Source of the DNA: a bacterium
GTDB lineage: Bacteria > UBP6 > JAFGXH01
Direction: 5' to 3'
Length of the DNA stretch: 53,355 bases
Assembly: GCA_027064085.1 (NCBI GenBank)
Contig: JAMOQH010000061.1
Span: 1 to 53,355, forward strand
Shown here in pieces: positions 1 through 53,355 of this stretch. Each line of letters starts with the position of its first letter. The first letter of the stretch is position 1. The notes beneath the pieces were generated by a model. That model was not told the origin of the DNA, ran no database searches, and saw nothing but the letters and a program-made list of their open reading frames with translations. A program made the position numbers and the translations under genes.

Positions 1-48
1 TTTGTAAATCTTCTTGGTGAATAAAATCTTAAAAATATCTTCATAATC

Positions 49-77
49 TTGAAAAATTTATTTAAATAAAGTAAAAT
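49..77 (+). promoter_or_regulatory. Sigma-70-type promoter of the tatD operon
   Basis: TTGAAA (49-54), a 17-base spacer and TAAAAT (72-77) make a near-consensus promoter. Transcription would start near base 84, just before the AAGGAG ribosome site at 88-93. The -10 box covers the ATG at 76, so that ATG cannot be the start codon of the following gene. Read by eye, not tested. Confidence 0.6.
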
Positions 78-99
78 GTCACTTTTAAAGGAGTTAATA

Positions 100-882
100 T
101 TGTTAATTGATTCACATTGTCATTTAAATTATGAAGATTATTTTGATATAGAAGCTGTAAAAACCAAAGCTTTAGAACATGGTGTTGATACTTTTATTGC
201 TATTGGAGCAAGCGAGGGATTAAAATCTTGTATTGATACAATAAAAATTGCCCAAAATAATGATAATATCTTTGCTACTGTAGGGATACACCCACATGAT
301 GCTATTTTATACAATGATATAATAGAGAAGGAATTGTATAAGTTTTCTGATAATAAAAAGGTTATTGCAATTGGAGAAATAGGCCTAGATTATTACTACG
401 ACCATTCCCCTAGAGAATTACAAATACTAGTTTTTAAGAAACAACTAGAGATGGCAAGCAAATTAAATCTTCCTATTATTATTCATACTAGAGATGCAGA
501 GAAAGACACTATAGATATTTTATCTGAGTTTAAAAAAAATAATAAAAATGCTAAAATTTTATTTCATTGTTTTTCGGGAAGTCAAGATTTAGCTAATTTC
601 GCTTTAAGTATAGGAGCATATATTTCATTTTCGGGTATCATTACTTTTAAAAAAGCAGATGATATAAGAGATATTGTTAAAAAAACTCCAATTGAATATA
701 TCTTAGTTGAAACAGATAGTCCATATTTAACGCCAACACCATTTAGAGGTAAAAAAAATCATCCAGCATTCGTATCTTTAGTTGCTAAAAAAGTTGCTGA
801 AATAAAAGATATTGATGAGAATGATGTGATTTCTTTTACAAGAGAAAATACCATTAGTTTCTTTGATTTAGAGATAAAATGA
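100..882 (+). CDS. tatD: TatD-family metal-dependent hydrolase
   Basis: TatD/YcfH-type metal-dependent hydrolase with a TIM-barrel fold. The family acts as a cytoplasmic 3'-5' exonuclease or DNase. I chose the TTG start at 100 because AAGGAG lies 6 bases upstream and the protein then begins directly with the family's first metal motif, DSHCHL. An in-frame ATG at 76 falls inside the predicted -10 box. Other hallmarks are the first-third motif VGIHPHD, GEIGLDYYYD (metal-bridging Glu), IIHTRDA, FHCFSG and the final VETDSPYL. Length is 260 aa, usual for the family. The stop overlaps the next ATG by four bases (ATGA), so it is co-transcribed with the TPR membrane gene and glgP. The family assignment is secure; the precise substrate is not known. 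Confidence 0.95.
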   Translation: MLIDSHCHLNYEDYFDIEAVKTKALEHGVDTFIAIGASEGLKSCIDTIKIAQNNDNIFATVGIHPHDAILYNDIIEKELYKFSDNKKVIAIGEIGLDYYYDHSPRELQILVFKKQLEMASKLNLPIIIHTRDAEKDTIDILSEFKKNNKNAKILFHCFSGSQDLANFALSIGAYISFSGIITFKKADDIRDIVKKTPIEYILVETDSPYLTPTPFRGKKNHPAFVSLVAKKVAEIKDIDENDVISFTRENTISFFDLEIK

Positions 883-2735
883 AAAAAATTATTATTATAG
901 TTTTGTTATTATTGTCAAATTTAATATTTTCTCAAGTTGTTGAAACTGATGCAAATGAAGATAGTCACTTTAAAATTTATTCTACTGATGTTAAGTTTAT
1001 ATCTGATTATAAAAATACAAAACAATTTGTAAAAGAATTAGATTTAAATTTATTATCATACATTAAAGATGAAAAATTAGAAAAAAAAGTTTTTGACTTT
1101 TACTATAATGGAAATTATAGAGGAACAAAATATTTATCCCATTACTTACAATTAAAAATTAATTCAAAAGCACTAGCTTTAACAGTAAAAGATAAACTGA
1201 AAATTTGTAAAATAATTAAAAAATATAATATAGATAGTGCTGATGGGGATAATTGTATTGCCAATACTCTATATCAAAGTTCTAAAATTGCTTTTTGGCG
1301 ATATCTTCCATATTATATTGCAGCATATATAAAATATGTTGAAATAGGAAAAAATTCAAACATATATTTTTATTCTAGCATTTATTTTTTAATATTTTTT
1401 TCTATGCTTGTTTTAATTATTTCGTTTATTCGTTCAAGTATTTTATTTATAAAAGATATTTATTCATTAATATTTATGAAAAGGCCTCACTATGAATCAT
1501 TATTTTGGGCTCTTTCTATAGGATTATTAGGATTATTTATACTTTCTTTTACTCCTTTGTTATTATTATTGATAGTGATAGGACTAATTTTTGCGTATCT
1601 TGATAAGAAATTTATTCCTTTATTTATCTTTTTTTTATTAATGCCTATATTAATAGAATTCTTAGCTAGTGAGTATTCTGTTTATGAAATAAAACCAAAT
1701 CTAACAAATAAGCTTGCCTTTGAATTAATTCATAGTGATATGCTTCCTACGAATAAACAGTTAAATGAATTAAAAAATGATAATTCATTTTTTTCAAGTA
1801 TTGCTCTTGCAAATATATATAAAAAACAAGGAGACTATAGATTAGCTTTAAAATATTATAATAATGCTTTAAAAATAAAAAAAACTGGTTTTTTATATAA
1901 TAATATTGCAAATATTTATGGAATAAAAGGAAATTATAAAAAAGCTATTAATTGTTATAATGAGGCTAAAGTTTATAACGATGATGTAGTATATTTTTAT
2001 AATATGAGCAAATTATATGCTCGTTTAAAGGATAGTGAGAGATTTCAATATTATCGTAAATTAGCAAATAATCTAAATAAAAAACTAGTTAAAGATTTTG
2101 ATGAAATATCTACTTTTAATATCAATAGATTTTTTATAGATAAGTTTCCAAATCATAAAAAATCATTAGAAATATATTCAAAAATTTCTAATGATAAAAA
2201 GAAAGATAAATATTTAGATTTATTTAAACTAAATCACAAGAAATATCTAATAGACTTAGTTATTGCTATTTTCTTTTACCTATTTTTAATTTTTACTTTT
2301 AGAAAGAAACTAAAGGCATCATATTGTCAAAGGTGTGGAGCTCTTTTTAATGATTTAGATATCACTGAAAGGCATAACTCATTTGAATTATGTGCCTCTT
2401 GTTATAGTATGATGAATACAAGGTCTTCACTTAAAAAAGAAGATTTAATGAAAAAAGAAAAAGATATCAGGATTAAAAAAATAATAAAAAAATATAGAGA
2501 TTTAATTATAAATTTAATATTGCCAGGTTCTTTTCTTTTTTATAAATTTAATTCGTATTTAGGAATATTATTTTTATTATGGCAAAGTTATTATCTTATT
2601 ATTGTATTAGCGTTTTACAGTAAATGGAAAATAATTGTAAATGGTAATTTCTTTAACTTTTCTATGATTATTTTTACAATCATAGAAATAGTATTGTATT
2701 TATATACTTATTTTAAACTAATAAAAAGGAGATAA
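879..2735 (+). CDS. TPR-containing polytopic membrane protein with zinc ribbon
   Basis: Unrecognised 618-residue membrane protein. It has an N-terminal signal sequence ending near residue 19, a soluble segment to about 155, hydrophobic spans near 163-187, 207-238 and 245-262, and two or more TPR-like helical repeats at about 305-400 (NNIANIYGIKGNYKKA type). Another span lies at 457-475. A CxxC...CxxC zinc-ribbon-like motif follows (C483, C486, C505, C508), and a last pair of spans at about 548-615. Signal peptide, membrane core and TPRs recall BatE-like or oxygen-stress TPR proteins, but I cannot assign it to a family. The gene overlaps tatD by four bases and lies 2 bases before glgP, so the three are almost certainly one transcript. 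The functional link to glycogen breakdown is unknown. Confidence 0.8.
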   Translation: MKKIIIIVLLLLSNLIFSQVVETDANEDSHFKIYSTDVKFISDYKNTKQFVKELDLNLLSYIKDEKLEKKVFDFYYNGNYRGTKYLSHYLQLKINSKALALTVKDKLKICKIIKKYNIDSADGDNCIANTLYQSSKIAFWRYLPYYIAAYIKYVEIGKNSNIYFYSSIYFLIFFSMLVLIISFIRSSILFIKDIYSLIFMKRPHYESLFWALSIGLLGLFILSFTPLLLLLIVIGLIFAYLDKKFIPLFIFFLLMPILIEFLASEYSVYEIKPNLTNKLAFELIHSDMLPTNKQLNELKNDNSFFSSIALANIYKKQGDYRLALKYYNNALKIKKTGFLYNNIANIYGIKGNYKKAINCYNEAKVYNDDVVYFYNMSKLYARLKDSERFQYYRKLANNLNKKLVKDFDEISTFNINRFFIDKFPNHKKSLEIYSKISNDKKKDKYLDLFKLNHKKYLIDLVIAIFFYLFLIFTFRKKLKASYCQRCGALFNDLDITERHNSFELCASCYSMMNTRSSLKKEDLMKKEKDIRIKKIIKKYRDLIINLILPGSFLFYKFNSYLGILFLLWQSYYLIIVLAFYSKWKIIVNGNFFNFSMIIFTIIEIVLYLYTYFKLIKRR

Positions 2736-2737
2736 CA

Positions 2738-5173
2738 GTGATTAAAAATAAGAAAGTTTTTTTTAAAGATGAAGTTAAAAGATATTTAAAATATGAGCTA
2801 TCTAAAACTACTGAAGATGCAACAAAAGAAGAGTTGTTTTCTGCATTTTCAAGAGCAATTAGAGATTATTTTATTGATTTATGGCAAAAGCGTGAAAAAT
2901 CTTATTTTACAAAAGAAAAAAAACAAGCTTATTATCTATCATCTGAATTTTTAATGGGAAGATTTTTTAGTAATAATATAATTAATCTTAAAATAGAAAA
3001 AGAACTTAAAGAAGTATTGAATGAATTTAATATTGATTATAATATGCTTGAAAATACTGAAATCGATGCCGGGTTAGGTAATGGGGGACTTGGTCGTCTT
3101 GCAGCTTGTTTTTTAGACAGTGCCGCAACGCTAAATCTGCCTCTGCATGGTTATGGAATAAGATATCAATATGGTATATTTAAACAAAAAATAGAAAATG
3201 GATTTCAAGTTGAGTATCCAAATAATTGGCTTAAAAATGGAAGTCCATTAGAAATAAAAAGAAGTGATGAGAAAGTTGAAGTAAAATTTGGTGGAAATGT
3301 TAATGTAAATTTTAAGGCGGGAGAAGCACATTTTCAGCAAGAAAATTATGAAACAGTTATTGCAACCCCTTATGATTATCCAATAGTTGGTTATGGAAAT
3401 AATAAAATTAATACCCTAAGATTATGGGCTGCGGAATCATCAGAATATTTTAATTTAGTAGCTTTTAATAATGGAGATTATGCTGAAGCATTAAGAAAGA
3501 ATAATGAAGCTAAAAATATTTCAAGAATTTTATATCCAAATGATAATCATAGAGCGGGTAAAGTACTTAGATTAAGGCAGCAATACTTTTTTGCTTCTGC
3601 TTCTTTGCAAGATTTAATAAGAAAATATAAAAAATATACAGACGGTAATTTATCTAATTTACATAAGTATGTTGCTATTCAGTTAAATGATACTCATCCA
3701 GTTGTTGCAATTCCTGAGTTAATGAGAATTTTACTTGATGTAGAAAGAATTGATTGGGAAGATGCTTGGGAAATAGTAAACAAAGTATTTTCTTATACTA
3801 ACCATACTATTATGCAAGAAGCTTTAGAGAAGTGGAATATAGATATTTTTAGGCCTTTGTTACCAAGAATTTATCAAATTATAGAAGAAGTTAACAGAAG
3901 GTTATTGTTAAAATTACAACTAAAATACCCTAATGACTATCAAAAGTATAATAATATGGCTATTTTGGCAAATGGGCAAATAAGAATGGCATTTCTGGCT
4001 ATAGAATCTGCTAATTCGGTAAATGGAGTTGCAAGGTTACATACTGAAATATTAAAATCTCAAGAATTAAAAGATTGGTATGAGTTTTATCCTAAAAAAT
4101 TTAATAATAAAACTAATGGCGTTACTCAAAGAAGATGGTTACTTAAGTCTAATCCTGAGCTTGCAAAGTTAATAACTGATAATATTGGTGAAGATTGGAT
4201 AACTAATCTTTCTGAGTTAAAGGGGCTTAAAAAACTTGGAGATAATAAAAAATTTCAAAAAGAATTTGCACAAATTAAATTAAATAATAAAATTAGATTA
4301 GCTGAATATATCAAAGAGCATAATAATATTGAAGTAGATGTAAACTCGATTTTTGATGTTCAAGTAAAAAGATTGCATGAGTATAAAAGGCAGTTATTAA
4401 ATGTTCTCCATATTTTGTATTTATACAATAAACTTAAAGAAGATACTAACTTTGACATGTATCCAAGAACTTTCATATTTAGTGCAAAAGCTGCCTCAGG
4501 GTATCATAGAGCAAAATTAATAATAAAATTAATAAACTCTGTAGCAGAAATAATTAATAATGATAAAACTATAAATAACAAAATAAAAGTTGTATTTTTA
4601 GAAAATTACAATGTTTCTTTAGCAGAAATAATATTTCCTGCTTCTGATGTTTCAGAACAAATTTCAACAGCAAGCAAAGAGGCTAGTGGAACAGGAAATA
4701 TGAAATTTATGTTAAATGGAGCCTTAACCATTGGCACTATGGATGGAGCAAATGTTGAAATTGTTGAAGAAGTTGGTGGTGAACATGCTTTTATTTTTGG
4801 TTTAAGCTCAAAAGAAGTGATAAATTATTTAAATAATAGAAATTATAATCCTATGGAAGAATATAATAGTAATAAAGAATTGAAAGAAGTAATTGACATG
4901 CTAAATTCTGGTAATTTAGCACCTAAATATCCTAATATATTTTCTGAATTGTTTTCTAGTTTATTATACGGTGCAGATGGAGGAATGCCTGACCCTTATT
5001 TTGTATTAAAAGATTTTAATTCTTATATTGAAGCTCAAAAAAAAGTTGAAGAACATTATAAAAATACTGATAAATGGATTAAGTCTGCAATATTGAATGT
5101 TGCCTCAAGTGGCAAATTTTCTTCAGATAGAACAATAAAAGAATATGCTACTGAAATATGGAAAATTAAATAA
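2738..5173 (+). CDS. glgP: Glycogen/alpha-glucan phosphorylase
   Basis: Alpha-1,4-glucan phosphorylase (GT35). It releases glucose-1-phosphate from glycogen or maltodextrin, using pyridoxal phosphate. At 811 aa it is full length for the family. The N-terminal SSEFLMGR motif and GNGGLGRLAACFLDS glycine-rich block are present, followed by QLNDTHP, the KTNGVTQRRWL block, QVKRLHEYKRQ and the PLP signature EASGTGNMKFMLNGA, whose Lys (about K656) should form the Schiff base. It starts with GTG at 2738, with AAGGAGA at 2726-2732. It is the last gene of the tatD operon and ends 2 bases before the convergent sigma-54 activator, so no separate terminator fits between them. No glycogen synthase or branching enzyme is nearby, so this looks like the breakdown side only. 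Confidence 0.97.
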   Translation: MIKNKKVFFKDEVKRYLKYELSKTTEDATKEELFSAFSRAIRDYFIDLWQKREKSYFTKEKKQAYYLSSEFLMGRFFSNNIINLKIEKELKEVLNEFNIDYNMLENTEIDAGLGNGGLGRLAACFLDSAATLNLPLHGYGIRYQYGIFKQKIENGFQVEYPNNWLKNGSPLEIKRSDEKVEVKFGGNVNVNFKAGEAHFQQENYETVIATPYDYPIVGYGNNKINTLRLWAAESSEYFNLVAFNNGDYAEALRKNNEAKNISRILYPNDNHRAGKVLRLRQQYFFASASLQDLIRKYKKYTDGNLSNLHKYVAIQLNDTHPVVAIPELMRILLDVERIDWEDAWEIVNKVFSYTNHTIMQEALEKWNIDIFRPLLPRIYQIIEEVNRRLLLKLQLKYPNDYQKYNNMAILANGQIRMAFLAIESANSVNGVARLHTEILKSQELKDWYEFYPKKFNNKTNGVTQRRWLLKSNPELAKLITDNIGEDWITNLSELKGLKKLGDNKKFQKEFAQIKLNNKIRLAEYIKEHNNIEVDVNSIFDVQVKRLHEYKRQLLNVLHILYLYNKLKEDTNFDMYPRTFIFSAKAASGYHRAKLIIKLINSVAEIINNDKTINNKIKVVFLENYNVSLAEIIFPASDVSEQISTASKEASGTGNMKFMLNGALTIGTMDGANVEIVEEVGGEHAFIFGLSSKEVINYLNNRNYNPMEEYNSNKELKEVIDMLNSGNLAPKYPNIFSELFSSLLYGADGGMPDPYFVLKDFNSYIEAQKKVEEHYKNTDKWIKSAILNVASSGKFSSDRTIKEYATEIWKIK

Positions 5174-5175
5174 AT

Positions 5176-7308
5176 CTATTTAATTCCAAATTTTTTCAAT
5201 TTACTTTGTAAAGTGGTCGGTTTCATTCCTAAAAGCTTGGCGGCACCATTATCTCCATAAATTTTCCATTTAGTTTTTTCCATAGCTTTTTTAAGATGTT
5301 CTCTAATAAGCTCATCAAGACTTAGAAATTTATCATTATTTTCATGTATAATCTGGGGTCTTTCTATTTGTTTTAAATTATAATTTAATGGTTCTAAATC
5401 TAGGGTATTATTTTCAGCTAGTATAATACCTCTTTCTATCATATTTTCAAGCTCTCTTATATTACCTGGAAAATTATAGTATAATAAAAAGTCTTCTGTT
5501 CTTTGTGTTATTTTATAAATATTTTTGTTCATTATTTTATTATATTTTTGCATAAAATATTTTGTTAGTGGAATGATATCATCTTTTCTTTCTTTAAGAG
5601 AAGGTGTGTATAGGGGGAATACATTAAGGCGGTAAAATAAATCAGCTCTGAATTTATTGTTATTAATTTCTTCTTCAATATTTTTATTAGTTGCAGCTAT
5701 AACTCTTACATCAATTCTAATTGTTTTATTACCACCAACTCTTTCCAATTCTCTTTCTTGAAGTACTCTAAGTAGTTTTACTTGTATTTCAATAGGAATT
5801 TCACCTATTTCATCTAAAAATATTGTTCCACCATTTGCAAGTTCAAATTTACCTATTTTTCTTTCAAACGCACCTGTAAAAGAGCCTTTTTCATGCCCAA
5901 AAAATTCTGATGTAATTAATGAATTATTAAGTGCTGCACAATTTACTTTTACAAATATATTGTTTTTTCTTTTACTATTGTTGTGTATCGCTCTTGCAAT
6001 CAGTTCCTTACCAACACCTGTTTCACCTCTTATAAAAACTGTTGAATTTGTTGGAGCAACTTTTTCTATTTCAAGGAGTACTTTTTTAAGTTTTTTTGAA
6101 TTTCCTATTATTTCACCAAAATTAACTTTAATTTCTTCTGATAAATAATTTGTTTTTTGTTTTAATTTATCTTTATCATGTTGAATTTGATTGATTTTTA
6201 TTTTATTGAAAATATTTAATCTAAATATTTCAATTAGTTCTTTGATAAATGAGAGTTCCTTTTGGGTAAAAACCAGATGTTTCTTTTTTGATAATATTAA
6301 AACTCCAAGTAAGTTTCCTTCAAATTTAATCGGAATTAAAACAGAATAATTAAGTTTATTTTTTATTAGAAATTTTTTTTCTTCAAGGTTCTCATGTATT
6401 TCATCAAAATTTAGAATATCTGTATTATTTAGTTTGTTTAATATCTTAGATGAGCCATATATAGAATCAAAAATATCAAATCTTTCTGTTCTAAGTTGGT
6501 TTTCTATTACAGAAATAAGCTTTATTTTGTTTTTTCTATATGATTTTCTGACTAATGATATAGAGTCAAGTTTTAAGTATAAATGGAGCTTTTCATAAAA
6601 ATCTTGTATCAATGTATTTAATTTATGTGAATCTGACGAAGATTTGCTTAATCTAAGCATTATTTCATATTTTTCATTTCTTTCTTTAAGATTCTTAGTT
6701 CTTAATTCTACTTCTTTTTTTAGTTGAGATAAAAATTGTGCCTTAAATTCGTTTGATTCACCTAGTTCCTTATTTTGTTCTCTTAGATTGGATATAAGTC
6801 TTGTCCTTTCTATTAAAACAGACATTGGAAGAGATATTTTTGTTAAAAAACTAATGTGATCACTATGATATATGTTTTTTTTCTTACTTGAAAAAAATAT
6901 TAGCCCTTTTACTTTTGAGTCAAGGATAAGTGGAATGGTTAAACTTGACTTTATTCCTTCTTGTAATATCAGTTTAGTTGATTCAGATTGAGGATTTTTA
7001 TGGTAATATTCTTCAAGGTCATTTATTATTCTTGGTGTTTGAGTTGTAATAATTTTATTGAGACTTGTTTTTTCTATCTGTATTGAATATCCTGTTCCTA
7101 GGTAGGTTTCGGAGTCACTGATATTTGCAAGTGCAAATATTTCTTTTTCATTAAAGCTTAATACTCCTACACCTATTCTGTTGTATGGAATAAATTTTAT
7201 AAGATTTTTGTAAATTGAATCAAAAATCAGGTCAAAATCATTTCCTTTACTGATATCATTAAAAATGCTTTCCAAAAATTCCAGTTTTTCAATGTTTAAA
7301 CTATTCAT
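5176..7308 (-). CDS. Sigma-54-dependent activator with two GAF domains (FhlA-like)
   Basis: Bacterial enhancer-binding protein of 710 aa. Two GAF-like sensory domains (about 15-170 and 225-365) are joined by a coiled coil (about 170-215). An AAA+ sigma-54 interaction domain follows, with Walker A GETGVGKE (428-435), the sigma-54-contacting loop GSFTGA (475-480, Ser for the usual first Ala) and Walker B GGTIFLDEIGE (about 493). It ends in a Fis-type helix-turn-helix (about 665-710; GAAKLLGMKPTTLQSKL) of the FhlA kind. There is no receiver domain, so it probably responds to a small ligand or redox signal bound by the GAF domains rather than to phosphorylation. Its start overlaps the end of the upstream U32-like gene by 8 bases and has its own AAGGA site, indicating one LysR-U32-activator operon. 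I saw no convincing -24/-12 target promoter in the window. Confidence 0.93.
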   Translation of the reverse strand: MNSLNIEKLEFLESIFNDISKGNDFDLIFDSIYKNLIKFIPYNRIGVGVLSFNEKEIFALANISDSETYLGTGYSIQIEKTSLNKIITTQTPRIINDLEEYYHKNPQSESTKLILQEGIKSSLTIPLILDSKVKGLIFFSSKKKNIYHSDHISFLTKISLPMSVLIERTRLISNLREQNKELGESNEFKAQFLSQLKKEVELRTKNLKERNEKYEIMLRLSKSSSDSHKLNTLIQDFYEKLHLYLKLDSISLVRKSYRKNKIKLISVIENQLRTERFDIFDSIYGSSKILNKLNNTDILNFDEIHENLEEKKFLIKNKLNYSVLIPIKFEGNLLGVLILSKKKHLVFTQKELSFIKELIEIFRLNIFNKIKINQIQHDKDKLKQKTNYLSEEIKVNFGEIIGNSKKLKKVLLEIEKVAPTNSTVFIRGETGVGKELIARAIHNNSKRKNNIFVKVNCAALNNSLITSEFFGHEKGSFTGAFERKIGKFELANGGTIFLDEIGEIPIEIQVKLLRVLQERELERVGGNKTIRIDVRVIAATNKNIEEEINNNKFRADLFYRLNVFPLYTPSLKERKDDIIPLTKYFMQKYNKIMNKNIYKITQRTEDFLLYYNFPGNIRELENMIERGIILAENNTLDLEPLNYNLKQIERPQIIHENNDKFLSLDELIREHLKKAMEKTKWKIYGDNGAAKLLGMKPTTLQSKLKKFGIK

Positions 7309-8413
7309 AATTCCTTATGTAGAATTTAGAGTTGGATGTTACACCTTTTCTCCATGGTATTATATAAATATTAGTTCCAAATTTATTTAAATATTTAATT
7401 GTGTAAGGAAGTTCTTTTTTTTTATTATTGTAAAAAATTACTTCCATATCAAGTTTTAGCTCAATAAAACTTTTTAAAATGATTTCTTTTCCTTTTTTAG
7501 AGTCTAAAACTATTCCTGTTTCAATAATATTACTGTTATTCTTATTTTCTGAGAAGAATTTAGGTAGTGAGTGAGTTGTTTCTTTTTTTATTTCTAAAAA
7601 AGGTAATTTTTCTATTTGTGTTAAATCACTATTTTCTATATTCGTAAAATGCTTTAATATCTTTTCATAGTTTTCTGTATCTTTTATATGTCTCAAATCT
7701 ATTAATTGTATAATGTTAAATTTAATAAGCTCTTTTTGATATTCATAAAAGTTAATTAATTTGGAGTGAAACATAATTGTTCCATCATTTGTTTCTAGTA
7801 ATGGAAAAAATTCATCATTTCTTTTAGGTTCTTGTAAGTATAATAACTTGGGTAATGTCTTTTCTTGGCTCTCTTCCATTGCTTTTATTAATTTTCTTTT
7901 TGTATGAAAAATTTGTAAACGACCGTAAGCTTGTATTTCTAAATTAACTTTAGTTTTTTTAGCATACTCTAATATCTTTTCAATAGATAATTCTCTTGAT
8001 AATACTATTCTTTCAACTGATTTAAATTCAGAAAAAAAATTATAATAGTTAATGTTATTTCCACCTGTTGTTGAGTCTAAAATAATTTTTAAATTCAAAT
8101 TGTTTTCTTCGATTATATTTAAAATTGATAAATCTTCAGTTCTTACTCCATAAAAATTATTTTTTACTAATATCTTTAATAGTTCTTTTATGTTTTTGAT
8201 GTCAGAATTAAAAGGTATAATATCAATTGCAAAGTATTTTTTTATTTTATCAGGTATTTTTTTAGATAAATTTAATGTTTCTGATAATGTTAAATTTATT
8301 TCTTTTGAAGAATATTCTTTTGATTGTAGTATAACTTCATTTAAAGAGTTATAAATTTGATTTATTTTTGTGATTACTTCTATTTGTTGGCTATTTTCTA
8401 CAAATATAATCAA
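7301..8413 (-). CDS. Peptidase U32-like protein lacking cysteines
   Basis: A 370-aa protein that I relate to the U32 collagenase-like/UbiU-UbiV superfamily. The evidence is the barrel-like N-terminal half, the segment IVLSRELSIEKI (the family's conserved 'RELS' strand) and the following AYGRLQIFHTKR, which aligns with the 'hGrmplaySaRC' segment of YhbV/UbiV proteins. Known UbiU/UbiV proteins bind a 4Fe-4S cluster with four cysteines; this protein contains no cysteine at all, so it cannot bind that cluster. The TTG start at 8413 lies 10 bases after the LysR stop. No strong ribosome site is visible there, so coupled translation is likely and the start could be slightly different. The C-terminal ~100 residues (ending IPWRKGVTSNSKFY) are not recognised. 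Family call moderate, function unknown. Confidence 0.65.
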   Translation of the reverse strand: MIIFVENSQQIEVITKINQIYNSLNEVILQSKEYSSKEINLTLSETLNLSKKIPDKIKKYFAIDIIPFNSDIKNIKELLKILVKNNFYGVRTEDLSILNIIEENNLNLKIILDSTTGGNNINYYNFFSEFKSVERIVLSRELSIEKILEYAKKTKVNLEIQAYGRLQIFHTKRKLIKAMEESQEKTLPKLLYLQEPKRNDEFFPLLETNDGTIMFHSKLINFYEYQKELIKFNIIQLIDLRHIKDTENYEKILKHFTNIENSDLTQIEKLPFLEIKKETTHSLPKFFSENKNNSNIIETGIVLDSKKGKEIILKSFIELKLDMEVIFYNNKKKELPYTIKYLNKFGTNIYIIPWRKGVTSNSKFYIRNYE

Positions 8414-8423
8414 TGTTAGGAGC

Positions 8424-9353
8424 CTATTCGTCGCTACAGCAAGATGATAATTTAGTATCTGTTGTAGAGTTATATTCTTTTAATAATTTAATAAAATTTT
8501 TACTTGCTTTTGAAAGATTTTTACCTTTTTTAGTGATAATAGCAATAGGCCTTAAAAATTTATCATTTAAAATAGAGATTGATTTTAAAGTTCCTGTTTC
8601 AATTTCTCTTGTAATTGTAGAAGATGGAACAATTGAAACTAAATTATCATCAACTTCAACCATTCTTTTAATGGTTTCAATATTATCGAAGTCCATTTGT
8701 ATATTAACTTTAACATTATTTTGTTCTAAAATATTATTAATATGTTTTCTTGTTGGAATATCTTTTTCAAATGCACAAAATGGTAAACCTTGAAGCAAAT
8801 CCATATCTTCAATTCTATCTAACTTAGCTAATTTGTTTTCTGGGTTACAGATTAAAACTAGTCTATCTTTTTTGAAATGGGTAATATCAATAGCTGCATG
8901 TTCTTTAGGGAAAGCAACAATACCCATATCAACAGAATTTGTTATGATATCATTATATATTTTATTTATTCTGCTATATTTAACAGAAACTTTAACTTTT
9001 GGACACTTTTTGAAATAAACTTTTAAATATGAAGGTAATTCATGTAAGCCAACGGAGTAAACAGTTGATAGTTTTATTTCGCCAGCAATAATATCGGAGT
9101 AATTATCCAGATGGTCTTCAAGGTCTTTAAACATTGATAAAATCTGAATTGAATATTCATGAAATATTTTACCTTCCTGAGTTAAAGTTAAAGAACCTTT
9201 TCCTCTTTCTATTAGGTTTACTTGGTATCTTTTTTCTAAATTTCGAATTTGCTGACTAACAGCAGATTGAGAAATAGTATTTATATCAGCAGCTTTTGAA
9301 AAGCTTTTGGTTTCAACTAGGTCACAAAAAATTTTAAATGTTTGAATATTCAT
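8424..9353 (-). CDS. LysR-family transcriptional regulator
   Basis: LysR-type regulator of 309 aa. The N-terminal winged helix-turn-helix (1-60) carries the family signature (SFSKAADINTISQSAVSQQI then LEKRYQVNLIERG). A linker helix and a periplasmic-binding-protein-like effector domain (about 90-295) follow. The overall look is close to the CysL/CysB-like subgroup, but the effector cannot be read from sequence. It heads an operon with the U32-like gene (10-base gap) and the sigma-54 activator. The ATG is preceded by GGAG, and a consensus promoter lies about 30-55 bases upstream. The tail ends in an unusual Ser/Cys-rich stretch (SSCCSDE). LysR regulators often control a divergent gene, but the divergent side here is not occupied by one: MarC is transcribed in the same direction. 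Confidence 0.95.
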   Translation of the reverse strand: MNIQTFKIFCDLVETKSFSKAADINTISQSAVSQQIRNLEKRYQVNLIERGKGSLTLTQEGKIFHEYSIQILSMFKDLEDHLDNYSDIIAGEIKLSTVYSVGLHELPSYLKVYFKKCPKVKVSVKYSRINKIYNDIITNSVDMGIVAFPKEHAAIDITHFKKDRLVLICNPENKLAKLDRIEDMDLLQGLPFCAFEKDIPTRKHINNILEQNNVKVNIQMDFDNIETIKRMVEVDDNLVSIVPSSTITREIETGTLKSISILNDKFLRPIAIITKKGKNLSKASKNFIKLLKEYNSTTDTKLSSCCSDE

Positions 9354-9381
9354 TTTTACTCCACAACAATATCAAGGCTGT

Positions 9382-9410
9382 AATATATACGATAATATTT
9401 TATATGTCAA
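9382..9410 (-). promoter_or_regulatory. Promoter of the LysR-U32-activator operon
   Basis: On the minus strand TTGACA (9405-9410) is followed by a 17-base spacer and TATATT (9382-9387), a near-perfect sigma-70-type promoter. It gives a leader of about 22 bases before the LysR start. The AT-rich region up to 9594 is otherwise without visible genes. Confidence 0.65.
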
Positions 9411-9594
9411 TATTAAAAATTAGAAAATCTTATTATTGAAAAAGTTTTATTTAAAAGAGCTGAGTGTTTTACTCCAATTTATATCTATTTTGAGATAATA
9501 ATGTCTATTTATTGATAATTTTAACTAATAATATATTAAGTGAATAGATTTTATTATCCTTAATAGGTTAAAATCCACAAAGGTGAGAGTATAA

Positions 9595-10227
9595 TTATAA
9601 TTTAAAAATATCTTGTATAAAAGGTTTTATTCCTGCAAAGAAAAATTCAACTCCAATAACCATTACAATTAAACCCATAATTCGCATCATAACTTTTGTT
9701 CCACTTGGACCAAATAATGATAAGATTTTTTTAGAACTAATTAGAGAAAAATAAACTATAAGTAAAACTATAAATGTTGTTGCAACAAATAAACCTTTAT
9801 AAGCCCATGATTTAGCATCTTGAACTAAAATCATTGTTACTGTAATTGCTCCTGGGCCACATATTAATGGAATTCCCAAAGGAGTAATTGCAACATCTGA
9901 TTCAAATTCCTTAATATCTTTTTTAGGCTTTTTTATTCTACTTATTTTTGCTTGTAGCATATCATAACCCATACCAAAAAATAAAAATCCACCAACAACT
10001 CTTAAACCATTTACTGAAATTTGAAATATGTTAAAAATAATATGTCCTGCAAATGCAAATATTAATAATGTTACAAAAGCTGCAAGAGTGGCTTTAAATG
10101 CTATGCTTTTAGATATCTTTTTATCTAATTCTTCTGTAATAGAAGAATAAATCGGAATTACTGATATTGGATTCATCATCGTTAATAGTGATGTAAATGC
10201 AAGAAGTATAAATTCTGTATGAGTCAT
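9595..10227 (-). CDS. MarC-family integral membrane protein
   Basis: MarC/UPF0056 family, a six-helix inner-membrane protein of about 200-215 aa whose transport substrate is not established. Diagnostic segments are the N-terminal LLTMMNPISVIPIY and the central ITPLGIPLICGPGAI (re-entrant-like repeats), plus six hydrophobic spans. I place the start at the ATG at 10227, which has GAGG 7 bases upstream and gives 210 aa. A longer reading from a TTG at 10278 begins inside the -35 box of a strong promoter and is unlikely. It is transcribed alone on the minus strand between the LysR operon and the divergent secreted protease. I see no strong terminator in the 240 bases after it. Confidence 0.93.
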   Translation of the reverse strand: MTHTEFILLAFTSLLTMMNPISVIPIYSSITEELDKKISKSIAFKATLAAFVTLLIFAFAGHIIFNIFQISVNGLRVVGGFLFFGMGYDMLQAKISRIKKPKKDIKEFESDVAITPLGIPLICGPGAITVTMILVQDAKSWAYKGLFVATTFIVLLIVYFSLISSKKILSLFGPSGTKVMMRIMGLIVMVIGVEFFFAGIKPFIQDIFKL

Positions 10228-10249
10228 AAAATACCTCAAAAAAAGAGGA

Positions 10250-10278
10250 TATCTAACAGAAAGGATATGGGATGTCAA
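10250..10278 (-). promoter_or_regulatory. Promoter of the MarC-family gene
   Basis: Minus-strand TTGACA (10273-10278), 17-base spacer, TAGATA (10250-10255). The predicted start near 10243 leaves a ~16-base leader. This leader holds a CCTC...GAGG inverted repeat (10234-10248) whose GAGG half is also the ribosome site. Confidence 0.6.
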
Positions 10279-10425
10279 TAGAAATATATTTTTTTAAAAA
10301 TAATATAATGTATGAACTGTCGCATAATATATTGCTTATTAAGGATTGCTTCTTACATTATGGTGTATGTTCTCACATAAGTTATTGAAAAAAAAGAACA
10401 ATTTATTAAAAAAATATGAAATTTC

Positions 10426-10454
10426 TTGATTTTTGATTTTCATAGGAATAGGAT
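10426..10454 (+). promoter_or_regulatory. Probable promoter of the secreted C1 protease gene
   Basis: TTGATT (10426-10431), 17-base spacer, TAGGAT (10449-10454), then GGAGG and the ATG at 10481. The -10 matches only 4 of 6 consensus bases. The region 10279-10425 between this and the MarC promoter has no gene I can support. Confidence 0.4.
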
Positions 10455-10480
10455 TAATTGTCTTTTAAATTGGAGGATTT

Positions 10481-12313
10481 ATGAAAAGATTATCTTTAGT
10501 ACTTATAATTTTATCTATTATATCTTTATTTATTGGTTGTAACGAAGATCTTGCACAGCAAAATCAGGTCAAGCCTGCGATAAATGAAAATCAAATTCGT
10601 TCTATGGGATTAATACCTATGACAGAATTGGAAAGAGGTTCCATTCAACTGGCTGTTAAACCACTGAGGGGTGTTTTACCCAATAGCTATGACTTATCTC
10701 CTTATTTTCCTCCTGTTGGTTCTCAAGATAATCAGGGTTCATGTGCAGCATGGTCTAGTGGATATAATTATAAATCTTTTCAAGAAAATTTTGAAAGAGG
10801 CTGGGGGTATTCCTCTTATGATCACATAATGTCCCCTGCTTTTGTATATAATTATGCTCATCAAGGTGAGCAAGAATATGCTTGTAATAATGCAGGTATG
10901 ACTCTTAAAGAAGCTGCAGATATTCTAAAAAATGTTGGAATAGTTTCTTGGAGTGAAATGCCATATAATGATAGCGTTTGCTCTGTTGGGCCAACTCAAA
11001 CAATGATAAATCATGCTTATAAATATAGAATAGATGATTATAAGAGAGTTGAAATTAATGATTTTAAAACTTTTTTAGCTTCTAACATGCCTATATTCTT
11101 TGGAGGAGAGATTTTTGAAAATTTTGGTAGTTGTTGGAGTTATTCTTCTTGTATGGATGAATATAAAAATAATGGAAATGTTTTTAAAACATTAAGAGGA
11201 AGAAGTGAAGGTGGGCACGGAATGGTTATTGTTGGATATAATGACCAAAAGCAAGCATTTAAAATTATCAATTCTTGGGGAACTTCATGGGGGGAAAATG
11301 GTTATTTATGGGTTTCATATTCCGTATTAAGAAGAATGGTACAAAATTATGGTAGTTATGGTTATGTTTTTATAGATCATATTGAAGACCCTTGTGAAAA
11401 TGTGGATTGTGGCTATCATGGAGAATGCAAAGTAAGTCCTCAAAAAACAGCATATTGTGATTGTGATAATGGTTATAAAGCAGATTTATTAAATTGTATT
11501 CAGTGTAATGAGAATTCATATAAGCAGTGCAGTAATGGTTCTGTTTATTGGTATGATTCATGTGGAGAAAAGGGAAGTATTGTTGAAAATTGTAGTGGTA
11601 GTTGTAAAAATATAGGTGTTGATAATGCTAGTTGTGTTAGTAATTGCGAAAGTCATTCTACTCAAAAATGTTATGATAATGGTATTTATTGGTATAATTC
11701 ATGTGGAGAAAAAGAAAGTTTGGCCTTAGATTGTGGTGCTAAAGTTTGTGATGATTCAATAGAAACTCCTCAATGTAAAGCAACTAATTTATGTGAAAAT
11801 GTGAATTGTCCAAGTAATTCAGAATGTAAAGTAAGTAGTACTAATGAAACGGCTTGTTATTGTATAGCTGGTTACCATGTAAATAGTGATTCAACAGCTT
11901 GTGAAGCAGACGAAACACAAATAGACCCATGTGAAAGTGTGAATTGTCCTCGTAATTCAACATGTAAGAATAATAATGGCGATGCAAGTTGTTACTGTGA
12001 TGAAGGATATCATGTGAATAATGATGCAAGCGGTTGCGAAGCAGACGAAACACAAACAGACCCTTGTGAGAGTGTAAATTGTCCTAGTAATTCAACATGT
12101 CAAGTAAATAATAATGAAGCTGGTTGTTATTGTAATGAAGGTTATTATGTGGAAAATGGTGCTTGCACAAAAGATGTATTTGTTCCAGAGGTATGTGTAG
12201 GTATAAATTGTGAACAATGGTATGGAAATACTGTATGTATTGAATATAATGGTAATGCGGGCTGTGATTGCAAAGAAGGTTACCATTGGCGTGGTAACGA
12301 TTGTGTAAGGTAA
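10481..12313 (+). CDS. Secreted papain-like (C1) cysteine protease with EGF-like repeats, lipoprotein
   Basis: A lipoprotein signal (lipobox LFIGC, Cys20) leads into a C1A papain-like catalytic domain (about 65-300). The active site is complete: oxyanion Gln82 and nucleophile Cys88 in SQDNQGSCAAWS (papain spacing of 6), His246 in EGGHGMVIVGY, and Asn264 in IINSWGTSWGENGYLW. There is little room for a propeptide (about 45 residues). The C-terminal half (about 303-610) is a chain of cysteine-rich EGF-like modules with the recurring ending CxCxxGY, separated by acidic linkers (EADETQ repeated). The last two or three modules are close copies of each other. It should be anchored to the envelope surface and degrade protein outside the cell. 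It starts at the ATG after GGAGG. It may be transcribed alone or read into the beta-barrel gene 92 bases downstream. Confidence 0.93.
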   Translation: MKRLSLVLIILSIISLFIGCNEDLAQQNQVKPAINENQIRSMGLIPMTELERGSIQLAVKPLRGVLPNSYDLSPYFPPVGSQDNQGSCAAWSSGYNYKSFQENFERGWGYSSYDHIMSPAFVYNYAHQGEQEYACNNAGMTLKEAADILKNVGIVSWSEMPYNDSVCSVGPTQTMINHAYKYRIDDYKRVEINDFKTFLASNMPIFFGGEIFENFGSCWSYSSCMDEYKNNGNVFKTLRGRSEGGHGMVIVGYNDQKQAFKIINSWGTSWGENGYLWVSYSVLRRMVQNYGSYGYVFIDHIEDPCENVDCGYHGECKVSPQKTAYCDCDNGYKADLLNCIQCNENSYKQCSNGSVYWYDSCGEKGSIVENCSGSCKNIGVDNASCVSNCESHSTQKCYDNGIYWYNSCGEKESLALDCGAKVCDDSIETPQCKATNLCENVNCPSNSECKVSSTNETACYCIAGYHVNSDSTACEADETQIDPCESVNCPRNSTCKNNNGDASCYCDEGYHVNNDASGCEADETQTDPCESVNCPSNSTCQVNNNEAGCYCNEGYYVENGACTKDVFVPEVCVGINCEQWYGNTVCIEYNGNAGCDCKEGYHWRGNDCVR

Positions 12314-12405
12314 AAAATTATATTTTCAATATATAAAATTAACAAATAAGTTGAAAAATTATTGTTTTTTATATAGAATAGGGTGTTTTTATTGTTTGGA
12401 GAGAT

Positions 12406-12981
12406 GTGAAAAAGGTAATTATAGCATTGTTTTTTTTGTTATCATTTAATATTTATTCTTACTCTTTAGGTTTAGGTTTTGTTGCAGGTGGAGGTGCTAC
12501 CGATATAAAAGCTCTAGAGGCAACAGCGAAGTGTGGTGATTGTGTAAGTGATTTTACATATAAGTATAAATATGGTTTAAATTTAATAAATAAATTTAAA
12601 CTTTCCGAAACAATTTTTTTTAAATTTGATATTTCTTTAATAAATTTTAAAATAGATTTTGATAAAGGTGGAGAAAATCCTTTATTAATAAAAACGGATT
12701 TAGCTTTGGAGTTTTATCCAATTAAAGAAATTTTAAGTGGTTTTCATTTTAGCAGTGGTTTATTTATAAATTATTTTTTAACAAGTGGTTTTAGTGGGGC
12801 AAACCATAAGTTTTCAATGCTATCAGCATTTCTTGGTCTAGGCTACAGTATTCCTATTAGTAAACATCTTTCTTTTTGTGGAGATGCCTTTGTTGAGATT
12901 TTTGATATTATTAGTACTGAAACGAAAACTAAAGCTTATGTTGGAATTAGTAGTAATTTATATTTTTTATATGATTTTTAA
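12406..12981 (+). CDS. Small outer-membrane beta-barrel-like protein
   Basis: A 191-aa exported protein with a Sec signal (about 1-20) and then alternating hydrophobic/polar strands with glycine-aromatic turns, ending in YLFYDF with a terminal Phe. This is typical of small outer-membrane beta-barrels recognised by BamA. No closer family is recognised; CxxC at about 41-44 (CGDC) may form a disulfide. The start is GTG at 12406 with GGAG at 12398-12401. Its stop shares a base with the next ATG, so it heads a four-gene cluster with the TPR protein, lipoprotein and phosphoesterase that follow. Confidence 0.7.
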   Translation: MKKVIIALFFLLSFNIYSYSLGLGFVAGGGATDIKALEATAKCGDCVSDFTYKYKYGLNLINKFKLSETIFFKFDISLINFKIDFDKGGENPLLIKTDLALEFYPIKEILSGFHFSSGLFINYFLTSGFSGANHKFSMLSAFLGLGYSIPISKHLSFCGDAFVEIFDIISTETKTKAYVGISSNLYFLYDF

Positions 12982-14138
12982 TGATGAAAATAGCAGAAAT
13001 AAAGAAGTATATTGGTCTTATTGATGAGTTAATTGCAAAAGATTTAATTAAAGCAAAAGAAGTTGTTGATATATTAATTAATGCTAGTAAAGATGTAAAA
13101 GATGAGGAGTTGTTATCAAAACTATTTTTTAAAGTAGGAAAGTTTTTTTCTTCTAAAAATGATTATGATACTGCTCTTGAATATTATAATACTAGCTCAA
13201 AAATTTTTAAAAAACTAGACAATAAGGAGTATTTAGAAAAGGTTTATAGTAATATAGGGAATGTAAATTATTATTTAGGTAATTATGATTTATCAATAGA
13301 ATATACTCTGAAGTCAATAGATTTAGATATGGAGTTAGGTAACACAAGGTCTTTAGCTGTATCATATAATACTATTGCTGCTATTTATTTTTCTTTGTCA
13401 AATTATGACCAATCTTTAGAGTATTATTTTAAAGCCCTTGAAATAGTTAAGAGTTTTTCTAAAAAATCAGATAAGGACCTAGATACAATTGCTATGCTTA
13501 ATAGTAATATTGGTGCAGTTTATGTAAGAATTGCTAAATATGAAATGGCTTTAACATATCTAAAAGAATCAATTACAGTAAGAATATTAAGTGGTAACAA
13601 ATATGGTAAAGCTCAAAGTTTTCATAATATTGCAAGTTTATATTTCAAAATGAAAAATTATTCTAAATCTTTAAAGTATTATGAGAAGTCTGTTGCAATT
13701 AAAGAAGAGATTGAGGATAGTCGTGGGCTTGCTGCATCATATGTTGGAATGGCAGAATTGTATCATAAACAAGGTAATAGTTTAAACACTGAGTTCTATC
13801 TAAAAAAAGCAGTTGTAATTGCTGAGGTTTCTCAAAATTTAAGTGTTTTAATAGATGTTTATAAGAAAATTTCAATTTTTTATGAAGAAGTTCATTATTT
13901 TAAAGAAGCATTAATGTATTTTAAAAAATATTTTGAATTAAATAATAAAATTAATGATAATGGAGGAGATAAACAAATTGCAGATATTAAAATTAAATAT
14001 GAAATTTTAGAAAAAGAACGAGATGCTGAGATTTACAGGTTAAGGAATATTATATTAAAAGAAGCAGAAGATAAAATAGAAAAATTATCTAAAGAGATAG
14101 AGGTTTTAAAGAAAAAATGTAGGGATAATAATGCATAA
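12981..14138 (+). CDS. TPR-repeat protein with C-terminal coiled coil
   Basis: A 385-aa cytoplasmic protein (no signal) made of about six to seven tetratricopeptide units (about 40-320), with the usual A/G-x-x-Y patterns such as YSNIGNVNYYLGNYDLSIEY. It finishes with a helix of charged heptads (about 330-385). The TPR-to-helix junction (KYEILEKERDAEIYRLRN) is the kind found in TPR proteins that continue into a histidine kinase, GGDEF or cyclase domain. Here the protein stops after the helix, so it may be a partner or sensor lacking its own output. It could start at 12981 or at the ATG at 12984. No ribosome site is visible, so translation probably depends on the upstream gene. Confidence 0.85.
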   Translation: MMKIAEIKKYIGLIDELIAKDLIKAKEVVDILINASKDVKDEELLSKLFFKVGKFFSSKNDYDTALEYYNTSSKIFKKLDNKEYLEKVYSNIGNVNYYLGNYDLSIEYTLKSIDLDMELGNTRSLAVSYNTIAAIYFSLSNYDQSLEYYFKALEIVKSFSKKSDKDLDTIAMLNSNIGAVYVRIAKYEMALTYLKESITVRILSGNKYGKAQSFHNIASLYFKMKNYSKSLKYYEKSVAIKEEIEDSRGLAASYVGMAELYHKQGNSLNTEFYLKKAVVIAEVSQNLSVLIDVYKKISIFYEEVHYFKEALMYFKKYFELNNKINDNGGDKQIADIKIKYEILEKERDAEIYRLRNIILKEAEDKIEKLSKEIEVLKKKCRDNNA

Positions 14139-15117
14139 ATGTTTAATACTTATATTTTTTTTAATAATATCAGTATCATGTTCTTCTGAAAAAAAGTTCA
14201 AAAAAAACAATGAATTACCTCATAAAAAGGAAGTAGTTAATTTGTACGACTTAAAAATTGATGATTTCCCTAAAAAAGAGTTAATTTTAAATGATGTTAA
14301 TTTTATTGGATATCTTGATTTAAGGAATTTTAAAAATAATAGTTTATTTAAAGGATTTTTGGGTGTTCTTGAAAAAAGTTATTTTGTTGATAATAGTTTA
14401 AATTCTCTTTATTTTACAGTGGGAGATATATATAAATCACAAGAGTTTCTACTGTTTTTTAAAAATTATCATATAGAATTAAATGACCATTATTTTAAAA
14501 AAGAACAACTTGCAAATGAATTGTTATTTAAGGTTGGTAAAACGGATAATCAGGTGTTTGGATTTGTAAATTTTGATAATAAATCATCTGTTTATGGGGA
14601 TACTGCTTTAATTAAGGAGTTGTTTAACATTTATGATAAAAAGGTAGAGGCAATATCAAATAAAAGATATGATATTTTTGTTAATTCTAATTTTTTAAAA
14701 AGTAATGCTGATTTTAAGTTGTTTTTTATGCCTAATTCTGAATATGTAAATTTACTTTTTAAATTTTCAGAGAAGCAAGCGTTTTTTAAACCTTTTGTTT
14801 CTGATTTAAGTTATATTTTTCTTGAAGTAGAACTTCAAGGGAGTAATATATTAAATATTAATTTAACTATCTCTAAGAAAGAATCTGTTGACAATCTTTT
14901 TACATTTTTAAATGCTCAATACAAATTATTACTGACATTGAATGGAACACCGTATTCAGTGTTAAACACTAAGGGTATATTGAAGAATACCGGGGTTTTT
15001 AAAACTCTCAAGATAGAAATACAAAATAAAAATTCATTGAAAATTTCTATTCAGATAAATAAAACTTATTTAAAGCCCTTGGGAAAATTCTTAAATAAAA
15101 TAATAGGACTAAAATGA
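14131..15117 (+). CDS. Unrecognised lipoprotein
   Basis: A 328-aa lipoprotein precursor with a clear signal and lipobox (VSC, Cys17, followed by SSEKK). The body is rich in Phe, Asn and Lys, has no cysteine after the lipobox and matches no family I know. Alternating strand-like segments and a length of about 310 mature residues suggest a compact beta-rich fold. There is a loose resemblance in organisation to the longer lipoprotein at 47190-48920 (both open with a 'level of function' type of repeat of hydrophobic strands), but I would not call them paralogs. It overlaps the TPR gene by 8 bases and the phosphoesterase by 4, so all are translated as one unit. Confidence 0.75.
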   Translation: MHKCLILIFFLIISVSCSSEKKFKKNNELPHKKEVVNLYDLKIDDFPKKELILNDVNFIGYLDLRNFKNNSLFKGFLGVLEKSYFVDNSLNSLYFTVGDIYKSQEFLLFFKNYHIELNDHYFKKEQLANELLFKVGKTDNQVFGFVNFDNKSSVYGDTALIKELFNIYDKKVEAISNKRYDIFVNSNFLKSNADFKLFFMPNSEYVNLLFKFSEKQAFFKPFVSDLSYIFLEVELQGSNILNINLTISKKESVDNLFTFLNAQYKLLLTLNGTPYSVLNTKGILKNTGVFKTLKIEIQNKNSLKISIQINKTYLKPLGKFLNKIIGLK

Positions 15118-15983
15118 AGCTAGGACATATTTCAGATTTACATATATTATCTGTAATAAATACAAAATTTTATCATTTTTTTAATAAAAGAATAATTGGG
15201 GGAACAAATTTATTCCTAAATCGCAGAAATGAATATAAAGTTGAGTTTGTAGAAAAGTTAATTGACGATGTAAATAAACAGAATCTTGATTATCTTGTTG
15301 TAACTGGTGATATTACAAATTTGGCTTTGTATTCTGAATTTAAGAAAGCAGTTGAGCTTTTGAATATTTTAAACATAGATAAAAATAAAATAATAATAAT
15401 TCCGGGTAATCATGATAATTATTTAAAAGCCTCATATAAAAAAAATGTATTTGAAAACTACATGAAACCATGGCTTGGTAATGATATAAATCTTGACAGC
15501 GATGAAAACTGGCCTATTTTTAGAGTATTAGATGATATTTTAATTATAGGATTCTCTTCTTCAATTCCAACTTGTCCATTTTGTGCTGCGGGTGAAATTT
15601 CTGAATATCAATTAAAAAAATTTGATGAAATTTCTCAAAAACATAAAGATAAGTTTAAAATTGTTTTACTTCATCATCATTTACCAAAACTTAAGATTAG
15701 AAAAAGATACATGGACGGTTTAAGAAACAGAGAAACTGTTTTGGAATATTTTAGTAAAAATAAAGTTGATATGGTTTTGCATGGGCATAAACATAAAAAC
15801 AGTCATTATGTGGTTAATTTTAATGGTTATGATATTAATGTTTATGAGGCAGGAGCTAGTGCAAGGCTTTCCTTAAAGCATACAGGTAATTGGTCTGTTT
15901 ATGATATTCAAGATAAAAAATTGATTTCTATACAGCGGAGATATCTGGATTATGATTCACAAAAATTTATAATAAAAAATTAA
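15114..15983 (+). CDS. Calcineurin-like metallophosphoesterase
   Basis: Metallophosphoesterase superfamily, 289 aa, with the full set of metal and catalytic motifs: HISDLH (D8, H10), VTGDITN, IPGNHDNY, LLHHHLP and LHGHKHKN. The order and spacing are those of the Icc/CpdA-like phosphodiesterases (cyclic nucleotides or phosphoesters), with an insertion after the first motif (IIGGTNLFLNRR) common in bacterial cytosolic members. There is no signal peptide, so it is cytoplasmic. It is the last gene of the 12406-15983 cluster; the ATGA overlap with the lipoprotein gene shows coupled translation. The substrate is not predictable. Confidence 0.92.
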   Translation: MKLGHISDLHILSVINTKFYHFFNKRIIGGTNLFLNRRNEYKVEFVEKLIDDVNKQNLDYLVVTGDITNLALYSEFKKAVELLNILNIDKNKIIIIPGNHDNYLKASYKKNVFENYMKPWLGNDINLDSDENWPIFRVLDDILIIGFSSSIPTCPFCAAGEISEYQLKKFDEISQKHKDKFKIVLLHHHLPKLKIRKRYMDGLRNRETVLEYFSKNKVDMVLHGHKHKNSHYVVNFNGYDINVYEAGASARLSLKHTGNWSVYDIQDKKLISIQRRYLDYDSQKFIIKN

Positions 15984-16018
15984 AGATTTAAGCTTTAATT
16001 TCAAGTGAAGACATTATT

Positions 16019-16076
16019 GCAATATATTGCTTTAGTGACTGAACGACTTATGAAAACAACCGTTTAGATGGTTGTT
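16019..16076 (+). other. Intergenic palindrome and hairpin upstream of mrp
   Basis: The gap between the phosphoesterase and mrp contains a perfect 12-base palindrome GCAATATATTGC (16019-16030). It also contains a 7-bp hairpin AACAACC/GGTTGTT (16055-16061 with 16070-16076). The hairpin has no T-run on the plus strand, so it is not a standard terminator. Function unknown. Confidence 0.3.
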
Positions 16077-16132
16077 GAAATAATAATAAAATACAAATAA
16101 GTAAAAAAAATACTTAAATATTTAAAAAAGAC

Positions 16133-16160
16133 TTGATTTTTTTATTAATGTGTATATATT
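16133..16160 (+). promoter_or_regulatory. Probable mrp promoter
   Basis: TTGATT (16133-16138), 16-base spacer, TATATT (16155-16160), then AGGAGA (16181-16186) and the ATG at 16191. It gives a leader of about 25 bases. Confidence 0.45.
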
Positions 16161-16190
16161 TCAATAGTAATGTTGTTTATAGGAGAAATT

Positions 16191-17285
16191 ATGACAATAA
16201 CAAAAGAACAGGTTATGGCTGCATTGAGTACAGTTATGGACCCCGAGTTACATAAAGATTTGGTAACTTTAAATATGATAAAAGATGTAACAATTACTAA
16301 CAGTGTAGATTTATCTGTTACTGTTGAATTAACAACACCTGCTTGTCCTCTTTCTGCTGAAATTGAAGCTGATGTGAATAAAGCTTTAAAAGCAATAGAA
16401 GGAGTAGGGGTAGTAAGTGTCAAAATGACTGCAAAAGTTGTTGAAGCAACAAAAATAGGTGGAGACAAGGATTTAATTCCTACAATAAAAAATACAATTT
16501 TAGTTGGTAGTGGTAAAGGTGGAGTAGGTAAAAGTACTATCTCTGTGAATTTAGCAATTTCTTTAGCAAATAGTGGTGCAAAAGTTGGTTTGATGGATGC
16601 TGATATTTATGGTCCAAGTTTGAATGTTATGATGGGAATGAAAGATACTAAAGTTATGACTAAAGATGGTAAAACAATGATACCATTAGAAAGATATGGA
16701 TGTAAATTTATATCTATAGGCTCTCTTGTTGATGAAGGTCAGGCTTTAATATGGAGAGGTCCTATTTTAGAAGGTGTTCTGACTCAATTCTTGAAAGATG
16801 TTGATTGGGGAGAATTAGATTATTTAATTATAGATTTACCTCCAGGAACAGGTGATGTTCAATTGAGTTTAGCTCAAAAAATTAAAGCTACTGGTGCTGT
16901 AGTTGTGTCAACCCCTCAAGATCTTGCATTGGCTGATGTTAAGCGTTCAAAAGATATGTTTGATAAAGTGAAAGTTCCTATCTTAGGTGTAGTTGAAAAT
17001 ATGAGTTATTTTTTATGTCCTTCATGTGGTGAAAGAACTGAAATATTTTCAACTGGTGGAGCAGAAAGAATTGCAAAAACCTATGGCTTAGACTTTTTAG
17101 GTGCATTACCATTAGATGTTGAAATTAGAGAAGGTGGGGATTTAGGCGTTCCTATTGCAACAGAAGAAGGCCCTATGACAGATACATTTTTAGAAATATC
17201 AAAAATACTTGCTGGCAAAATTTCCATGCTTAATTACAAGCAAGCTGAGCAAGAAAAAAAAGAAACATTTAGTGTTAAATTATAA
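16191..17285 (+). CDS. mrp: Mrp/ApbC/NBP35-type iron-sulfur cluster carrier ATPase
   Basis: P-loop ATPase of 364 aa that carries and delivers Fe-S clusters in the cytoplasm. The N-terminal MIP18/DUF59 domain (about 1-90; MDPELHKDLVTLNMI, TTPACPLS with Cys52) is fused to a deviant-Walker MinD-like domain. Its P-loop is VGSGKGGVGKST, the switch-like motif DADIYGPS, then DLPPGTGD and the cluster-binding CxxC in FLCPSCGERTE near residue 275. The start is the ATG at 16191 right after AGGAGA; a further in-frame ATG at 16170 has no ribosome site. It is transcribed alone; no strong terminator follows before the giant lipoprotein gene. Confidence 0.96.
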   Translation: MTITKEQVMAALSTVMDPELHKDLVTLNMIKDVTITNSVDLSVTVELTTPACPLSAEIEADVNKALKAIEGVGVVSVKMTAKVVEATKIGGDKDLIPTIKNTILVGSGKGGVGKSTISVNLAISLANSGAKVGLMDADIYGPSLNVMMGMKDTKVMTKDGKTMIPLERYGCKFISIGSLVDEGQALIWRGPILEGVLTQFLKDVDWGELDYLIIDLPPGTGDVQLSLAQKIKATGAVVVSTPQDLALADVKRSKDMFDKVKVPILGVVENMSYFLCPSCGERTEIFSTGGAERIAKTYGLDFLGALPLDVEIREGGDLGVPIATEEGPMTDTFLEISKILAGKISMLNYKQAEQEKKETFSVKL

Positions 17286-17445
17286 CCATTTAATCCTTTG
17301 TAAATTCAAAATAAATTAATAATTTGCATTTTCTTATACAATAATACTAAAATAAGGATTTTTCTTTTAAAAATTAAAAAATAATTGCTTTTTTTTGCTT
17401 GTATTGGTAAAGTATTATGTGTTTTTTTTTATTTAAGGAGGATTA

Positions 17446-20400
17446 ATGGGAAGTTTTAGGTATTTACTACTTTCTTTATTGGCTTTCTTGATAGTTTTTA
17501 CAGTTACATCATGTGATGATGGTGGTTCAACAACTAAAACAGTTGAATGTGCTGTTCCTACAGAATGTAAAGCTAATCAAGATTGTGTTTTTGACTCATT
17601 AACGGCAGAAAAGGGGGTTTGTACAAACAGAGTTGTTTGTGAAGCAAATACTGATTGCAGTGATGGTCTTTTATGTGCTGATGATGCAGGTTCTAAGTTT
17701 TGTGGAACTAGAGAGGTGTTTGGAATTAAATCAATAACTCTTGATGATGCAAAAAAAGATGAATTTTATCCTATTGTAAAGCTAGAGGTTACTGGCTCTC
17801 AAGCAGAATATAGTTTTGAAGTACTTGATTCAACAAAATTACCTGCTGGGTTAGAATTAAGCCCTGAAGGTAATTTGTCAGGTACTATTACTGCTGATAT
17901 TGGTGAATATACTTTTACCGTTAAAGCTACTAATGGTCCCAAAGATGCTGCTCATTATTACAATTACAGAGAAGCAACTGAAGAGTTGACTATAAAAGTG
18001 GTTGAAGGTGCTGTAACATGTAAAGTTGATAGTTGTACAGAGGCTCACAAAACTGTTTGCAGTGTTGAAAATGATGCGATTGTATGTTCTTGTGATACTG
18101 GTTATCAAGATAACGATGATAACGGTACTTGTGAAGAAACTTGTGGAATGAGTAATTTAGGATGTACTGATACTCAGCATTGTGATGATACTGCGGGTAC
18201 TGCTACTTGTGTTTGCAATGAAAATTGGCAAGATGATGGGAATGGCGGAAAATGTAATGTTTGTGTAGCTGGAATGCACATAAATCCTGATGATGCTACA
18301 GTTTGCGACCCAGATGTGAGAACTGTTACATGTACAAATATTCCTGATGCTGCGGTTGCAACATGGGCAGATGCATTTGATAATGGTGATTTTGAGCAAA
18401 CATGGATAAATGGGGAATATATTCCTAATGTTGATCCTGATAAGTGCTTATGGAAGTGTACGGACTCTGATAAAGTTCATGATGTAGATGCAAATGTTTG
18501 TATTTGTGGTTCTGGTTTAGTAGATGATGACAATGGTGGATGTAAAACTCCTTGTCTAGATAATCAAATTTCTAATGCAGATGGTACATGCAGTTGTTAT
18601 CCTGGATATGGTGGAGATGATTGTTTAGCATGTGCTACCGGATATAACTCTAGTCGTCATGGTCTTTGTATTTTTGATTGTTCTGATAAGGCAAATACTC
18701 ATGTAAATGATAATAATGATAATTGTGTATGTGACAATGGTTATTTTGATGACGGATCAGGAAATTGTGTTAATCCATGTGAAGGTGATAATGCTCCTAA
18801 TTGTGGTGATACAAAAGTTTGTGTTGCTGTAGATGCTACACAGACAAATTGTGTTTGTGATGCTGGTTTAAACTTTGTTGATGATGGTAGTGGTAACTGT
18901 GGTTGTGATACCGCTAATACTCACAGAGTTTTGGCAACAACAGGTGATAGTTGTGAGTGTGATAGTGCAAATAATTATGTTGAAGATTTAGATGGTACAT
19001 GCTCTCTTGATACTGCATGTACTGTTGATAGTTTTACTTCTGCAGATCCTGTAAATGATACTTATGCAACTGCAGCTGATATTACATCAGAGTTGGTTGA
19101 TAGTGCTGTTCATTATGATGATTTAAATAATCAGGCAGTTGATTGTTCAAGTAGTGAAGATTGGTATAAGGTTACTGTTCCTGCAAACAAAAAGTTAAGT
19201 GTTAATATTAATTTTGTTAATGCAGATGGAAATTTAGATTTAAAATTATATGTTGGTGGTGATGGATATGACGATGATATTGAAACTTCAAATTGGTCAT
19301 CTGGTGATGAAGAATTGGTAGAGCATGTTTTTAGAGAAGAAACAGATGTTTATATCAAAGTTTATGGGCCTACTTACAGTTTAGTTAGAAATACATATTC
19401 TATGGATGTTAAATTGACTGACATCGCTCCTGTTTCTGACCTTGATGGTGGTGATACATGTGCTGATGCTGTTGAAATTACTCAGTCTGGTACCTATCAT
19501 GGTACAACAGCTGGAAAAACTGACTCTATGGATTCTCCATGTTCAAGTGATCAGGATGCTCCAGAGGTTTTTTATAAAATTACACCCACTACCGATGTTA
19601 CTCTAAAGGCAAAAGTAGAAAAAGAATTTTATGATGGAATAATATATCTTATTGATTCTTGTGCTTCAACAGACTCTATTGCTTGTAATGATGGATTTTC
19701 ATCTGATAAAATTACTGCAGATTTAGTTGCTGGCACTACATATTATCTTGTTATTGATGGTTATCATTCAGAATCAGGCGAATTCAATTTAGATGTTGAA
19801 TTAATAGGGCCAGAAGCTCCTATTGTTTGTGACCCTGCATGTGATGTAGACAAAGAAACTTGCTCTGATGTGGAAGGAACTCCAACATGTACATGTGATG
19901 CAGATAAAGGTTATTTCTACAATGGTTTCACTTGTGTAAACCCTTGTTTATCTGCAAGTTGTGATTCTAAATCTAATTCTACTTGTATTCCAAGTTCAGC
20001 TATGGATTATACATGTGAATGTGATGACGGTTATACTGAATTAAATGGAGCTTGTTTACAAGAGCAAGCATTTCCTGGTGGAGATACTTGTGGTGATGGT
20101 TTACCGGAAATTACAGAAACAGGAATATACACTGGTAGTGTTAATACAAATGATACTACTGTTGAGTGTGGATATGATGATGGAAATGATGTTTTTTATA
20201 AACTTGTTTTAACAGAAGAAAGTTATGTAAATATTACAGAAACAGAAGATTTTGATACTTTTAATGCAACTATGGCATTAAGAGAGTCTTGTGATGCTAC
20301 AACTGATTTAGCATGTGAATCTCTTGATACTACTGGAGTCAAGGGGTTTTATCCTGCAGGAACTTATTATCTTGTTATTGAAGGAGCCGTTGGTGATGTA

Positions 20401-23400
20401 AACTATAGTTTAAATGTTATAATTAATCCTAACCCATGTATTGGGGTAACTTGTGATGGTTCAAATGAATCAGGTGTTTGTACACCTTCTGATGATCAAA
20501 ATTCTTATACATGTGAATGTAATGATAATTATTTCAAAGATGAAGATGGTAATTGTCTAAGCCCTTGTGATACTGCTGTATGTCCTGGTGATACTGCAAA
20601 TGGAACAGGTTGTATTGCAACTTCTTTAACTGATTATTCATGTGGTTGTGCAGATAATTACTTTGAAGTTATTGCAACTGACGGAACAAGAACTTGTGAG
20701 TCTGGTTGTGAAGTAACAGCCCTTGATTGTAGTGCAGAAGGTAATAATGTTGAGTGTAGGTCTACAAGTGCAACAGAAGCTGAATGTGGTTGTGAGTTTG
20801 GTTATGTTGATGCAGATGCAACTGATGCTTTTAATTGTGTTGCAATAACTAATGGAGGAGATACTTGTAGTGATGCTGTAAATATTACTGAAGGAACTTA
20901 TTATGGTTCAACTGAAGGATTTAATAATGATTACACTAATGAAGCAACTTGTATTACTGAAAATGAAAAAGGTAATGACGTTGTTTATAGTGTTGAGGTA
21001 CCGGCTGGATATACTTTAAGTGCAACATTAGATGCTGATGTAACTTGGGTAGGACTTTATTTACTAGATGATTGTAGTACTATGAATTGTTTAGTTGCAA
21101 ATAGTACAGCAACACAACAGCCACCTGTAACTATTGAACATACAAATACAACTGATGCTCCCATAACTCTATTTATGGTTCTTGATTCTTATACTGAAAA
21201 TCAAAGTATGAATTATCAATTAGATGTAATTTTAACTCCTCCTCCTCATTGTGGAAATGGAACTATTGATACTGATGAAGGAGAAGACTGTGATCCTAAC
21301 GCAGCAGATCCATTAGATGGAGCAACATGTTCATTAGGTGGTGATTTAGCTTGTGATAGTGAATGTCATTTTGATAGAACTCAATGTTGGGAATGTGATG
21401 GAACAGACGATGCCACACAGTGTACTGAAGCAGGAAAACCTTTGTGTTATACTGATACTCATACTTGTGGAGCTGCACAAGCAGAATGTGGTAATAATAC
21501 AATAGAAAGCCCTGAAGAGTGCGATGGAACAGCAGTATTTGATACAAATTGTCCTGCAGGAATGGCGGGTACAAAAACTTGTGTTGCTGCTGGTGAAACA
21601 AATGAATGTACTATTGATGATTCAGGCTGTGCTGTATGTGAGGATACTTTAACATTAAATTCTGACCCTAAAAACTCAGATAAAGATAACGCATTAGAGT
21701 TAAGTTTAACAAATAATGAAGGCAGTTGGGATAATTTAACAACTAGTGTAGTCGGAGATACTAATACTTGTGATAAAGTAGAAGATTGGTATAAAGTTAC
21801 CGTTCCTGCAAATCATAAAATATCTGTTGATATTTTATTTACTGATGCTGATGGTGATTTGGATTTAAATTTATATGAAGGAATTTCAACAAGTCCTGTT
21901 GGTGGTAGTTATGGTTCAGGGCATTCTGGAAGTACTACTGATAATGAACATGTTGATAATAGTGATGAAGTTAAAGATACTGAAACAATTTATTATATTC
22001 AGGTTAAATATGGTCAGAATATATATAATATGAAAATCAATATTGTTGAAATATGTACTGTTGATACAGATTGTTCTACAACTGGTGATGTATGCTTAAG
22101 TGGTGCATGTTATGATTCTACTCCTTGTAGTGATACAACAATTTGTGATTCTAAATCTAACTCAACTTGTGTAGCTACTTCTAATGTTGATTATACATGT
22201 GAATGTGATGACACTTATACAGAACTAGATGGACAGTGTCTTTTAGAGCAAACTTTAAATGGTGCTAATACATGTGGTGATACTTTACCGGAAATTACAG
22301 AAACAAGTATTTTGACAGGAAGTGTAACTTCTGATGATACAACCTTAGGATGTAGTTCTGGAAGCAACGAAGTATTTTATAAAGTTGTTTTAGCAGAAGA
22401 TAGTTACTTAAAGGTTACTGAAACTGAAGATTATAGTGATTTTAATGCAAATTTAGCATTAAGAACAACTTGTGATGATGTTGACAATGACTTAGAATGT
22501 AATGCTTATGGTGATGAATTTGATGGTTTTTATTCAGCAGGAACCTATTATCTTGTTGTTGAAGGTTATTCTTCTAGTAGTGTAAATTACAGATTAGAAG
22601 TTACAATTAAGTCAAATCCTTGTAATGGGGTTACTTGTGATGCTGTTAATGGTACGGGTACATGTGTTCCGTCTTCAGATGCTTTAAACTATACCTGTGA
22701 ATGTAATGAAGGTTATTTCTTTGATGGAAATAATGCATGTGTAACACCTTGTGCGACAGATACTTGTGATTCAAAGCCAAATTCAACATGTAAGGCTACA
22801 AATGCAACAGATTTTACATGTGAATGTAATGATGGTTATCTTGATGACAATAATGGAACTTGTGTAGATGTTTGTGCAGGTAATAGTTGCGATGCAACAA
22901 CTGAAGTTTGTGTTCCTGTAGATGCATCTAATTACAATTGTGAATGTGCAGATAGTTATATTAGTGATGGTAATGGTGGTTGTGTTGCTGATTTAGGAGT
23001 TGATACTTGTACAGATGCAAACTTGTATACAATAAATGCAAGTGGTACTTTTTATGGAACAACAAATGGTGCTGCTACTGATTATGATTGTGGTTCTGGT
23101 AGTGGACATGATGTGGTTTATGCTATTGACTTAAATGTTGATGACCAACTTGATGTAACATTATCTTCAACTCAAGATACTGTATTATTCTTAATGAAAA
23201 CTTGTTCTAATGAAGCTACAAATTGTTTAGTAGAAGAAGATTCTGGATTTAGTGGTGATGATGAATCATTTAGCTTTACTGCAACAGAAGCAGCTACCTA
23301 TATTATTGGTTTAAGGCGATATGGAGCTACTGCTGATATGGATTATTCATTAACAGTTGACTTAACACCTAGTACTACTGCTGCAAATGTTGGCTGGTGT

Positions 23401-24207
23401 AATACTCAATCTCCTGAGGCAACTGCTGCACAAGGCGAAACCGTTTATGGAAGAGTTTATGTTGCTGGTGTAACAGATGGTGCTGGTCAAGGTGCTAATG
23501 TAGATGCTCAATTATGTTATTATGCTGATGGTGATACTATTGATAATTCTGTTTGTTCATCTGCAACTTACAATGTAGATGATGCTAATAATGATGAATA
23601 TATGGATACTCTTCCTAGTGATTTTGCGGATGGTGTTTATCATTACTATTTTAGATTTAAAGCTTCTGGAGATGCAGATTATTTACCATGTGATCTGAAT
23701 AATACAACTGCTGGAACTAATGGTACTGATTATCAAAATGCTGCAACTTATCAAGGTGATACAGGTACTTTAACAATATCAACTCAGCATACAGCACTTG
23801 TTTCAAATGGTGATTTTGAAGCATGGACAGGTGCTAATCCTAATGAATGGACTACCATAGATTCAGGGCTTTCTTTGACACAGGAACAAACTATTATTCA
23901 TGGTGGAGCTAGTTCAATGGCTGTTACACAAGGGTCAAATAAACAGGATTTTCGTCAGGATATAACTACTGTAGCTGGTACAACTTATAATGTATCTGTT
24001 TGGGTTTATACTCCTACTGGTACAGATATTAAGGCTAGAATTTATGCTGGAGATTATAGAAATTATTCTGATAATACTATTCTTGATTCATGGCAGGAAG
24101 TTACAACTTCATTTACTGCTACGGATACAACAACACAAGTTGGGCTTAGATTTTATAATACCACAGGAACTTTATATATAGATGATTATACAGTAGTTGC
24201 TCAATAA
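17446..24207 (+). CDS. Giant multidomain EGF/PPC surface lipoprotein
   Basis: A 2253-aa lipoprotein (lipobox TSC, Cys23). After two short disulfide-rich modules (30-90) comes a putative Ig-like domain (about 93-186; LPAGLELSPEGNLSG is the He_PIG signature). Many EGF-like modules ending CxCxxGY follow, interleaved with pre-peptidase C-terminal (PPC)-like beta sandwiches at about 530-655, 668-785, 878-990, 1150-1260 and 1400-1520, and more later. A DUF4215-like myxobacterial cysteine-rich block sits near 1270-1400 (CGNGTIDTDEGEDC). The last 130 residues (from VSNGDFEAW to TLYIDDYTVV) look like a CBM4/9-type carbohydrate-binding sandwich. The 878-995 and ~1600-1720 PPC-EGF cassettes are near duplicates. 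It has no enzyme domain, so it is probably an adhesin or surface scaffold. It starts after AAGGAGG and is transcribed alone, closed by the terminator at 24222. Confidence 0.92.
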   Translation: MGSFRYLLLSLLAFLIVFTVTSCDDGGSTTKTVECAVPTECKANQDCVFDSLTAEKGVCTNRVVCEANTDCSDGLLCADDAGSKFCGTREVFGIKSITLDDAKKDEFYPIVKLEVTGSQAEYSFEVLDSTKLPAGLELSPEGNLSGTITADIGEYTFTVKATNGPKDAAHYYNYREATEELTIKVVEGAVTCKVDSCTEAHKTVCSVENDAIVCSCDTGYQDNDDNGTCEETCGMSNLGCTDTQHCDDTAGTATCVCNENWQDDGNGGKCNVCVAGMHINPDDATVCDPDVRTVTCTNIPDAAVATWADAFDNGDFEQTWINGEYIPNVDPDKCLWKCTDSDKVHDVDANVCICGSGLVDDDNGGCKTPCLDNQISNADGTCSCYPGYGGDDCLACATGYNSSRHGLCIFDCSDKANTHVNDNNDNCVCDNGYFDDGSGNCVNPCEGDNAPNCGDTKVCVAVDATQTNCVCDAGLNFVDDGSGNCGCDTANTHRVLATTGDSCECDSANNYVEDLDGTCSLDTACTVDSFTSADPVNDTYATAADITSELVDSAVHYDDLNNQAVDCSSSEDWYKVTVPANKKLSVNINFVNADGNLDLKLYVGGDGYDDDIETSNWSSGDEELVEHVFREETDVYIKVYGPTYSLVRNTYSMDVKLTDIAPVSDLDGGDTCADAVEITQSGTYHGTTAGKTDSMDSPCSSDQDAPEVFYKITPTTDVTLKAKVEKEFYDGIIYLIDSCASTDSIACNDGFSSDKITADLVAGTTYYLVIDGYHSESGEFNLDVELIGPEAPIVCDPACDVDKETCSDVEGTPTCTCDADKGYFYNGFTCVNPCLSASCDSKSNSTCIPSSAMDYTCECDDGYTELNGACLQEQAFPGGDTCGDGLPEITETGIYTGSVNTNDTTVECGYDDGNDVFYKLVLTEESYVNITETEDFDTFNATMALRESCDATTDLACESLDTTGVKGFYPAGTYYLVIEGAVGDVNYSLNVIINPNPCIGVTCDGSNESGVCTPSDDQNSYTCECNDNYFKDEDGNCLSPCDTAVCPGDTANGTGCIATSLTDYSCGCADNYFEVIATDGTRTCESGCEVTALDCSAEGNNVECRSTSATEAECGCEFGYVDADATDAFNCVAITNGGDTCSDAVNITEGTYYGSTEGFNNDYTNEATCITENEKGNDVVYSVEVPAGYTLSATLDADVTWVGLYLLDDCSTMNCLVANSTATQQPPVTIEHTNTTDAPITLFMVLDSYTENQSMNYQLDVILTPPPHCGNGTIDTDEGEDCDPNAADPLDGATCSLGGDLACDSECHFDRTQCWECDGTDDATQCTEAGKPLCYTDTHTCGAAQAECGNNTIESPEECDGTAVFDTNCPAGMAGTKTCVAAGETNECTIDDSGCAVCEDTLTLNSDPKNSDKDNALELSLTNNEGSWDNLTTSVVGDTNTCDKVEDWYKVTVPANHKISVDILFTDADGDLDLNLYEGISTSPVGGSYGSGHSGSTTDNEHVDNSDEVKDTETIYYIQVKYGQNIYNMKINIVEICTVDTDCSTTGDVCLSGACYDSTPCSDTTICDSKSNSTCVATSNVDYTCECDDTYTELDGQCLLEQTLNGANTCGDTLPEITETSILTGSVTSDDTTLGCSSGSNEVFYKVVLAEDSYLKVTETEDYSDFNANLALRTTCDDVDNDLECNAYGDEFDGFYSAGTYYLVVEGYSSSSVNYRLEVTIKSNPCNGVTCDAVNGTGTCVPSSDALNYTCECNEGYFFDGNNACVTPCATDTCDSKPNSTCKATNATDFTCECNDGYLDDNNGTCVDVCAGNSCDATTEVCVPVDASNYNCECADSYISDGNGGCVADLGVDTCTDANLYTINASGTFYGTTNGAATDYDCGSGSGHDVVYAIDLNVDDQLDVTLSSTQDTVLFLMKTCSNEATNCLVEEDSGFSGDDESFSFTATEAATYIIGLRRYGATADMDYSLTVDLTPSTTAANVGWCNTQSPEATAAQGETVYGRVYVAGVTDGAGQGANVDAQLCYYADGDTIDNSVCSSATYNVDDANNDEYMDTLPSDFADGVYHYYFRFKASGDADYLPCDLNNTTAGTNGTDYQNAATYQGDTGTLTISTQHTALVSNGDFEAWTGANPNEWTTIDSGLSLTQEQTIIHGGASSMAVTQGSNKQDFRQDITTVAGTTYNVSVWVYTPTGTDIKARIYAGDYRNYSDNTILDSWQEVTTSFTATDTTTQVGLRFYNTTGTLYIDDYTVVAQ

Positions 24208-24221
24208 TCTTTAACTCTTTT

Positions 24222-24243
24222 GGGGGCTTTCAGCCCCCTTTAT
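24222..24243 (+). terminator. Rho-independent terminator of the giant lipoprotein gene
   Basis: A perfect 7-bp G/C-rich stem GGGGGCT / AGCCCCC with a TTC loop (24222-24238), followed by TTTA. It stands out strongly in this AT-rich sequence. The rest of the gap to 24382 shows nothing I can name. Confidence 0.85.
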
Positions 24244-24382
24244 CTCATTTATAAATTTAACATATTAAATAAATAAATCTTATTTTTAAAAATTGTATAC
24301 TAATTTGTAGTAAAGTAAAAAAACTTTATCTTGCATATAGGCTGATAATGACAGTATTTTGTAAACTATAAAAATTTATATA

Positions 24383-25282
24383 TTATTTTGATATTCTATT
24401 AATTTGGCTTATGAAATGTTCATATCCTGCTCTTTTGATTGGAGAACCTTGAAATAGTTTATTAAAGTCATCTTCATTCAACTTAAGAATATCCTTAGGC
24501 TGAATGTCCATATATCTAAAATTAAAATCTTGTTCTTTAGTTAATTTTACTTTTTTATTCCATGGGCAAACTTGCTGGCAAATATCACATCCGAAGATTA
24601 AATCATTCATATTTAGTTTTATTTCTTTAGGAATATTTCCTTTATGCTCTATTGTTAAGTATGAAATACATTTATTGCTATCTATAATTTTATCAGCCAC
24701 GATTGCACCCGTTGGACAAGCATCTATACATTTTCTACATGTACCACAGTGATTTGTTGCAAGTTCTTTCTGTCCAAAATCATAGTCTGTTAATATTTCA
24801 GCTAAAAAGAAGTAAGAGCCTAGTTTTTTGTTAATTATGAGTGAGTTTTTACCTTGCCAGCCAATTCCTGAATGTTCTGCAAAATATTTTTCCAAAATTG
24901 GAGCAGAATCTGTGAATCCTCTTGCTTTGATATTATTTTCTTTTAAAAAATTAATTATTTTCTTTAATTTACCTTTTATTGTTTTATGATAATCCCGTCC
25001 GTAAGCATAAATTGATATATTTTCACCTAGATTGTCTTTTTGTGTAGGTTGATAATAGTTAAGGCTAAGTATTATCATTGATTTATAGGTATTAAAAAGT
25101 TTATTTAAATCAAATCTTAGTTCTATATTTTTTTCCATATATTGCATAGATGCATTATAATTTTTTTTTAGCCAGTTAAGATAATATTTTTTGGTATCAT
25201 CATCAACGGACAGATTAGAGAATGATATTAAGTCAAATCCTAAGTTTTTTGCTTGTTTGATTACTTGATTTTTTAAATCCAA
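24383..25282 (-). CDS. queG: Epoxyqueuosine reductase
   Basis: QueG catalyses the last step of queuosine tRNA modification, reducing epoxyqueuosine with cobalamin and two 4Fe-4S clusters. Visible features: the catalytic Asp in RGFTDSAPILEK (about D125), the GWQGKNSL motif, the first ferredoxin motif CGTCRKCIDACPTGA (C179, C182, C185, C189), C205, and the second cluster motif CDICQQVCPWN (C232, C235, C239). At 299 aa it is the short form without the C-terminal HEAT repeats of some family members. It starts with TTG one base after the stop of the AgmX-like gene, with no clear ribosome site, so translation is probably coupled. It is transcribed from the promoter at 27270-27298. Confidence 0.95.
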   Translation of the reverse strand: MDLKNQVIKQAKNLGFDLISFSNLSVDDDTKKYYLNWLKKNYNASMQYMEKNIELRFDLNKLFNTYKSMIILSLNYYQPTQKDNLGENISIYAYGRDYHKTIKGKLKKIINFLKENNIKARGFTDSAPILEKYFAEHSGIGWQGKNSLIINKKLGSYFFLAEILTDYDFGQKELATNHCGTCRKCIDACPTGAIVADKIIDSNKCISYLTIEHKGNIPKEIKLNMNDLIFGCDICQQVCPWNKKVKLTKEQDFNFRYMDIQPKDILKLNEDDFNKLFQGSPIKRAGYEHFISQINRISK

Positions 25283-25283
25283 A

Positions 25284-27242
25284 TTACATTTTGAATGGAA
25301 ATGTTACAGGAATAGGGGCACCTGAGAATTTTGGGAATCTCATAGAACGAACTTTTGAGTGAATACAGTTTTTAGCTGCTCCACCACTTGATCCTACTTT
25401 AATATTTGAAACAGAACCGCTACCATTAATCCTGAATTTAACCATCACTTTACCAGAAATACTAGCATTTTTACCACATTTTTTAACTTTAGGATATATT
25501 CTTTTGATTACACTTAAAACTTGCTTAGGTTTTAGTGTTTTGGGTAAATTAGATACAACTTTTTTCTTGTGTTTTGGTGTATCGTCTCCAAGTATATCAT
25601 CTAAATCATCTTTTTTATGCTTTTTAACAGCAATTTTGGTATTATTTCTTTTAGTATTATTTCTTTTAGTATTATTTCTTTTAGTATGATTTCTTTTATT
25701 TACTTTTTTTACAATTTTTGCTTCATTTGTTTTAGTATTATTGTTAGAGTCATCATTTGTAGTAAGAGTAGATAGGTTAAATTCACTATCTCCATCTGCT
25801 TCAATATTAATAGTTGTTGATATTTTAACTTTACCATCTTTTTCTACTTTGACTGCAATACTTGATGCTGGTTTGATTGTAAGTGTAACTTCTCCATTCG
25901 GATTAGTTTTAAGTTTTTGATCTCCTATTGTTATATCTGCTTCGACAATACCTGTTTTTATTGTTACCTTTTTAGGTTTAGCTTTTAGAGTATATTTTTT
26001 TGTAAAATCATCATTCGTTACAGTAATAACATCTTCTATTATTTTATAATTATCGAGAGCTAATTTAATTTTATGTTTACCAGGTTTTATTTTGATAATT
26101 CCACCACCTGTTTTATCTTTTAAACTTCCATCAAGATATATTAAGGCTCCTGAAGGAGTTGAGGTAACTATTACATTGGATAAATTTTCTTTTTTTACTG
26201 TTGTAGTATCTTTTTTGATAACACCAAAATAAATTCCAATACCTCCTAATGCAATAACAATAATAGCTACAAGTAGAATTATTAAACCTTTGTTGCTTCC
26301 ACCTGAATTATTTGTTGAAGCATTAAATGAAGCATGCTGAACAACTATTTTTTTATTGTTATTTCCTTGAATATCTCTAAAGTCAATAACTTTAGATTTT
26401 GAAGAAGCATCTTCATCTTCATCTTCTTCTAAGTCTTCTTGGTCTATTAATGATTTTAAGTCTAAACCACCACCACCAAAATTTCCTGCAAATGGATCTG
26501 ATTGTGCTGAATTATTATTTGAAAATGACGCGGAATTAGGCTGTTCTTGTTTATCATTGAATAATGATTCTGCATCGTTATCATCTAGTAAGCTATCATT
26601 ACCAAATGCTGCAACATTTGAATCAAGGCTTCCAAAAGGATCAATGGGGGCAGATTTCACAACATGGGAAGCTAGCTGAGGGATATTTTTAATCATGCTC
26701 CAATCAGCCATTCCTGTTTTCCATACATTTGCTGTTTCAGATAGTTTTTCTTGTTTGATTTTAGATTGTAACTTAGATAAAGTTAATGGTCCAACTTGTT
26801 GACCATTAATGTGAACATACCAATCGGCTTCTGATTGGCTTTCAGTCGCTGCTGCTGTAGCATTTAAGCTAGCTGCTTGAGATGATGACATTATTTGAGT
26901 CGCTTCATCATCAAAATCCATCTCATTATTTGGTTCAACAATAGGTTCATTTGATGATTTCTTGTCATTTTCCATTTTCATAGCATCTTCGTATGACATG
27001 ATTTTTGTTGCTTGATCATCAAATTCCATATCTGCACCCATTCCTGAAGGCATATCATCATCCCAATTTGTCTGGGAATCAAAAGGGTCATCATTGGTTG
27101 TAATTTCATCTGCTATTTTTTTAGTGTTATCAATGATAATTTTATTACCACATTTTTTACAGGTAATTTTAAAGCTCTTATTTTGAACTTTTGAATCATC
27201 TACAGAATATTTAGAACCACATTCTTCACATACTATCTTCAT
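25284..27242 (-). CDS. AgmX/GltJ-like trans-envelope protein: zinc ribbon, GYF, TM, PEGA, TonB-like C-terminus
   Basis: A 652-aa membrane-spanning protein. Cytoplasmic part: an MJ0042-type zinc ribbon (C5, C8, C28, C31), two copies of an acidic motif FDD(Q/E)AT(K/Q)IMS (near 55 and 90), then a GYF_2 domain (about 140-195; WYVHINGQQVGPLTLSKL) and a low-complexity Asn/Ser/Asp linker. One transmembrane helix follows at about 317-340. Periplasmic part: a PEGA domain (about 352-405; TSTPSGALIYLDG), a basic Lys/Asn linker with RNNTK repeats, and an AgmX/PglI-type C-terminal domain (about 565-652; SGKVMVKFRINGSGSV). The zinc ribbon-GYF-TM-TonB-like order is that of GltJ/AgmX, which links cytoplasmic MglA/MglB to the envelope gliding machine in Myxococcus. 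Start chosen at the ATG at 27242 after AGGAG. It is co-transcribed with queG. Confidence 0.9.
   Translation of the reverse strand: MKIVCEECGSKYSVDDSKVQNKSFKITCKKCGNKIIIDNTKKIADEITTNDDPFDSQTNWDDDMPSGMGADMEFDDQATKIMSYEDAMKMENDKKSSNEPIVEPNNEMDFDDEATQIMSSSQAASLNATAAATESQSEADWYVHINGQQVGPLTLSKLQSKIKQEKLSETANVWKTGMADWSMIKNIPQLASHVVKSAPIDPFGSLDSNVAAFGNDSLLDDNDAESLFNDKQEQPNSASFSNNNSAQSDPFAGNFGGGGLDLKSLIDQEDLEEDEDEDASSKSKVIDFRDIQGNNNKKIVVQHASFNASTNNSGGSNKGLIILLVAIIVIALGGIGIYFGVIKKDTTTVKKENLSNVIVTSTPSGALIYLDGSLKDKTGGGIIKIKPGKHKIKLALDNYKIIEDVITVTNDDFTKKYTLKAKPKKVTIKTGIVEADITIGDQKLKTNPNGEVTLTIKPASSIAVKVEKDGKVKISTTINIEADGDSEFNLSTLTTNDDSNNNTKTNEAKIVKKVNKRNHTKRNNTKRNNTKRNNTKIAVKKHKKDDLDDILGDDTPKHKKKVVSNLPKTLKPKQVLSVIKRIYPKVKKCGKNASISGKVMVKFRINGSGSVSNIKVGSSGGAAKNCIHSKVRSMRFPKFSGAPIPVTFPFKM
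25639..25698 (-). repeat. 15-bp tandem repeat (4 units) coding RNNTK
   Basis: Four head-to-tail 15-base units (plus-strand unit GTATTATTTCTTTTA), three identical and one with a single change, code for R-N-N-T-K repeats (the last reads R-N-H-T-K). They lie in the periplasmic linker of the AgmX-like protein. The length is a multiple of three, so copy-number change would alter linker length without a frameshift. Confidence 0.85.
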
Positions 27243-27269
27243 TATCGCTCCTAAAACAAACAATAGGCT

Positions 27270-27298
27270 ATAATAAAATATTTTTATTAGATTTTCAA
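27270..27298 (-). promoter_or_regulatory. Promoter of the AgmX-like/queG operon
   Basis: Minus-strand TTGAAA (27293-27298), 17-base spacer, TATTAT (27270-27275), followed by AGGAG and the ATG at 27242. The position supports the shorter start: a longer in-frame reading to 27329 would begin upstream of this promoter. Confidence 0.6.
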
Positions 27299-27398
27299 GT
27301 TTAATTAATCTTTTATGTAAAAATATCACTATAATTTTTTTTAAATTAGGAAAGAATATTGCTTTTATATTGCCATGATAGTGAGTTTGGAGGAAACT

Positions 27399-27932
27399 AT
27401 GTTAGATATTAGTAAAAATACTGTAAATGCAAGGTTAAAAGATGAGGTTATTAGTAAAAATAGTAGAGTTGATATGTCAAAAAAACGACAAAAAAATAAT
27501 ATTGACCCTGATGGCACTAATTTAGCTATCACAAAAATTAGCAATATTCCTTATGAAGATTTACAAAATAGAATAACATCTATACAAATTGCAAGAGAAG
27601 GGCTTGAGAATAGTGTTTCAATATTAGATAAAATGAAGGAGCTTGTTTATTCTGATAGTAGTGATAGAGTAGAGAGTTTTAATAAAAAGAGATTTGAAAA
27701 TTTAAAAGAAAAATTAGCAATTGAGAAAAATCAATTAGAAAACTCTATTAAGGACTTAAATAATTCTAAGAGTAATAAAGTTTTAAATGAAAGAGTTAAT
27801 CAAAATGAAGAAAAAGTTGAAAACAATAAAAGAGGACATTTAGAATTTATAAAATCATTAAAATCAGTTCCTGATTTAAATTCTATTCATAAAGGGTTAA
27901 CCTCAGAAAAGGTTGCTTCACTTCTTAGTTAG
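27399..27932 (+). CDS. Small coiled-coil protein of unknown function
   Basis: Unrecognised 177-aa cytoplasmic protein without signal or membrane segment. It starts at the ATG after GGAGG (27389-27393). The middle (about 55-125) is strongly helical and charged. The stretch ITSIQIAREGLENSVSILD followed by KMKELVYSDSS is organised like the N-terminal D1 helix of flagellins (...ALNEINNxLQRMRELA...), which is the only resemblance I see. It lacks the flagellin C-terminal helix and the rest of the fold. It stands alone, divergent from the AgmX-like gene and convergent with the foldase gene, overlapping the 3' end of the latter by 15 bases. Confidence 0.65.
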   Translation: MLDISKNTVNARLKDEVISKNSRVDMSKKRQKNNIDPDGTNLAITKISNIPYEDLQNRITSIQIAREGLENSVSILDKMKELVYSDSSDRVESFNKKRFENLKEKLAIEKNQLENSIKDLNNSKSNKVLNERVNQNEEKVENNKRGHLEFIKSLKSVPDLNSIHKGLTSEKVASLLS

Positions 27933-28760
27933 TTCTTTTCTTTTTTGGTTTATGAAATTATTTAGTACAATTTCTTGCTTATTGCTTAATATTTGAATTC
28001 GAATTTTATTTTTTACATCGTTCAAATTCATGTATTGGTTTGATTTTATGTTTTTTACATAAAAAATATGATAACCAACATTTGATTGAACTATTTTTGA
28101 GTATTTACCTTTTTTTATTTTAAATGCTAAGTCAAAGTATGAGGGTAAATCTTTTTTTGTAACCCAACCAATTAAACCGTTATTTTTTTTTTCAGGGGCT
28201 TCAGAGTATTTATATGCTAATTTTCCAAAGCTAAATTTTTTATTTTCTTCAAGTTTTTTTAATACTTTTATTATTTTAGGTTTTGATTCAGAAAATATGT
28301 GATACAGTAAAATTTCTTTTTTTATTGTAAATTTGTCTAAATGTGAATAATAATAGTTTTCAATTTCTTTGTTTGTAACTTTTATATTTTTAAATAGTTT
28401 TTTTAGAAATAAATCAATATATGTATCTAGCTCTATATTTTTAAGAATAATTTTTTTAGGTATATTATTTTTCACAGCAATTAATTCTAGATTATTAGTA
28501 TTGTATTGTTGTTTTAAGTCGAATATTTTTTGAAAATATAGGTTTTTATCAAACTTAAGTTCTTTTCTAGCTTCTTTATATAAAATAAGCCTATCTTCAA
28601 TTTCTTTTTTTAAAATAGACTTTAGTTCAGTTTCATCAAAATTTATATCATTTTTATATAAATTATATTCTTGTGAATATTTAATCAAGAATAATTTTTT
28701 GAATAAATCGTTTTCGGAAGGAGAAAGTAATACTGAAAAAATAATAGCAAAGATAAGCAT
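27918..28760 (-). CDS. SurA/PpiC-like periplasmic peptidyl-prolyl isomerase
   Basis: A 280-aa exported protein: a short signal sequence (about 1-13), a SurA-N-like helical chaperone region (about 15-130), and one parvulin-type rotamase domain (about 140-235; LLYHIF...FGKLAYKYSEAPEKKNNGLIGWV...GKYSKIVQSNVGYHIFYV). It would assist folding of outer-membrane proteins in the periplasm. Only one parvulin domain is present, unlike E. coli SurA with two, and the protein is unusually Lys-rich. The start is ATG at 28760 with AAAGG upstream. The tRNA-Ser terminator sits directly upstream (28774-28805), so the gene needs its own promoter or read-through. Confidence 0.85.
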   Translation of the reverse strand: MLIFAIIFSVLLSPSENDLFKKLFLIKYSQEYNLYKNDINFDETELKSILKKEIEDRLILYKEARKELKFDKNLYFQKIFDLKQQYNTNNLELIAVKNNIPKKIILKNIELDTYIDLFLKKLFKNIKVTNKEIENYYYSHLDKFTIKKEILLYHIFSESKPKIIKVLKKLEENKKFSFGKLAYKYSEAPEKKNNGLIGWVTKKDLPSYFDLAFKIKKGKYSKIVQSNVGYHIFYVKNIKSNQYMNLNDVKNKIRIQILSNKQEIVLNNFINQKRKELTKK

Positions 28761-28773
28761 AGATACCTTTTAA

Positions 28774-28805
28774 ATAAAAAAAGGGTGCTTTGCAATAAGC
28801 ACCCT
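28774..28805 (-). terminator. Rho-independent terminator after tRNA-Ser
   Basis: On the minus strand a 9-bp stem AGGGTGCTT / AAGCACCCT with a 6-base loop (28782-28805) is followed by a run of seven T. It ends the tRNA transcript a few bases after the CCA. Confidence 0.85.
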
Positions 28806-28810
28806 CCTAT

Positions 28811-28896
28811 TGGCGGACGGGGGGGGATTCGAACCCCCGGTACTTGCATACACACGCTTTCCAAGCGTGCACCTTAAACCACTCGGACACCCCTCC
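28811..28896 (-). tRNA. tRNA-Ser (anticodon GGA)
   Basis: An 86-base class II tRNA on the minus strand. It has a GTGTCCGAGTGG D-arm typical of serine tRNAs and an anticodon arm CACGC-TTGGAAA-GCGTG giving anticodon GGA (codons UCC/UCU). The long variable arm contains a GTA/TAC stem. The T-arm is GGGGG-TTCGAAT-CCCCC, with discriminator G and an encoded CCA. The acceptor stem GGAGGGG/CCCGTCC has one G-G mismatch at pair 4:69. It has its own promoter and terminator. Confidence 0.95.
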
Positions 28897-28908
28897 AAAC
28901 TAACTATA

Positions 28909-28936
28909 AGTATAAATAATTTATTATTTAAGTCAA
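28909..28936 (-). promoter_or_regulatory. Promoter of tRNA-Ser
   Basis: Minus-strand TTGACT (28931-28936), 16-base spacer, TATACT (28909-28914), placing the start about 6 bases before the mature tRNA 5' end. Confidence 0.65.
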
Positions 28937-29059
28937 GGATTTTTTCATTATTTTAAAACTTTAGAGCCAGGTTTTAAATCAAATATTGAATTATAATCAT
29001 TGTTTTGTTATTATGATAAGTAAGTTATGTTATTACTTTTTATGGAATGAGGAGAAAAT

Positions 29060-29371
29060 ATGGGATACAGAACTATTAAAACAACACCAGAAGCAGAATA
29101 TATCAAAAAACAAGAAATTTTAACTCTTAAGAAAAAAGCTTTAGAAATAAAAAAGCAACAAGATGAAGCAGAAAAAAAGAGATTAAAAGAATTGCATTAT
29201 ATGCATTGTCCTAAATGTGGTGAAAAAATGGATGAAATTGAATTAAATGGTATTAAAATAGATAAGTGCTTTTCTTGTAATGGTACTTTTTTTGATGATG
29301 GAGAACTAGAAGAGCTTATTGATGCAAGTAAAGATTCATTTATGAAAAGTTTTTTCTCATTTTTTAAATAA
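29060..29371 (+). CDS. TFIIB-type zinc-ribbon protein
   Basis: A 103-aa cytoplasmic protein. A charged coiled-coil N-terminus (about 10-45) is followed by a zf-TFIIB (PF13453-type) zinc ribbon: C50, C53 in CPKCGEKMDEIEL, C70, C73 in IDKCFSCNGTFFDDGELEEL. The family is common but its role is unclear; members are often fused to membrane or rhomboid segments, which are absent here. The start ATG has GAGGAG upstream. Its stop shares one base with the miaA start, so the two are translationally coupled. Confidence 0.9.
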   Translation: MGYRTIKTTPEAEYIKKQEILTLKKKALEIKKQQDEAEKKRLKELHYMHCPKCGEKMDEIELNGIKIDKCFSCNGTFFDDGELEELIDASKDSFMKSFFSFFK

Positions 29372-30294
29372 TGAATAACAAAATTATAATAATAACAGGT
29401 CAAACGGCTACTAGTAAAACAGATTTAGCTATAAAGTTAGCACAGTATTATAATACTGAAATAATTAATGCAGATGCTGTTATTTTTTATAAGTATATGG
29501 ATATTGGTGGTGCTAAGCCAAATGCTAAAGAATTATCTATGGTAATACATCATCTTATAGGTATAAAAGAGCCCCACGAAGACTTTACTGCTAATCATTT
29601 TATGTTGGAAGCAGATAAGATAATAAAAAAACTTCATACTCAAAATAAAATACCTATAGTTGTAGGTGGTTCACAATTATATATTAAAGCTTTATTACGG
29701 GGATTTTTTAAGATTCCTGATACACCACAAGGTATTAAAAACAAATGGAGAAAATTACTAAAAGAAAATGGAAGTAAATATTTACACCAAGAATTAGAAA
29801 AAGTCGACCCAGAATCAGCAATTAGATTGCATCCAAATGATAGTCAACGCCTAGAAAGAGCTCTAGAAGTGTTTGAAACGACTGGTAAAACTATTACAGA
29901 ATTCCAAAAAGAACATCAATTTAAAGATTTACGATATAATTATATTAAACTTGCGACTTTTTATGAAAGAGAAGAATTATATGCTAGGATAAATAAAAGA
30001 GTTAAAATAATGGTAGATATGGGCCTAGAGCAAGAAGTGAGAAGTCTTTTAGGTATGGGATATACTCCAGAAAATACCAAGATAATGAAGGCAATAGCAT
30101 ATCCAGAATTTACAAAATATATAAACAAAGAGTGGAGTCTTGAGGAAGCTATAACTAAAATTCAGCAACACACAAGAAATTTCGCAAAACGGCAAACAAC
30201 GGGATTAAAATCAGAGCCTGAAGTAAATTGGCTTAATAAAGAGAATAATTTTAATGAAGCAGTTAAGTTAATAGATAGTTTTTTAAATGATTAA
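29371..30294 (+). CDS. miaA: tRNA dimethylallyltransferase (divergent MiaA)
   Basis: MiaA transfers a dimethylallyl group to N6 of A37 in tRNAs reading codons starting with U. At 307 aa it is full length. Family landmarks: INADAVIFYKYMDIGGAKP (usually 'ISADSxQxYrgmdIGTAKP'), HHLIGIKEPHEDFTANHF, GGSQLYIKALL, NDSQRLERALEVFETTGKT and IMKAIAYPEF. Several normally strict positions differ: the P-loop reads GQTATSKT with Ser for the second Gly of GxxxxGKT, GTAKP is GGAKP, and the GGTGLY motif is GGSQLY. These may be lineage-specific, or the enzyme may be altered. It is coupled to the zinc-ribbon gene upstream. The adjacent tRNA-Ser(GGA) reads UCN codons, whose tRNAs are typical MiaA substrates, though the closeness may be chance. 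Confidence 0.88.
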   Translation: MNNKIIIITGQTATSKTDLAIKLAQYYNTEIINADAVIFYKYMDIGGAKPNAKELSMVIHHLIGIKEPHEDFTANHFMLEADKIIKKLHTQNKIPIVVGGSQLYIKALLRGFFKIPDTPQGIKNKWRKLLKENGSKYLHQELEKVDPESAIRLHPNDSQRLERALEVFETTGKTITEFQKEHQFKDLRYNYIKLATFYEREELYARINKRVKIMVDMGLEQEVRSLLGMGYTPENTKIMKAIAYPEFTKYINKEWSLEEAITKIQQHTRNFAKRQTTGLKSEPEVNWLNKENNFNEAVKLIDSFLND

Positions 30295-30295
30295 G

Positions 30296-30328
30296 CCCTT
30301 TCAAACAGCTGTTTTACAGGGATTTTTT
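30296..30328 (+). terminator. Probable terminator after miaA
   Basis: A 26-base imperfect palindrome (30296-30321; CCCT...AAACAGCTGTTT...AGGG) is followed by a run of six T (30323-30328), immediately after the miaA stop. The centre is weak in GC, so strength is uncertain. Confidence 0.5.
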
Positions 30329-30341
30329 AGCCTTAAAAAGT

Positions 30342-30446
30342 CTAAAAAATAAAGATAAATATAATAGGAATAATAAGTCCAAGAACTCCTAAAGTCGTTC
30401 CTCTCCATTTTAAACCTTTTTTTCCTTTTAAGTTAAATAGTTGATA
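30342..30446 (-). pseudogene. Possible remnant of a small membrane-protein gene
   Basis: A minus-strand open frame of 34 codons without any ATG, GTG or TTG reads like a protein C-terminus: KGKKGLKWRG, then a hydrophobic helix LGVLGLIIPIIFIFIF and a stop. It resembles the end of small GxxLGxxGL membrane proteins (DUF4190-like). With a stop in frame just upstream and no start, it is either a decayed fragment or chance. Confidence 0.2.
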
Positions 30447-30465
30447 TTATAGTGTAATATATAAT

Positions 30466-31638
30466 TTATTTTAGATTACTTAAAAAGCTTTTACCAAATT
30501 CAGCTTTATCTACTAAGTTAAAGTTGTCTAGAATTGTTGCACTAACATCTGCAAATGAGCTTCTTATTCCTAGTACTCCTTGTTCTTTAAATGAGGGAGA
30601 AAACACCATTAAAGGAACATATTCGCGAGTATGGTCTGTGCCATGATGAGTAGGGTCACAACCATGATCTGCCACATAAATAAGCAGGTCATCATCTGAC
30701 ATTTTATTCATAAAATCAGCTGTAAAAGTATCTGTTTCTTTTAAGGCATCATAGTAACCCCGTGGATTTCTTCTGTGTCCATATAGCATATCAAAATCAA
30801 CTAAATTAACAAAAATTAAGCCATTTTGCTTTTTATTTAATAATTCCATAGTTTTATTTAAACCATCAGTGTTACCTTTAGTTGAAATTTCTGTAGTTGT
30901 TCCTCTGTGGGCAAAGATATCTCCAATTTTACCAACTGCAACTACAGGTATATCATTGTCTTTTAATACATCTAGCATAGTATTACTTTCTGGAACCATA
31001 GAATAATCATGTCTGTTGTAAGTTCGCTTAAATTCGCCTTTTTTATTACCTATAAAAGGCCTTGCAATAACTCTTGCTATATTATATTTATCAAGCATTT
31101 CTCTAGTTATTTTACAGATTTTGTATAATTCTTCTATAGGAACAACATCTTCATGTGCTGCAATTTGAAAAACTGAATCAGCAGATGTGTAAACAATTAG
31201 TTTTTTAGTTTTAAGATGTTCTTCACCAAATTTATCTAAAATTACCGTTCCACTTTCAGCATAATTACCTAAAAAGTCATAACCCGTTTTTTCTTTCCAT
31301 TCTTCCATAATTTCTTTTGGAAAACCTGTATTTGTATAGGTAGAGAATCCAGATTTAACAGGAGCTCCAGCCATTTCCCAATGTCCAGTTGTTGTATCTT
31401 TACCAAATGAATATTCGCTCATAATACCATAATATCCCTTTTCTGGTTTAAGTTCTAAATTTTTATTAAGCATATTACTTAAACCCAGTTTATTTAAAGT
31501 ATTAAGTTCATTTTTACCATTATATTCTACAGTATGTCCAATTGTGTTTGCTCCTTTATCATTAAATTTTTCAGCATCAGGCATTTCACCAACACCAGCA
31601 GAGTCAAGAACAATTAAATATATATTTTTACTTTTCAT
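30466..31638 (-). CDS. deoB: Phosphopentomutase
   Basis: DeoB interconverts ribose/deoxyribose 1- and 5-phosphates in nucleoside salvage, in the cytoplasm. It belongs to the alkaline-phosphatase superfamily with two Mn ions. At 390 aa it is the standard length. Visible motifs: IVLDSAGVGEMPDAEKF (metal Asp), GANTIGH, the catalytic-Thr region GKDTTTGHWEMAG, NLVDFDMLYGHRRN and VADHGCDPTHHGTDHTREYVP (metal His/Asp). The ATG has GAGG upstream and a TGTTATAAT extended -10 box about 30 bases before it. It is transcribed alone, with no purine-nucleoside phosphorylase next to it. Confidence 0.97.
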   Translation of the reverse strand: MKSKNIYLIVLDSAGVGEMPDAEKFNDKGANTIGHTVEYNGKNELNTLNKLGLSNMLNKNLELKPEKGYYGIMSEYSFGKDTTTGHWEMAGAPVKSGFSTYTNTGFPKEIMEEWKEKTGYDFLGNYAESGTVILDKFGEEHLKTKKLIVYTSADSVFQIAAHEDVVPIEELYKICKITREMLDKYNIARVIARPFIGNKKGEFKRTYNRHDYSMVPESNTMLDVLKDNDIPVVAVGKIGDIFAHRGTTTEISTKGNTDGLNKTMELLNKKQNGLIFVNLVDFDMLYGHRRNPRGYYDALKETDTFTADFMNKMSDDDLLIYVADHGCDPTHHGTDHTREYVPLMVFSPSFKEQGVLGIRSSFADVSATILDNFNLVDKAEFGKSFLSNLK

Positions 31639-31665
31639 AAAAGTACCTCATAAAAATTGAGCCAC

Positions 31666-31674
31666 ATTATAACA
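31666..31674 (-). promoter_or_regulatory. Extended -10 promoter of deoB
   Basis: Minus-strand TGTTATAAT, a perfect -10 box with the upstream TGn extension. No good -35 at the usual distance; a TTGACA lies too far upstream (about 44 bases) to pair with it. Confidence 0.5.
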
Positions 31675-31774
31675 ATTATTATTTTTAAATAAAAGGTTTT
31701 TTATTTTTTTTGTCAATTTATAGTAAATATTTTTACTTTATGTTAAAGTGACCATAAATACTTGGAGTTAAAAT

Positions 31775-32989
31775 ATGAAAACAAAAGATTTTATTGACTT
31801 ACATGCACATCCTTCATTAAAGTTATACTATTTTCCATATTTATTTAAGAATTTTAAAATAAAAACATTTTCAGGGCCGATTTTTAATCCATTAGGCATG
31901 AGAACTCGTTATTCTAATATAAATAAATCAACAGTTAAGGTAATTATTAATGCCCACTATGTTATAGAAAAGAATTTTTTAAAAGAAGGATTTAAAAAAC
32001 CATTCTTAGGCTTCTTATGGGCTTTTGCCCCTTCTGTTGTTCATAAAATAATGAGTAAAGAACCTTACGAATCATTAATTGAACAATTTGATTTACTTGA
32101 AGAATCGGTTAATAAAATAAAATATAAAAGTAATGAAAAAAAATTGAAAATGGTATATTCATATTCAGATTTAGAAAAACTAAAAGAAAATGAAGTAGCT
32201 GTTATTCATGCAATAGAGGGGGCTCATTCTTTAGGAGAGCCTAGATTAAATGAGTCAAAAGAACATTTTTTTAAACTTGTTGAAACGAGGATAAAATACT
32301 TAAAGAGTAGGGGGTTAGCAATAGTTGGAATTGCTCATTTTTGGGACAATATGTTTATGCCTCAAACAGATGGTACAGAAATAATTGAAAAGAAAAAAAA
32401 TGGTAAAATTATAGGAAAAAGAAATGACTTAACTTTTAAAATGAAAAGAGCTACTTGGAAATTTGGAGATAAAGAAAGATTATCTAAAGAATTTATAGAG
32501 TTATTACTAAAAAATGATATACTAATTGATATAGTGCATACTCAAGAACATGCAAGAGATGAAATTTATAAGCTTTGTAAAAATTATAATAAACCATTAG
32601 TTGTTTCTCATGTTGGTTTAAAGCATTTTTTTAATCATGAGTATAATCTTTCAGATCAAGAATTATTGGAAATACATAAATTAAAGGGAATTATAGGGCT
32701 AATATTTTCAAAAAGATGGCTTACTGCTCCAGAAAACAGAAAGAATAATAAAGGAGGTATAGAAGATTTGATAGAAAATATAAAATATATAAAAAAACTT
32801 ACAGGAGATGTTTCAATTATAGGCCTAGGAACAGATTTTGATGGTTTTACTACTCCATTTACTGATTGTTATACTTATGCACAAACAAATACACTAACAA
32901 CTCGTTTGGAAAAGGAGTTTAGCAAAAAAGAACTTGAAGATATTTTGCATAATAATGCATTAAGAGTTTTAAAATTAGTTTGGAAATAA
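31775..32989 (+). CDS. Membrane dipeptidase (M19, renal dipeptidase family)
   Basis: A zinc-dependent dipeptidase of the M19 amidohydrolase-like family, 404 aa, with no signal peptide and so probably cytoplasmic. Metal ligands visible: DLHAHP (H10, H12), the bridging Glu in VIHAIEGAHSLGE, the second-zinc His in IVGIAHFWDN or VVSHVGLKHFF, and the final GLGTDFDGF. Members cleave dipeptides, including D-amino-acid and cysteinyl-glycine types. It starts at ATG 31775 after GGAG. The gap before the following secreted-protein gene (65 bases) contains a separate promoter, so the two are probably independent. Confidence 0.93.
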   Translation: MKTKDFIDLHAHPSLKLYYFPYLFKNFKIKTFSGPIFNPLGMRTRYSNINKSTVKVIINAHYVIEKNFLKEGFKKPFLGFLWAFAPSVVHKIMSKEPYESLIEQFDLLEESVNKIKYKSNEKKLKMVYSYSDLEKLKENEVAVIHAIEGAHSLGEPRLNESKEHFFKLVETRIKYLKSRGLAIVGIAHFWDNMFMPQTDGTEIIEKKKNGKIIGKRNDLTFKMKRATWKFGDKERLSKEFIELLLKNDILIDIVHTQEHARDEIYKLCKNYNKPLVVSHVGLKHFFNHEYNLSDQELLEIHKLKGIIGLIFSKRWLTAPENRKNNKGGIEDLIENIKYIKKLTGDVSIIGLGTDFDGFTTPFTDCYTYAQTNTLTTRLEKEFSKKELEDILHNNALRVLKLVWK

Positions 32990-33005
32990 AATTATTCCAT
33001 TTAAC

Positions 33006-33034
33006 TTGATAAAAATAAATAACTTTGATAAAGT
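33006..33034 (+). promoter_or_regulatory. Promoter of the TIM-barrel/EGF secreted-protein operon
   Basis: TTGATA (33006-33011), 17-base spacer, TAAAGT (33029-33034), then GGAGG and the ATG at 33055. It excludes an upstream in-frame start at 33025. Confidence 0.5.
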
Positions 33035-33054
33035 CTTTTTACTTAGGAGGTATT

Positions 33055-35007
33055 ATGAAGTCTTTGTTAATTTTATTTTTGATTATAACATCGTATAATC
33101 TGTTTTCAAAAGCTCCAAAATTAGAAAATATATTTTTTATATTTTCTTCTGATACAGAGTATAATATTAAATCAAATAATAGCCATTGTTTAACAATAAA
33201 TAGTTCTTTTAAAGAAGCTAAAAAAGTGCATCAAAAAGCTATTTATATAAAATTATTAAATTCTGAAACTTGTAAAATGGCGAATAAAGAAATTATTATT
33301 AAATATAGCAATCAAAAGGAGATAGTTATCCCCATAAAAAATAATAAATATCCATCTATAAGTGATATAAATACTCAAAATAACAATGATATATATTCTA
33401 TGCTTAGTCCGTCAGGAGTGCTTTTACTTGAAATAAATACTAAGAAAACAAGCCACAAAGTTCCATCTCCAACAAATACTGATGGTTCTAAATATAAAAT
33501 AACTTTTCCATGGTTATGCTTAGAATTTTGTGGTGGAGATAGTGGTGCAGAAATAGCAGAAATTTCAAGAAATAAAGAGAGCTTAACTTCTGTATCATAC
33601 GAAAGATTTACTATGGATAATGGAACATGGACTACCTTAAATATGACAGACCCAACTACAACAATTATAGATAATGATTTAACTGCTTGGCCAATGATTA
33701 GAAGTAATTCAAGAAACTTAAATGAAGATGAAATGGCCACAAATATTGATAATATATGGAATAATAGAGAAACATTAGCAATTCAAATGGTAAATGAAGC
33801 TGTAAATAATAATTATGCAGGTTATTGCATGGATATAGAATTTCAAACATCAAGAACTTCAACTAGAGATAAATATATGCAAATAGTAGATTTTTTTGCT
33901 GATAAATTACATGAAAGTGGTAAAAAACTTATGGTAGCTCATGCACACTGGGCTTCTATGGCACCAATGAGCAGATTAAAAAATACTTCTGTTGACTATG
34001 TTGCAACAATGGACCCTTATACTGCATCTGATTTATTTTTCAGAAAAAATGGAGATGAAACTCAAGGGCAAGCTTATGAAGATTATGCTCAAATAGAACA
34101 CAATAGATTAATTTGGGCATTTGCTTGGGAATACCACACCAAAACTACACAAAATGCAATGTGGAACTGGCTTCAAACAAATGGATATAATGAAAATGTC
34201 GCAGGTGCTGCTGTTTGGAGGGCTCCTGCTGAAAATAGCTGTAAGTCAGGCTGTAATACTTCAACTGAAGGGATAAACTATTATGATGCCTTTGAAAGTT
34301 ACTATCCTATAGATAGAAATGCAAATATTGTATGTAATGGTATTACTTGTTCTAATCATGGAGAATGTATAGAAAATAACTCACAAGCAAACTGTAATTG
34401 TTATGAAGGATATCATGCTCAAGAATTAGAGTGTATTAAAGATATAGAAACTTGCACTGCTGAAATTACTTGTTCTAATCATGGAATATGTGATGATTCA
34501 AGTGGAGTAGTAAAATGCAACTGTGAGCAAGGCTATATAAATGCTAATTTAGAATGTATTAAAAATACTACAACAATAAAAAAAACAATTAAAACTATTA
34601 ATAGTGATAGTTTTAAAGTATCAGGGGCACTTCCTTACTTTCATAATCAGAATATAGGATTAAATGAAAATTCAATTTGGTGTTATCAAGATAATGGTGA
34701 TGTTGAAAATAAAATGGCTTTGACATTTTACAATTTAGCATCTGGTAGATATAGAATTTATACATATATCCCAAGTATTGAAAATCTTTCTAAAAAAGCA
34801 AGATATTCTATAAAAAATGGAGAGAGAATAGAAACTGCTACTATAGATCAAACTAATAATAAAGGTGATTGGACATATTTAGGAGAATTTAATGTAAATG
34901 AAAATTTAGAAATTTCTGTATCTTGCTATGAAGAAAATACAAATATAAATACTTTTAAAAAAATATATTTTTCAGCAATAAAATTAGAATTATTGGAGAC
35001 AGAATGA
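33055..35007 (+). CDS. Secreted GH18-like TIM-barrel protein with EGF and golvesin-like domains
   Basis: A 650-aa exported protein with a Sec signal (about 1-18, no lipobox). After an N-terminal beta region (20-140) comes a TIM-barrel-like domain (about 150-420) with strand motifs resembling GH18: YCMDIEF at the strand-4 position (D-x-E), VDYVATMDPYT at strand 6 and AGAAVWRAPA at strand 8. Two EGF-like modules follow (about 428-505; CSNHGEC and CSNHGIC with CxCxxGY ends). The C-terminal ~130 residues resemble the golvesin/xanthan-lyase C-terminal sandwich (YRIYTYIPS...DQTNNKGDWTYLGEF). It probably binds and perhaps cleaves a glycan outside the cell; the DxE motif is less than the full DxxDxDxE of chitinases, so activity is unproven. 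The start ATG follows AGGAGG. It overlaps the next gene by 4 bases. Confidence 0.8.
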   Translation: MKSLLILFLIITSYNLFSKAPKLENIFFIFSSDTEYNIKSNNSHCLTINSSFKEAKKVHQKAIYIKLLNSETCKMANKEIIIKYSNQKEIVIPIKNNKYPSISDINTQNNNDIYSMLSPSGVLLLEINTKKTSHKVPSPTNTDGSKYKITFPWLCLEFCGGDSGAEIAEISRNKESLTSVSYERFTMDNGTWTTLNMTDPTTTIIDNDLTAWPMIRSNSRNLNEDEMATNIDNIWNNRETLAIQMVNEAVNNNYAGYCMDIEFQTSRTSTRDKYMQIVDFFADKLHESGKKLMVAHAHWASMAPMSRLKNTSVDYVATMDPYTASDLFFRKNGDETQGQAYEDYAQIEHNRLIWAFAWEYHTKTTQNAMWNWLQTNGYNENVAGAAVWRAPAENSCKSGCNTSTEGINYYDAFESYYPIDRNANIVCNGITCSNHGECIENNSQANCNCYEGYHAQELECIKDIETCTAEITCSNHGICDDSSGVVKCNCEQGYINANLECIKNTTTIKKTIKTINSDSFKVSGALPYFHNQNIGLNENSIWCYQDNGDVENKMALTFYNLASGRYRIYTYIPSIENLSKKARYSIKNGERIETATIDQTNNKGDWTYLGEFNVNENLEISVSCYEENTNINTFKKIYFSAIKLELLETE

Positions 35008-35972
35008 AAATAAAAATAAAAATTAATAAAATGTTTTTTATATTCTTTATAGCTACTTTATTTGTGTCTTGTAGTTCTTCTTCAAGTAATTCGCCTCAAA
35101 ATATTAAAAATGAATGTGAAGAAAATAATTGCTATAATCATGGAATATGTCTAGATAGTGGTGTTTGTACTTGTGAAGATGGTTATGCTGCTCCATATTG
35201 TTTAAACTGCAAAGAAGGTTACATGCTATCGCCTGAAAATAAGTGTATCCCTCCAGAAAGTGGTATGGTTTATGTTAATGCTACTCATTTTGAAATGGGA
35301 TGTGATAAAACTGTAGATTCTAAATGTAATGAAGATATAGAAAAAAAACATAGTGTATATTTATCTCCTTTTCAAATAGATAAATATGAAGTTACTGTTT
35401 CAAAATATAAAGAATGTGTAGATAGTGGTAGTTGTAGTAAGCCAATAGAGAATTCTATAAATAATTTATGTAATTATGGTTCTTTTTCAAGGTTAGAACA
35501 CCCTGTTAATTGTGTAACATGGCAACAGGCTAAAGATTATTGTTCTTTTGAGGCTAAAAAACTACCTTCTGAGGCTCAATGGGAGTTAGCTGCAACTGGG
35601 AGTAAAAAATCAAGAATATATCCTTGGGGCAATAAAACTCCAAATTGTGATTACGCTGTAATTTATGATAAAAGTTCGGGGTGTAATCGTGGTAGAACGG
35701 CTATCGTTGGCAGTAAAGAAAATGGTAAATCTATTTATGGTGCTTATGATTTAATAGGAAATGTGTGGGAGTGGTGTGAAGATTATTATGATAAGGATTT
35801 TTATTCAAATTCTCCTGAAAATAACCCTATAAATACAATAACTACTAAATATAAACTAGTAAGAGGTGGTGGATTTGATTTTAAGAATCTAACTACTTTA
35901 CGAAATAAATATCGAGGCTTTGCTATTCCTGAAAAATCTAGTCCATCAATTGGATTTAGGTGTGTTAAATAA
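35004..35972 (+). CDS. SUMF1/FGE-like lipoprotein with EGF module
   Basis: A 322-aa lipoprotein (lipobox VSC, Cys23). An EGF-like module (about 38-78) is followed by a formylglycine-generating-enzyme/SUMF1-type sulfatase-modifying domain (about 85-322): GMVYVNATHFEMGC, IDKYEVTVSKYKECV, HPVNCVTWQQAKDYC, KLPSEAQWELAATG, YPWGN, DLIGNVWEWCED, VRGGGFD, GFRCV. Genuine FGEs carry two reactive cysteines shortly after the RGG motif; here that segment (KNLTTLRNKYRGFAIP) has none. The domain is therefore likely non-catalytic, as in many lipoprotein or kinase-linked SUMF1-like domains. It is translationally coupled to the TIM-barrel protein, suggesting a shared surface role. Confidence 0.9.
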   Translation: MKIKIKINKMFFIFFIATLFVSCSSSSSNSPQNIKNECEENNCYNHGICLDSGVCTCEDGYAAPYCLNCKEGYMLSPENKCIPPESGMVYVNATHFEMGCDKTVDSKCNEDIEKKHSVYLSPFQIDKYEVTVSKYKECVDSGSCSKPIENSINNLCNYGSFSRLEHPVNCVTWQQAKDYCSFEAKKLPSEAQWELAATGSKKSRIYPWGNKTPNCDYAVIYDKSSGCNRGRTAIVGSKENGKSIYGAYDLIGNVWEWCEDYYDKDFYSNSPENNPINTITTKYKLVRGGGFDFKNLTTLRNKYRGFAIPEKSSPSIGFRCVK

Positions 35973-36064
35973 TAATATTAATTAATATAATTTATTCACT
36001 ATTTAAAATTAGTTATTTAAGATTTATAATTTAAGATTTACTCTTGTGAACAACTAAGGTAGAT

Positions 36065-39000
36065 TTATTTTAACACCTTGTTATAAACACAACGGAAAGG
36101 ATAAGCAGAATCATAAGAAGTTATGGCTTGCTCGTTACTTCCACCATGCCATGCTGTGTTAACATTATTCCATCTAACTAAATGTAAACCATAGTGATTG
36201 CTATACCAATACACCGCTTCATTTATCCAATTCCAAGTATTACTACCATTAGGTAAACCTTGTTGTACCAAATTGACAAAGGAATTACTGTCCATTAAGT
36301 GTCCACCTGCAAATAAACATTCGTTAACAGCAGCCGCATAGTCTAATGCCACTCTATCATAAGAATCTGCATACATAGTTGTGGTTTCAAAACATTCACT
36401 ATCAGGAACACCATTACATTTGTTACCATAAAGTATATCACTAGACTTTGCAGGCCAAATACATCTGTAATAATTCGTATTAGTTAAATTTTGCCTTGAA
36501 ATTCCTCCATTGCTTAATCTAACAGTGATATGTTGAGTATCGTTATAAGTTGCAATTAATGTCCACAAATAATCAGTTGAAGCTCCTGTTGCAATATTAG
36601 AATTAACTAAACTATTATTAGCTCTAATTCTGTATAATTCATCTGCACTTGGTAACCTAGCACCTAAAGATTCACAAGTTGATTTTGCATCTTCATAATT
36701 TGCTGATCTAGGCACAGCATCCCAAGCATTTCCCCAAGCATCTATTTTTTCAGAACCATTTGCATTACCATTTGAGCTTCCATTAGCTGCAACTACACAA
36801 TCAAATGTTGTTCCGTTCCATGTTAGAACATCAGTATCGTTAGTACAAGTTGGTAGTGTTGGTCTTTTTTGTTCCCAAACACATCTATAATTTCTATTAT
36901 TTGTTGGTCCACTTCTTTCAAAAGTTGTACTCATAATATGATACCATCTTTCAGTACCTGTTCCACTCCATCTAAGTATATTAACTCCATATCCACCACT
37001 ATACCAATAAAGCATATCAGTAGTCCAGAGCCAATTATTACTGCCATTAGCCCAACCTTGATGTATATTTTCTATGAAATCTCTTGAATTAGCCATTCGT
37101 CCACCCAAATCTCTACAAATTTGAACAGCTGAAGCATAGTTAGTGGTAGCTCTATCTTCAGAATCTGCAACTAATTTAGTACTTCTATTATTATTTACAA
37201 AACAACCATCAGCGCCATTACAATTATTTGTACTAGGTGTAGAAAATGCTTTTTGATCTTCTAAACCTATACATCTAAAGCGTTCTCTACTTGTATGATA
37301 TGCAAGAGAGCCCATACTAGAAACTTGATATCTCCAAGAAGGAAGACCTATTCCTGACCACCTAATAATACTAGAGCCATTACCTCCATTATACCAATAT
37401 ATTGCATCTCCTACCCAATTCCAACTATTAGTACCATTAACTAAACCTTGATGTATATTTTCTGACCATTGCACCAATGTTGGAATAGATGCACCATAAA
37501 AATTACATTCATTAGTTGCAGCAACATAATCTAGGCTTGGTCTATCTAAGTTATCAATATTATAATATCTATCATATTTAGTGCATTCTTCTCCTGGATT
37601 CCCATAACATCTTTGACTATCAAATCCACTATTATCATCATTAGGCCATATACATCTAAAATTAAGCATTTGATTATTAGAATCATTTCCATTAGATACA
37701 TTGCCATCGCTTAGTCTGATGGTTACTCTATTGTTACCTGAATAAGATGCAATTAAAGTCCATAAATAATTAGTATTGTATGTTTGTGCAATATCTCCAC
37801 TTCCTGAACTTGCATTGTTTCGATATAATTCAGTTGCAGTAGGCAATCTTCCTCCTAAAGATTCACAAATAGCTTTTGCTTCACTCCAAGTTTTTTTACC
37901 TCTTTCCATTCCATCCCAATCGGAACCCCAACTATCGGTTACTGGATATCCATTAAAAACATTACAAAAACTAAATTGCCAACAATCTTCATCTGCACAA
38001 TCTACTTTGCCGTCTTCATCATTATCTTCACCATCTGCACATTTTGCAGAGCTATCTTCAGTATTAAATGTTCCACAAAAAGTAAAGCCTTGACAGTCTT
38101 CATCATCACAATCTACTTTACCATCTTCATCATCATCAAGATTATCTTGACAAAGTGCTGCTGTATTTTCTACAGGTGTTTCTACTGCACAGAAAGTAAA
38201 GCCTTGACAATCCTCGTCATCACAGTCAACTTTACTGTCATTATCATTGTCAAGATTATCTTGGCAAAGTGCTGCTGTATCTTCTACAGGTGTTTCTACT
38301 ACACAAAAAGTAAAGCCTTGACAATCCTCATCATCACAATCAACTTTACCATCTTCATCATTATCAAGATTATCTTGACAAAGTGCTGCTGTATTTTCTA
38401 CAGGTGTTTCTACTACACAAAAAGTAAAGCCTTGACAATCCTCATCATCACAATCAACTTTACCATCATTATCATTATCAACATTATCTTGACACTTAAC
38501 AGCAGTATTCTCTAACAATGGTTGACAGAAAGTAAAGCCTTGACAATCAGTATCATCACAATCTGTAGCTAAATCATTATCATTATCAATATTATCTTGA
38601 CAAAGAGCTGCAGTGTTTTCTACTTTAGGAGTTGTTGCGCAAAATGTAAAGCCTTGACAATCTTCATCTTCGCAATCTATCTTACCATCATTATCATTAT
38701 CATTTTGATCATTACAAGCAGTGGATGTATTTTCTTCGCCTGCCACACAAAAACTAAATACTTGACAGTCTTCATCATCACAATCAGTTTTACCATCATT
38801 ATCATTATCCTGATGATCATTACAAAGTGCAGCTGTATTTTCTACTTTACTATCGCAAAATGTAAAGCCTTGACAATCTTCATCGTCACAATCTACTTTA
38901 CCATCGTCATCATTATCCCTATTATCTTGACAAACAATAGCTGTATTTTCTTCTGTTGTTGCACAAAAAGTAAAACCTTGACAATCAGTATCTTCACAAT

Positions 39001-39391
39001 CAGTTTTACCATCTTCATCCGTATCTAAACCATCTTGACATAATACAGCAGTGTTTTCTACTTTAGATGCACAAAATACGAAGCCTTGGCAATCTTCATC
39101 ATCACAATCAGTTTTACCATCATCATCATTATCATTCTGATCATTACAATCAACAGCAGTATTTTCAGTTTTGGTAACAGTTTGACAAAAAACATAGCCT
39201 TTACAGCCTTCGTCTTCACAATCTATTTTACCATCTTCATCATTGTCTTTGCCATCTTGGCATTGTTCCGCAAGAACCTCTTCTGTTTTAAGAACTTCTT
39301 TACCAGTAACCGTGCTAGGTGTATCACTACATGATAATGTTATTAACATTAAAGCTAATACACTAATAATTGTTAAAAATTTTACTTTCAT
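36065..39391 (-). CDS. Acidic cysteine-repeat lipoprotein with Lcl (DUF1566) modules
   Basis: A 1108-aa lipoprotein (lipobox LSC, Cys21). Residues 44 to about 477 are twelve tandem units of 34-38 residues built around DNDxDGKxDCDDxDC and GFTFC, separated by ENTA linkers. They resemble calcium-binding MopE/thrombospondin-3-like acidic motifs. The C-terminal ~630 residues hold five Lcl/DUF1566-like modules marked by Trp-rich segments such as YLWTLIA...LS and (F/Y)RC(I/V)(W/Y), with the pattern AxxxCExLGxRLPxxxELY. These modules have a C-type-lectin/FGE-like look and are found in surface and adhesion proteins. A stiff, calcium-dependent stalk carrying several binding heads is the natural reading. 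It has a GGAGGG ribosome site and its own promoter, and is transcribed alone. Confidence 0.92.
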   Translation of the reverse strand: MKVKFLTIISVLALMLITLSCSDTPSTVTGKEVLKTEEVLAEQCQDGKDNDEDGKIDCEDEGCKGYVFCQTVTKTENTAVDCNDQNDNDDDGKTDCDDEDCQGFVFCASKVENTAVLCQDGLDTDEDGKTDCEDTDCQGFTFCATTEENTAIVCQDNRDNDDDGKVDCDDEDCQGFTFCDSKVENTAALCNDHQDNDNDGKTDCDDEDCQVFSFCVAGEENTSTACNDQNDNDNDGKIDCEDEDCQGFTFCATTPKVENTAALCQDNIDNDNDLATDCDDTDCQGFTFCQPLLENTAVKCQDNVDNDNDGKVDCDDEDCQGFTFCVVETPVENTAALCQDNLDNDEDGKVDCDDEDCQGFTFCVVETPVEDTAALCQDNLDNDNDSKVDCDDEDCQGFTFCAVETPVENTAALCQDNLDDDEDGKVDCDDEDCQGFTFCGTFNTEDSSAKCADGEDNDEDGKVDCADEDCWQFSFCNVFNGYPVTDSWGSDWDGMERGKKTWSEAKAICESLGGRLPTATELYRNNASSGSGDIAQTYNTNYLWTLIASYSGNNRVTIRLSDGNVSNGNDSNNQMLNFRCIWPNDDNSGFDSQRCYGNPGEECTKYDRYYNIDNLDRPSLDYVAATNECNFYGASIPTLVQWSENIHQGLVNGTNSWNWVGDAIYWYNGGNGSSIIRWSGIGLPSWRYQVSSMGSLAYHTSRERFRCIGLEDQKAFSTPSTNNCNGADGCFVNNNRSTKLVADSEDRATTNYASAVQICRDLGGRMANSRDFIENIHQGWANGSNNWLWTTDMLYWYSGGYGVNILRWSGTGTERWYHIMSTTFERSGPTNNRNYRCVWEQKRPTLPTCTNDTDVLTWNGTTFDCVVAANGSSNGNANGSEKIDAWGNAWDAVPRSANYEDAKSTCESLGARLPSADELYRIRANNSLVNSNIATGASTDYLWTLIATYNDTQHITVRLSNGGISRQNLTNTNYYRCIWPAKSSDILYGNKCNGVPDSECFETTTMYADSYDRVALDYAAAVNECLFAGGHLMDSNSFVNLVQQGLPNGSNTWNWINEAVYWYSNHYGLHLVRWNNVNTAWHGGSNEQAITSYDSAYPFRCVYNKVLK
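37963..39262 (-). repeat. Twelve-unit tandem coding repeat, period about 102-114 bp
   Basis: DNA repeat encoding the acidic C-D-N-D-G units of the lipoprotein. Units 8-10 (roughly 38160-38500) share a 114-base period with only scattered changes, while the first and last units are more diverged. This is the pattern expected from recent slippage or unequal crossing-over in the middle of the array. It is coding, not CRISPR. Confidence 0.9.
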
Positions 39392-39421
39392 AATCCCTCC
39401 AAAAAAATATAATTACATAAT

Positions 39422-39449
39422 TTTATACTAAAATATAATGACTTGTAAA
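39422..39449 (-). promoter_or_regulatory. Promoter of the acidic-repeat lipoprotein gene
   Basis: Minus-strand TTTACA (39444-39449), 16-base spacer, TATAAA (39422-39427). It lies 30 bases upstream of the ATG and close behind the end of the pyruvate-kinase-like gene. Confidence 0.5.
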
Positions 39450-39461
39450 GATTTTATTGAT

Positions 39462-40421
39462 TTATGTATTAATAATCTTTAAAAAATCAATTAATCCTTC
39501 AATATTATCTCCTATTGCGGTTTCATCTGATAATACAAAGCCTTTATAGCCTTCTTGTTTAATTTGATAAAGAGCTGAAATCTCTGTTCTTGTTGGGGTT
39601 TTGAATTTTATCATTGAATGTAGCACTTGACCGGCTAGATAAATATCTTTATTTAATTCTTTAACTTTTTTAGAAAATTCATATTGTAATTTACCTAATT
39701 TTTCTATTCCTGCTTGAGCTCCTAAATCACCTCTACAAAACCATATTTTATCAAATTTTTCATTTATTTCATTAACAAATTCTAGTGATTCCGGCCTTTC
39801 TATTTTTGCTGTAATTTTTTTAGAGCTATATTGTTTTAATATGTCATATTCGCTTCCATCAAGTACAAACGAAAATGCGAAGTTAGTAAAATCAAATTTA
39901 TTTGCTATATCAATCATCGATTTATCAAATTTAGTGATTTTTTTATATTTTATGGGATGATTTTTAATATTTATGCCTTTCTTAGAACTTAATTCTCCAT
40001 TTTTTATTACTCTACATTTAATACTTTCATTTTTTATAGCTATTACTTCCAAAATTATGGAGGCATCATTTAAATATATTTTATCATTTATTCTTATGGC
40101 GTTAAAAAAATCTTTATTTTCAAGAGGGATTATTGAAATATTATCAGAAACTTTAAGTTTTTGAATAAAAACTATTTTTGGTAATTGAGTAACTTCAGGA
40201 TAGCTTCCTATTCTTATTTTTGCTCCTTTTAAATCTATAATAACTTCTTTTTTTTCATTCTTCTTTTTATATAACTTGTCTAAGGTAATTAGAGTATTAT
40301 TCAACTCCAAAGGTGTTAAATGCGAAGCATTTAATCTAAAAGCAGTAGTAATAGAAAATAATAAATTTATTGCTTTCTCATTATTAGACTTTGGCCCAAT
40401 GGTTGAAATGACTTCTAGCAA
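39462..40421 (-). CDS. Short pyruvate-kinase-like protein lacking the C-terminal domain
   Basis: A 319-aa protein homologous to the A and B domains of pyruvate kinase. Recognisable blocks: VISTIGPKS at the start, RLNASHLT (for RLNFSHG), the DLKGAKIRIG strand (DxxGPKIR), a shortened B domain, AKIERPESL (for KIE-n), CRGDLGAQAG (Mg-binding) and KFKTPTRTEIS (for PTRAEVSDV). The usual ~150-residue C-terminal allosteric domain is absent, and the final barrel helix ends the protein. The active site is only partly conserved, so it may act as a minimal kinase, bind phosphoenolpyruvate as a sensor, or be inactive. It starts with TTG at 40421 preceded by GGAGA, 8 bases after the YdjM-like gene, as the last gene of a three-gene operon. 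Confidence 0.8.
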   Translation of the reverse strand: MLEVISTIGPKSNNEKAINLLFSITTAFRLNASHLTPLELNNTLITLDKLYKKKNEKKEVIIDLKGAKIRIGSYPEVTQLPKIVFIQKLKVSDNISIIPLENKDFFNAIRINDKIYLNDASIILEVIAIKNESIKCRVIKNGELSSKKGINIKNHPIKYKKITKFDKSMIDIANKFDFTNFAFSFVLDGSEYDILKQYSSKKITAKIERPESLEFVNEINEKFDKIWFCRGDLGAQAGIEKLGKLQYEFSKKVKELNKDIYLAGQVLHSMIKFKTPTRTEISALYQIKQEGYKGFVLSDETAIGDNIEGLIDFLKIINT

Positions 40422-40429
40422 AATATCTC

Positions 40430-41335
40430 CTATAGAACAAATTTTTCTTTAACTAGCTTTTTGTTTTTATATTTAGCCTCGTAATAAACCTGTTCTCTTT
40501 TAAATAGATTAAAAAAGTTTTTTATATCAAATACTTGTAATACTTTAACATCTTTTTTAAACTCATGAGATTGATAGTATAAAAATTTATGAGTTTCTTT
40601 GAATTTATTAAAAGATTTACTCTTTTCTATTCTTTTTAAGTCTTCGGGTGAAATATTATTTGTAAAGTATTTAACAAATAAATATTTTCTTTTTATTATG
40701 TCTAAATTAAATAAATAAATATTATTTTCAGCAACTCTTATTATATTCCATATATTTATTTTTAAAGTTGGAGCAATTAATATTTTATATTCTTCATTTA
40801 AACCTTTAAATATATTCTTAGCAATAAACCTTTTTATAACATAGCGACTAATAAAATATAGTATTAGGATAATTAAGGGTATTAATCTTCCCAGAAAATT
40901 CAATTTACTGTCTAGGAAAATCATTAAAAAATTAGAAATAATTAATATAATGCTTGGAACAATATCAAAATAATTAGAAATAGATAAATTAAATTTAATA
41001 TTTTTAATTGGGTAAAAAGGGTATAAGTATTTAGATTTAGTTAAATCTGAAAACAAATGTATTAAATTTCCTAAAAAAATAAATAAAAAACTAAGAAAAA
41101 AAGTCTTATTAAATTTTAATGTAATTATTGAAAATATTATATCTAGGGGTATCAATATCACAAATGAATGTAATAACTTATTTTTAAACTTTAACTTGTC
41201 TTTAATAAAAAATAATAAAAAAATTTCAAAATAAGGAAATATTATTCCCACTACCATCAAGTAAAGCCAAAAATTATCTACTTTTAATAAAAAAAGTAGA
41301 TATATTGAGAATAATATACTCGTTATTACATTCAT
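40430..41335 (-). CDS. YdjM/DUF457-like integral membrane protein
   Basis: A 301-aa polytopic inner-membrane protein with about five to six spans in the first 185 residues and a soluble, charged C-terminal tail (about 190-301). The segments KNKLLHSFVI and GNLIHLFSDLTKSKYLYPFYP match the HS and HLxxDxxT...PF motifs of the DUF457/YdjM putative metal-dependent hydrolases, which act on membrane substrates and are poorly characterised. The C-terminal tail is not part of that family. Its ATG overlaps the stop of the LETM1-like gene (ATGA), so translation is coupled. It forms an operon with the pyruvate-kinase-like gene. Confidence 0.7.
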   Translation of the reverse strand: MNVITSILFSIYLLFLLKVDNFWLYLMVVGIIFPYFEIFLLFFIKDKLKFKNKLLHSFVILIPLDIIFSIITLKFNKTFFLSFLFIFLGNLIHLFSDLTKSKYLYPFYPIKNIKFNLSISNYFDIVPSIILIISNFLMIFLDSKLNFLGRLIPLIILILYFISRYVIKRFIAKNIFKGLNEEYKILIAPTLKINIWNIIRVAENNIYLFNLDIIKRKYLFVKYFTNNISPEDLKRIEKSKSFNKFKETHKFLYYQSHEFKKDVKVLQVFDIKNFFNLFKREQVYYEAKYKNKKLVKEKFVL

Positions 41336-42573
41336 TTAAACTTTGACCACTTACATGGATATTTATTTGTAGAATTAGGATTCATTGAGTCGTCTATGTC
41401 AATAATAATATCTTCTTCTTCGGATGCTTTATCCCAAGCACTTGGAAGTATATTAAAGGGAAGTACTTTTGTTAATATTGGAAGTAAAATTGCTCCACCT
41501 GGTAATAAAAAAATTCCTAATGCAGGAATTGTTTTTAAGGTATCGTAGGTGTTTTTTGTAATTAAGTCGTTCTCTTCTTTTGTTAAAGGAGCACCTTTCA
41601 TTTTTTTATTAATTAATAATGTCATGTCTTTAGTTTCTGTTAATTGTTGCATTATCCTATCTTTATTTTCAATAACGACTTTAGTTATCTTTTTGGTAAT
41701 ATTATCTTCAAATGCTGTAAAGATTTTGCTTAACGAAGAGGAGTAAATAATTTCTTTATTAGCACTCAAGTAATTATTCACTTCAAGAATTAACATTTCA
41801 TGTTCTATGTAGTTTAAGTTAAATGCATCTCTTAAAGTTTTTAATATTTCCTTTTCTTCATTTGTTTCTTTATTGTCAATTAAAACAGTTATTATTGATA
41901 TCTTATAAATAACCCTTAATAAATCTTTTCTTAGATTAAGTGATTGAATACTTTTTAATATCTCAGATAAAGATTTCCTTTCTTGGGGAGTTTTATTTTT
42001 ATTAATCATTGATGTTAATTCATTAAATATTTTTTTTTCATGTTTATGAAAGACTCCATCACTTAAAATTATATGAAAAACTAAATCTAGAAAATATACA
42101 TTTGCTTTTTTATATTTTTCATTTAATTCTTGAATATTAGTAAAATTTCCTGAAAAATAATCAACTACAATATTAGTAAAGTTATTCACTTTTAAATAAA
42201 TAAATAAGTAATGATAAAGAGAAAAATATACCTCACTATCTCTATAAATAGATTCGATTTTGAATAATCTCAATAGTTGAGATTCAGAACGAATTTCAAT
42301 ATGGTTATTCATTAGTTTTAGGATTCTAAGAAAATCAGTAACATCAGCTTCTTTGCCAAAGTAATAGGTTATATCATTAAATATTCTAAGTAAAATCCAT
42401 TTTATTTTTTTCTCAGGTTCTTCTGTAAGTAAATCAATATTTATTCCATCGATATAGTCATTACAATGAAAAATAATATGAGGTAAACAAGTTTTTTTAT
42501 ATGTTTTTATCTCTTCTGTTACGGAAACATCTATTTTTTTTAATATTTTATTTAATAAATCTTCAAATCTCAT
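41332..42573 (-). CDS. TerB/LETM1-like membrane-associated protein
   Basis: A 413-aa protein. A long alpha-helical region is followed by a TerB-like segment (about 150-270; LDLVFHIILSDGVFHKHEKKI). The C-terminal LETM1-like block (about 315-385) contains PLTKEENDLI and then a hydrophobic LKTIPALGIFLLPGGAILLPIL and PFNILPSAW. The same TerB-plus-LETM1 order occurs in the 'LETM1-related biofilm-associated' proteins of Bacteroidota. LETM1 proteins in mitochondria handle K+/H+ or Ca2+/H+ exchange, but the bacterial role is open. It heads a three-gene operon with a clear promoter and a GGTGG ribosome site. Confidence 0.75.
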   Translation of the reverse strand: MRFEDLLNKILKKIDVSVTEEIKTYKKTCLPHIIFHCNDYIDGINIDLLTEEPEKKIKWILLRIFNDITYYFGKEADVTDFLRILKLMNNHIEIRSESQLLRLFKIESIYRDSEVYFSLYHYLFIYLKVNNFTNIVVDYFSGNFTNIQELNEKYKKANVYFLDLVFHIILSDGVFHKHEKKIFNELTSMINKNKTPQERKSLSEILKSIQSLNLRKDLLRVIYKISIITVLIDNKETNEEKEILKTLRDAFNLNYIEHEMLILEVNNYLSANKEIIYSSSLSKIFTAFEDNITKKITKVVIENKDRIMQQLTETKDMTLLINKKMKGAPLTKEENDLITKNTYDTLKTIPALGIFLLPGGAILLPILTKVLPFNILPSAWDKASEEEDIIIDIDDSMNPNSTNKYPCKWSKFK

Positions 42574-42597
42574 AAATAACCACCAATAATTGTTAAT

Positions 42598-42625
42598 ATT
42601 ATAGCAATGTTTTTAAAATATTCAA
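42598..42625 (-). promoter_or_regulatory. Promoter of the LETM1-like/YdjM-like/PK-like operon
   Basis: Minus-strand TTGAAT (42620-42625), 16-base spacer, perfect TATAAT (42598-42603), 25 bases upstream of the start codon at 42573. Confidence 0.6.
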
Positions 42626-42648
42626 GAATTATTAAGTTAAATAACTTT

Positions 42649-44985
42649 TTAATAATTATTTTTTCTTCTAAATATAAGTAAAAAAATGAAAAGCATCAAA
42701 GATAAATAATAATTGTAGTTGTTAATACTAGAATATGAACAAGAACTATTGTTTTTAGACTTTGGTTTTGGTTTTGGCTCTGTATTAATTTTTTTTATAC
42801 ATTTATTACCAATACCAAATTCATATCCATCATTACAATAACATTCGCCATCAGTATTATTACATTTTGCATTTTCAGAACACATAGCATTTTCACATAA
42901 AGAACCTTGATCATACTTTAAGCATTTATCATTTTCGTTATAAAATCCTCTATTGCAATGACATAAAACATCATTAGTATCACAATAAGCATTTTCTTGA
43001 CATTTAATACTAGTACAAGCATCATCTATTCTGCAAATCATTCCCGTTTCACCTTCATTATGATAACCAATATTACAATTACATTTTACTTCAGTAATAC
43101 TTACAACTTCACAGATTCCATGATTAGAACATTTTATATCTTTGCAAGGATTATATTCAGGGTCTAGAATACATGATCCATTTTGCTTTTTATAACCTAA
43201 ATCACATTCACAAGAAATATTTATACTAGTTTTGTTGTCAGGATTAAAACTATCATTAAAAACACATTTTGAATGCTCTGGACAAGAATATTGAGAACAC
43301 GGTTCATAATTATTGCAATCAGCATCATTGGTATCAATAAATCCATCACAATCATCATCTTGATTGTTATTACATAGTTCGCCATCATGATTAGGGATAC
43401 AATTAGATAGGTTTTGTGCCTTTAATAAAGCTTTGTAAACATCTACTTTTCCATAACCAAAATCAACAGAATAACCATTGGTATTATAATTATTTCCTAT
43501 TTTATTTGCGGTTGTTTTAATTATATCTATTACCTCTAAATAAGTTAAATTAGGAGCTTCTGATAAAATTAACCCTACCATTCCTGCAACCAATGGTGTT
43601 GCAGATGATGTTCCACCAAAATACTTTGTATAATTACCTGCGGAATCAACTTCTCTAACATAATAATCCTTATTAGTTCCATTATTATTATATCCAAGCC
43701 TTCCCGTTCTATCCGTTGTCCATATATTTCCTTCTGGTGTGTGAAAGGACTCATAAGTACCAGCACTTGAAGGAGCAACAACTGTTAAATAATTTCCAAA
43801 ATTACTGTATTCAGCTCTTTTGTCCTGGTAATCACTTGCTCCTACAGCTATAACATTTATTAAAGAAGATGTTTCATAAGAAAACAACTGTCTATTATCA
43901 TTTCCAACAGCAAATAAAACAATACATCCTTTTTTATTACGGCCATTTGCTGTTACATAATTTATAGTGTTTTTAAGCTCTTCACTCACGGGAACAGCCT
44001 CACTTGCTCCCCAAGAATTGCTAATTACATCAGCTCCCATTAACATGGCCCATCTAAATGCTTGAGGGGTTGAACTAGAATAAACTGCTCCACTTTCTGA
44101 TAATAATTTTGCTGAAATTAAAGAACAATTAGGACAAATTCCTATCATTCCCTTTCCATTATCTCCAATTGCTGATGCTACACCAGCACAAGAAGTACCA
44201 TGTTCTGCACCTAGATTTTCAGCTTCAGTACTGAAATTTTTATGAGCAATAACATTTAAATCTTCATGTTCGCTATCTATTCCATCATCGATTATTGCAA
44301 TTTTTATTGATTTAGAACCTTTATTGATATCCCAAGCAAGATTTGAATTTGCTCCACCAGTACCTGTTCTATGATGCCATTGATTAGAAAAGTAAGTGTC
44401 ATTTGGAGTATAATATTTTTTATAAATTGTTATAAAGTCAGGATGAGAAAATTCTACTTCAGGTAAATTCTGTAATTTATTTGCTAAAGTTAGTATGTTT
44501 TTAATATCTTGATTGCTTTTAACAACTAAGAAAATTGAATAATCTATATTTTTTGTATTTTTTGTATATAAACTATTCTCCTTTAGAATTTCATTAATTC
44601 TTGAAACAGAAGTATCATTTTTAAATTTAATAACTATTTGTTTGTCAATAAATCTAGGCCAAGAATTATTGTTTTTAAAATGATATCCTTTTATTTGATA
44701 TGAAACAAATGAAGTTTTTTTAAATATATTTTCAATGTTATCTATTTTCGAAGAAAATTTAAATAAAAATAAATTACTACCAATATTTTTAAGCTCTTCT
44801 ATTTTAGGAATATCTTTAATCGCCTTCAATTTATTTTTGATTTCTTTAACTGAAAGCTTATACTTAGTTTTTACTCCAATAAATTGATTTGATTCTATTA
44901 GAGGTATTTTGTTACCAAAATTATAATAAAAATTATCTGTTGAGTATATATTAAATGCTATAAATAAAATTACGATATATTTCAT
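42649..44985 (-). CDS. Secreted subtilisin-like protease with EGF modules and C-terminal membrane anchor
   Basis: A 778-aa exported S8 protease with a Sec signal (about 1-16) and a propeptide region (about 20-195). The catalytic domain spans about 200-520 with the full triad: Asp233 (IAIIDDGIDSEH), His262 (EHGTSCAGVAS), Ser460 (GGTSSATPLVAGM) and oxyanion Asn362 (FAVGNDN). A MopE-like motif DDDCDGFIDTNDADC follows, then about five EGF-like modules (550-735). The end is a Pro/Lys linker, a Cys (SSCSY), a hydrophobic helix LSLMLFIFLLIF and RRKNNY, a layout like MYXO-CTERM sorting tails. The start is the second ATG (44985), because the first ATG overlaps the GGAGGT ribosome site. It is divergent from the pseudokinase operon. 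Confidence 0.93.
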   Translation of the reverse strand: MKYIVILFIAFNIYSTDNFYYNFGNKIPLIESNQFIGVKTKYKLSVKEIKNKLKAIKDIPKIEELKNIGSNLFLFKFSSKIDNIENIFKKTSFVSYQIKGYHFKNNNSWPRFIDKQIVIKFKNDTSVSRINEILKENSLYTKNTKNIDYSIFLVVKSNQDIKNILTLANKLQNLPEVEFSHPDFITIYKKYYTPNDTYFSNQWHHRTGTGGANSNLAWDINKGSKSIKIAIIDDGIDSEHEDLNVIAHKNFSTEAENLGAEHGTSCAGVASAIGDNGKGMIGICPNCSLISAKLLSESGAVYSSSTPQAFRWAMLMGADVISNSWGASEAVPVSEELKNTINYVTANGRNKKGCIVLFAVGNDNRQLFSYETSSLINVIAVGASDYQDKRAEYSNFGNYLTVVAPSSAGTYESFHTPEGNIWTTDRTGRLGYNNNGTNKDYYVREVDSAGNYTKYFGGTSSATPLVAGMVGLILSEAPNLTYLEVIDIIKTTANKIGNNYNTNGYSVDFGYGKVDVYKALLKAQNLSNCIPNHDGELCNNNQDDDCDGFIDTNDADCNNYEPCSQYSCPEHSKCVFNDSFNPDNKTSINISCECDLGYKKQNGSCILDPEYNPCKDIKCSNHGICEVVSITEVKCNCNIGYHNEGETGMICRIDDACTSIKCQENAYCDTNDVLCHCNRGFYNENDKCLKYDQGSLCENAMCSENAKCNNTDGECYCNDGYEFGIGNKCIKKINTEPKPKPKSKNNSSCSYSSINNYNYYLSLMLFIFLLIFRRKNNY

Positions 44986-45074
44986 GTAGACCTCCATATA
45001 ATGAGATACTCTACACCATTATTTAAAAAAAAACAAATATGTAATAACTTATTTTCATTTAAAACAGTAGTTTC

Positions 45075-45103
45075 TTGCAATTTGTCTTTATTTTTTCTAT
45101 AAT
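45075..45103 (+). promoter_or_regulatory. Promoter of the pseudokinase operon
   Basis: TTGCAA (45075-45080), exact 17-base spacer, perfect TATAAT (45098-45103), then AAGGAG before the ATG at 45144. One of the best-matching promoters in the window. Confidence 0.7.
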
Positions 45104-45143
45104 AATTTTGTGATTTTTTCACTCTTTATAAAAAAGGAGATAA

Positions 45144-47174
45144 ATGACAGAAAATAATGAATTAAATAATATTAATGAGCTAATTGATGAAAGTATTTCT
45201 GAAATTGTTCAAAAAGAAAAAAAAGATTATTTAAAATTAGAAGCAAATGAATATTTTCTTGATATTAAACTAGAGCAAAAATTAGGAAGGAATTCATTTT
45301 CATCTTCCTATGTTATTAAACATGAAAATGAAAATAGAATTTTAAAAATATTAAAATCATCTATATATAAATCTTATGAGGATTTCTATAAACCATTAGT
45401 TGCTTATCAAAATTTAGATACAAGAAGTAAATATCAAGTTTATGATTTTGGGAAACATGAAGATTATTATTATATTATATCTACATTTGTTGAAGGAAGA
45501 AGCTTAAGGCAAGTTCTTGAAAATAAAAAAGAACATGGAGAGTTATTTAGACTAAAACATGCATATGGAATAATTGTTCAAGTATTGCAAGAACTCTCTC
45601 ATATTGATGGAGAATTAGCACATACCTTAATTACTCCAAGTACCGTAATTATATCAAGAGATGGTAGCGTTTCAGTTGTTGAATTTGGAATATATCAGAA
45701 TTTATCACCAGCAAAAAGGTTTAAAGTATCATCTGAAATAGGATTTGCAGATTTTATTGCTCCTGAATTAACAACATTAAATCAAGAAATGGATTTAATA
45801 GTATCAGATATTTATTCAATTGGAGTATTATTATACTGGCTTTTAACAGCAGAAACTCCACAACAATATTTTGAAATACCGGCAACAAAATCAGAAGACA
45901 TGAGTAAATCATTGCGTTTATTACTTGAGAACTGTATTCATCCAAATCCAACAAATAGACTAAAAGACATTAGATCATTGCAAATAACATTAACAGCCTT
46001 GATTTCAGAAAGGCCAATAAGTAAAATTCAAAGTTTTTCTGATAAATTACAAAAAACGCCCCCTAATGCTCCAAATACACCGCCTAAAGCACCTCCAGTA
46101 CCAAAACAATTTACTCCACCTGTTTTTAAGCCTGCTTCAATAAAAGATAGTAAATTAAATCTTCCCGATAAAAAAGTTGTAAATGAATTTGAGAAATTTA
46201 AATCTAAAAAAGGTGATGTAACATTAGGTGAATTAGATGAAGTAGAAAGATGGTTTTTTGTAAAAGATGGCGTTGATTATGGCCCCGTAAGTGCCAAAAA
46301 GATTAGAGAATTAGTAGAATTAAAAGAATTAAAAACTGATACAATTATAAAAACATTAACACACCCAGTTAAAAGAGGTAAAGTTTCAGAGCTAGAGTTA
46401 TTTAAAAATTTTATTAAAGATTTTGAATTAAAACAATCCGAAGAAGATATGATAAAAAAGATGGCTTCTTCAAAAAGAAAAAATTTTATAATTATAGGCG
46501 TTATTGCTGTTATTATTGTTCTTATTGGAGCATTTATATTTATTAATTCTAATAAACCAAAACCTAAAAAATATGCACACCTTGAAGAAAAGAATGAAGG
46601 TTCTTCTGTTGAAGTTATCGTTCAAGAAGAAAATGGTTTATCAAGTGATGAAGATTCTAATAAAAAAATAAATAGCAAAAAAGGAAAACGCCATAAAAAA
46701 AGAAGAAAAAGAAAAAAATATTACAGAAAACGGAAAGTTAAGAATAAAAAGACAGGTAAAATTGAAACCGTTATGGTTGAAGTTGATAGAGAAGCAGAAA
46801 TGAAAAAAGCTTTTAATGAAAACAACAAAGAAAATAATGATGTAGCATCAATTTCATTTAAAGGTAATAAAAAAGGAAAAGATTTATCAGATGAAGAAAT
46901 TAAATCTAAAATATCTACAATAAAAAAAGATGTTATATCTTGTTTTGAACAAGAATATTCAAGAACTGAGTATTTACCATCAAGATTAAAAATTTCATAT
47001 AATATCAGACAAAATGGTAAAATATATAGAGTTACAATTCAGCATCCAAAGTATAAACATAAAAGAGGAAAGTTAAATTATTGTGTTGTAAAATCTTTTA
47101 GAAAAATTAAATTTACCCCATTTAGTGGTGGAACCAAAGTTGGAACAATGCCACTAGAATTTGAAGTAGAATAA
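45144..47174 (+). CDS. Pseudokinase-GYF-TM-AgmX/TonB-like membrane protein
   Basis: A 676-aa protein. Residues about 36-290 follow a bacterial Ser/Thr kinase fold: a loop KLGRNSFSSSY, the Lys of VAIK (about K68), APE kept as IAPEL and the helix-F Asp in SDIYSIGVLLYWLL. The catalytic loop reads AHTLITPSTV instead of HRDxKPxN, and DFG is EFG, so both catalytic Asp and the Asn are lost. A Pro-rich linker (305-330) leads to a GYF_2 domain (about 368-415; WFFVKDGVDYGPVSAKKI), one TM helix (about 448-467), a very basic stretch (511-540) and an AgmX/PglI-type C-terminal domain (about 585-676). It shares the GYF-TM-AgmX tail with the protein at 25284-27242. It heads an operon with a lipoprotein and rsmE. 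Confidence 0.9.
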   Translation: MTENNELNNINELIDESISEIVQKEKKDYLKLEANEYFLDIKLEQKLGRNSFSSSYVIKHENENRILKILKSSIYKSYEDFYKPLVAYQNLDTRSKYQVYDFGKHEDYYYIISTFVEGRSLRQVLENKKEHGELFRLKHAYGIIVQVLQELSHIDGELAHTLITPSTVIISRDGSVSVVEFGIYQNLSPAKRFKVSSEIGFADFIAPELTTLNQEMDLIVSDIYSIGVLLYWLLTAETPQQYFEIPATKSEDMSKSLRLLLENCIHPNPTNRLKDIRSLQITLTALISERPISKIQSFSDKLQKTPPNAPNTPPKAPPVPKQFTPPVFKPASIKDSKLNLPDKKVVNEFEKFKSKKGDVTLGELDEVERWFFVKDGVDYGPVSAKKIRELVELKELKTDTIIKTLTHPVKRGKVSELELFKNFIKDFELKQSEEDMIKKMASSKRKNFIIIGVIAVIIVLIGAFIFINSNKPKPKKYAHLEEKNEGSSVEVIVQEENGLSSDEDSNKKINSKKGKRHKKRRKRKKYYRKRKVKNKKTGKIETVMVEVDREAEMKKAFNENNKENNDVASISFKGNKKGKDLSDEEIKSKISTIKKDVISCFEQEYSRTEYLPSRLKISYNIRQNGKIYRVTIQHPKYKHKRGKLNYCVVKSFRKIKFTPFSGGTKVGTMPLEFEVE

Positions 47175-47189
47175 TATAGGAGAAGCCTT

Positions 47190-48920
47190 ATGAAAACCAT
47201 TTTAATTATCTTGATTTCAGTATTTCTATTTACTTCTTGTAATAAAAATAAAAAAAATAATGATAAAAATGAATCTAATTCAAAAACTAAAGTATCTATT
47301 AAAACTTATAAACTAAATAACTCTACTCCATTATTACTTCTAACAAAAGAAACAGAAGCAATATTAAATCTTAAATCTATAAAATCTACATTTAGCAACT
47401 TTGAAATTAATGATAATTCAATTTTTGGTATTAATATTGATAATGAAGTTGTTCCATTTTTTAAAAAACTAATATCAATTAATCCATTAAATTTAAAAGA
47501 ACTTGAATCAATTGGAATTGATATAAATAAAGAAGTAGGGGTAGCATTTTCAGATATTTTGTTTGGTAAACACGATTTATCTTCTATAAGTATCATTTCC
47601 TATATTCCATTAAAAGATAGTAAGAAGTTTTTAAATCATATTGAAAGCAAGTTCGTTAATGGGCATCATGTTAATTTTGATGAACTTAGCTTTATAAAAG
47701 AAAATGGTTATATTAAAATATCAGGAAAGAGAGCAGATGAAAGGCTATATCTTTTAGTAAAAAATAATTATCTTTTTGTTGTAATAAATCCTTTAGCTCC
47801 ACAATTAGCTTTAAATACTGTTAAGTCTTTGATAGTAGAAAAATCTTTAATTAAAGACAATAAAGTTTTTAATAAAACTATTAAACTTGCTAAAATAAAT
47901 TCAGGAATATATTTATATTCAGATATTGAAAAAATTATAAATTCAAATCAAGTTAGAATAGAAAAAGAATTTCGTAATAAGGCTAAACTTGGACAAACCG
48001 TAATAAATGCTTTAAAGTCATATAAAGCTTTGGCTGTATCAATAGATTTTGACTCTAATGACTTTATTATGAATGCAGTAGCATTACTAAATAAAGATTC
48101 TAAAGTGTTTTCTATTTTAAAAGATATAAAATATGATAATTCAATAATATTAGGAGTGGATAAGCCCGCATTGATGTTAATGTCTTTTGGAATTAATGTT
48201 AAAGAATATTTAAAGTTTATCAAATCCTTTATGGAAGAAAGAGATAATGCTAGAATGGATGAGGAAATAAAGAGGGTAGATAAAGAGTTTGGTATTAATT
48301 TGCAAAAAGATTTAATAAATAATTTTGATGGTAATTTTGGATATGCTACTTATGATGGCATGAGTATCTCTACTACTAACTATAATAGTATTATGACTAT
48401 TGGATTTAAAAATGTAAAACTTATTGAAAACTTATTAGATAAGGTCTTATTAAGCAAAAAATTAGAAAAAGTTAAAAAATATGTAAATAAAACAAGCATT
48501 AAAGGTAAAACAGTTTATGTTATTAATGCAATGGTTGTACAAGTTTATGCTGGTTTTCATAAAAATAAATTAATAATTGCTTCTAACAAAAATATGTATG
48601 AAGCAGTAATGAATTCATCAAAAGAAAAAGGATTTTATAAATATGCTAAAAATGATAAAATATTAAATGAATTATCTAATGGTGATATCATATTTTATGT
48701 TTCATTTTTAGAAGTAATAAAGGCGTTAAACAATTTTAAAGCATTACTTCCTCCTAAAATAATAGCCGTGGCTACTGATATTTTAGAGTTATTAAATTAT
48801 TTTTCAACAAATGTTAATATGAATGATGATACTGTATCTGTTAGTTATATGTTAAAAACTAATTCTAAAAAAATGTTTTTCCCTTCTGTTGCTGATTTAG
48901 TAAAAAAATATATTAAATAA
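47190..48920 (+). CDS. Large lipoprotein, DUF3352-like
   Basis: A 576-aa lipoprotein (lipobox TSC, Cys17) with no cysteine after it. The start of the mature protein (STPLLLLTKETEAILNLKSI), followed by LESIGIDINKEVGVAFSD and repeated strand-helix units ending in lines like KVYVINAMVVQVYAG, resembles DUF3352-type extracytoplasmic proteins. Those have 'lGiDl..dv..wlg' segments and unknown function. I regard the family call as tentative. It lies 15 bases after the pseudokinase-AgmX gene with its own AGGAG site, so it is a good candidate for a periplasmic or outer-membrane partner of that protein. rsmE follows 14 bases later. Confidence 0.7.
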   Translation: MKTILIILISVFLFTSCNKNKKNNDKNESNSKTKVSIKTYKLNNSTPLLLLTKETEAILNLKSIKSTFSNFEINDNSIFGINIDNEVVPFFKKLISINPLNLKELESIGIDINKEVGVAFSDILFGKHDLSSISIISYIPLKDSKKFLNHIESKFVNGHHVNFDELSFIKENGYIKISGKRADERLYLLVKNNYLFVVINPLAPQLALNTVKSLIVEKSLIKDNKVFNKTIKLAKINSGIYLYSDIEKIINSNQVRIEKEFRNKAKLGQTVINALKSYKALAVSIDFDSNDFIMNAVALLNKDSKVFSILKDIKYDNSIILGVDKPALMLMSFGINVKEYLKFIKSFMEERDNARMDEEIKRVDKEFGINLQKDLINNFDGNFGYATYDGMSISTTNYNSIMTIGFKNVKLIENLLDKVLLSKKLEKVKKYVNKTSIKGKTVYVINAMVVQVYAGFHKNKLIIASNKNMYEAVMNSSKEKGFYKYAKNDKILNELSNGDIIFYVSFLEVIKALNNFKALLPPKIIAVATDILELLNYFSTNVNMNDDTVSVSYMLKTNSKKMFFPSVADLVKKYIK

Positions 48921-48934
48921 ATCAATAAAAATAA

Positions 48935-49666
48935 ATGAATATTATATTATTTAAAAAATCAGCTTATATAAACAAGTCAGAAATTATAATAAAAGATAAA
49001 AAAAAATATAAACACATTATAAAGGTACTCAAAGCTAATATTGGCGATAGTATAAAAATTGGGCTTATAAATGATTTACTTGGAATTGGTATAATAAAAA
49101 ATATAGATAAAACTGAAAAAACAATCACCTTAAAAGTGGAGTTAAATAAAAAAGCTCCTAAAAAATTAAATACAACACTAATTTTAGCAATGGTAAGACC
49201 CAAAAGTTTGAAAAAAGCACTGCATGTTGCAATTTCTATGGGAATTAAAGAAATTATTATTATAAAAACATGGAAAGTAGATAAATCCTATTGGTCTTCT
49301 CCACTTCTTCTTGAAGAATCACTAAATGAAATTTCAATTGAAGCACTTGAGCAAGCAAAAGATACTATAATGCCTAAAATTATAATAAAAAAATTATTTA
49401 AACCATTTATTGAAGATGAACTATCTCCATTAATGAACTTAAAAAGAGGTGTAATTGCTCATCCTATAGCTCAAAATAGTTTTTTTGATATTAACAACAA
49501 TGCCGAACCATTTAATATTGATTATCTAGCTATAGGTCCTGAAGGTGGATTTATAGATTATGAAATTAATAAATTCAAAAATATTGGTTTTGAGGTATTT
49601 AAGTTAAATGAAAGGATTTTAAGAGTTGAATACGCTATTCCTGTTATATTGTCTAGATTGATTTAG
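48935..49666 (+). CDS. rsmE: 16S rRNA m3U1498 methyltransferase
   Basis: RsmE, a SPOUT-class methyltransferase that methylates N3 of U1498 in 16S rRNA. At 243 aa it is full length. An N-terminal PUA-like domain (about 15-70) is followed by the knotted SPOUT domain with AMVRPKSLKKALHVAISMGI, SLNEISIEALEQA, IGPEGGFIDYEINKF and the final NERILRVEYAIPVILSRL (usual 'LGxRILRxETA'). It is the third gene of the pseudokinase operon, 14 bases after the lipoprotein. No ribosome site stands out. Co-transcription with envelope genes is probably incidental. Confidence 0.95.
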   Translation: MNIILFKKSAYINKSEIIIKDKKKYKHIIKVLKANIGDSIKIGLINDLLGIGIIKNIDKTEKTITLKVELNKKAPKKLNTTLILAMVRPKSLKKALHVAISMGIKEIIIIKTWKVDKSYWSSPLLLEESLNEISIEALEQAKDTIMPKIIIKKLFKPFIEDELSPLMNLKRGVIAHPIAQNSFFDINNNAEPFNIDYLAIGPEGGFIDYEINKFKNIGFEVFKLNERILRVEYAIPVILSRLI

Positions 49667-49697
49667 TAGTAAATTTAATAAAAATTAATAATATCGT

Positions 49698-49726
49698 TTG
49701 CAGAAAATTATAATTAATGATAAAAT
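49698..49726 (+). promoter_or_regulatory. Promoter of the cysteine-repeat lipoprotein gene
   Basis: TTGCAG (49698-49703), 17-base spacer, TAAAAT (49721-49726), then GAGGAG (49742-49747) and ATG at 49755. It rules out a longer in-frame start at 49698. Confidence 0.6.
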
Positions 49727-49754
49727 AACTTGTTTTTTTTTGAGGAGTAAATTT

Positions 49755-51152
49755 ATGAAATATTTTATTTTGATTTTATCTGTTTTTTTATCAGTATTAA
49801 CTATTTCTTGTAGTGACAGTTCAAATAATAGCCAAAATAATGATAATTTAGGTAAAGAGGGCTATAGTTGTAAAAAAGATAAGACTTGTGATGATAAACT
49901 AATTTGTAATCGTAATAATATATGTGAACAAGATGATTCAGATGGTAAAATTGGAACAATTAATAATCCTTGTAGGACTGATAAAACTTGTGATGCTGGA
50001 CTAATTTGTAATGTAAATAATATTTGTGAAAAGGAGCAGACAGAACAACATGCAGGAGAAGAAGGATATTCTTGTAAGGAAAATGCAGTTTGTAATACAG
50101 GTTTAGTTTGTAATTCACAAAATATTTGTGAAAAGCAACAAGTAAATGAGCATGCTGGAGAGGAAGGGTATTCATGTAAGGAAAATGCCGTTTGTAATAC
50201 GGGTTTAGTTTGTAATTTACAAAATATTTGTGAAAAGCAACAGGTGGATGAACATGCAGGAGAAGAAGGATATTCATGTAAAGAAGATAAAGTTTGTAAT
50301 TATGATTTATTTTGTAATACAGATAATTTATGTGAAAAAAACGATGTGGCTGATTTTGGTAAAGAGGGAAAACCTTGTATTAAAGTTGGAGATAAGAAAT
50401 GTTTAACTGATGATTTATTTTGTAATGAATATAATCTTTGCGAAAAGATGCAAGGAACTAGGGGTGAAGAGGGTAGTCTTTGTAATATAGATGGAAGTTG
50501 CAATGCTGGATTAATGTGTGCATTGGAAGATATTTGTATGAATGAAATAGATTTCAATACAGGAGACGAAGGTCAGAATTGCAGAGTAACAGATGATAGT
50601 ATGGAATTTTGTTATGATGGGTTAACTTGTGATACTTTTGGTGAATGTCAGTTAGATTGTAGTCCTGGAAATGACAGTTTATGTACAGATGATGGTGCAT
50701 TTAATTTTTCTCCTTATGCTGGAGTTTATAAATTAATTCGTTTTGATGAAACTACTAATTGTGGAACTAATAGCTATAGCCCTAAGGATAATGTTGATTA
50801 TGAATATTTTCAGTTAACATTTGAAAATTATTATGGCTTTAAGTATTTAGGATTTCATGATTGTCAAGATTTAGGAACCTGTAGTTCTAGTGAAAAGTCT
50901 TACTATAAAATTGTAGATATTGATGGAGCTGAATTAATGGAATTTGCTAGTGAAAATGCAGATGGGTCATGTACTTATACTGCAGTAGATACACGCATAA
51001 GAATGGTTGGAAATAAAGTAAGAATAAGATATGTATTTAATGAAGCTATTGTTACTGATTCTGGTGATGAGTGCAGTAGCTTAAATGTTCATAATCATTA
51101 TGGTGAGATGACTTGTGGTAAAATTAGAATTATAGATGGAATTAAACAATAG
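49755..51152 (+). CDS. Cysteine-rich repeat lipoprotein (Dickkopf-like modules)
   Basis: A 465-aa lipoprotein (lipobox ISC, Cys19). Residues about 33-310 form eight tandem units of about 34 residues of the type GEEGYSCKENAVC...LVCNxxNICEK, each with four cysteines spaced like Dickkopf/'putative disulfide' modules of secreted deltaproteobacterial proteins. The first cysteine-rich segments of the 2253-aa protein (17446) are of the same type. The last ~150 residues (from FNFSPYAGVYKLI) form a separate, unrecognised disulfide-containing domain ending in CGKIRIIDGIKQ. It was probably a surface protein with a repeat stalk. It has a GAGGAG ribosome site and is transcribed alone. Confidence 0.88.
   Translation: MKYFILILSVFLSVLTISCSDSSNNSQNNDNLGKEGYSCKKDKTCDDKLICNRNNICEQDDSDGKIGTINNPCRTDKTCDAGLICNVNNICEKEQTEQHAGEEGYSCKENAVCNTGLVCNSQNICEKQQVNEHAGEEGYSCKENAVCNTGLVCNLQNICEKQQVDEHAGEEGYSCKEDKVCNYDLFCNTDNLCEKNDVADFGKEGKPCIKVGDKKCLTDDLFCNEYNLCEKMQGTRGEEGSLCNIDGSCNAGLMCALEDICMNEIDFNTGDEGQNCRVTDDSMEFCYDGLTCDTFGECQLDCSPGNDSLCTDDGAFNFSPYAGVYKLIRFDETTNCGTNSYSPKDNVDYEYFQLTFENYYGFKYLGFHDCQDLGTCSSSEKSYYKIVDIDGAELMEFASENADGSCTYTAVDTRIRMVGNKVRIRYVFNEAIVTDSGDECSSLNVHNHYGEMTCGKIRIIDGIKQ
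50049..50354 (+). repeat. 102-bp tandem coding repeat
   Basis: Units starting at 50049, 50151 and 50253 (each with CATGCNGGAGA) are exactly 102 bases apart. The first two are nearly identical at the DNA level, the third is conserved only in its first ~30 bases. Recent duplication of one 34-residue module. Confidence 0.85.
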
Positions 51153-51192
51153 TTACTTCAACTGCTTGACAGCATTTTCCGTAGAAAAAAGT

Positions 51193-51211
51193 AAAGCAAT
51201 GCTTTCTTTTT
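51193..51211 (+). terminator. Possible weak bidirectional terminator
   Basis: AAAGC AAT GCTTT hairpin (51193-51205) followed by CTTTTT on the plus strand and by a T-rich stretch on the minus strand, between convergent genes. The stem is short and AT-rich. Confidence 0.35.
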
Positions 51212-51275
51212 AATCTCATCAACTACCTAAAGGTATTTTCTTCGCAATTTTGAGCTTGTAATCTCAGAATTTGTA

Positions 51276-52784
51276 TTAGTTTATTTCGTAGATGTTACTA
51301 TATTTATCTATTAGATAATCAGTATAGTATTTAGAATTAGGCTCTTCTCCTGTTGCAATAATCATTAATTCGGAAGGGTCTTTTAATTTACCATATTGGT
51401 GAATATTTTTATTTAAATAATCTTTTATTTTTGATAATTCACCCTTCTTAAGAGTTGCTTGAATATCTATAGTTTTACTCATTTTATTCATAATTTGAGA
51501 AGCGTTTGCACTTCCTAGAGCATAAGAAGGAAAATATCCAAATAATCCTGCCGCCCAATGTACATCTTGTAAAACACCTTCAGCATCATTTTCTATATCT
51601 AGGCCTAAGTACTCCTTAGTCATTTTATTCCATATTTCTGGCAAATCTTTAACCTCAATTTTTCCTTCAATTAATTGCTTTTCTATTTCATATCTAAGCA
51701 TAATATGTAATGAATATGTTAATTCATCTGCTTCAACCCTAATTTTTGATGGTTTTGCCTTATTAATTGCAAGATAGAAATCATCAATTGATATATTTTT
51801 AAGGTTTTCTGGAAATGTTTCTACTAATTTATTGTAAATTGGTATCCAAAATTCCTTTGTTCTCGCTATGAGATTTTCGTAAAGTCTAGATTGGGATTCA
51901 TGTATACCCATAGAGTTGCCTCCTCCTAGTACTGTATCCCAAATATCATCGCCTATATTTTGTTCGTATATAGAATGTCCTGTTTCATGTATAGTTCCAA
52001 ATATGGAAGTTTGCAAAAAATCTTCATGATATCTTGTTGTCATTCTTACATCGTATTTATTTAATCCCATTGAAAAAGGATGCAAACTTTCTTTTAACAT
52101 ACCTCTATTGAAATCAAAACCTAAATATTCAGCAATAAACTTTGAAAATTCTTTTTGTTTTTCTGTATTATATTTTAATTTTAGTAATTTATCTGATATT
52201 TTGTTTTCTTTAGCTTTAATTTTTTCAATAAAAGGAACTAATTCCTTTTTTAATGTGTCAAAGAAAATATCTAGTTTTTTGACTGTGATATTAGGCTCAT
52301 AGTCATCAAGAAGAGCATCGTAAGGGTGCTCATCATATCCTTTATATTCTGCATATTTTTTACTATATTTAACTATTTTTTCTAAATAAGGTTGGAATTT
52401 ACTGAAATTATTTTCAGCTCTTGCTTCGCCCCATATTCCTTGTGCATTTGCAATAAGTTCTTGGTATTCTCTATATTCTGCAACAGGAATTTTTTTTATT
52501 CTTTCTATATCTTTTTGAGTTTCAATAACAGATTTTTTATCTATCTCATTTAATTTATCTAAATTTTTTCCTAAAAAATTAATAGCAGAAATAAATTTAT
52601 CTTCAGTTAAAATATTATACTTTATTTCACTGTAAAAACCTAATAGTCTAGAAGCCCTTCTTATGCTTTCCTTTGGAGCACCGGTTTCTAAGTCCCAATG
52701 AACTATACTTTCTGAATGGTTATAATTCATAAGATCTATGAGTTTAGCTTTAAAATAGCTTAGATTTTCTGTCAATGTCTTCAT
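51276..52784 (-). CDS. Carboxypeptidase Taq (M32 metallocarboxypeptidase)
   Basis: Zinc carboxypeptidase of family M32, 502 aa (family about 500). It removes C-terminal residues broadly except Pro, in the cytoplasm. Signatures: HWDLETGAPKES near the start, the HPF motif (LHPFSMG), DVRMTTRYHEDF, the zinc site HETGH (H266, E267, H270) and the third ligand Glu in GIHESQSR (about E296). RVEADELTYSLH and GYFPSYALGS follow. The start is the ATG at 52784 after GGAGGT; a longer in-frame reading to 52865 lacks a ribosome site and crosses the promoter. It is transcribed alone. Confidence 0.97.
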   Translation of the reverse strand: MKTLTENLSYFKAKLIDLMNYNHSESIVHWDLETGAPKESIRRASRLLGFYSEIKYNILTEDKFISAINFLGKNLDKLNEIDKKSVIETQKDIERIKKIPVAEYREYQELIANAQGIWGEARAENNFSKFQPYLEKIVKYSKKYAEYKGYDEHPYDALLDDYEPNITVKKLDIFFDTLKKELVPFIEKIKAKENKISDKLLKLKYNTEKQKEFSKFIAEYLGFDFNRGMLKESLHPFSMGLNKYDVRMTTRYHEDFLQTSIFGTIHETGHSIYEQNIGDDIWDTVLGGGNSMGIHESQSRLYENLIARTKEFWIPIYNKLVETFPENLKNISIDDFYLAINKAKPSKIRVEADELTYSLHIMLRYEIEKQLIEGKIEVKDLPEIWNKMTKEYLGLDIENDAEGVLQDVHWAAGLFGYFPSYALGSANASQIMNKMSKTIDIQATLKKGELSKIKDYLNKNIHQYGKLKDPSELMIIATGEEPNSKYYTDYLIDKYSNIYEIN

Positions 52785-52810
52785 TTTACCTCCTATAAAC
52801 AAAGCGTTAT

Positions 52811-52839
52811 ATTGTAACTTAAGTTGTTGATATTTACAA
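52811..52839 (-). promoter_or_regulatory. Promoter of the M32 carboxypeptidase gene
   Basis: Minus-strand TTGTAA (52834-52839), 17-base spacer, TACAAT (52811-52816), about 27 bases upstream of the start. The remaining gap to 53010 shows nothing I can name. Confidence 0.5.
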
Positions 52840-53010
52840 GTAATAAATTTTTCTTGTAGGAGCAAATCTTAAAAGTTTTATTTTTTTGTTTTTATTAATA
52901 CTCTCCATTTGTTACTTAAGTGTATGTAATAAAGTTTATGTATTTGCAAATAAGTTTTTAAATAACTTTAGTGAAGATATAAACATTTAACAGATTGCTA
53001 TATAGGCCAA

Positions 53011-53355
53011 TTATAATTTATATGAAAGACCTAAATAAACAAAATATGTATTATTAAAACTTGTTGTATAGTAGTCTACGTTACTATAGGATTTAGAATA
53101 CTCGATAATTGAACTCTCTAAAGACAAGCTAAAATCACCAAACATAAGTATAAGTCCTAAAGCGGGTTTAATCTGTCTATAATATACAGGTTTTTCTCCA
53201 TTATCTGCTAAAATAGGAAAATATATCAATGCATCTCCTTTCAGTGAAGCATAAATATCAAAATTCTTTGACTTTAAACCTGTTGTGAAGCCTAAATTAC
53301 CACCTATAATAGGAATAGATAAGTATGCAGAAGAAAAAGTATCAAGATAAAAAAA
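53011..53355 (-). CDS. C-terminal part of an outer-membrane beta-barrel protein (cut by window edge)
   Basis: An open frame runs from the window edge to the stop at 53011-53013, giving 114 residues with no start of its own; a TTG at 53229 is internal. The sequence alternates polar and hydrophobic/aromatic residues in 9-11-residue strands separated by Gly/Asn turns (IPIIGGNLGFTTGLK, FDIYASLKGDALIYFP, NNTYFVYLGLSYKL). It ends in a hydrophobic residue after an aromatic, consistent with a transmembrane beta-barrel. No family is identifiable from this part. Confidence 0.65.
   Translation of the reverse strand, partial: FFYLDTFSSAYLSIPIIGGNLGFTTGLKSKNFDIYASLKGDALIYFPILADNGEKPVYYRQIKPALGLILMFGDFSLSLESSIIEYSKSYSNVDYYTTSFNNTYFVYLGLSYKL

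Follow-up and report, generated by a model that had tools for sequence, protein, structure and literature searches.

Gene, neighbourhood and orthologs

The 53,355-nt stretch of DNA analysed here (the window) carries on its plus strand an open reading frame whose limits are exactly 45144-47174 and which contains no internal stop codons (Table 1). A preliminary description of this sequence had read the product as a kinase-like domain followed by a proline linker, a GYF domain, a transmembrane (TM) helix and an AgmX/PglI tail, and this order proved right, with the GYF match lying below threshold. The gene is preceded by a strong Shine-Dalgarno sequence and a weak promoter-like element, and in a consensus scan the regional count of sites of this TTGCAA-17-TATAAT type did not exceed that in shuffled sequence. 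It probably forms one operon with the downstream lipoprotein gene, whose product matched no family, is not encoded next to the pseudokinase orthologs described below and, on comparison, is unrelated to the window lipoprotein encoded at 14131. Elsewhere the window (10481-12313, 17446-24207, 36065-39391, 42649-44997, 49698-51152) encodes numerous secreted repeat proteins, Cys-rich and EGF-like or Asp-rich, among them a papain-like protease and a subtilase, both with EGF repeats, and a 2253-aa repeat protein.

The two other genomes of the family, G001 (apparently record JAFGXH010000270.1) and G002 (apparently DYRY01000033.1), encode orthologs that are 44% identical to the window protein; these share its domain order and carry in addition an N-terminal zinc ribbon, absent from the window protein. 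The related genomes were binned from metagenomes. The label of the second record, Anaeromyxobacter dehalogenans, looks wrong in view of the record's AT-rich gene content and of its kinship to the window genome. The RsmE gene, a housekeeping synteny marker, lies downstream of the pseudokinase gene in all three genomes and is the sole neighbour in common; RsmE apart, no conserved partner gene was found beside the pseudokinase gene across the three genomes. Nor does an ExbB/TolQ- or AglR-type motor gene adjoin it, and eight MotA/ExbB genes are located elsewhere in the window genome. In both other genomes, genes for MurJ/MviN-like membrane proteins, as read from sequence (L019:6105-7664, L020:12330-13880), lie downstream of the pseudokinase gene at a distance of a few genes, an arrangement that recalls the mycobacterial MviN pseudokinase; in the window, no such gene is nearby.

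Table 1. Coordinates of the pseudokinase gene, its signals and encoded segments, and of neighbouring and related genes in the window
Feature	Position	Strand	Basis or remark
GltJ/AgmX-like paralog P0004: zinc ribbon - GYF - TM - PEGA - TonB-like tail	25284..27329	-	Profile matches
Promoter-like TTGCAA-17-TATAAT, 41 nt upstream of pseudokinase gene	45075..45103	+	Consensus scan, 10/12 matches, weak
Shine-Dalgarno aaaggagataaATG (AGGAG), ahead of start codon	45135..45143	+	Sequence; strong
Pseudokinase - Pro linker - GYF-like - TM - basic linker - AgmX/PglI tail protein	45144..47174	+	676 aa
Pseudokinase domain, residues ~36-290	45249..46013	+	PF00069, AlphaFold2, PDB match, motif table
K68, beta-3 (VAIK) Lys; Tyr in both orthologs	45345..45347	+	Alignments
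Degenerate catalytic loop H160-T161-L162-I163-T164-P165-S166-T167 in place of HRDLKPEN	45621..45644	+	Alignments
E180-F181-G182 in place of DFG (Asp to Glu)	45681..45689	+	Alignments
P+1/APE segment GFADFIAPELT	45741..45773	+	Conservation count, 9/11 positions invariant in three orthologs
Proline-rich linker, residues 291-345	46014..46178	+	Sequence
GYF-like domain with pre-GYF motif GDVTLGELDEVER, residues 353-429	46200..46430	+	Sub-threshold GYF_2 match, conservation
Single transmembrane helix, residues 449-467	46488..46544	+	Sequence
Lys/Arg-rich linker after TM helix, residues 471-575, presumed periplasmic	46554..46868	+	Sequence composition
AgmX/PglI (myxo_SS_tail, TonB-like) C-terminal domain	46884..47162	+	NF033768, conserved Cys600, Cys647
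Predicted lipoprotein, 576 aa	47190..48920	+	15 nt downstream of pseudokinase gene
RsmE-type 16S rRNA methyltransferase	48935..49666	+	Housekeeping, synteny marker

The kinase-like domain and its catalytic positions

In a Pfam scan, residues 43-274 matched PF00069 with an E value of 1.6e-18, and an AlphaFold2 model of residues 28-296, computed from an alignment of 23 sequences, reached a pLDDT of 89.5 and a pTM of 0.88. The PDB structure nearest to this model is S. aureus Stk1 (9ymt; Z 25.6, 241 aligned residues, 2.5 A), and further matches include M. tuberculosis PknA, PknB and PknI (Z from 25.6 down to about 23); the predicted structure is that of a Hanks-type Ser/Thr kinase fold (PF00069). 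The catalytic motifs were placed twice independently, in an HMM alignment of 45 kinase-like domains and in a MAFFT alignment with 22 other sequences, and the two agree. They concur with the preliminary description in the loss of the HRD Asp (now Leu), the catalytic Lys and Asn (both Thr) and the DFG Asp, and no catalytic Asp takes up the HRD or DFG position. Both alignments also find the alpha-C Glu missing, and the G-loop reads LGRNSFSSS (residues 47-55).

The persistence of the VAIK Lys, the APE motif (A206-P207-E208) and the helix-F Asp (D222) holds for the window protein itself, but because both orthologs have Tyr at the K68 position, the retained Lys does not reflect functional conservation. 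Of the active-kinase residue set the VAIK Lys alone is left, and the orthologs are without it. Since these motif losses occur in a predicted kinase fold that matches solved Ser/Thr kinases, the domain has the fold of a kinase but not the residues needed for phosphotransfer. Its motifs (ILKI / HTLITPST / EFG) differ from those of the ActPs1-3, GLW, CP1, DYD and DLHK families as quoted in PMC12599244.

The membrane-spanning half and related architectures

GYF_2 (PF14237) is the top Pfam match of the segment that follows the proline linker, covering residues 370-402 and 33 of 50 profile positions at a sub-threshold E value (0.012 for the whole protein, 0.0004 for the segment alone); across the three orthologs E ranges from 0.0004 to 0.015 and the score from 15.5 to 20.5 bits, below the gathering cut-off of 25.8. 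An HMM of the GYF domain, built on local paralogs, does not pick up the segment, and a profile comparison with the GYF domain of the window paralog gave no signal. Its GYF identity is probable, not secure, and we term it GYF-like only. It is the best-conserved segment of the protein, with a core identity of 75-77% among the orthologs. Statements on fold are confined to the kinase domain, as a whole-protein AlphaFold2 model computed from the three orthologs only had a pLDDT of 40.

The C-terminal domain matches NF033768 (1.9e-9, 37.5 bits against a cut-off of 40) and exceeds the cut-off in the genome scan (42.9 bits); the two orthologs score 40.8 and 39.1 bits. The GltJ (NF033761) and GltG (NF033760) equivalog models match the tail only, at about 17-23 bits against cut-offs of 450 and 650. 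Cys600 and Cys647 are invariant in all three orthologs and, together with the one TM helix, are consistent with an N-in topology that would place the tail in the periplasm.

This architecture recalls GltJ (AgmX) and GltG (PglI) of the Myxococcus Agl-Glt gliding system, with which the window protein shares a cytoplasmic recognition module, one TM helix, a linker and a TonB-like tail. GltG and GltJ are described as TolA/TonB-like and modular, each with a single TM helix and TonB-C motifs (PMC5349195), and with a periplasmic arm coupled to a motor (PMC5349195; PMC3169522). The GYF-like domain is common to the window protein and GltJ-type proteins; the difference lies in the cytoplasmic module, which is a pseudokinase in the window protein, an FHA domain in GltG and a zinc ribbon plus GYF in GltJ-type proteins. 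The window itself encodes a GltJ/AgmX-like paralog (P0004), which matches NF033761 at 2.6e-31 (best stretch, the first 204 positions), GYF_2 at 1.6e-15 and PEGA at 1.2e-11; it is like the window protein in its GYF, TM and AgmX/TonB-like tail, but has a zinc ribbon in place of the pseudokinase and a PEGA domain after its TM helix. Tail relatives in the window genome include FHA-like-TM-tail proteins, such as L030 (its FHA domain read from sequence), and zinc-ribbon-GYF-TM-tail proteins. A further gene, L087:7182-8252 (G000:C157), encodes a secreted VanX-like D-Ala-D-Ala dipeptidase (Peptidase_M15, 6e-26) whose C-terminal segment shares 42% identity with the window protein's tail. A fixed partner for the tail is not supported, because companion tail proteins differ between the three genomes: the VanX-like dipeptidase carries the tail in G000, and a PEGA-tail protein is the companion in G001 and G002. 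A search of the window genome for MglA candidates among small GTPases of the Arf family returned weak, mixed matches only.

The preliminary description regarded a membrane-linked pseudokinase as unusual, a view at odds with the EssB/YukC, MviN, ActPs2, ActPs3 and GLW families already described in bacteria (PMC12599244) and with at least two more pseudokinases in the window genome, of which one is likewise conserved across the family. EssB/YukC of type VII secretion resembles the window protein in joining a cytoplasmic pseudokinase to a single TM helix as the scaffold of an envelope machine (PMC12599244), but EssB/YukC is a Firmicutes protein with neither a GYF domain nor an AgmX tail. Mycobacterial MviN (MurJ, ActPs3 family) likewise has a membrane-linked dead kinase domain, works on the cell envelope and has a phospho-dependent partner; unlike the window protein, it carries this domain on a multi-pass flippase and shows motif losses of its own (VALT, Lsidhpsr, Y--).

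The nearest kinase domains in the tree belong to zinc-ribbon - kinase (HGDLKPEN) - TM - FGE/SUMF proteins of several phyla (L069, L070, L075, L077, L084; dead version L062), some of which already have EFG or lack the HRD Asp. These share the order zinc ribbon - kinase-like - TM - C-terminal domain but end in an FGE-sulfatase-type domain and have no GYF domain or AgmX tail. In the tree of 45 kinase domains, the three orthologs group with the pseudokinase-TM-FGE protein L062 (support 91), and this group sits, on long branches and with a weak support of 72, inside the zinc-ribbon-kinase-TM-FGE set, which spans several families. The second conserved pseudokinase of the window genome, L016/L090 (L090:2661-5465, G000:C177; orthologs G001:C87 and G002:C253, 51% identical), has a zinc ribbon, a pseudokinase (GYLIPEN, no DFG), a TM helix, a coiled coil and an FGE-sulfatase-type domain; its domain order is that of the HGDLKPEN kinases of other phyla, forming an intact-to-dead motif series. 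Another kinase-like protein without the HRD Asp (HGNINPLN, EFS; L013/L091:5269-6756, G000:C153) has 496 aa and a C-terminal TM helix as a tail anchor.

The full-length architecture occurs in 3 of 28 genomes of the phylum and in 3 of about 580 genomes overall, all related. Outside these three it was found neither in 386 sampled genomes, the phylum included, nor in 195 genomes from the phylum to which G055, with its authentic GltJ, belongs; in both searches the best few candidates per genome were scored, so that absence is not proof. Kinase-only matches are common, and single-protein scans of genome contig and viral contig collections returned no relatives. The simplest account of its origin would be a fusion of the zinc-ribbon/kinase/TM/FGE lineage with a GltJ-like GYF-TM-tail lineage.

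Conservation, rival readings and a proposed docking model

Comparison of the two closer orthologs with each other gives dN/dS values of 0.098 for the kinase domain, 0.067 for its C-lobe, 0.03 for the GYF region and 0.125 for the tail; ratios of about 0.1 or lower indicate that the dead kinase domain is maintained. The HRD Asp and the catalytic Lys and Asn are absent from all three orthologs, and the ATP-site residues are swapped, with Tyr at the beta-3 Lys and DF[S/A] at DFG in the orthologs against a kept Lys and a Glu in the window protein. Counts of invariant positions give a coarse map, drawn from three orthologs of which two are close to each other: in the ATP site they are 0/10 for beta-3, 2/9 for the G-loop and 4/15 for the DFG region, and elsewhere 9/11 for P+1/APE, 13/18 for alpha-F, 8/12 for the start of alpha-E and 41/56 for the pre-GYF and GYF segment. 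With an ATP site that drifts, and with conservation concentrated in the GYF segment and on the surfaces formed by alpha-D/E, P+1/APE and alpha-F, these comparisons favour a docking or binding scaffold over a nucleotide switch. As judged from the orthologs, which also lack the catalytic-loop residues, and the kinase dN/dS of 0.10, the domain is a conserved pseudokinase rather than a decayed copy.

We consider it reasonably likely that the window protein belongs to the GltG/GltJ type of trans-envelope proteins, with a non-phosphorylating pseudokinase, used for docking, as its receptor in the cytoplasm. Such a bitopic inner-membrane protein would expose the dead kinase domain and the GYF-like domain as docking modules in the cytoplasm, span the membrane with one helix, and extend its basic linker and TonB-like tail, the latter probably held by a Cys600-Cys647 disulphide, into the periplasm to touch envelope partners. 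The pseudokinase may bind a partner by the substrate face of its C-lobe (alpha-D/E, P+1/APE, alpha-F), with no phosphoryl transfer and probably no conserved nucleotide, and this binding, or occupancy of the proline linker/GYF pair, would set the moment of engagement or recruitment for the periplasmic tail. The topology, the disulphide, the face used for binding, the partners and the switching are all inferred here, and action on an envelope machine is plausible by analogy from the tail.

A phospho-relay of the MviN/FhaA kind, possible in our estimation though unlikely, would have active Hanks kinases phosphorylate the pseudokinase or the juxtamembrane segment, for example at Thr360 within GDVTLGELDE, and a GltG-like protein of the FHA-TM-tail kind bind the phosphothreonine, pairing two TonB-like arms. 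The window genome has many kinases with intact motifs as well as FHA-like-TM-AgmX-tail proteins (L030), all three orthologs keep Thr360 and the residues around it unchanged, and a precedent exists in MviN, whose pseudokinase domain, once phosphorylated, is reported to be bound by FhaA (PMC11898655); Thr360 may, however, merely belong to the GYF fold, the FHA identity of L030 comes from reading its sequence, and there is no synteny between the genes.

The preliminary description was right in reading a pseudokinase, but a scaffold is better supported than the allosteric, non-phosphorylating switch that it proposed, given a drifting ATP site and a kept C-lobe surface and GYF segment. The nucleotide-sensing form of this switch, in which ATP would be bound without hydrolysis and a conformation change passed to the tail, seems to us distinctly improbable: the window protein retains K68 and the overall fold, and some pseudokinases with altered motifs are predicted to bind ATP (PMC12599244), yet conservation is lowest at the G-loop, beta-3, alpha-C Glu and DFG positions, the orthologs lack the beta-3 Lys and the window protein lacks the DFG Asp. 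Repurposed catalysis (AMPylation, glutamylation or similar), for which pseudokinases such as SelO and SidJ provide examples (PMC12599244), is very improbable, as the pocket residues vary between the window protein and its orthologs and those of a conserved new active site would not. Equally hard to credit is the reading as a recent copy, now in decay, of an active receptor kinase: the long branch in the tree and the missing catalytic residues would fit, but the ORF is intact, the two orthologs of the same architecture are just as dead with a kinase dN/dS of about 0.1 between them, and no active ortholog with the full architecture was found among the genomes searched.

The combination of a pseudokinase with an AgmX/TonB-like tail is unusual, each half being of a known kind, and our literature search found no paper linking AgmX or GYF to a bacterial pseudokinase. 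To our knowledge, bacterial pseudokinases are numerous, and a function is known for very few. The described members of this tail family, GltG and GltJ, serve an envelope motor, and the dead kinase thereby acquires a testable output. A bolder extension of the docking model, which we offer as doubtful, makes the pseudokinase the cytoplasmic clutch of a TonB/GltJ-type force-transducing arm, in which partner binding to the dead kinase, with no phosphoryl transfer involved, would gate the coupling of a proton-driven (ExbB/TolQ/AglR-type) motor to the outer membrane or peptidoglycan. In AgmX-tail proteins the cytoplasmic module is exchanged among FHA-like, zinc ribbon-GYF and pseudokinase forms, an exchange suggestive of a plug-in logic that links signals inside the cell to the envelope, and the joining of a pseudokinase to a TonB-like arm may be a new way to do so.
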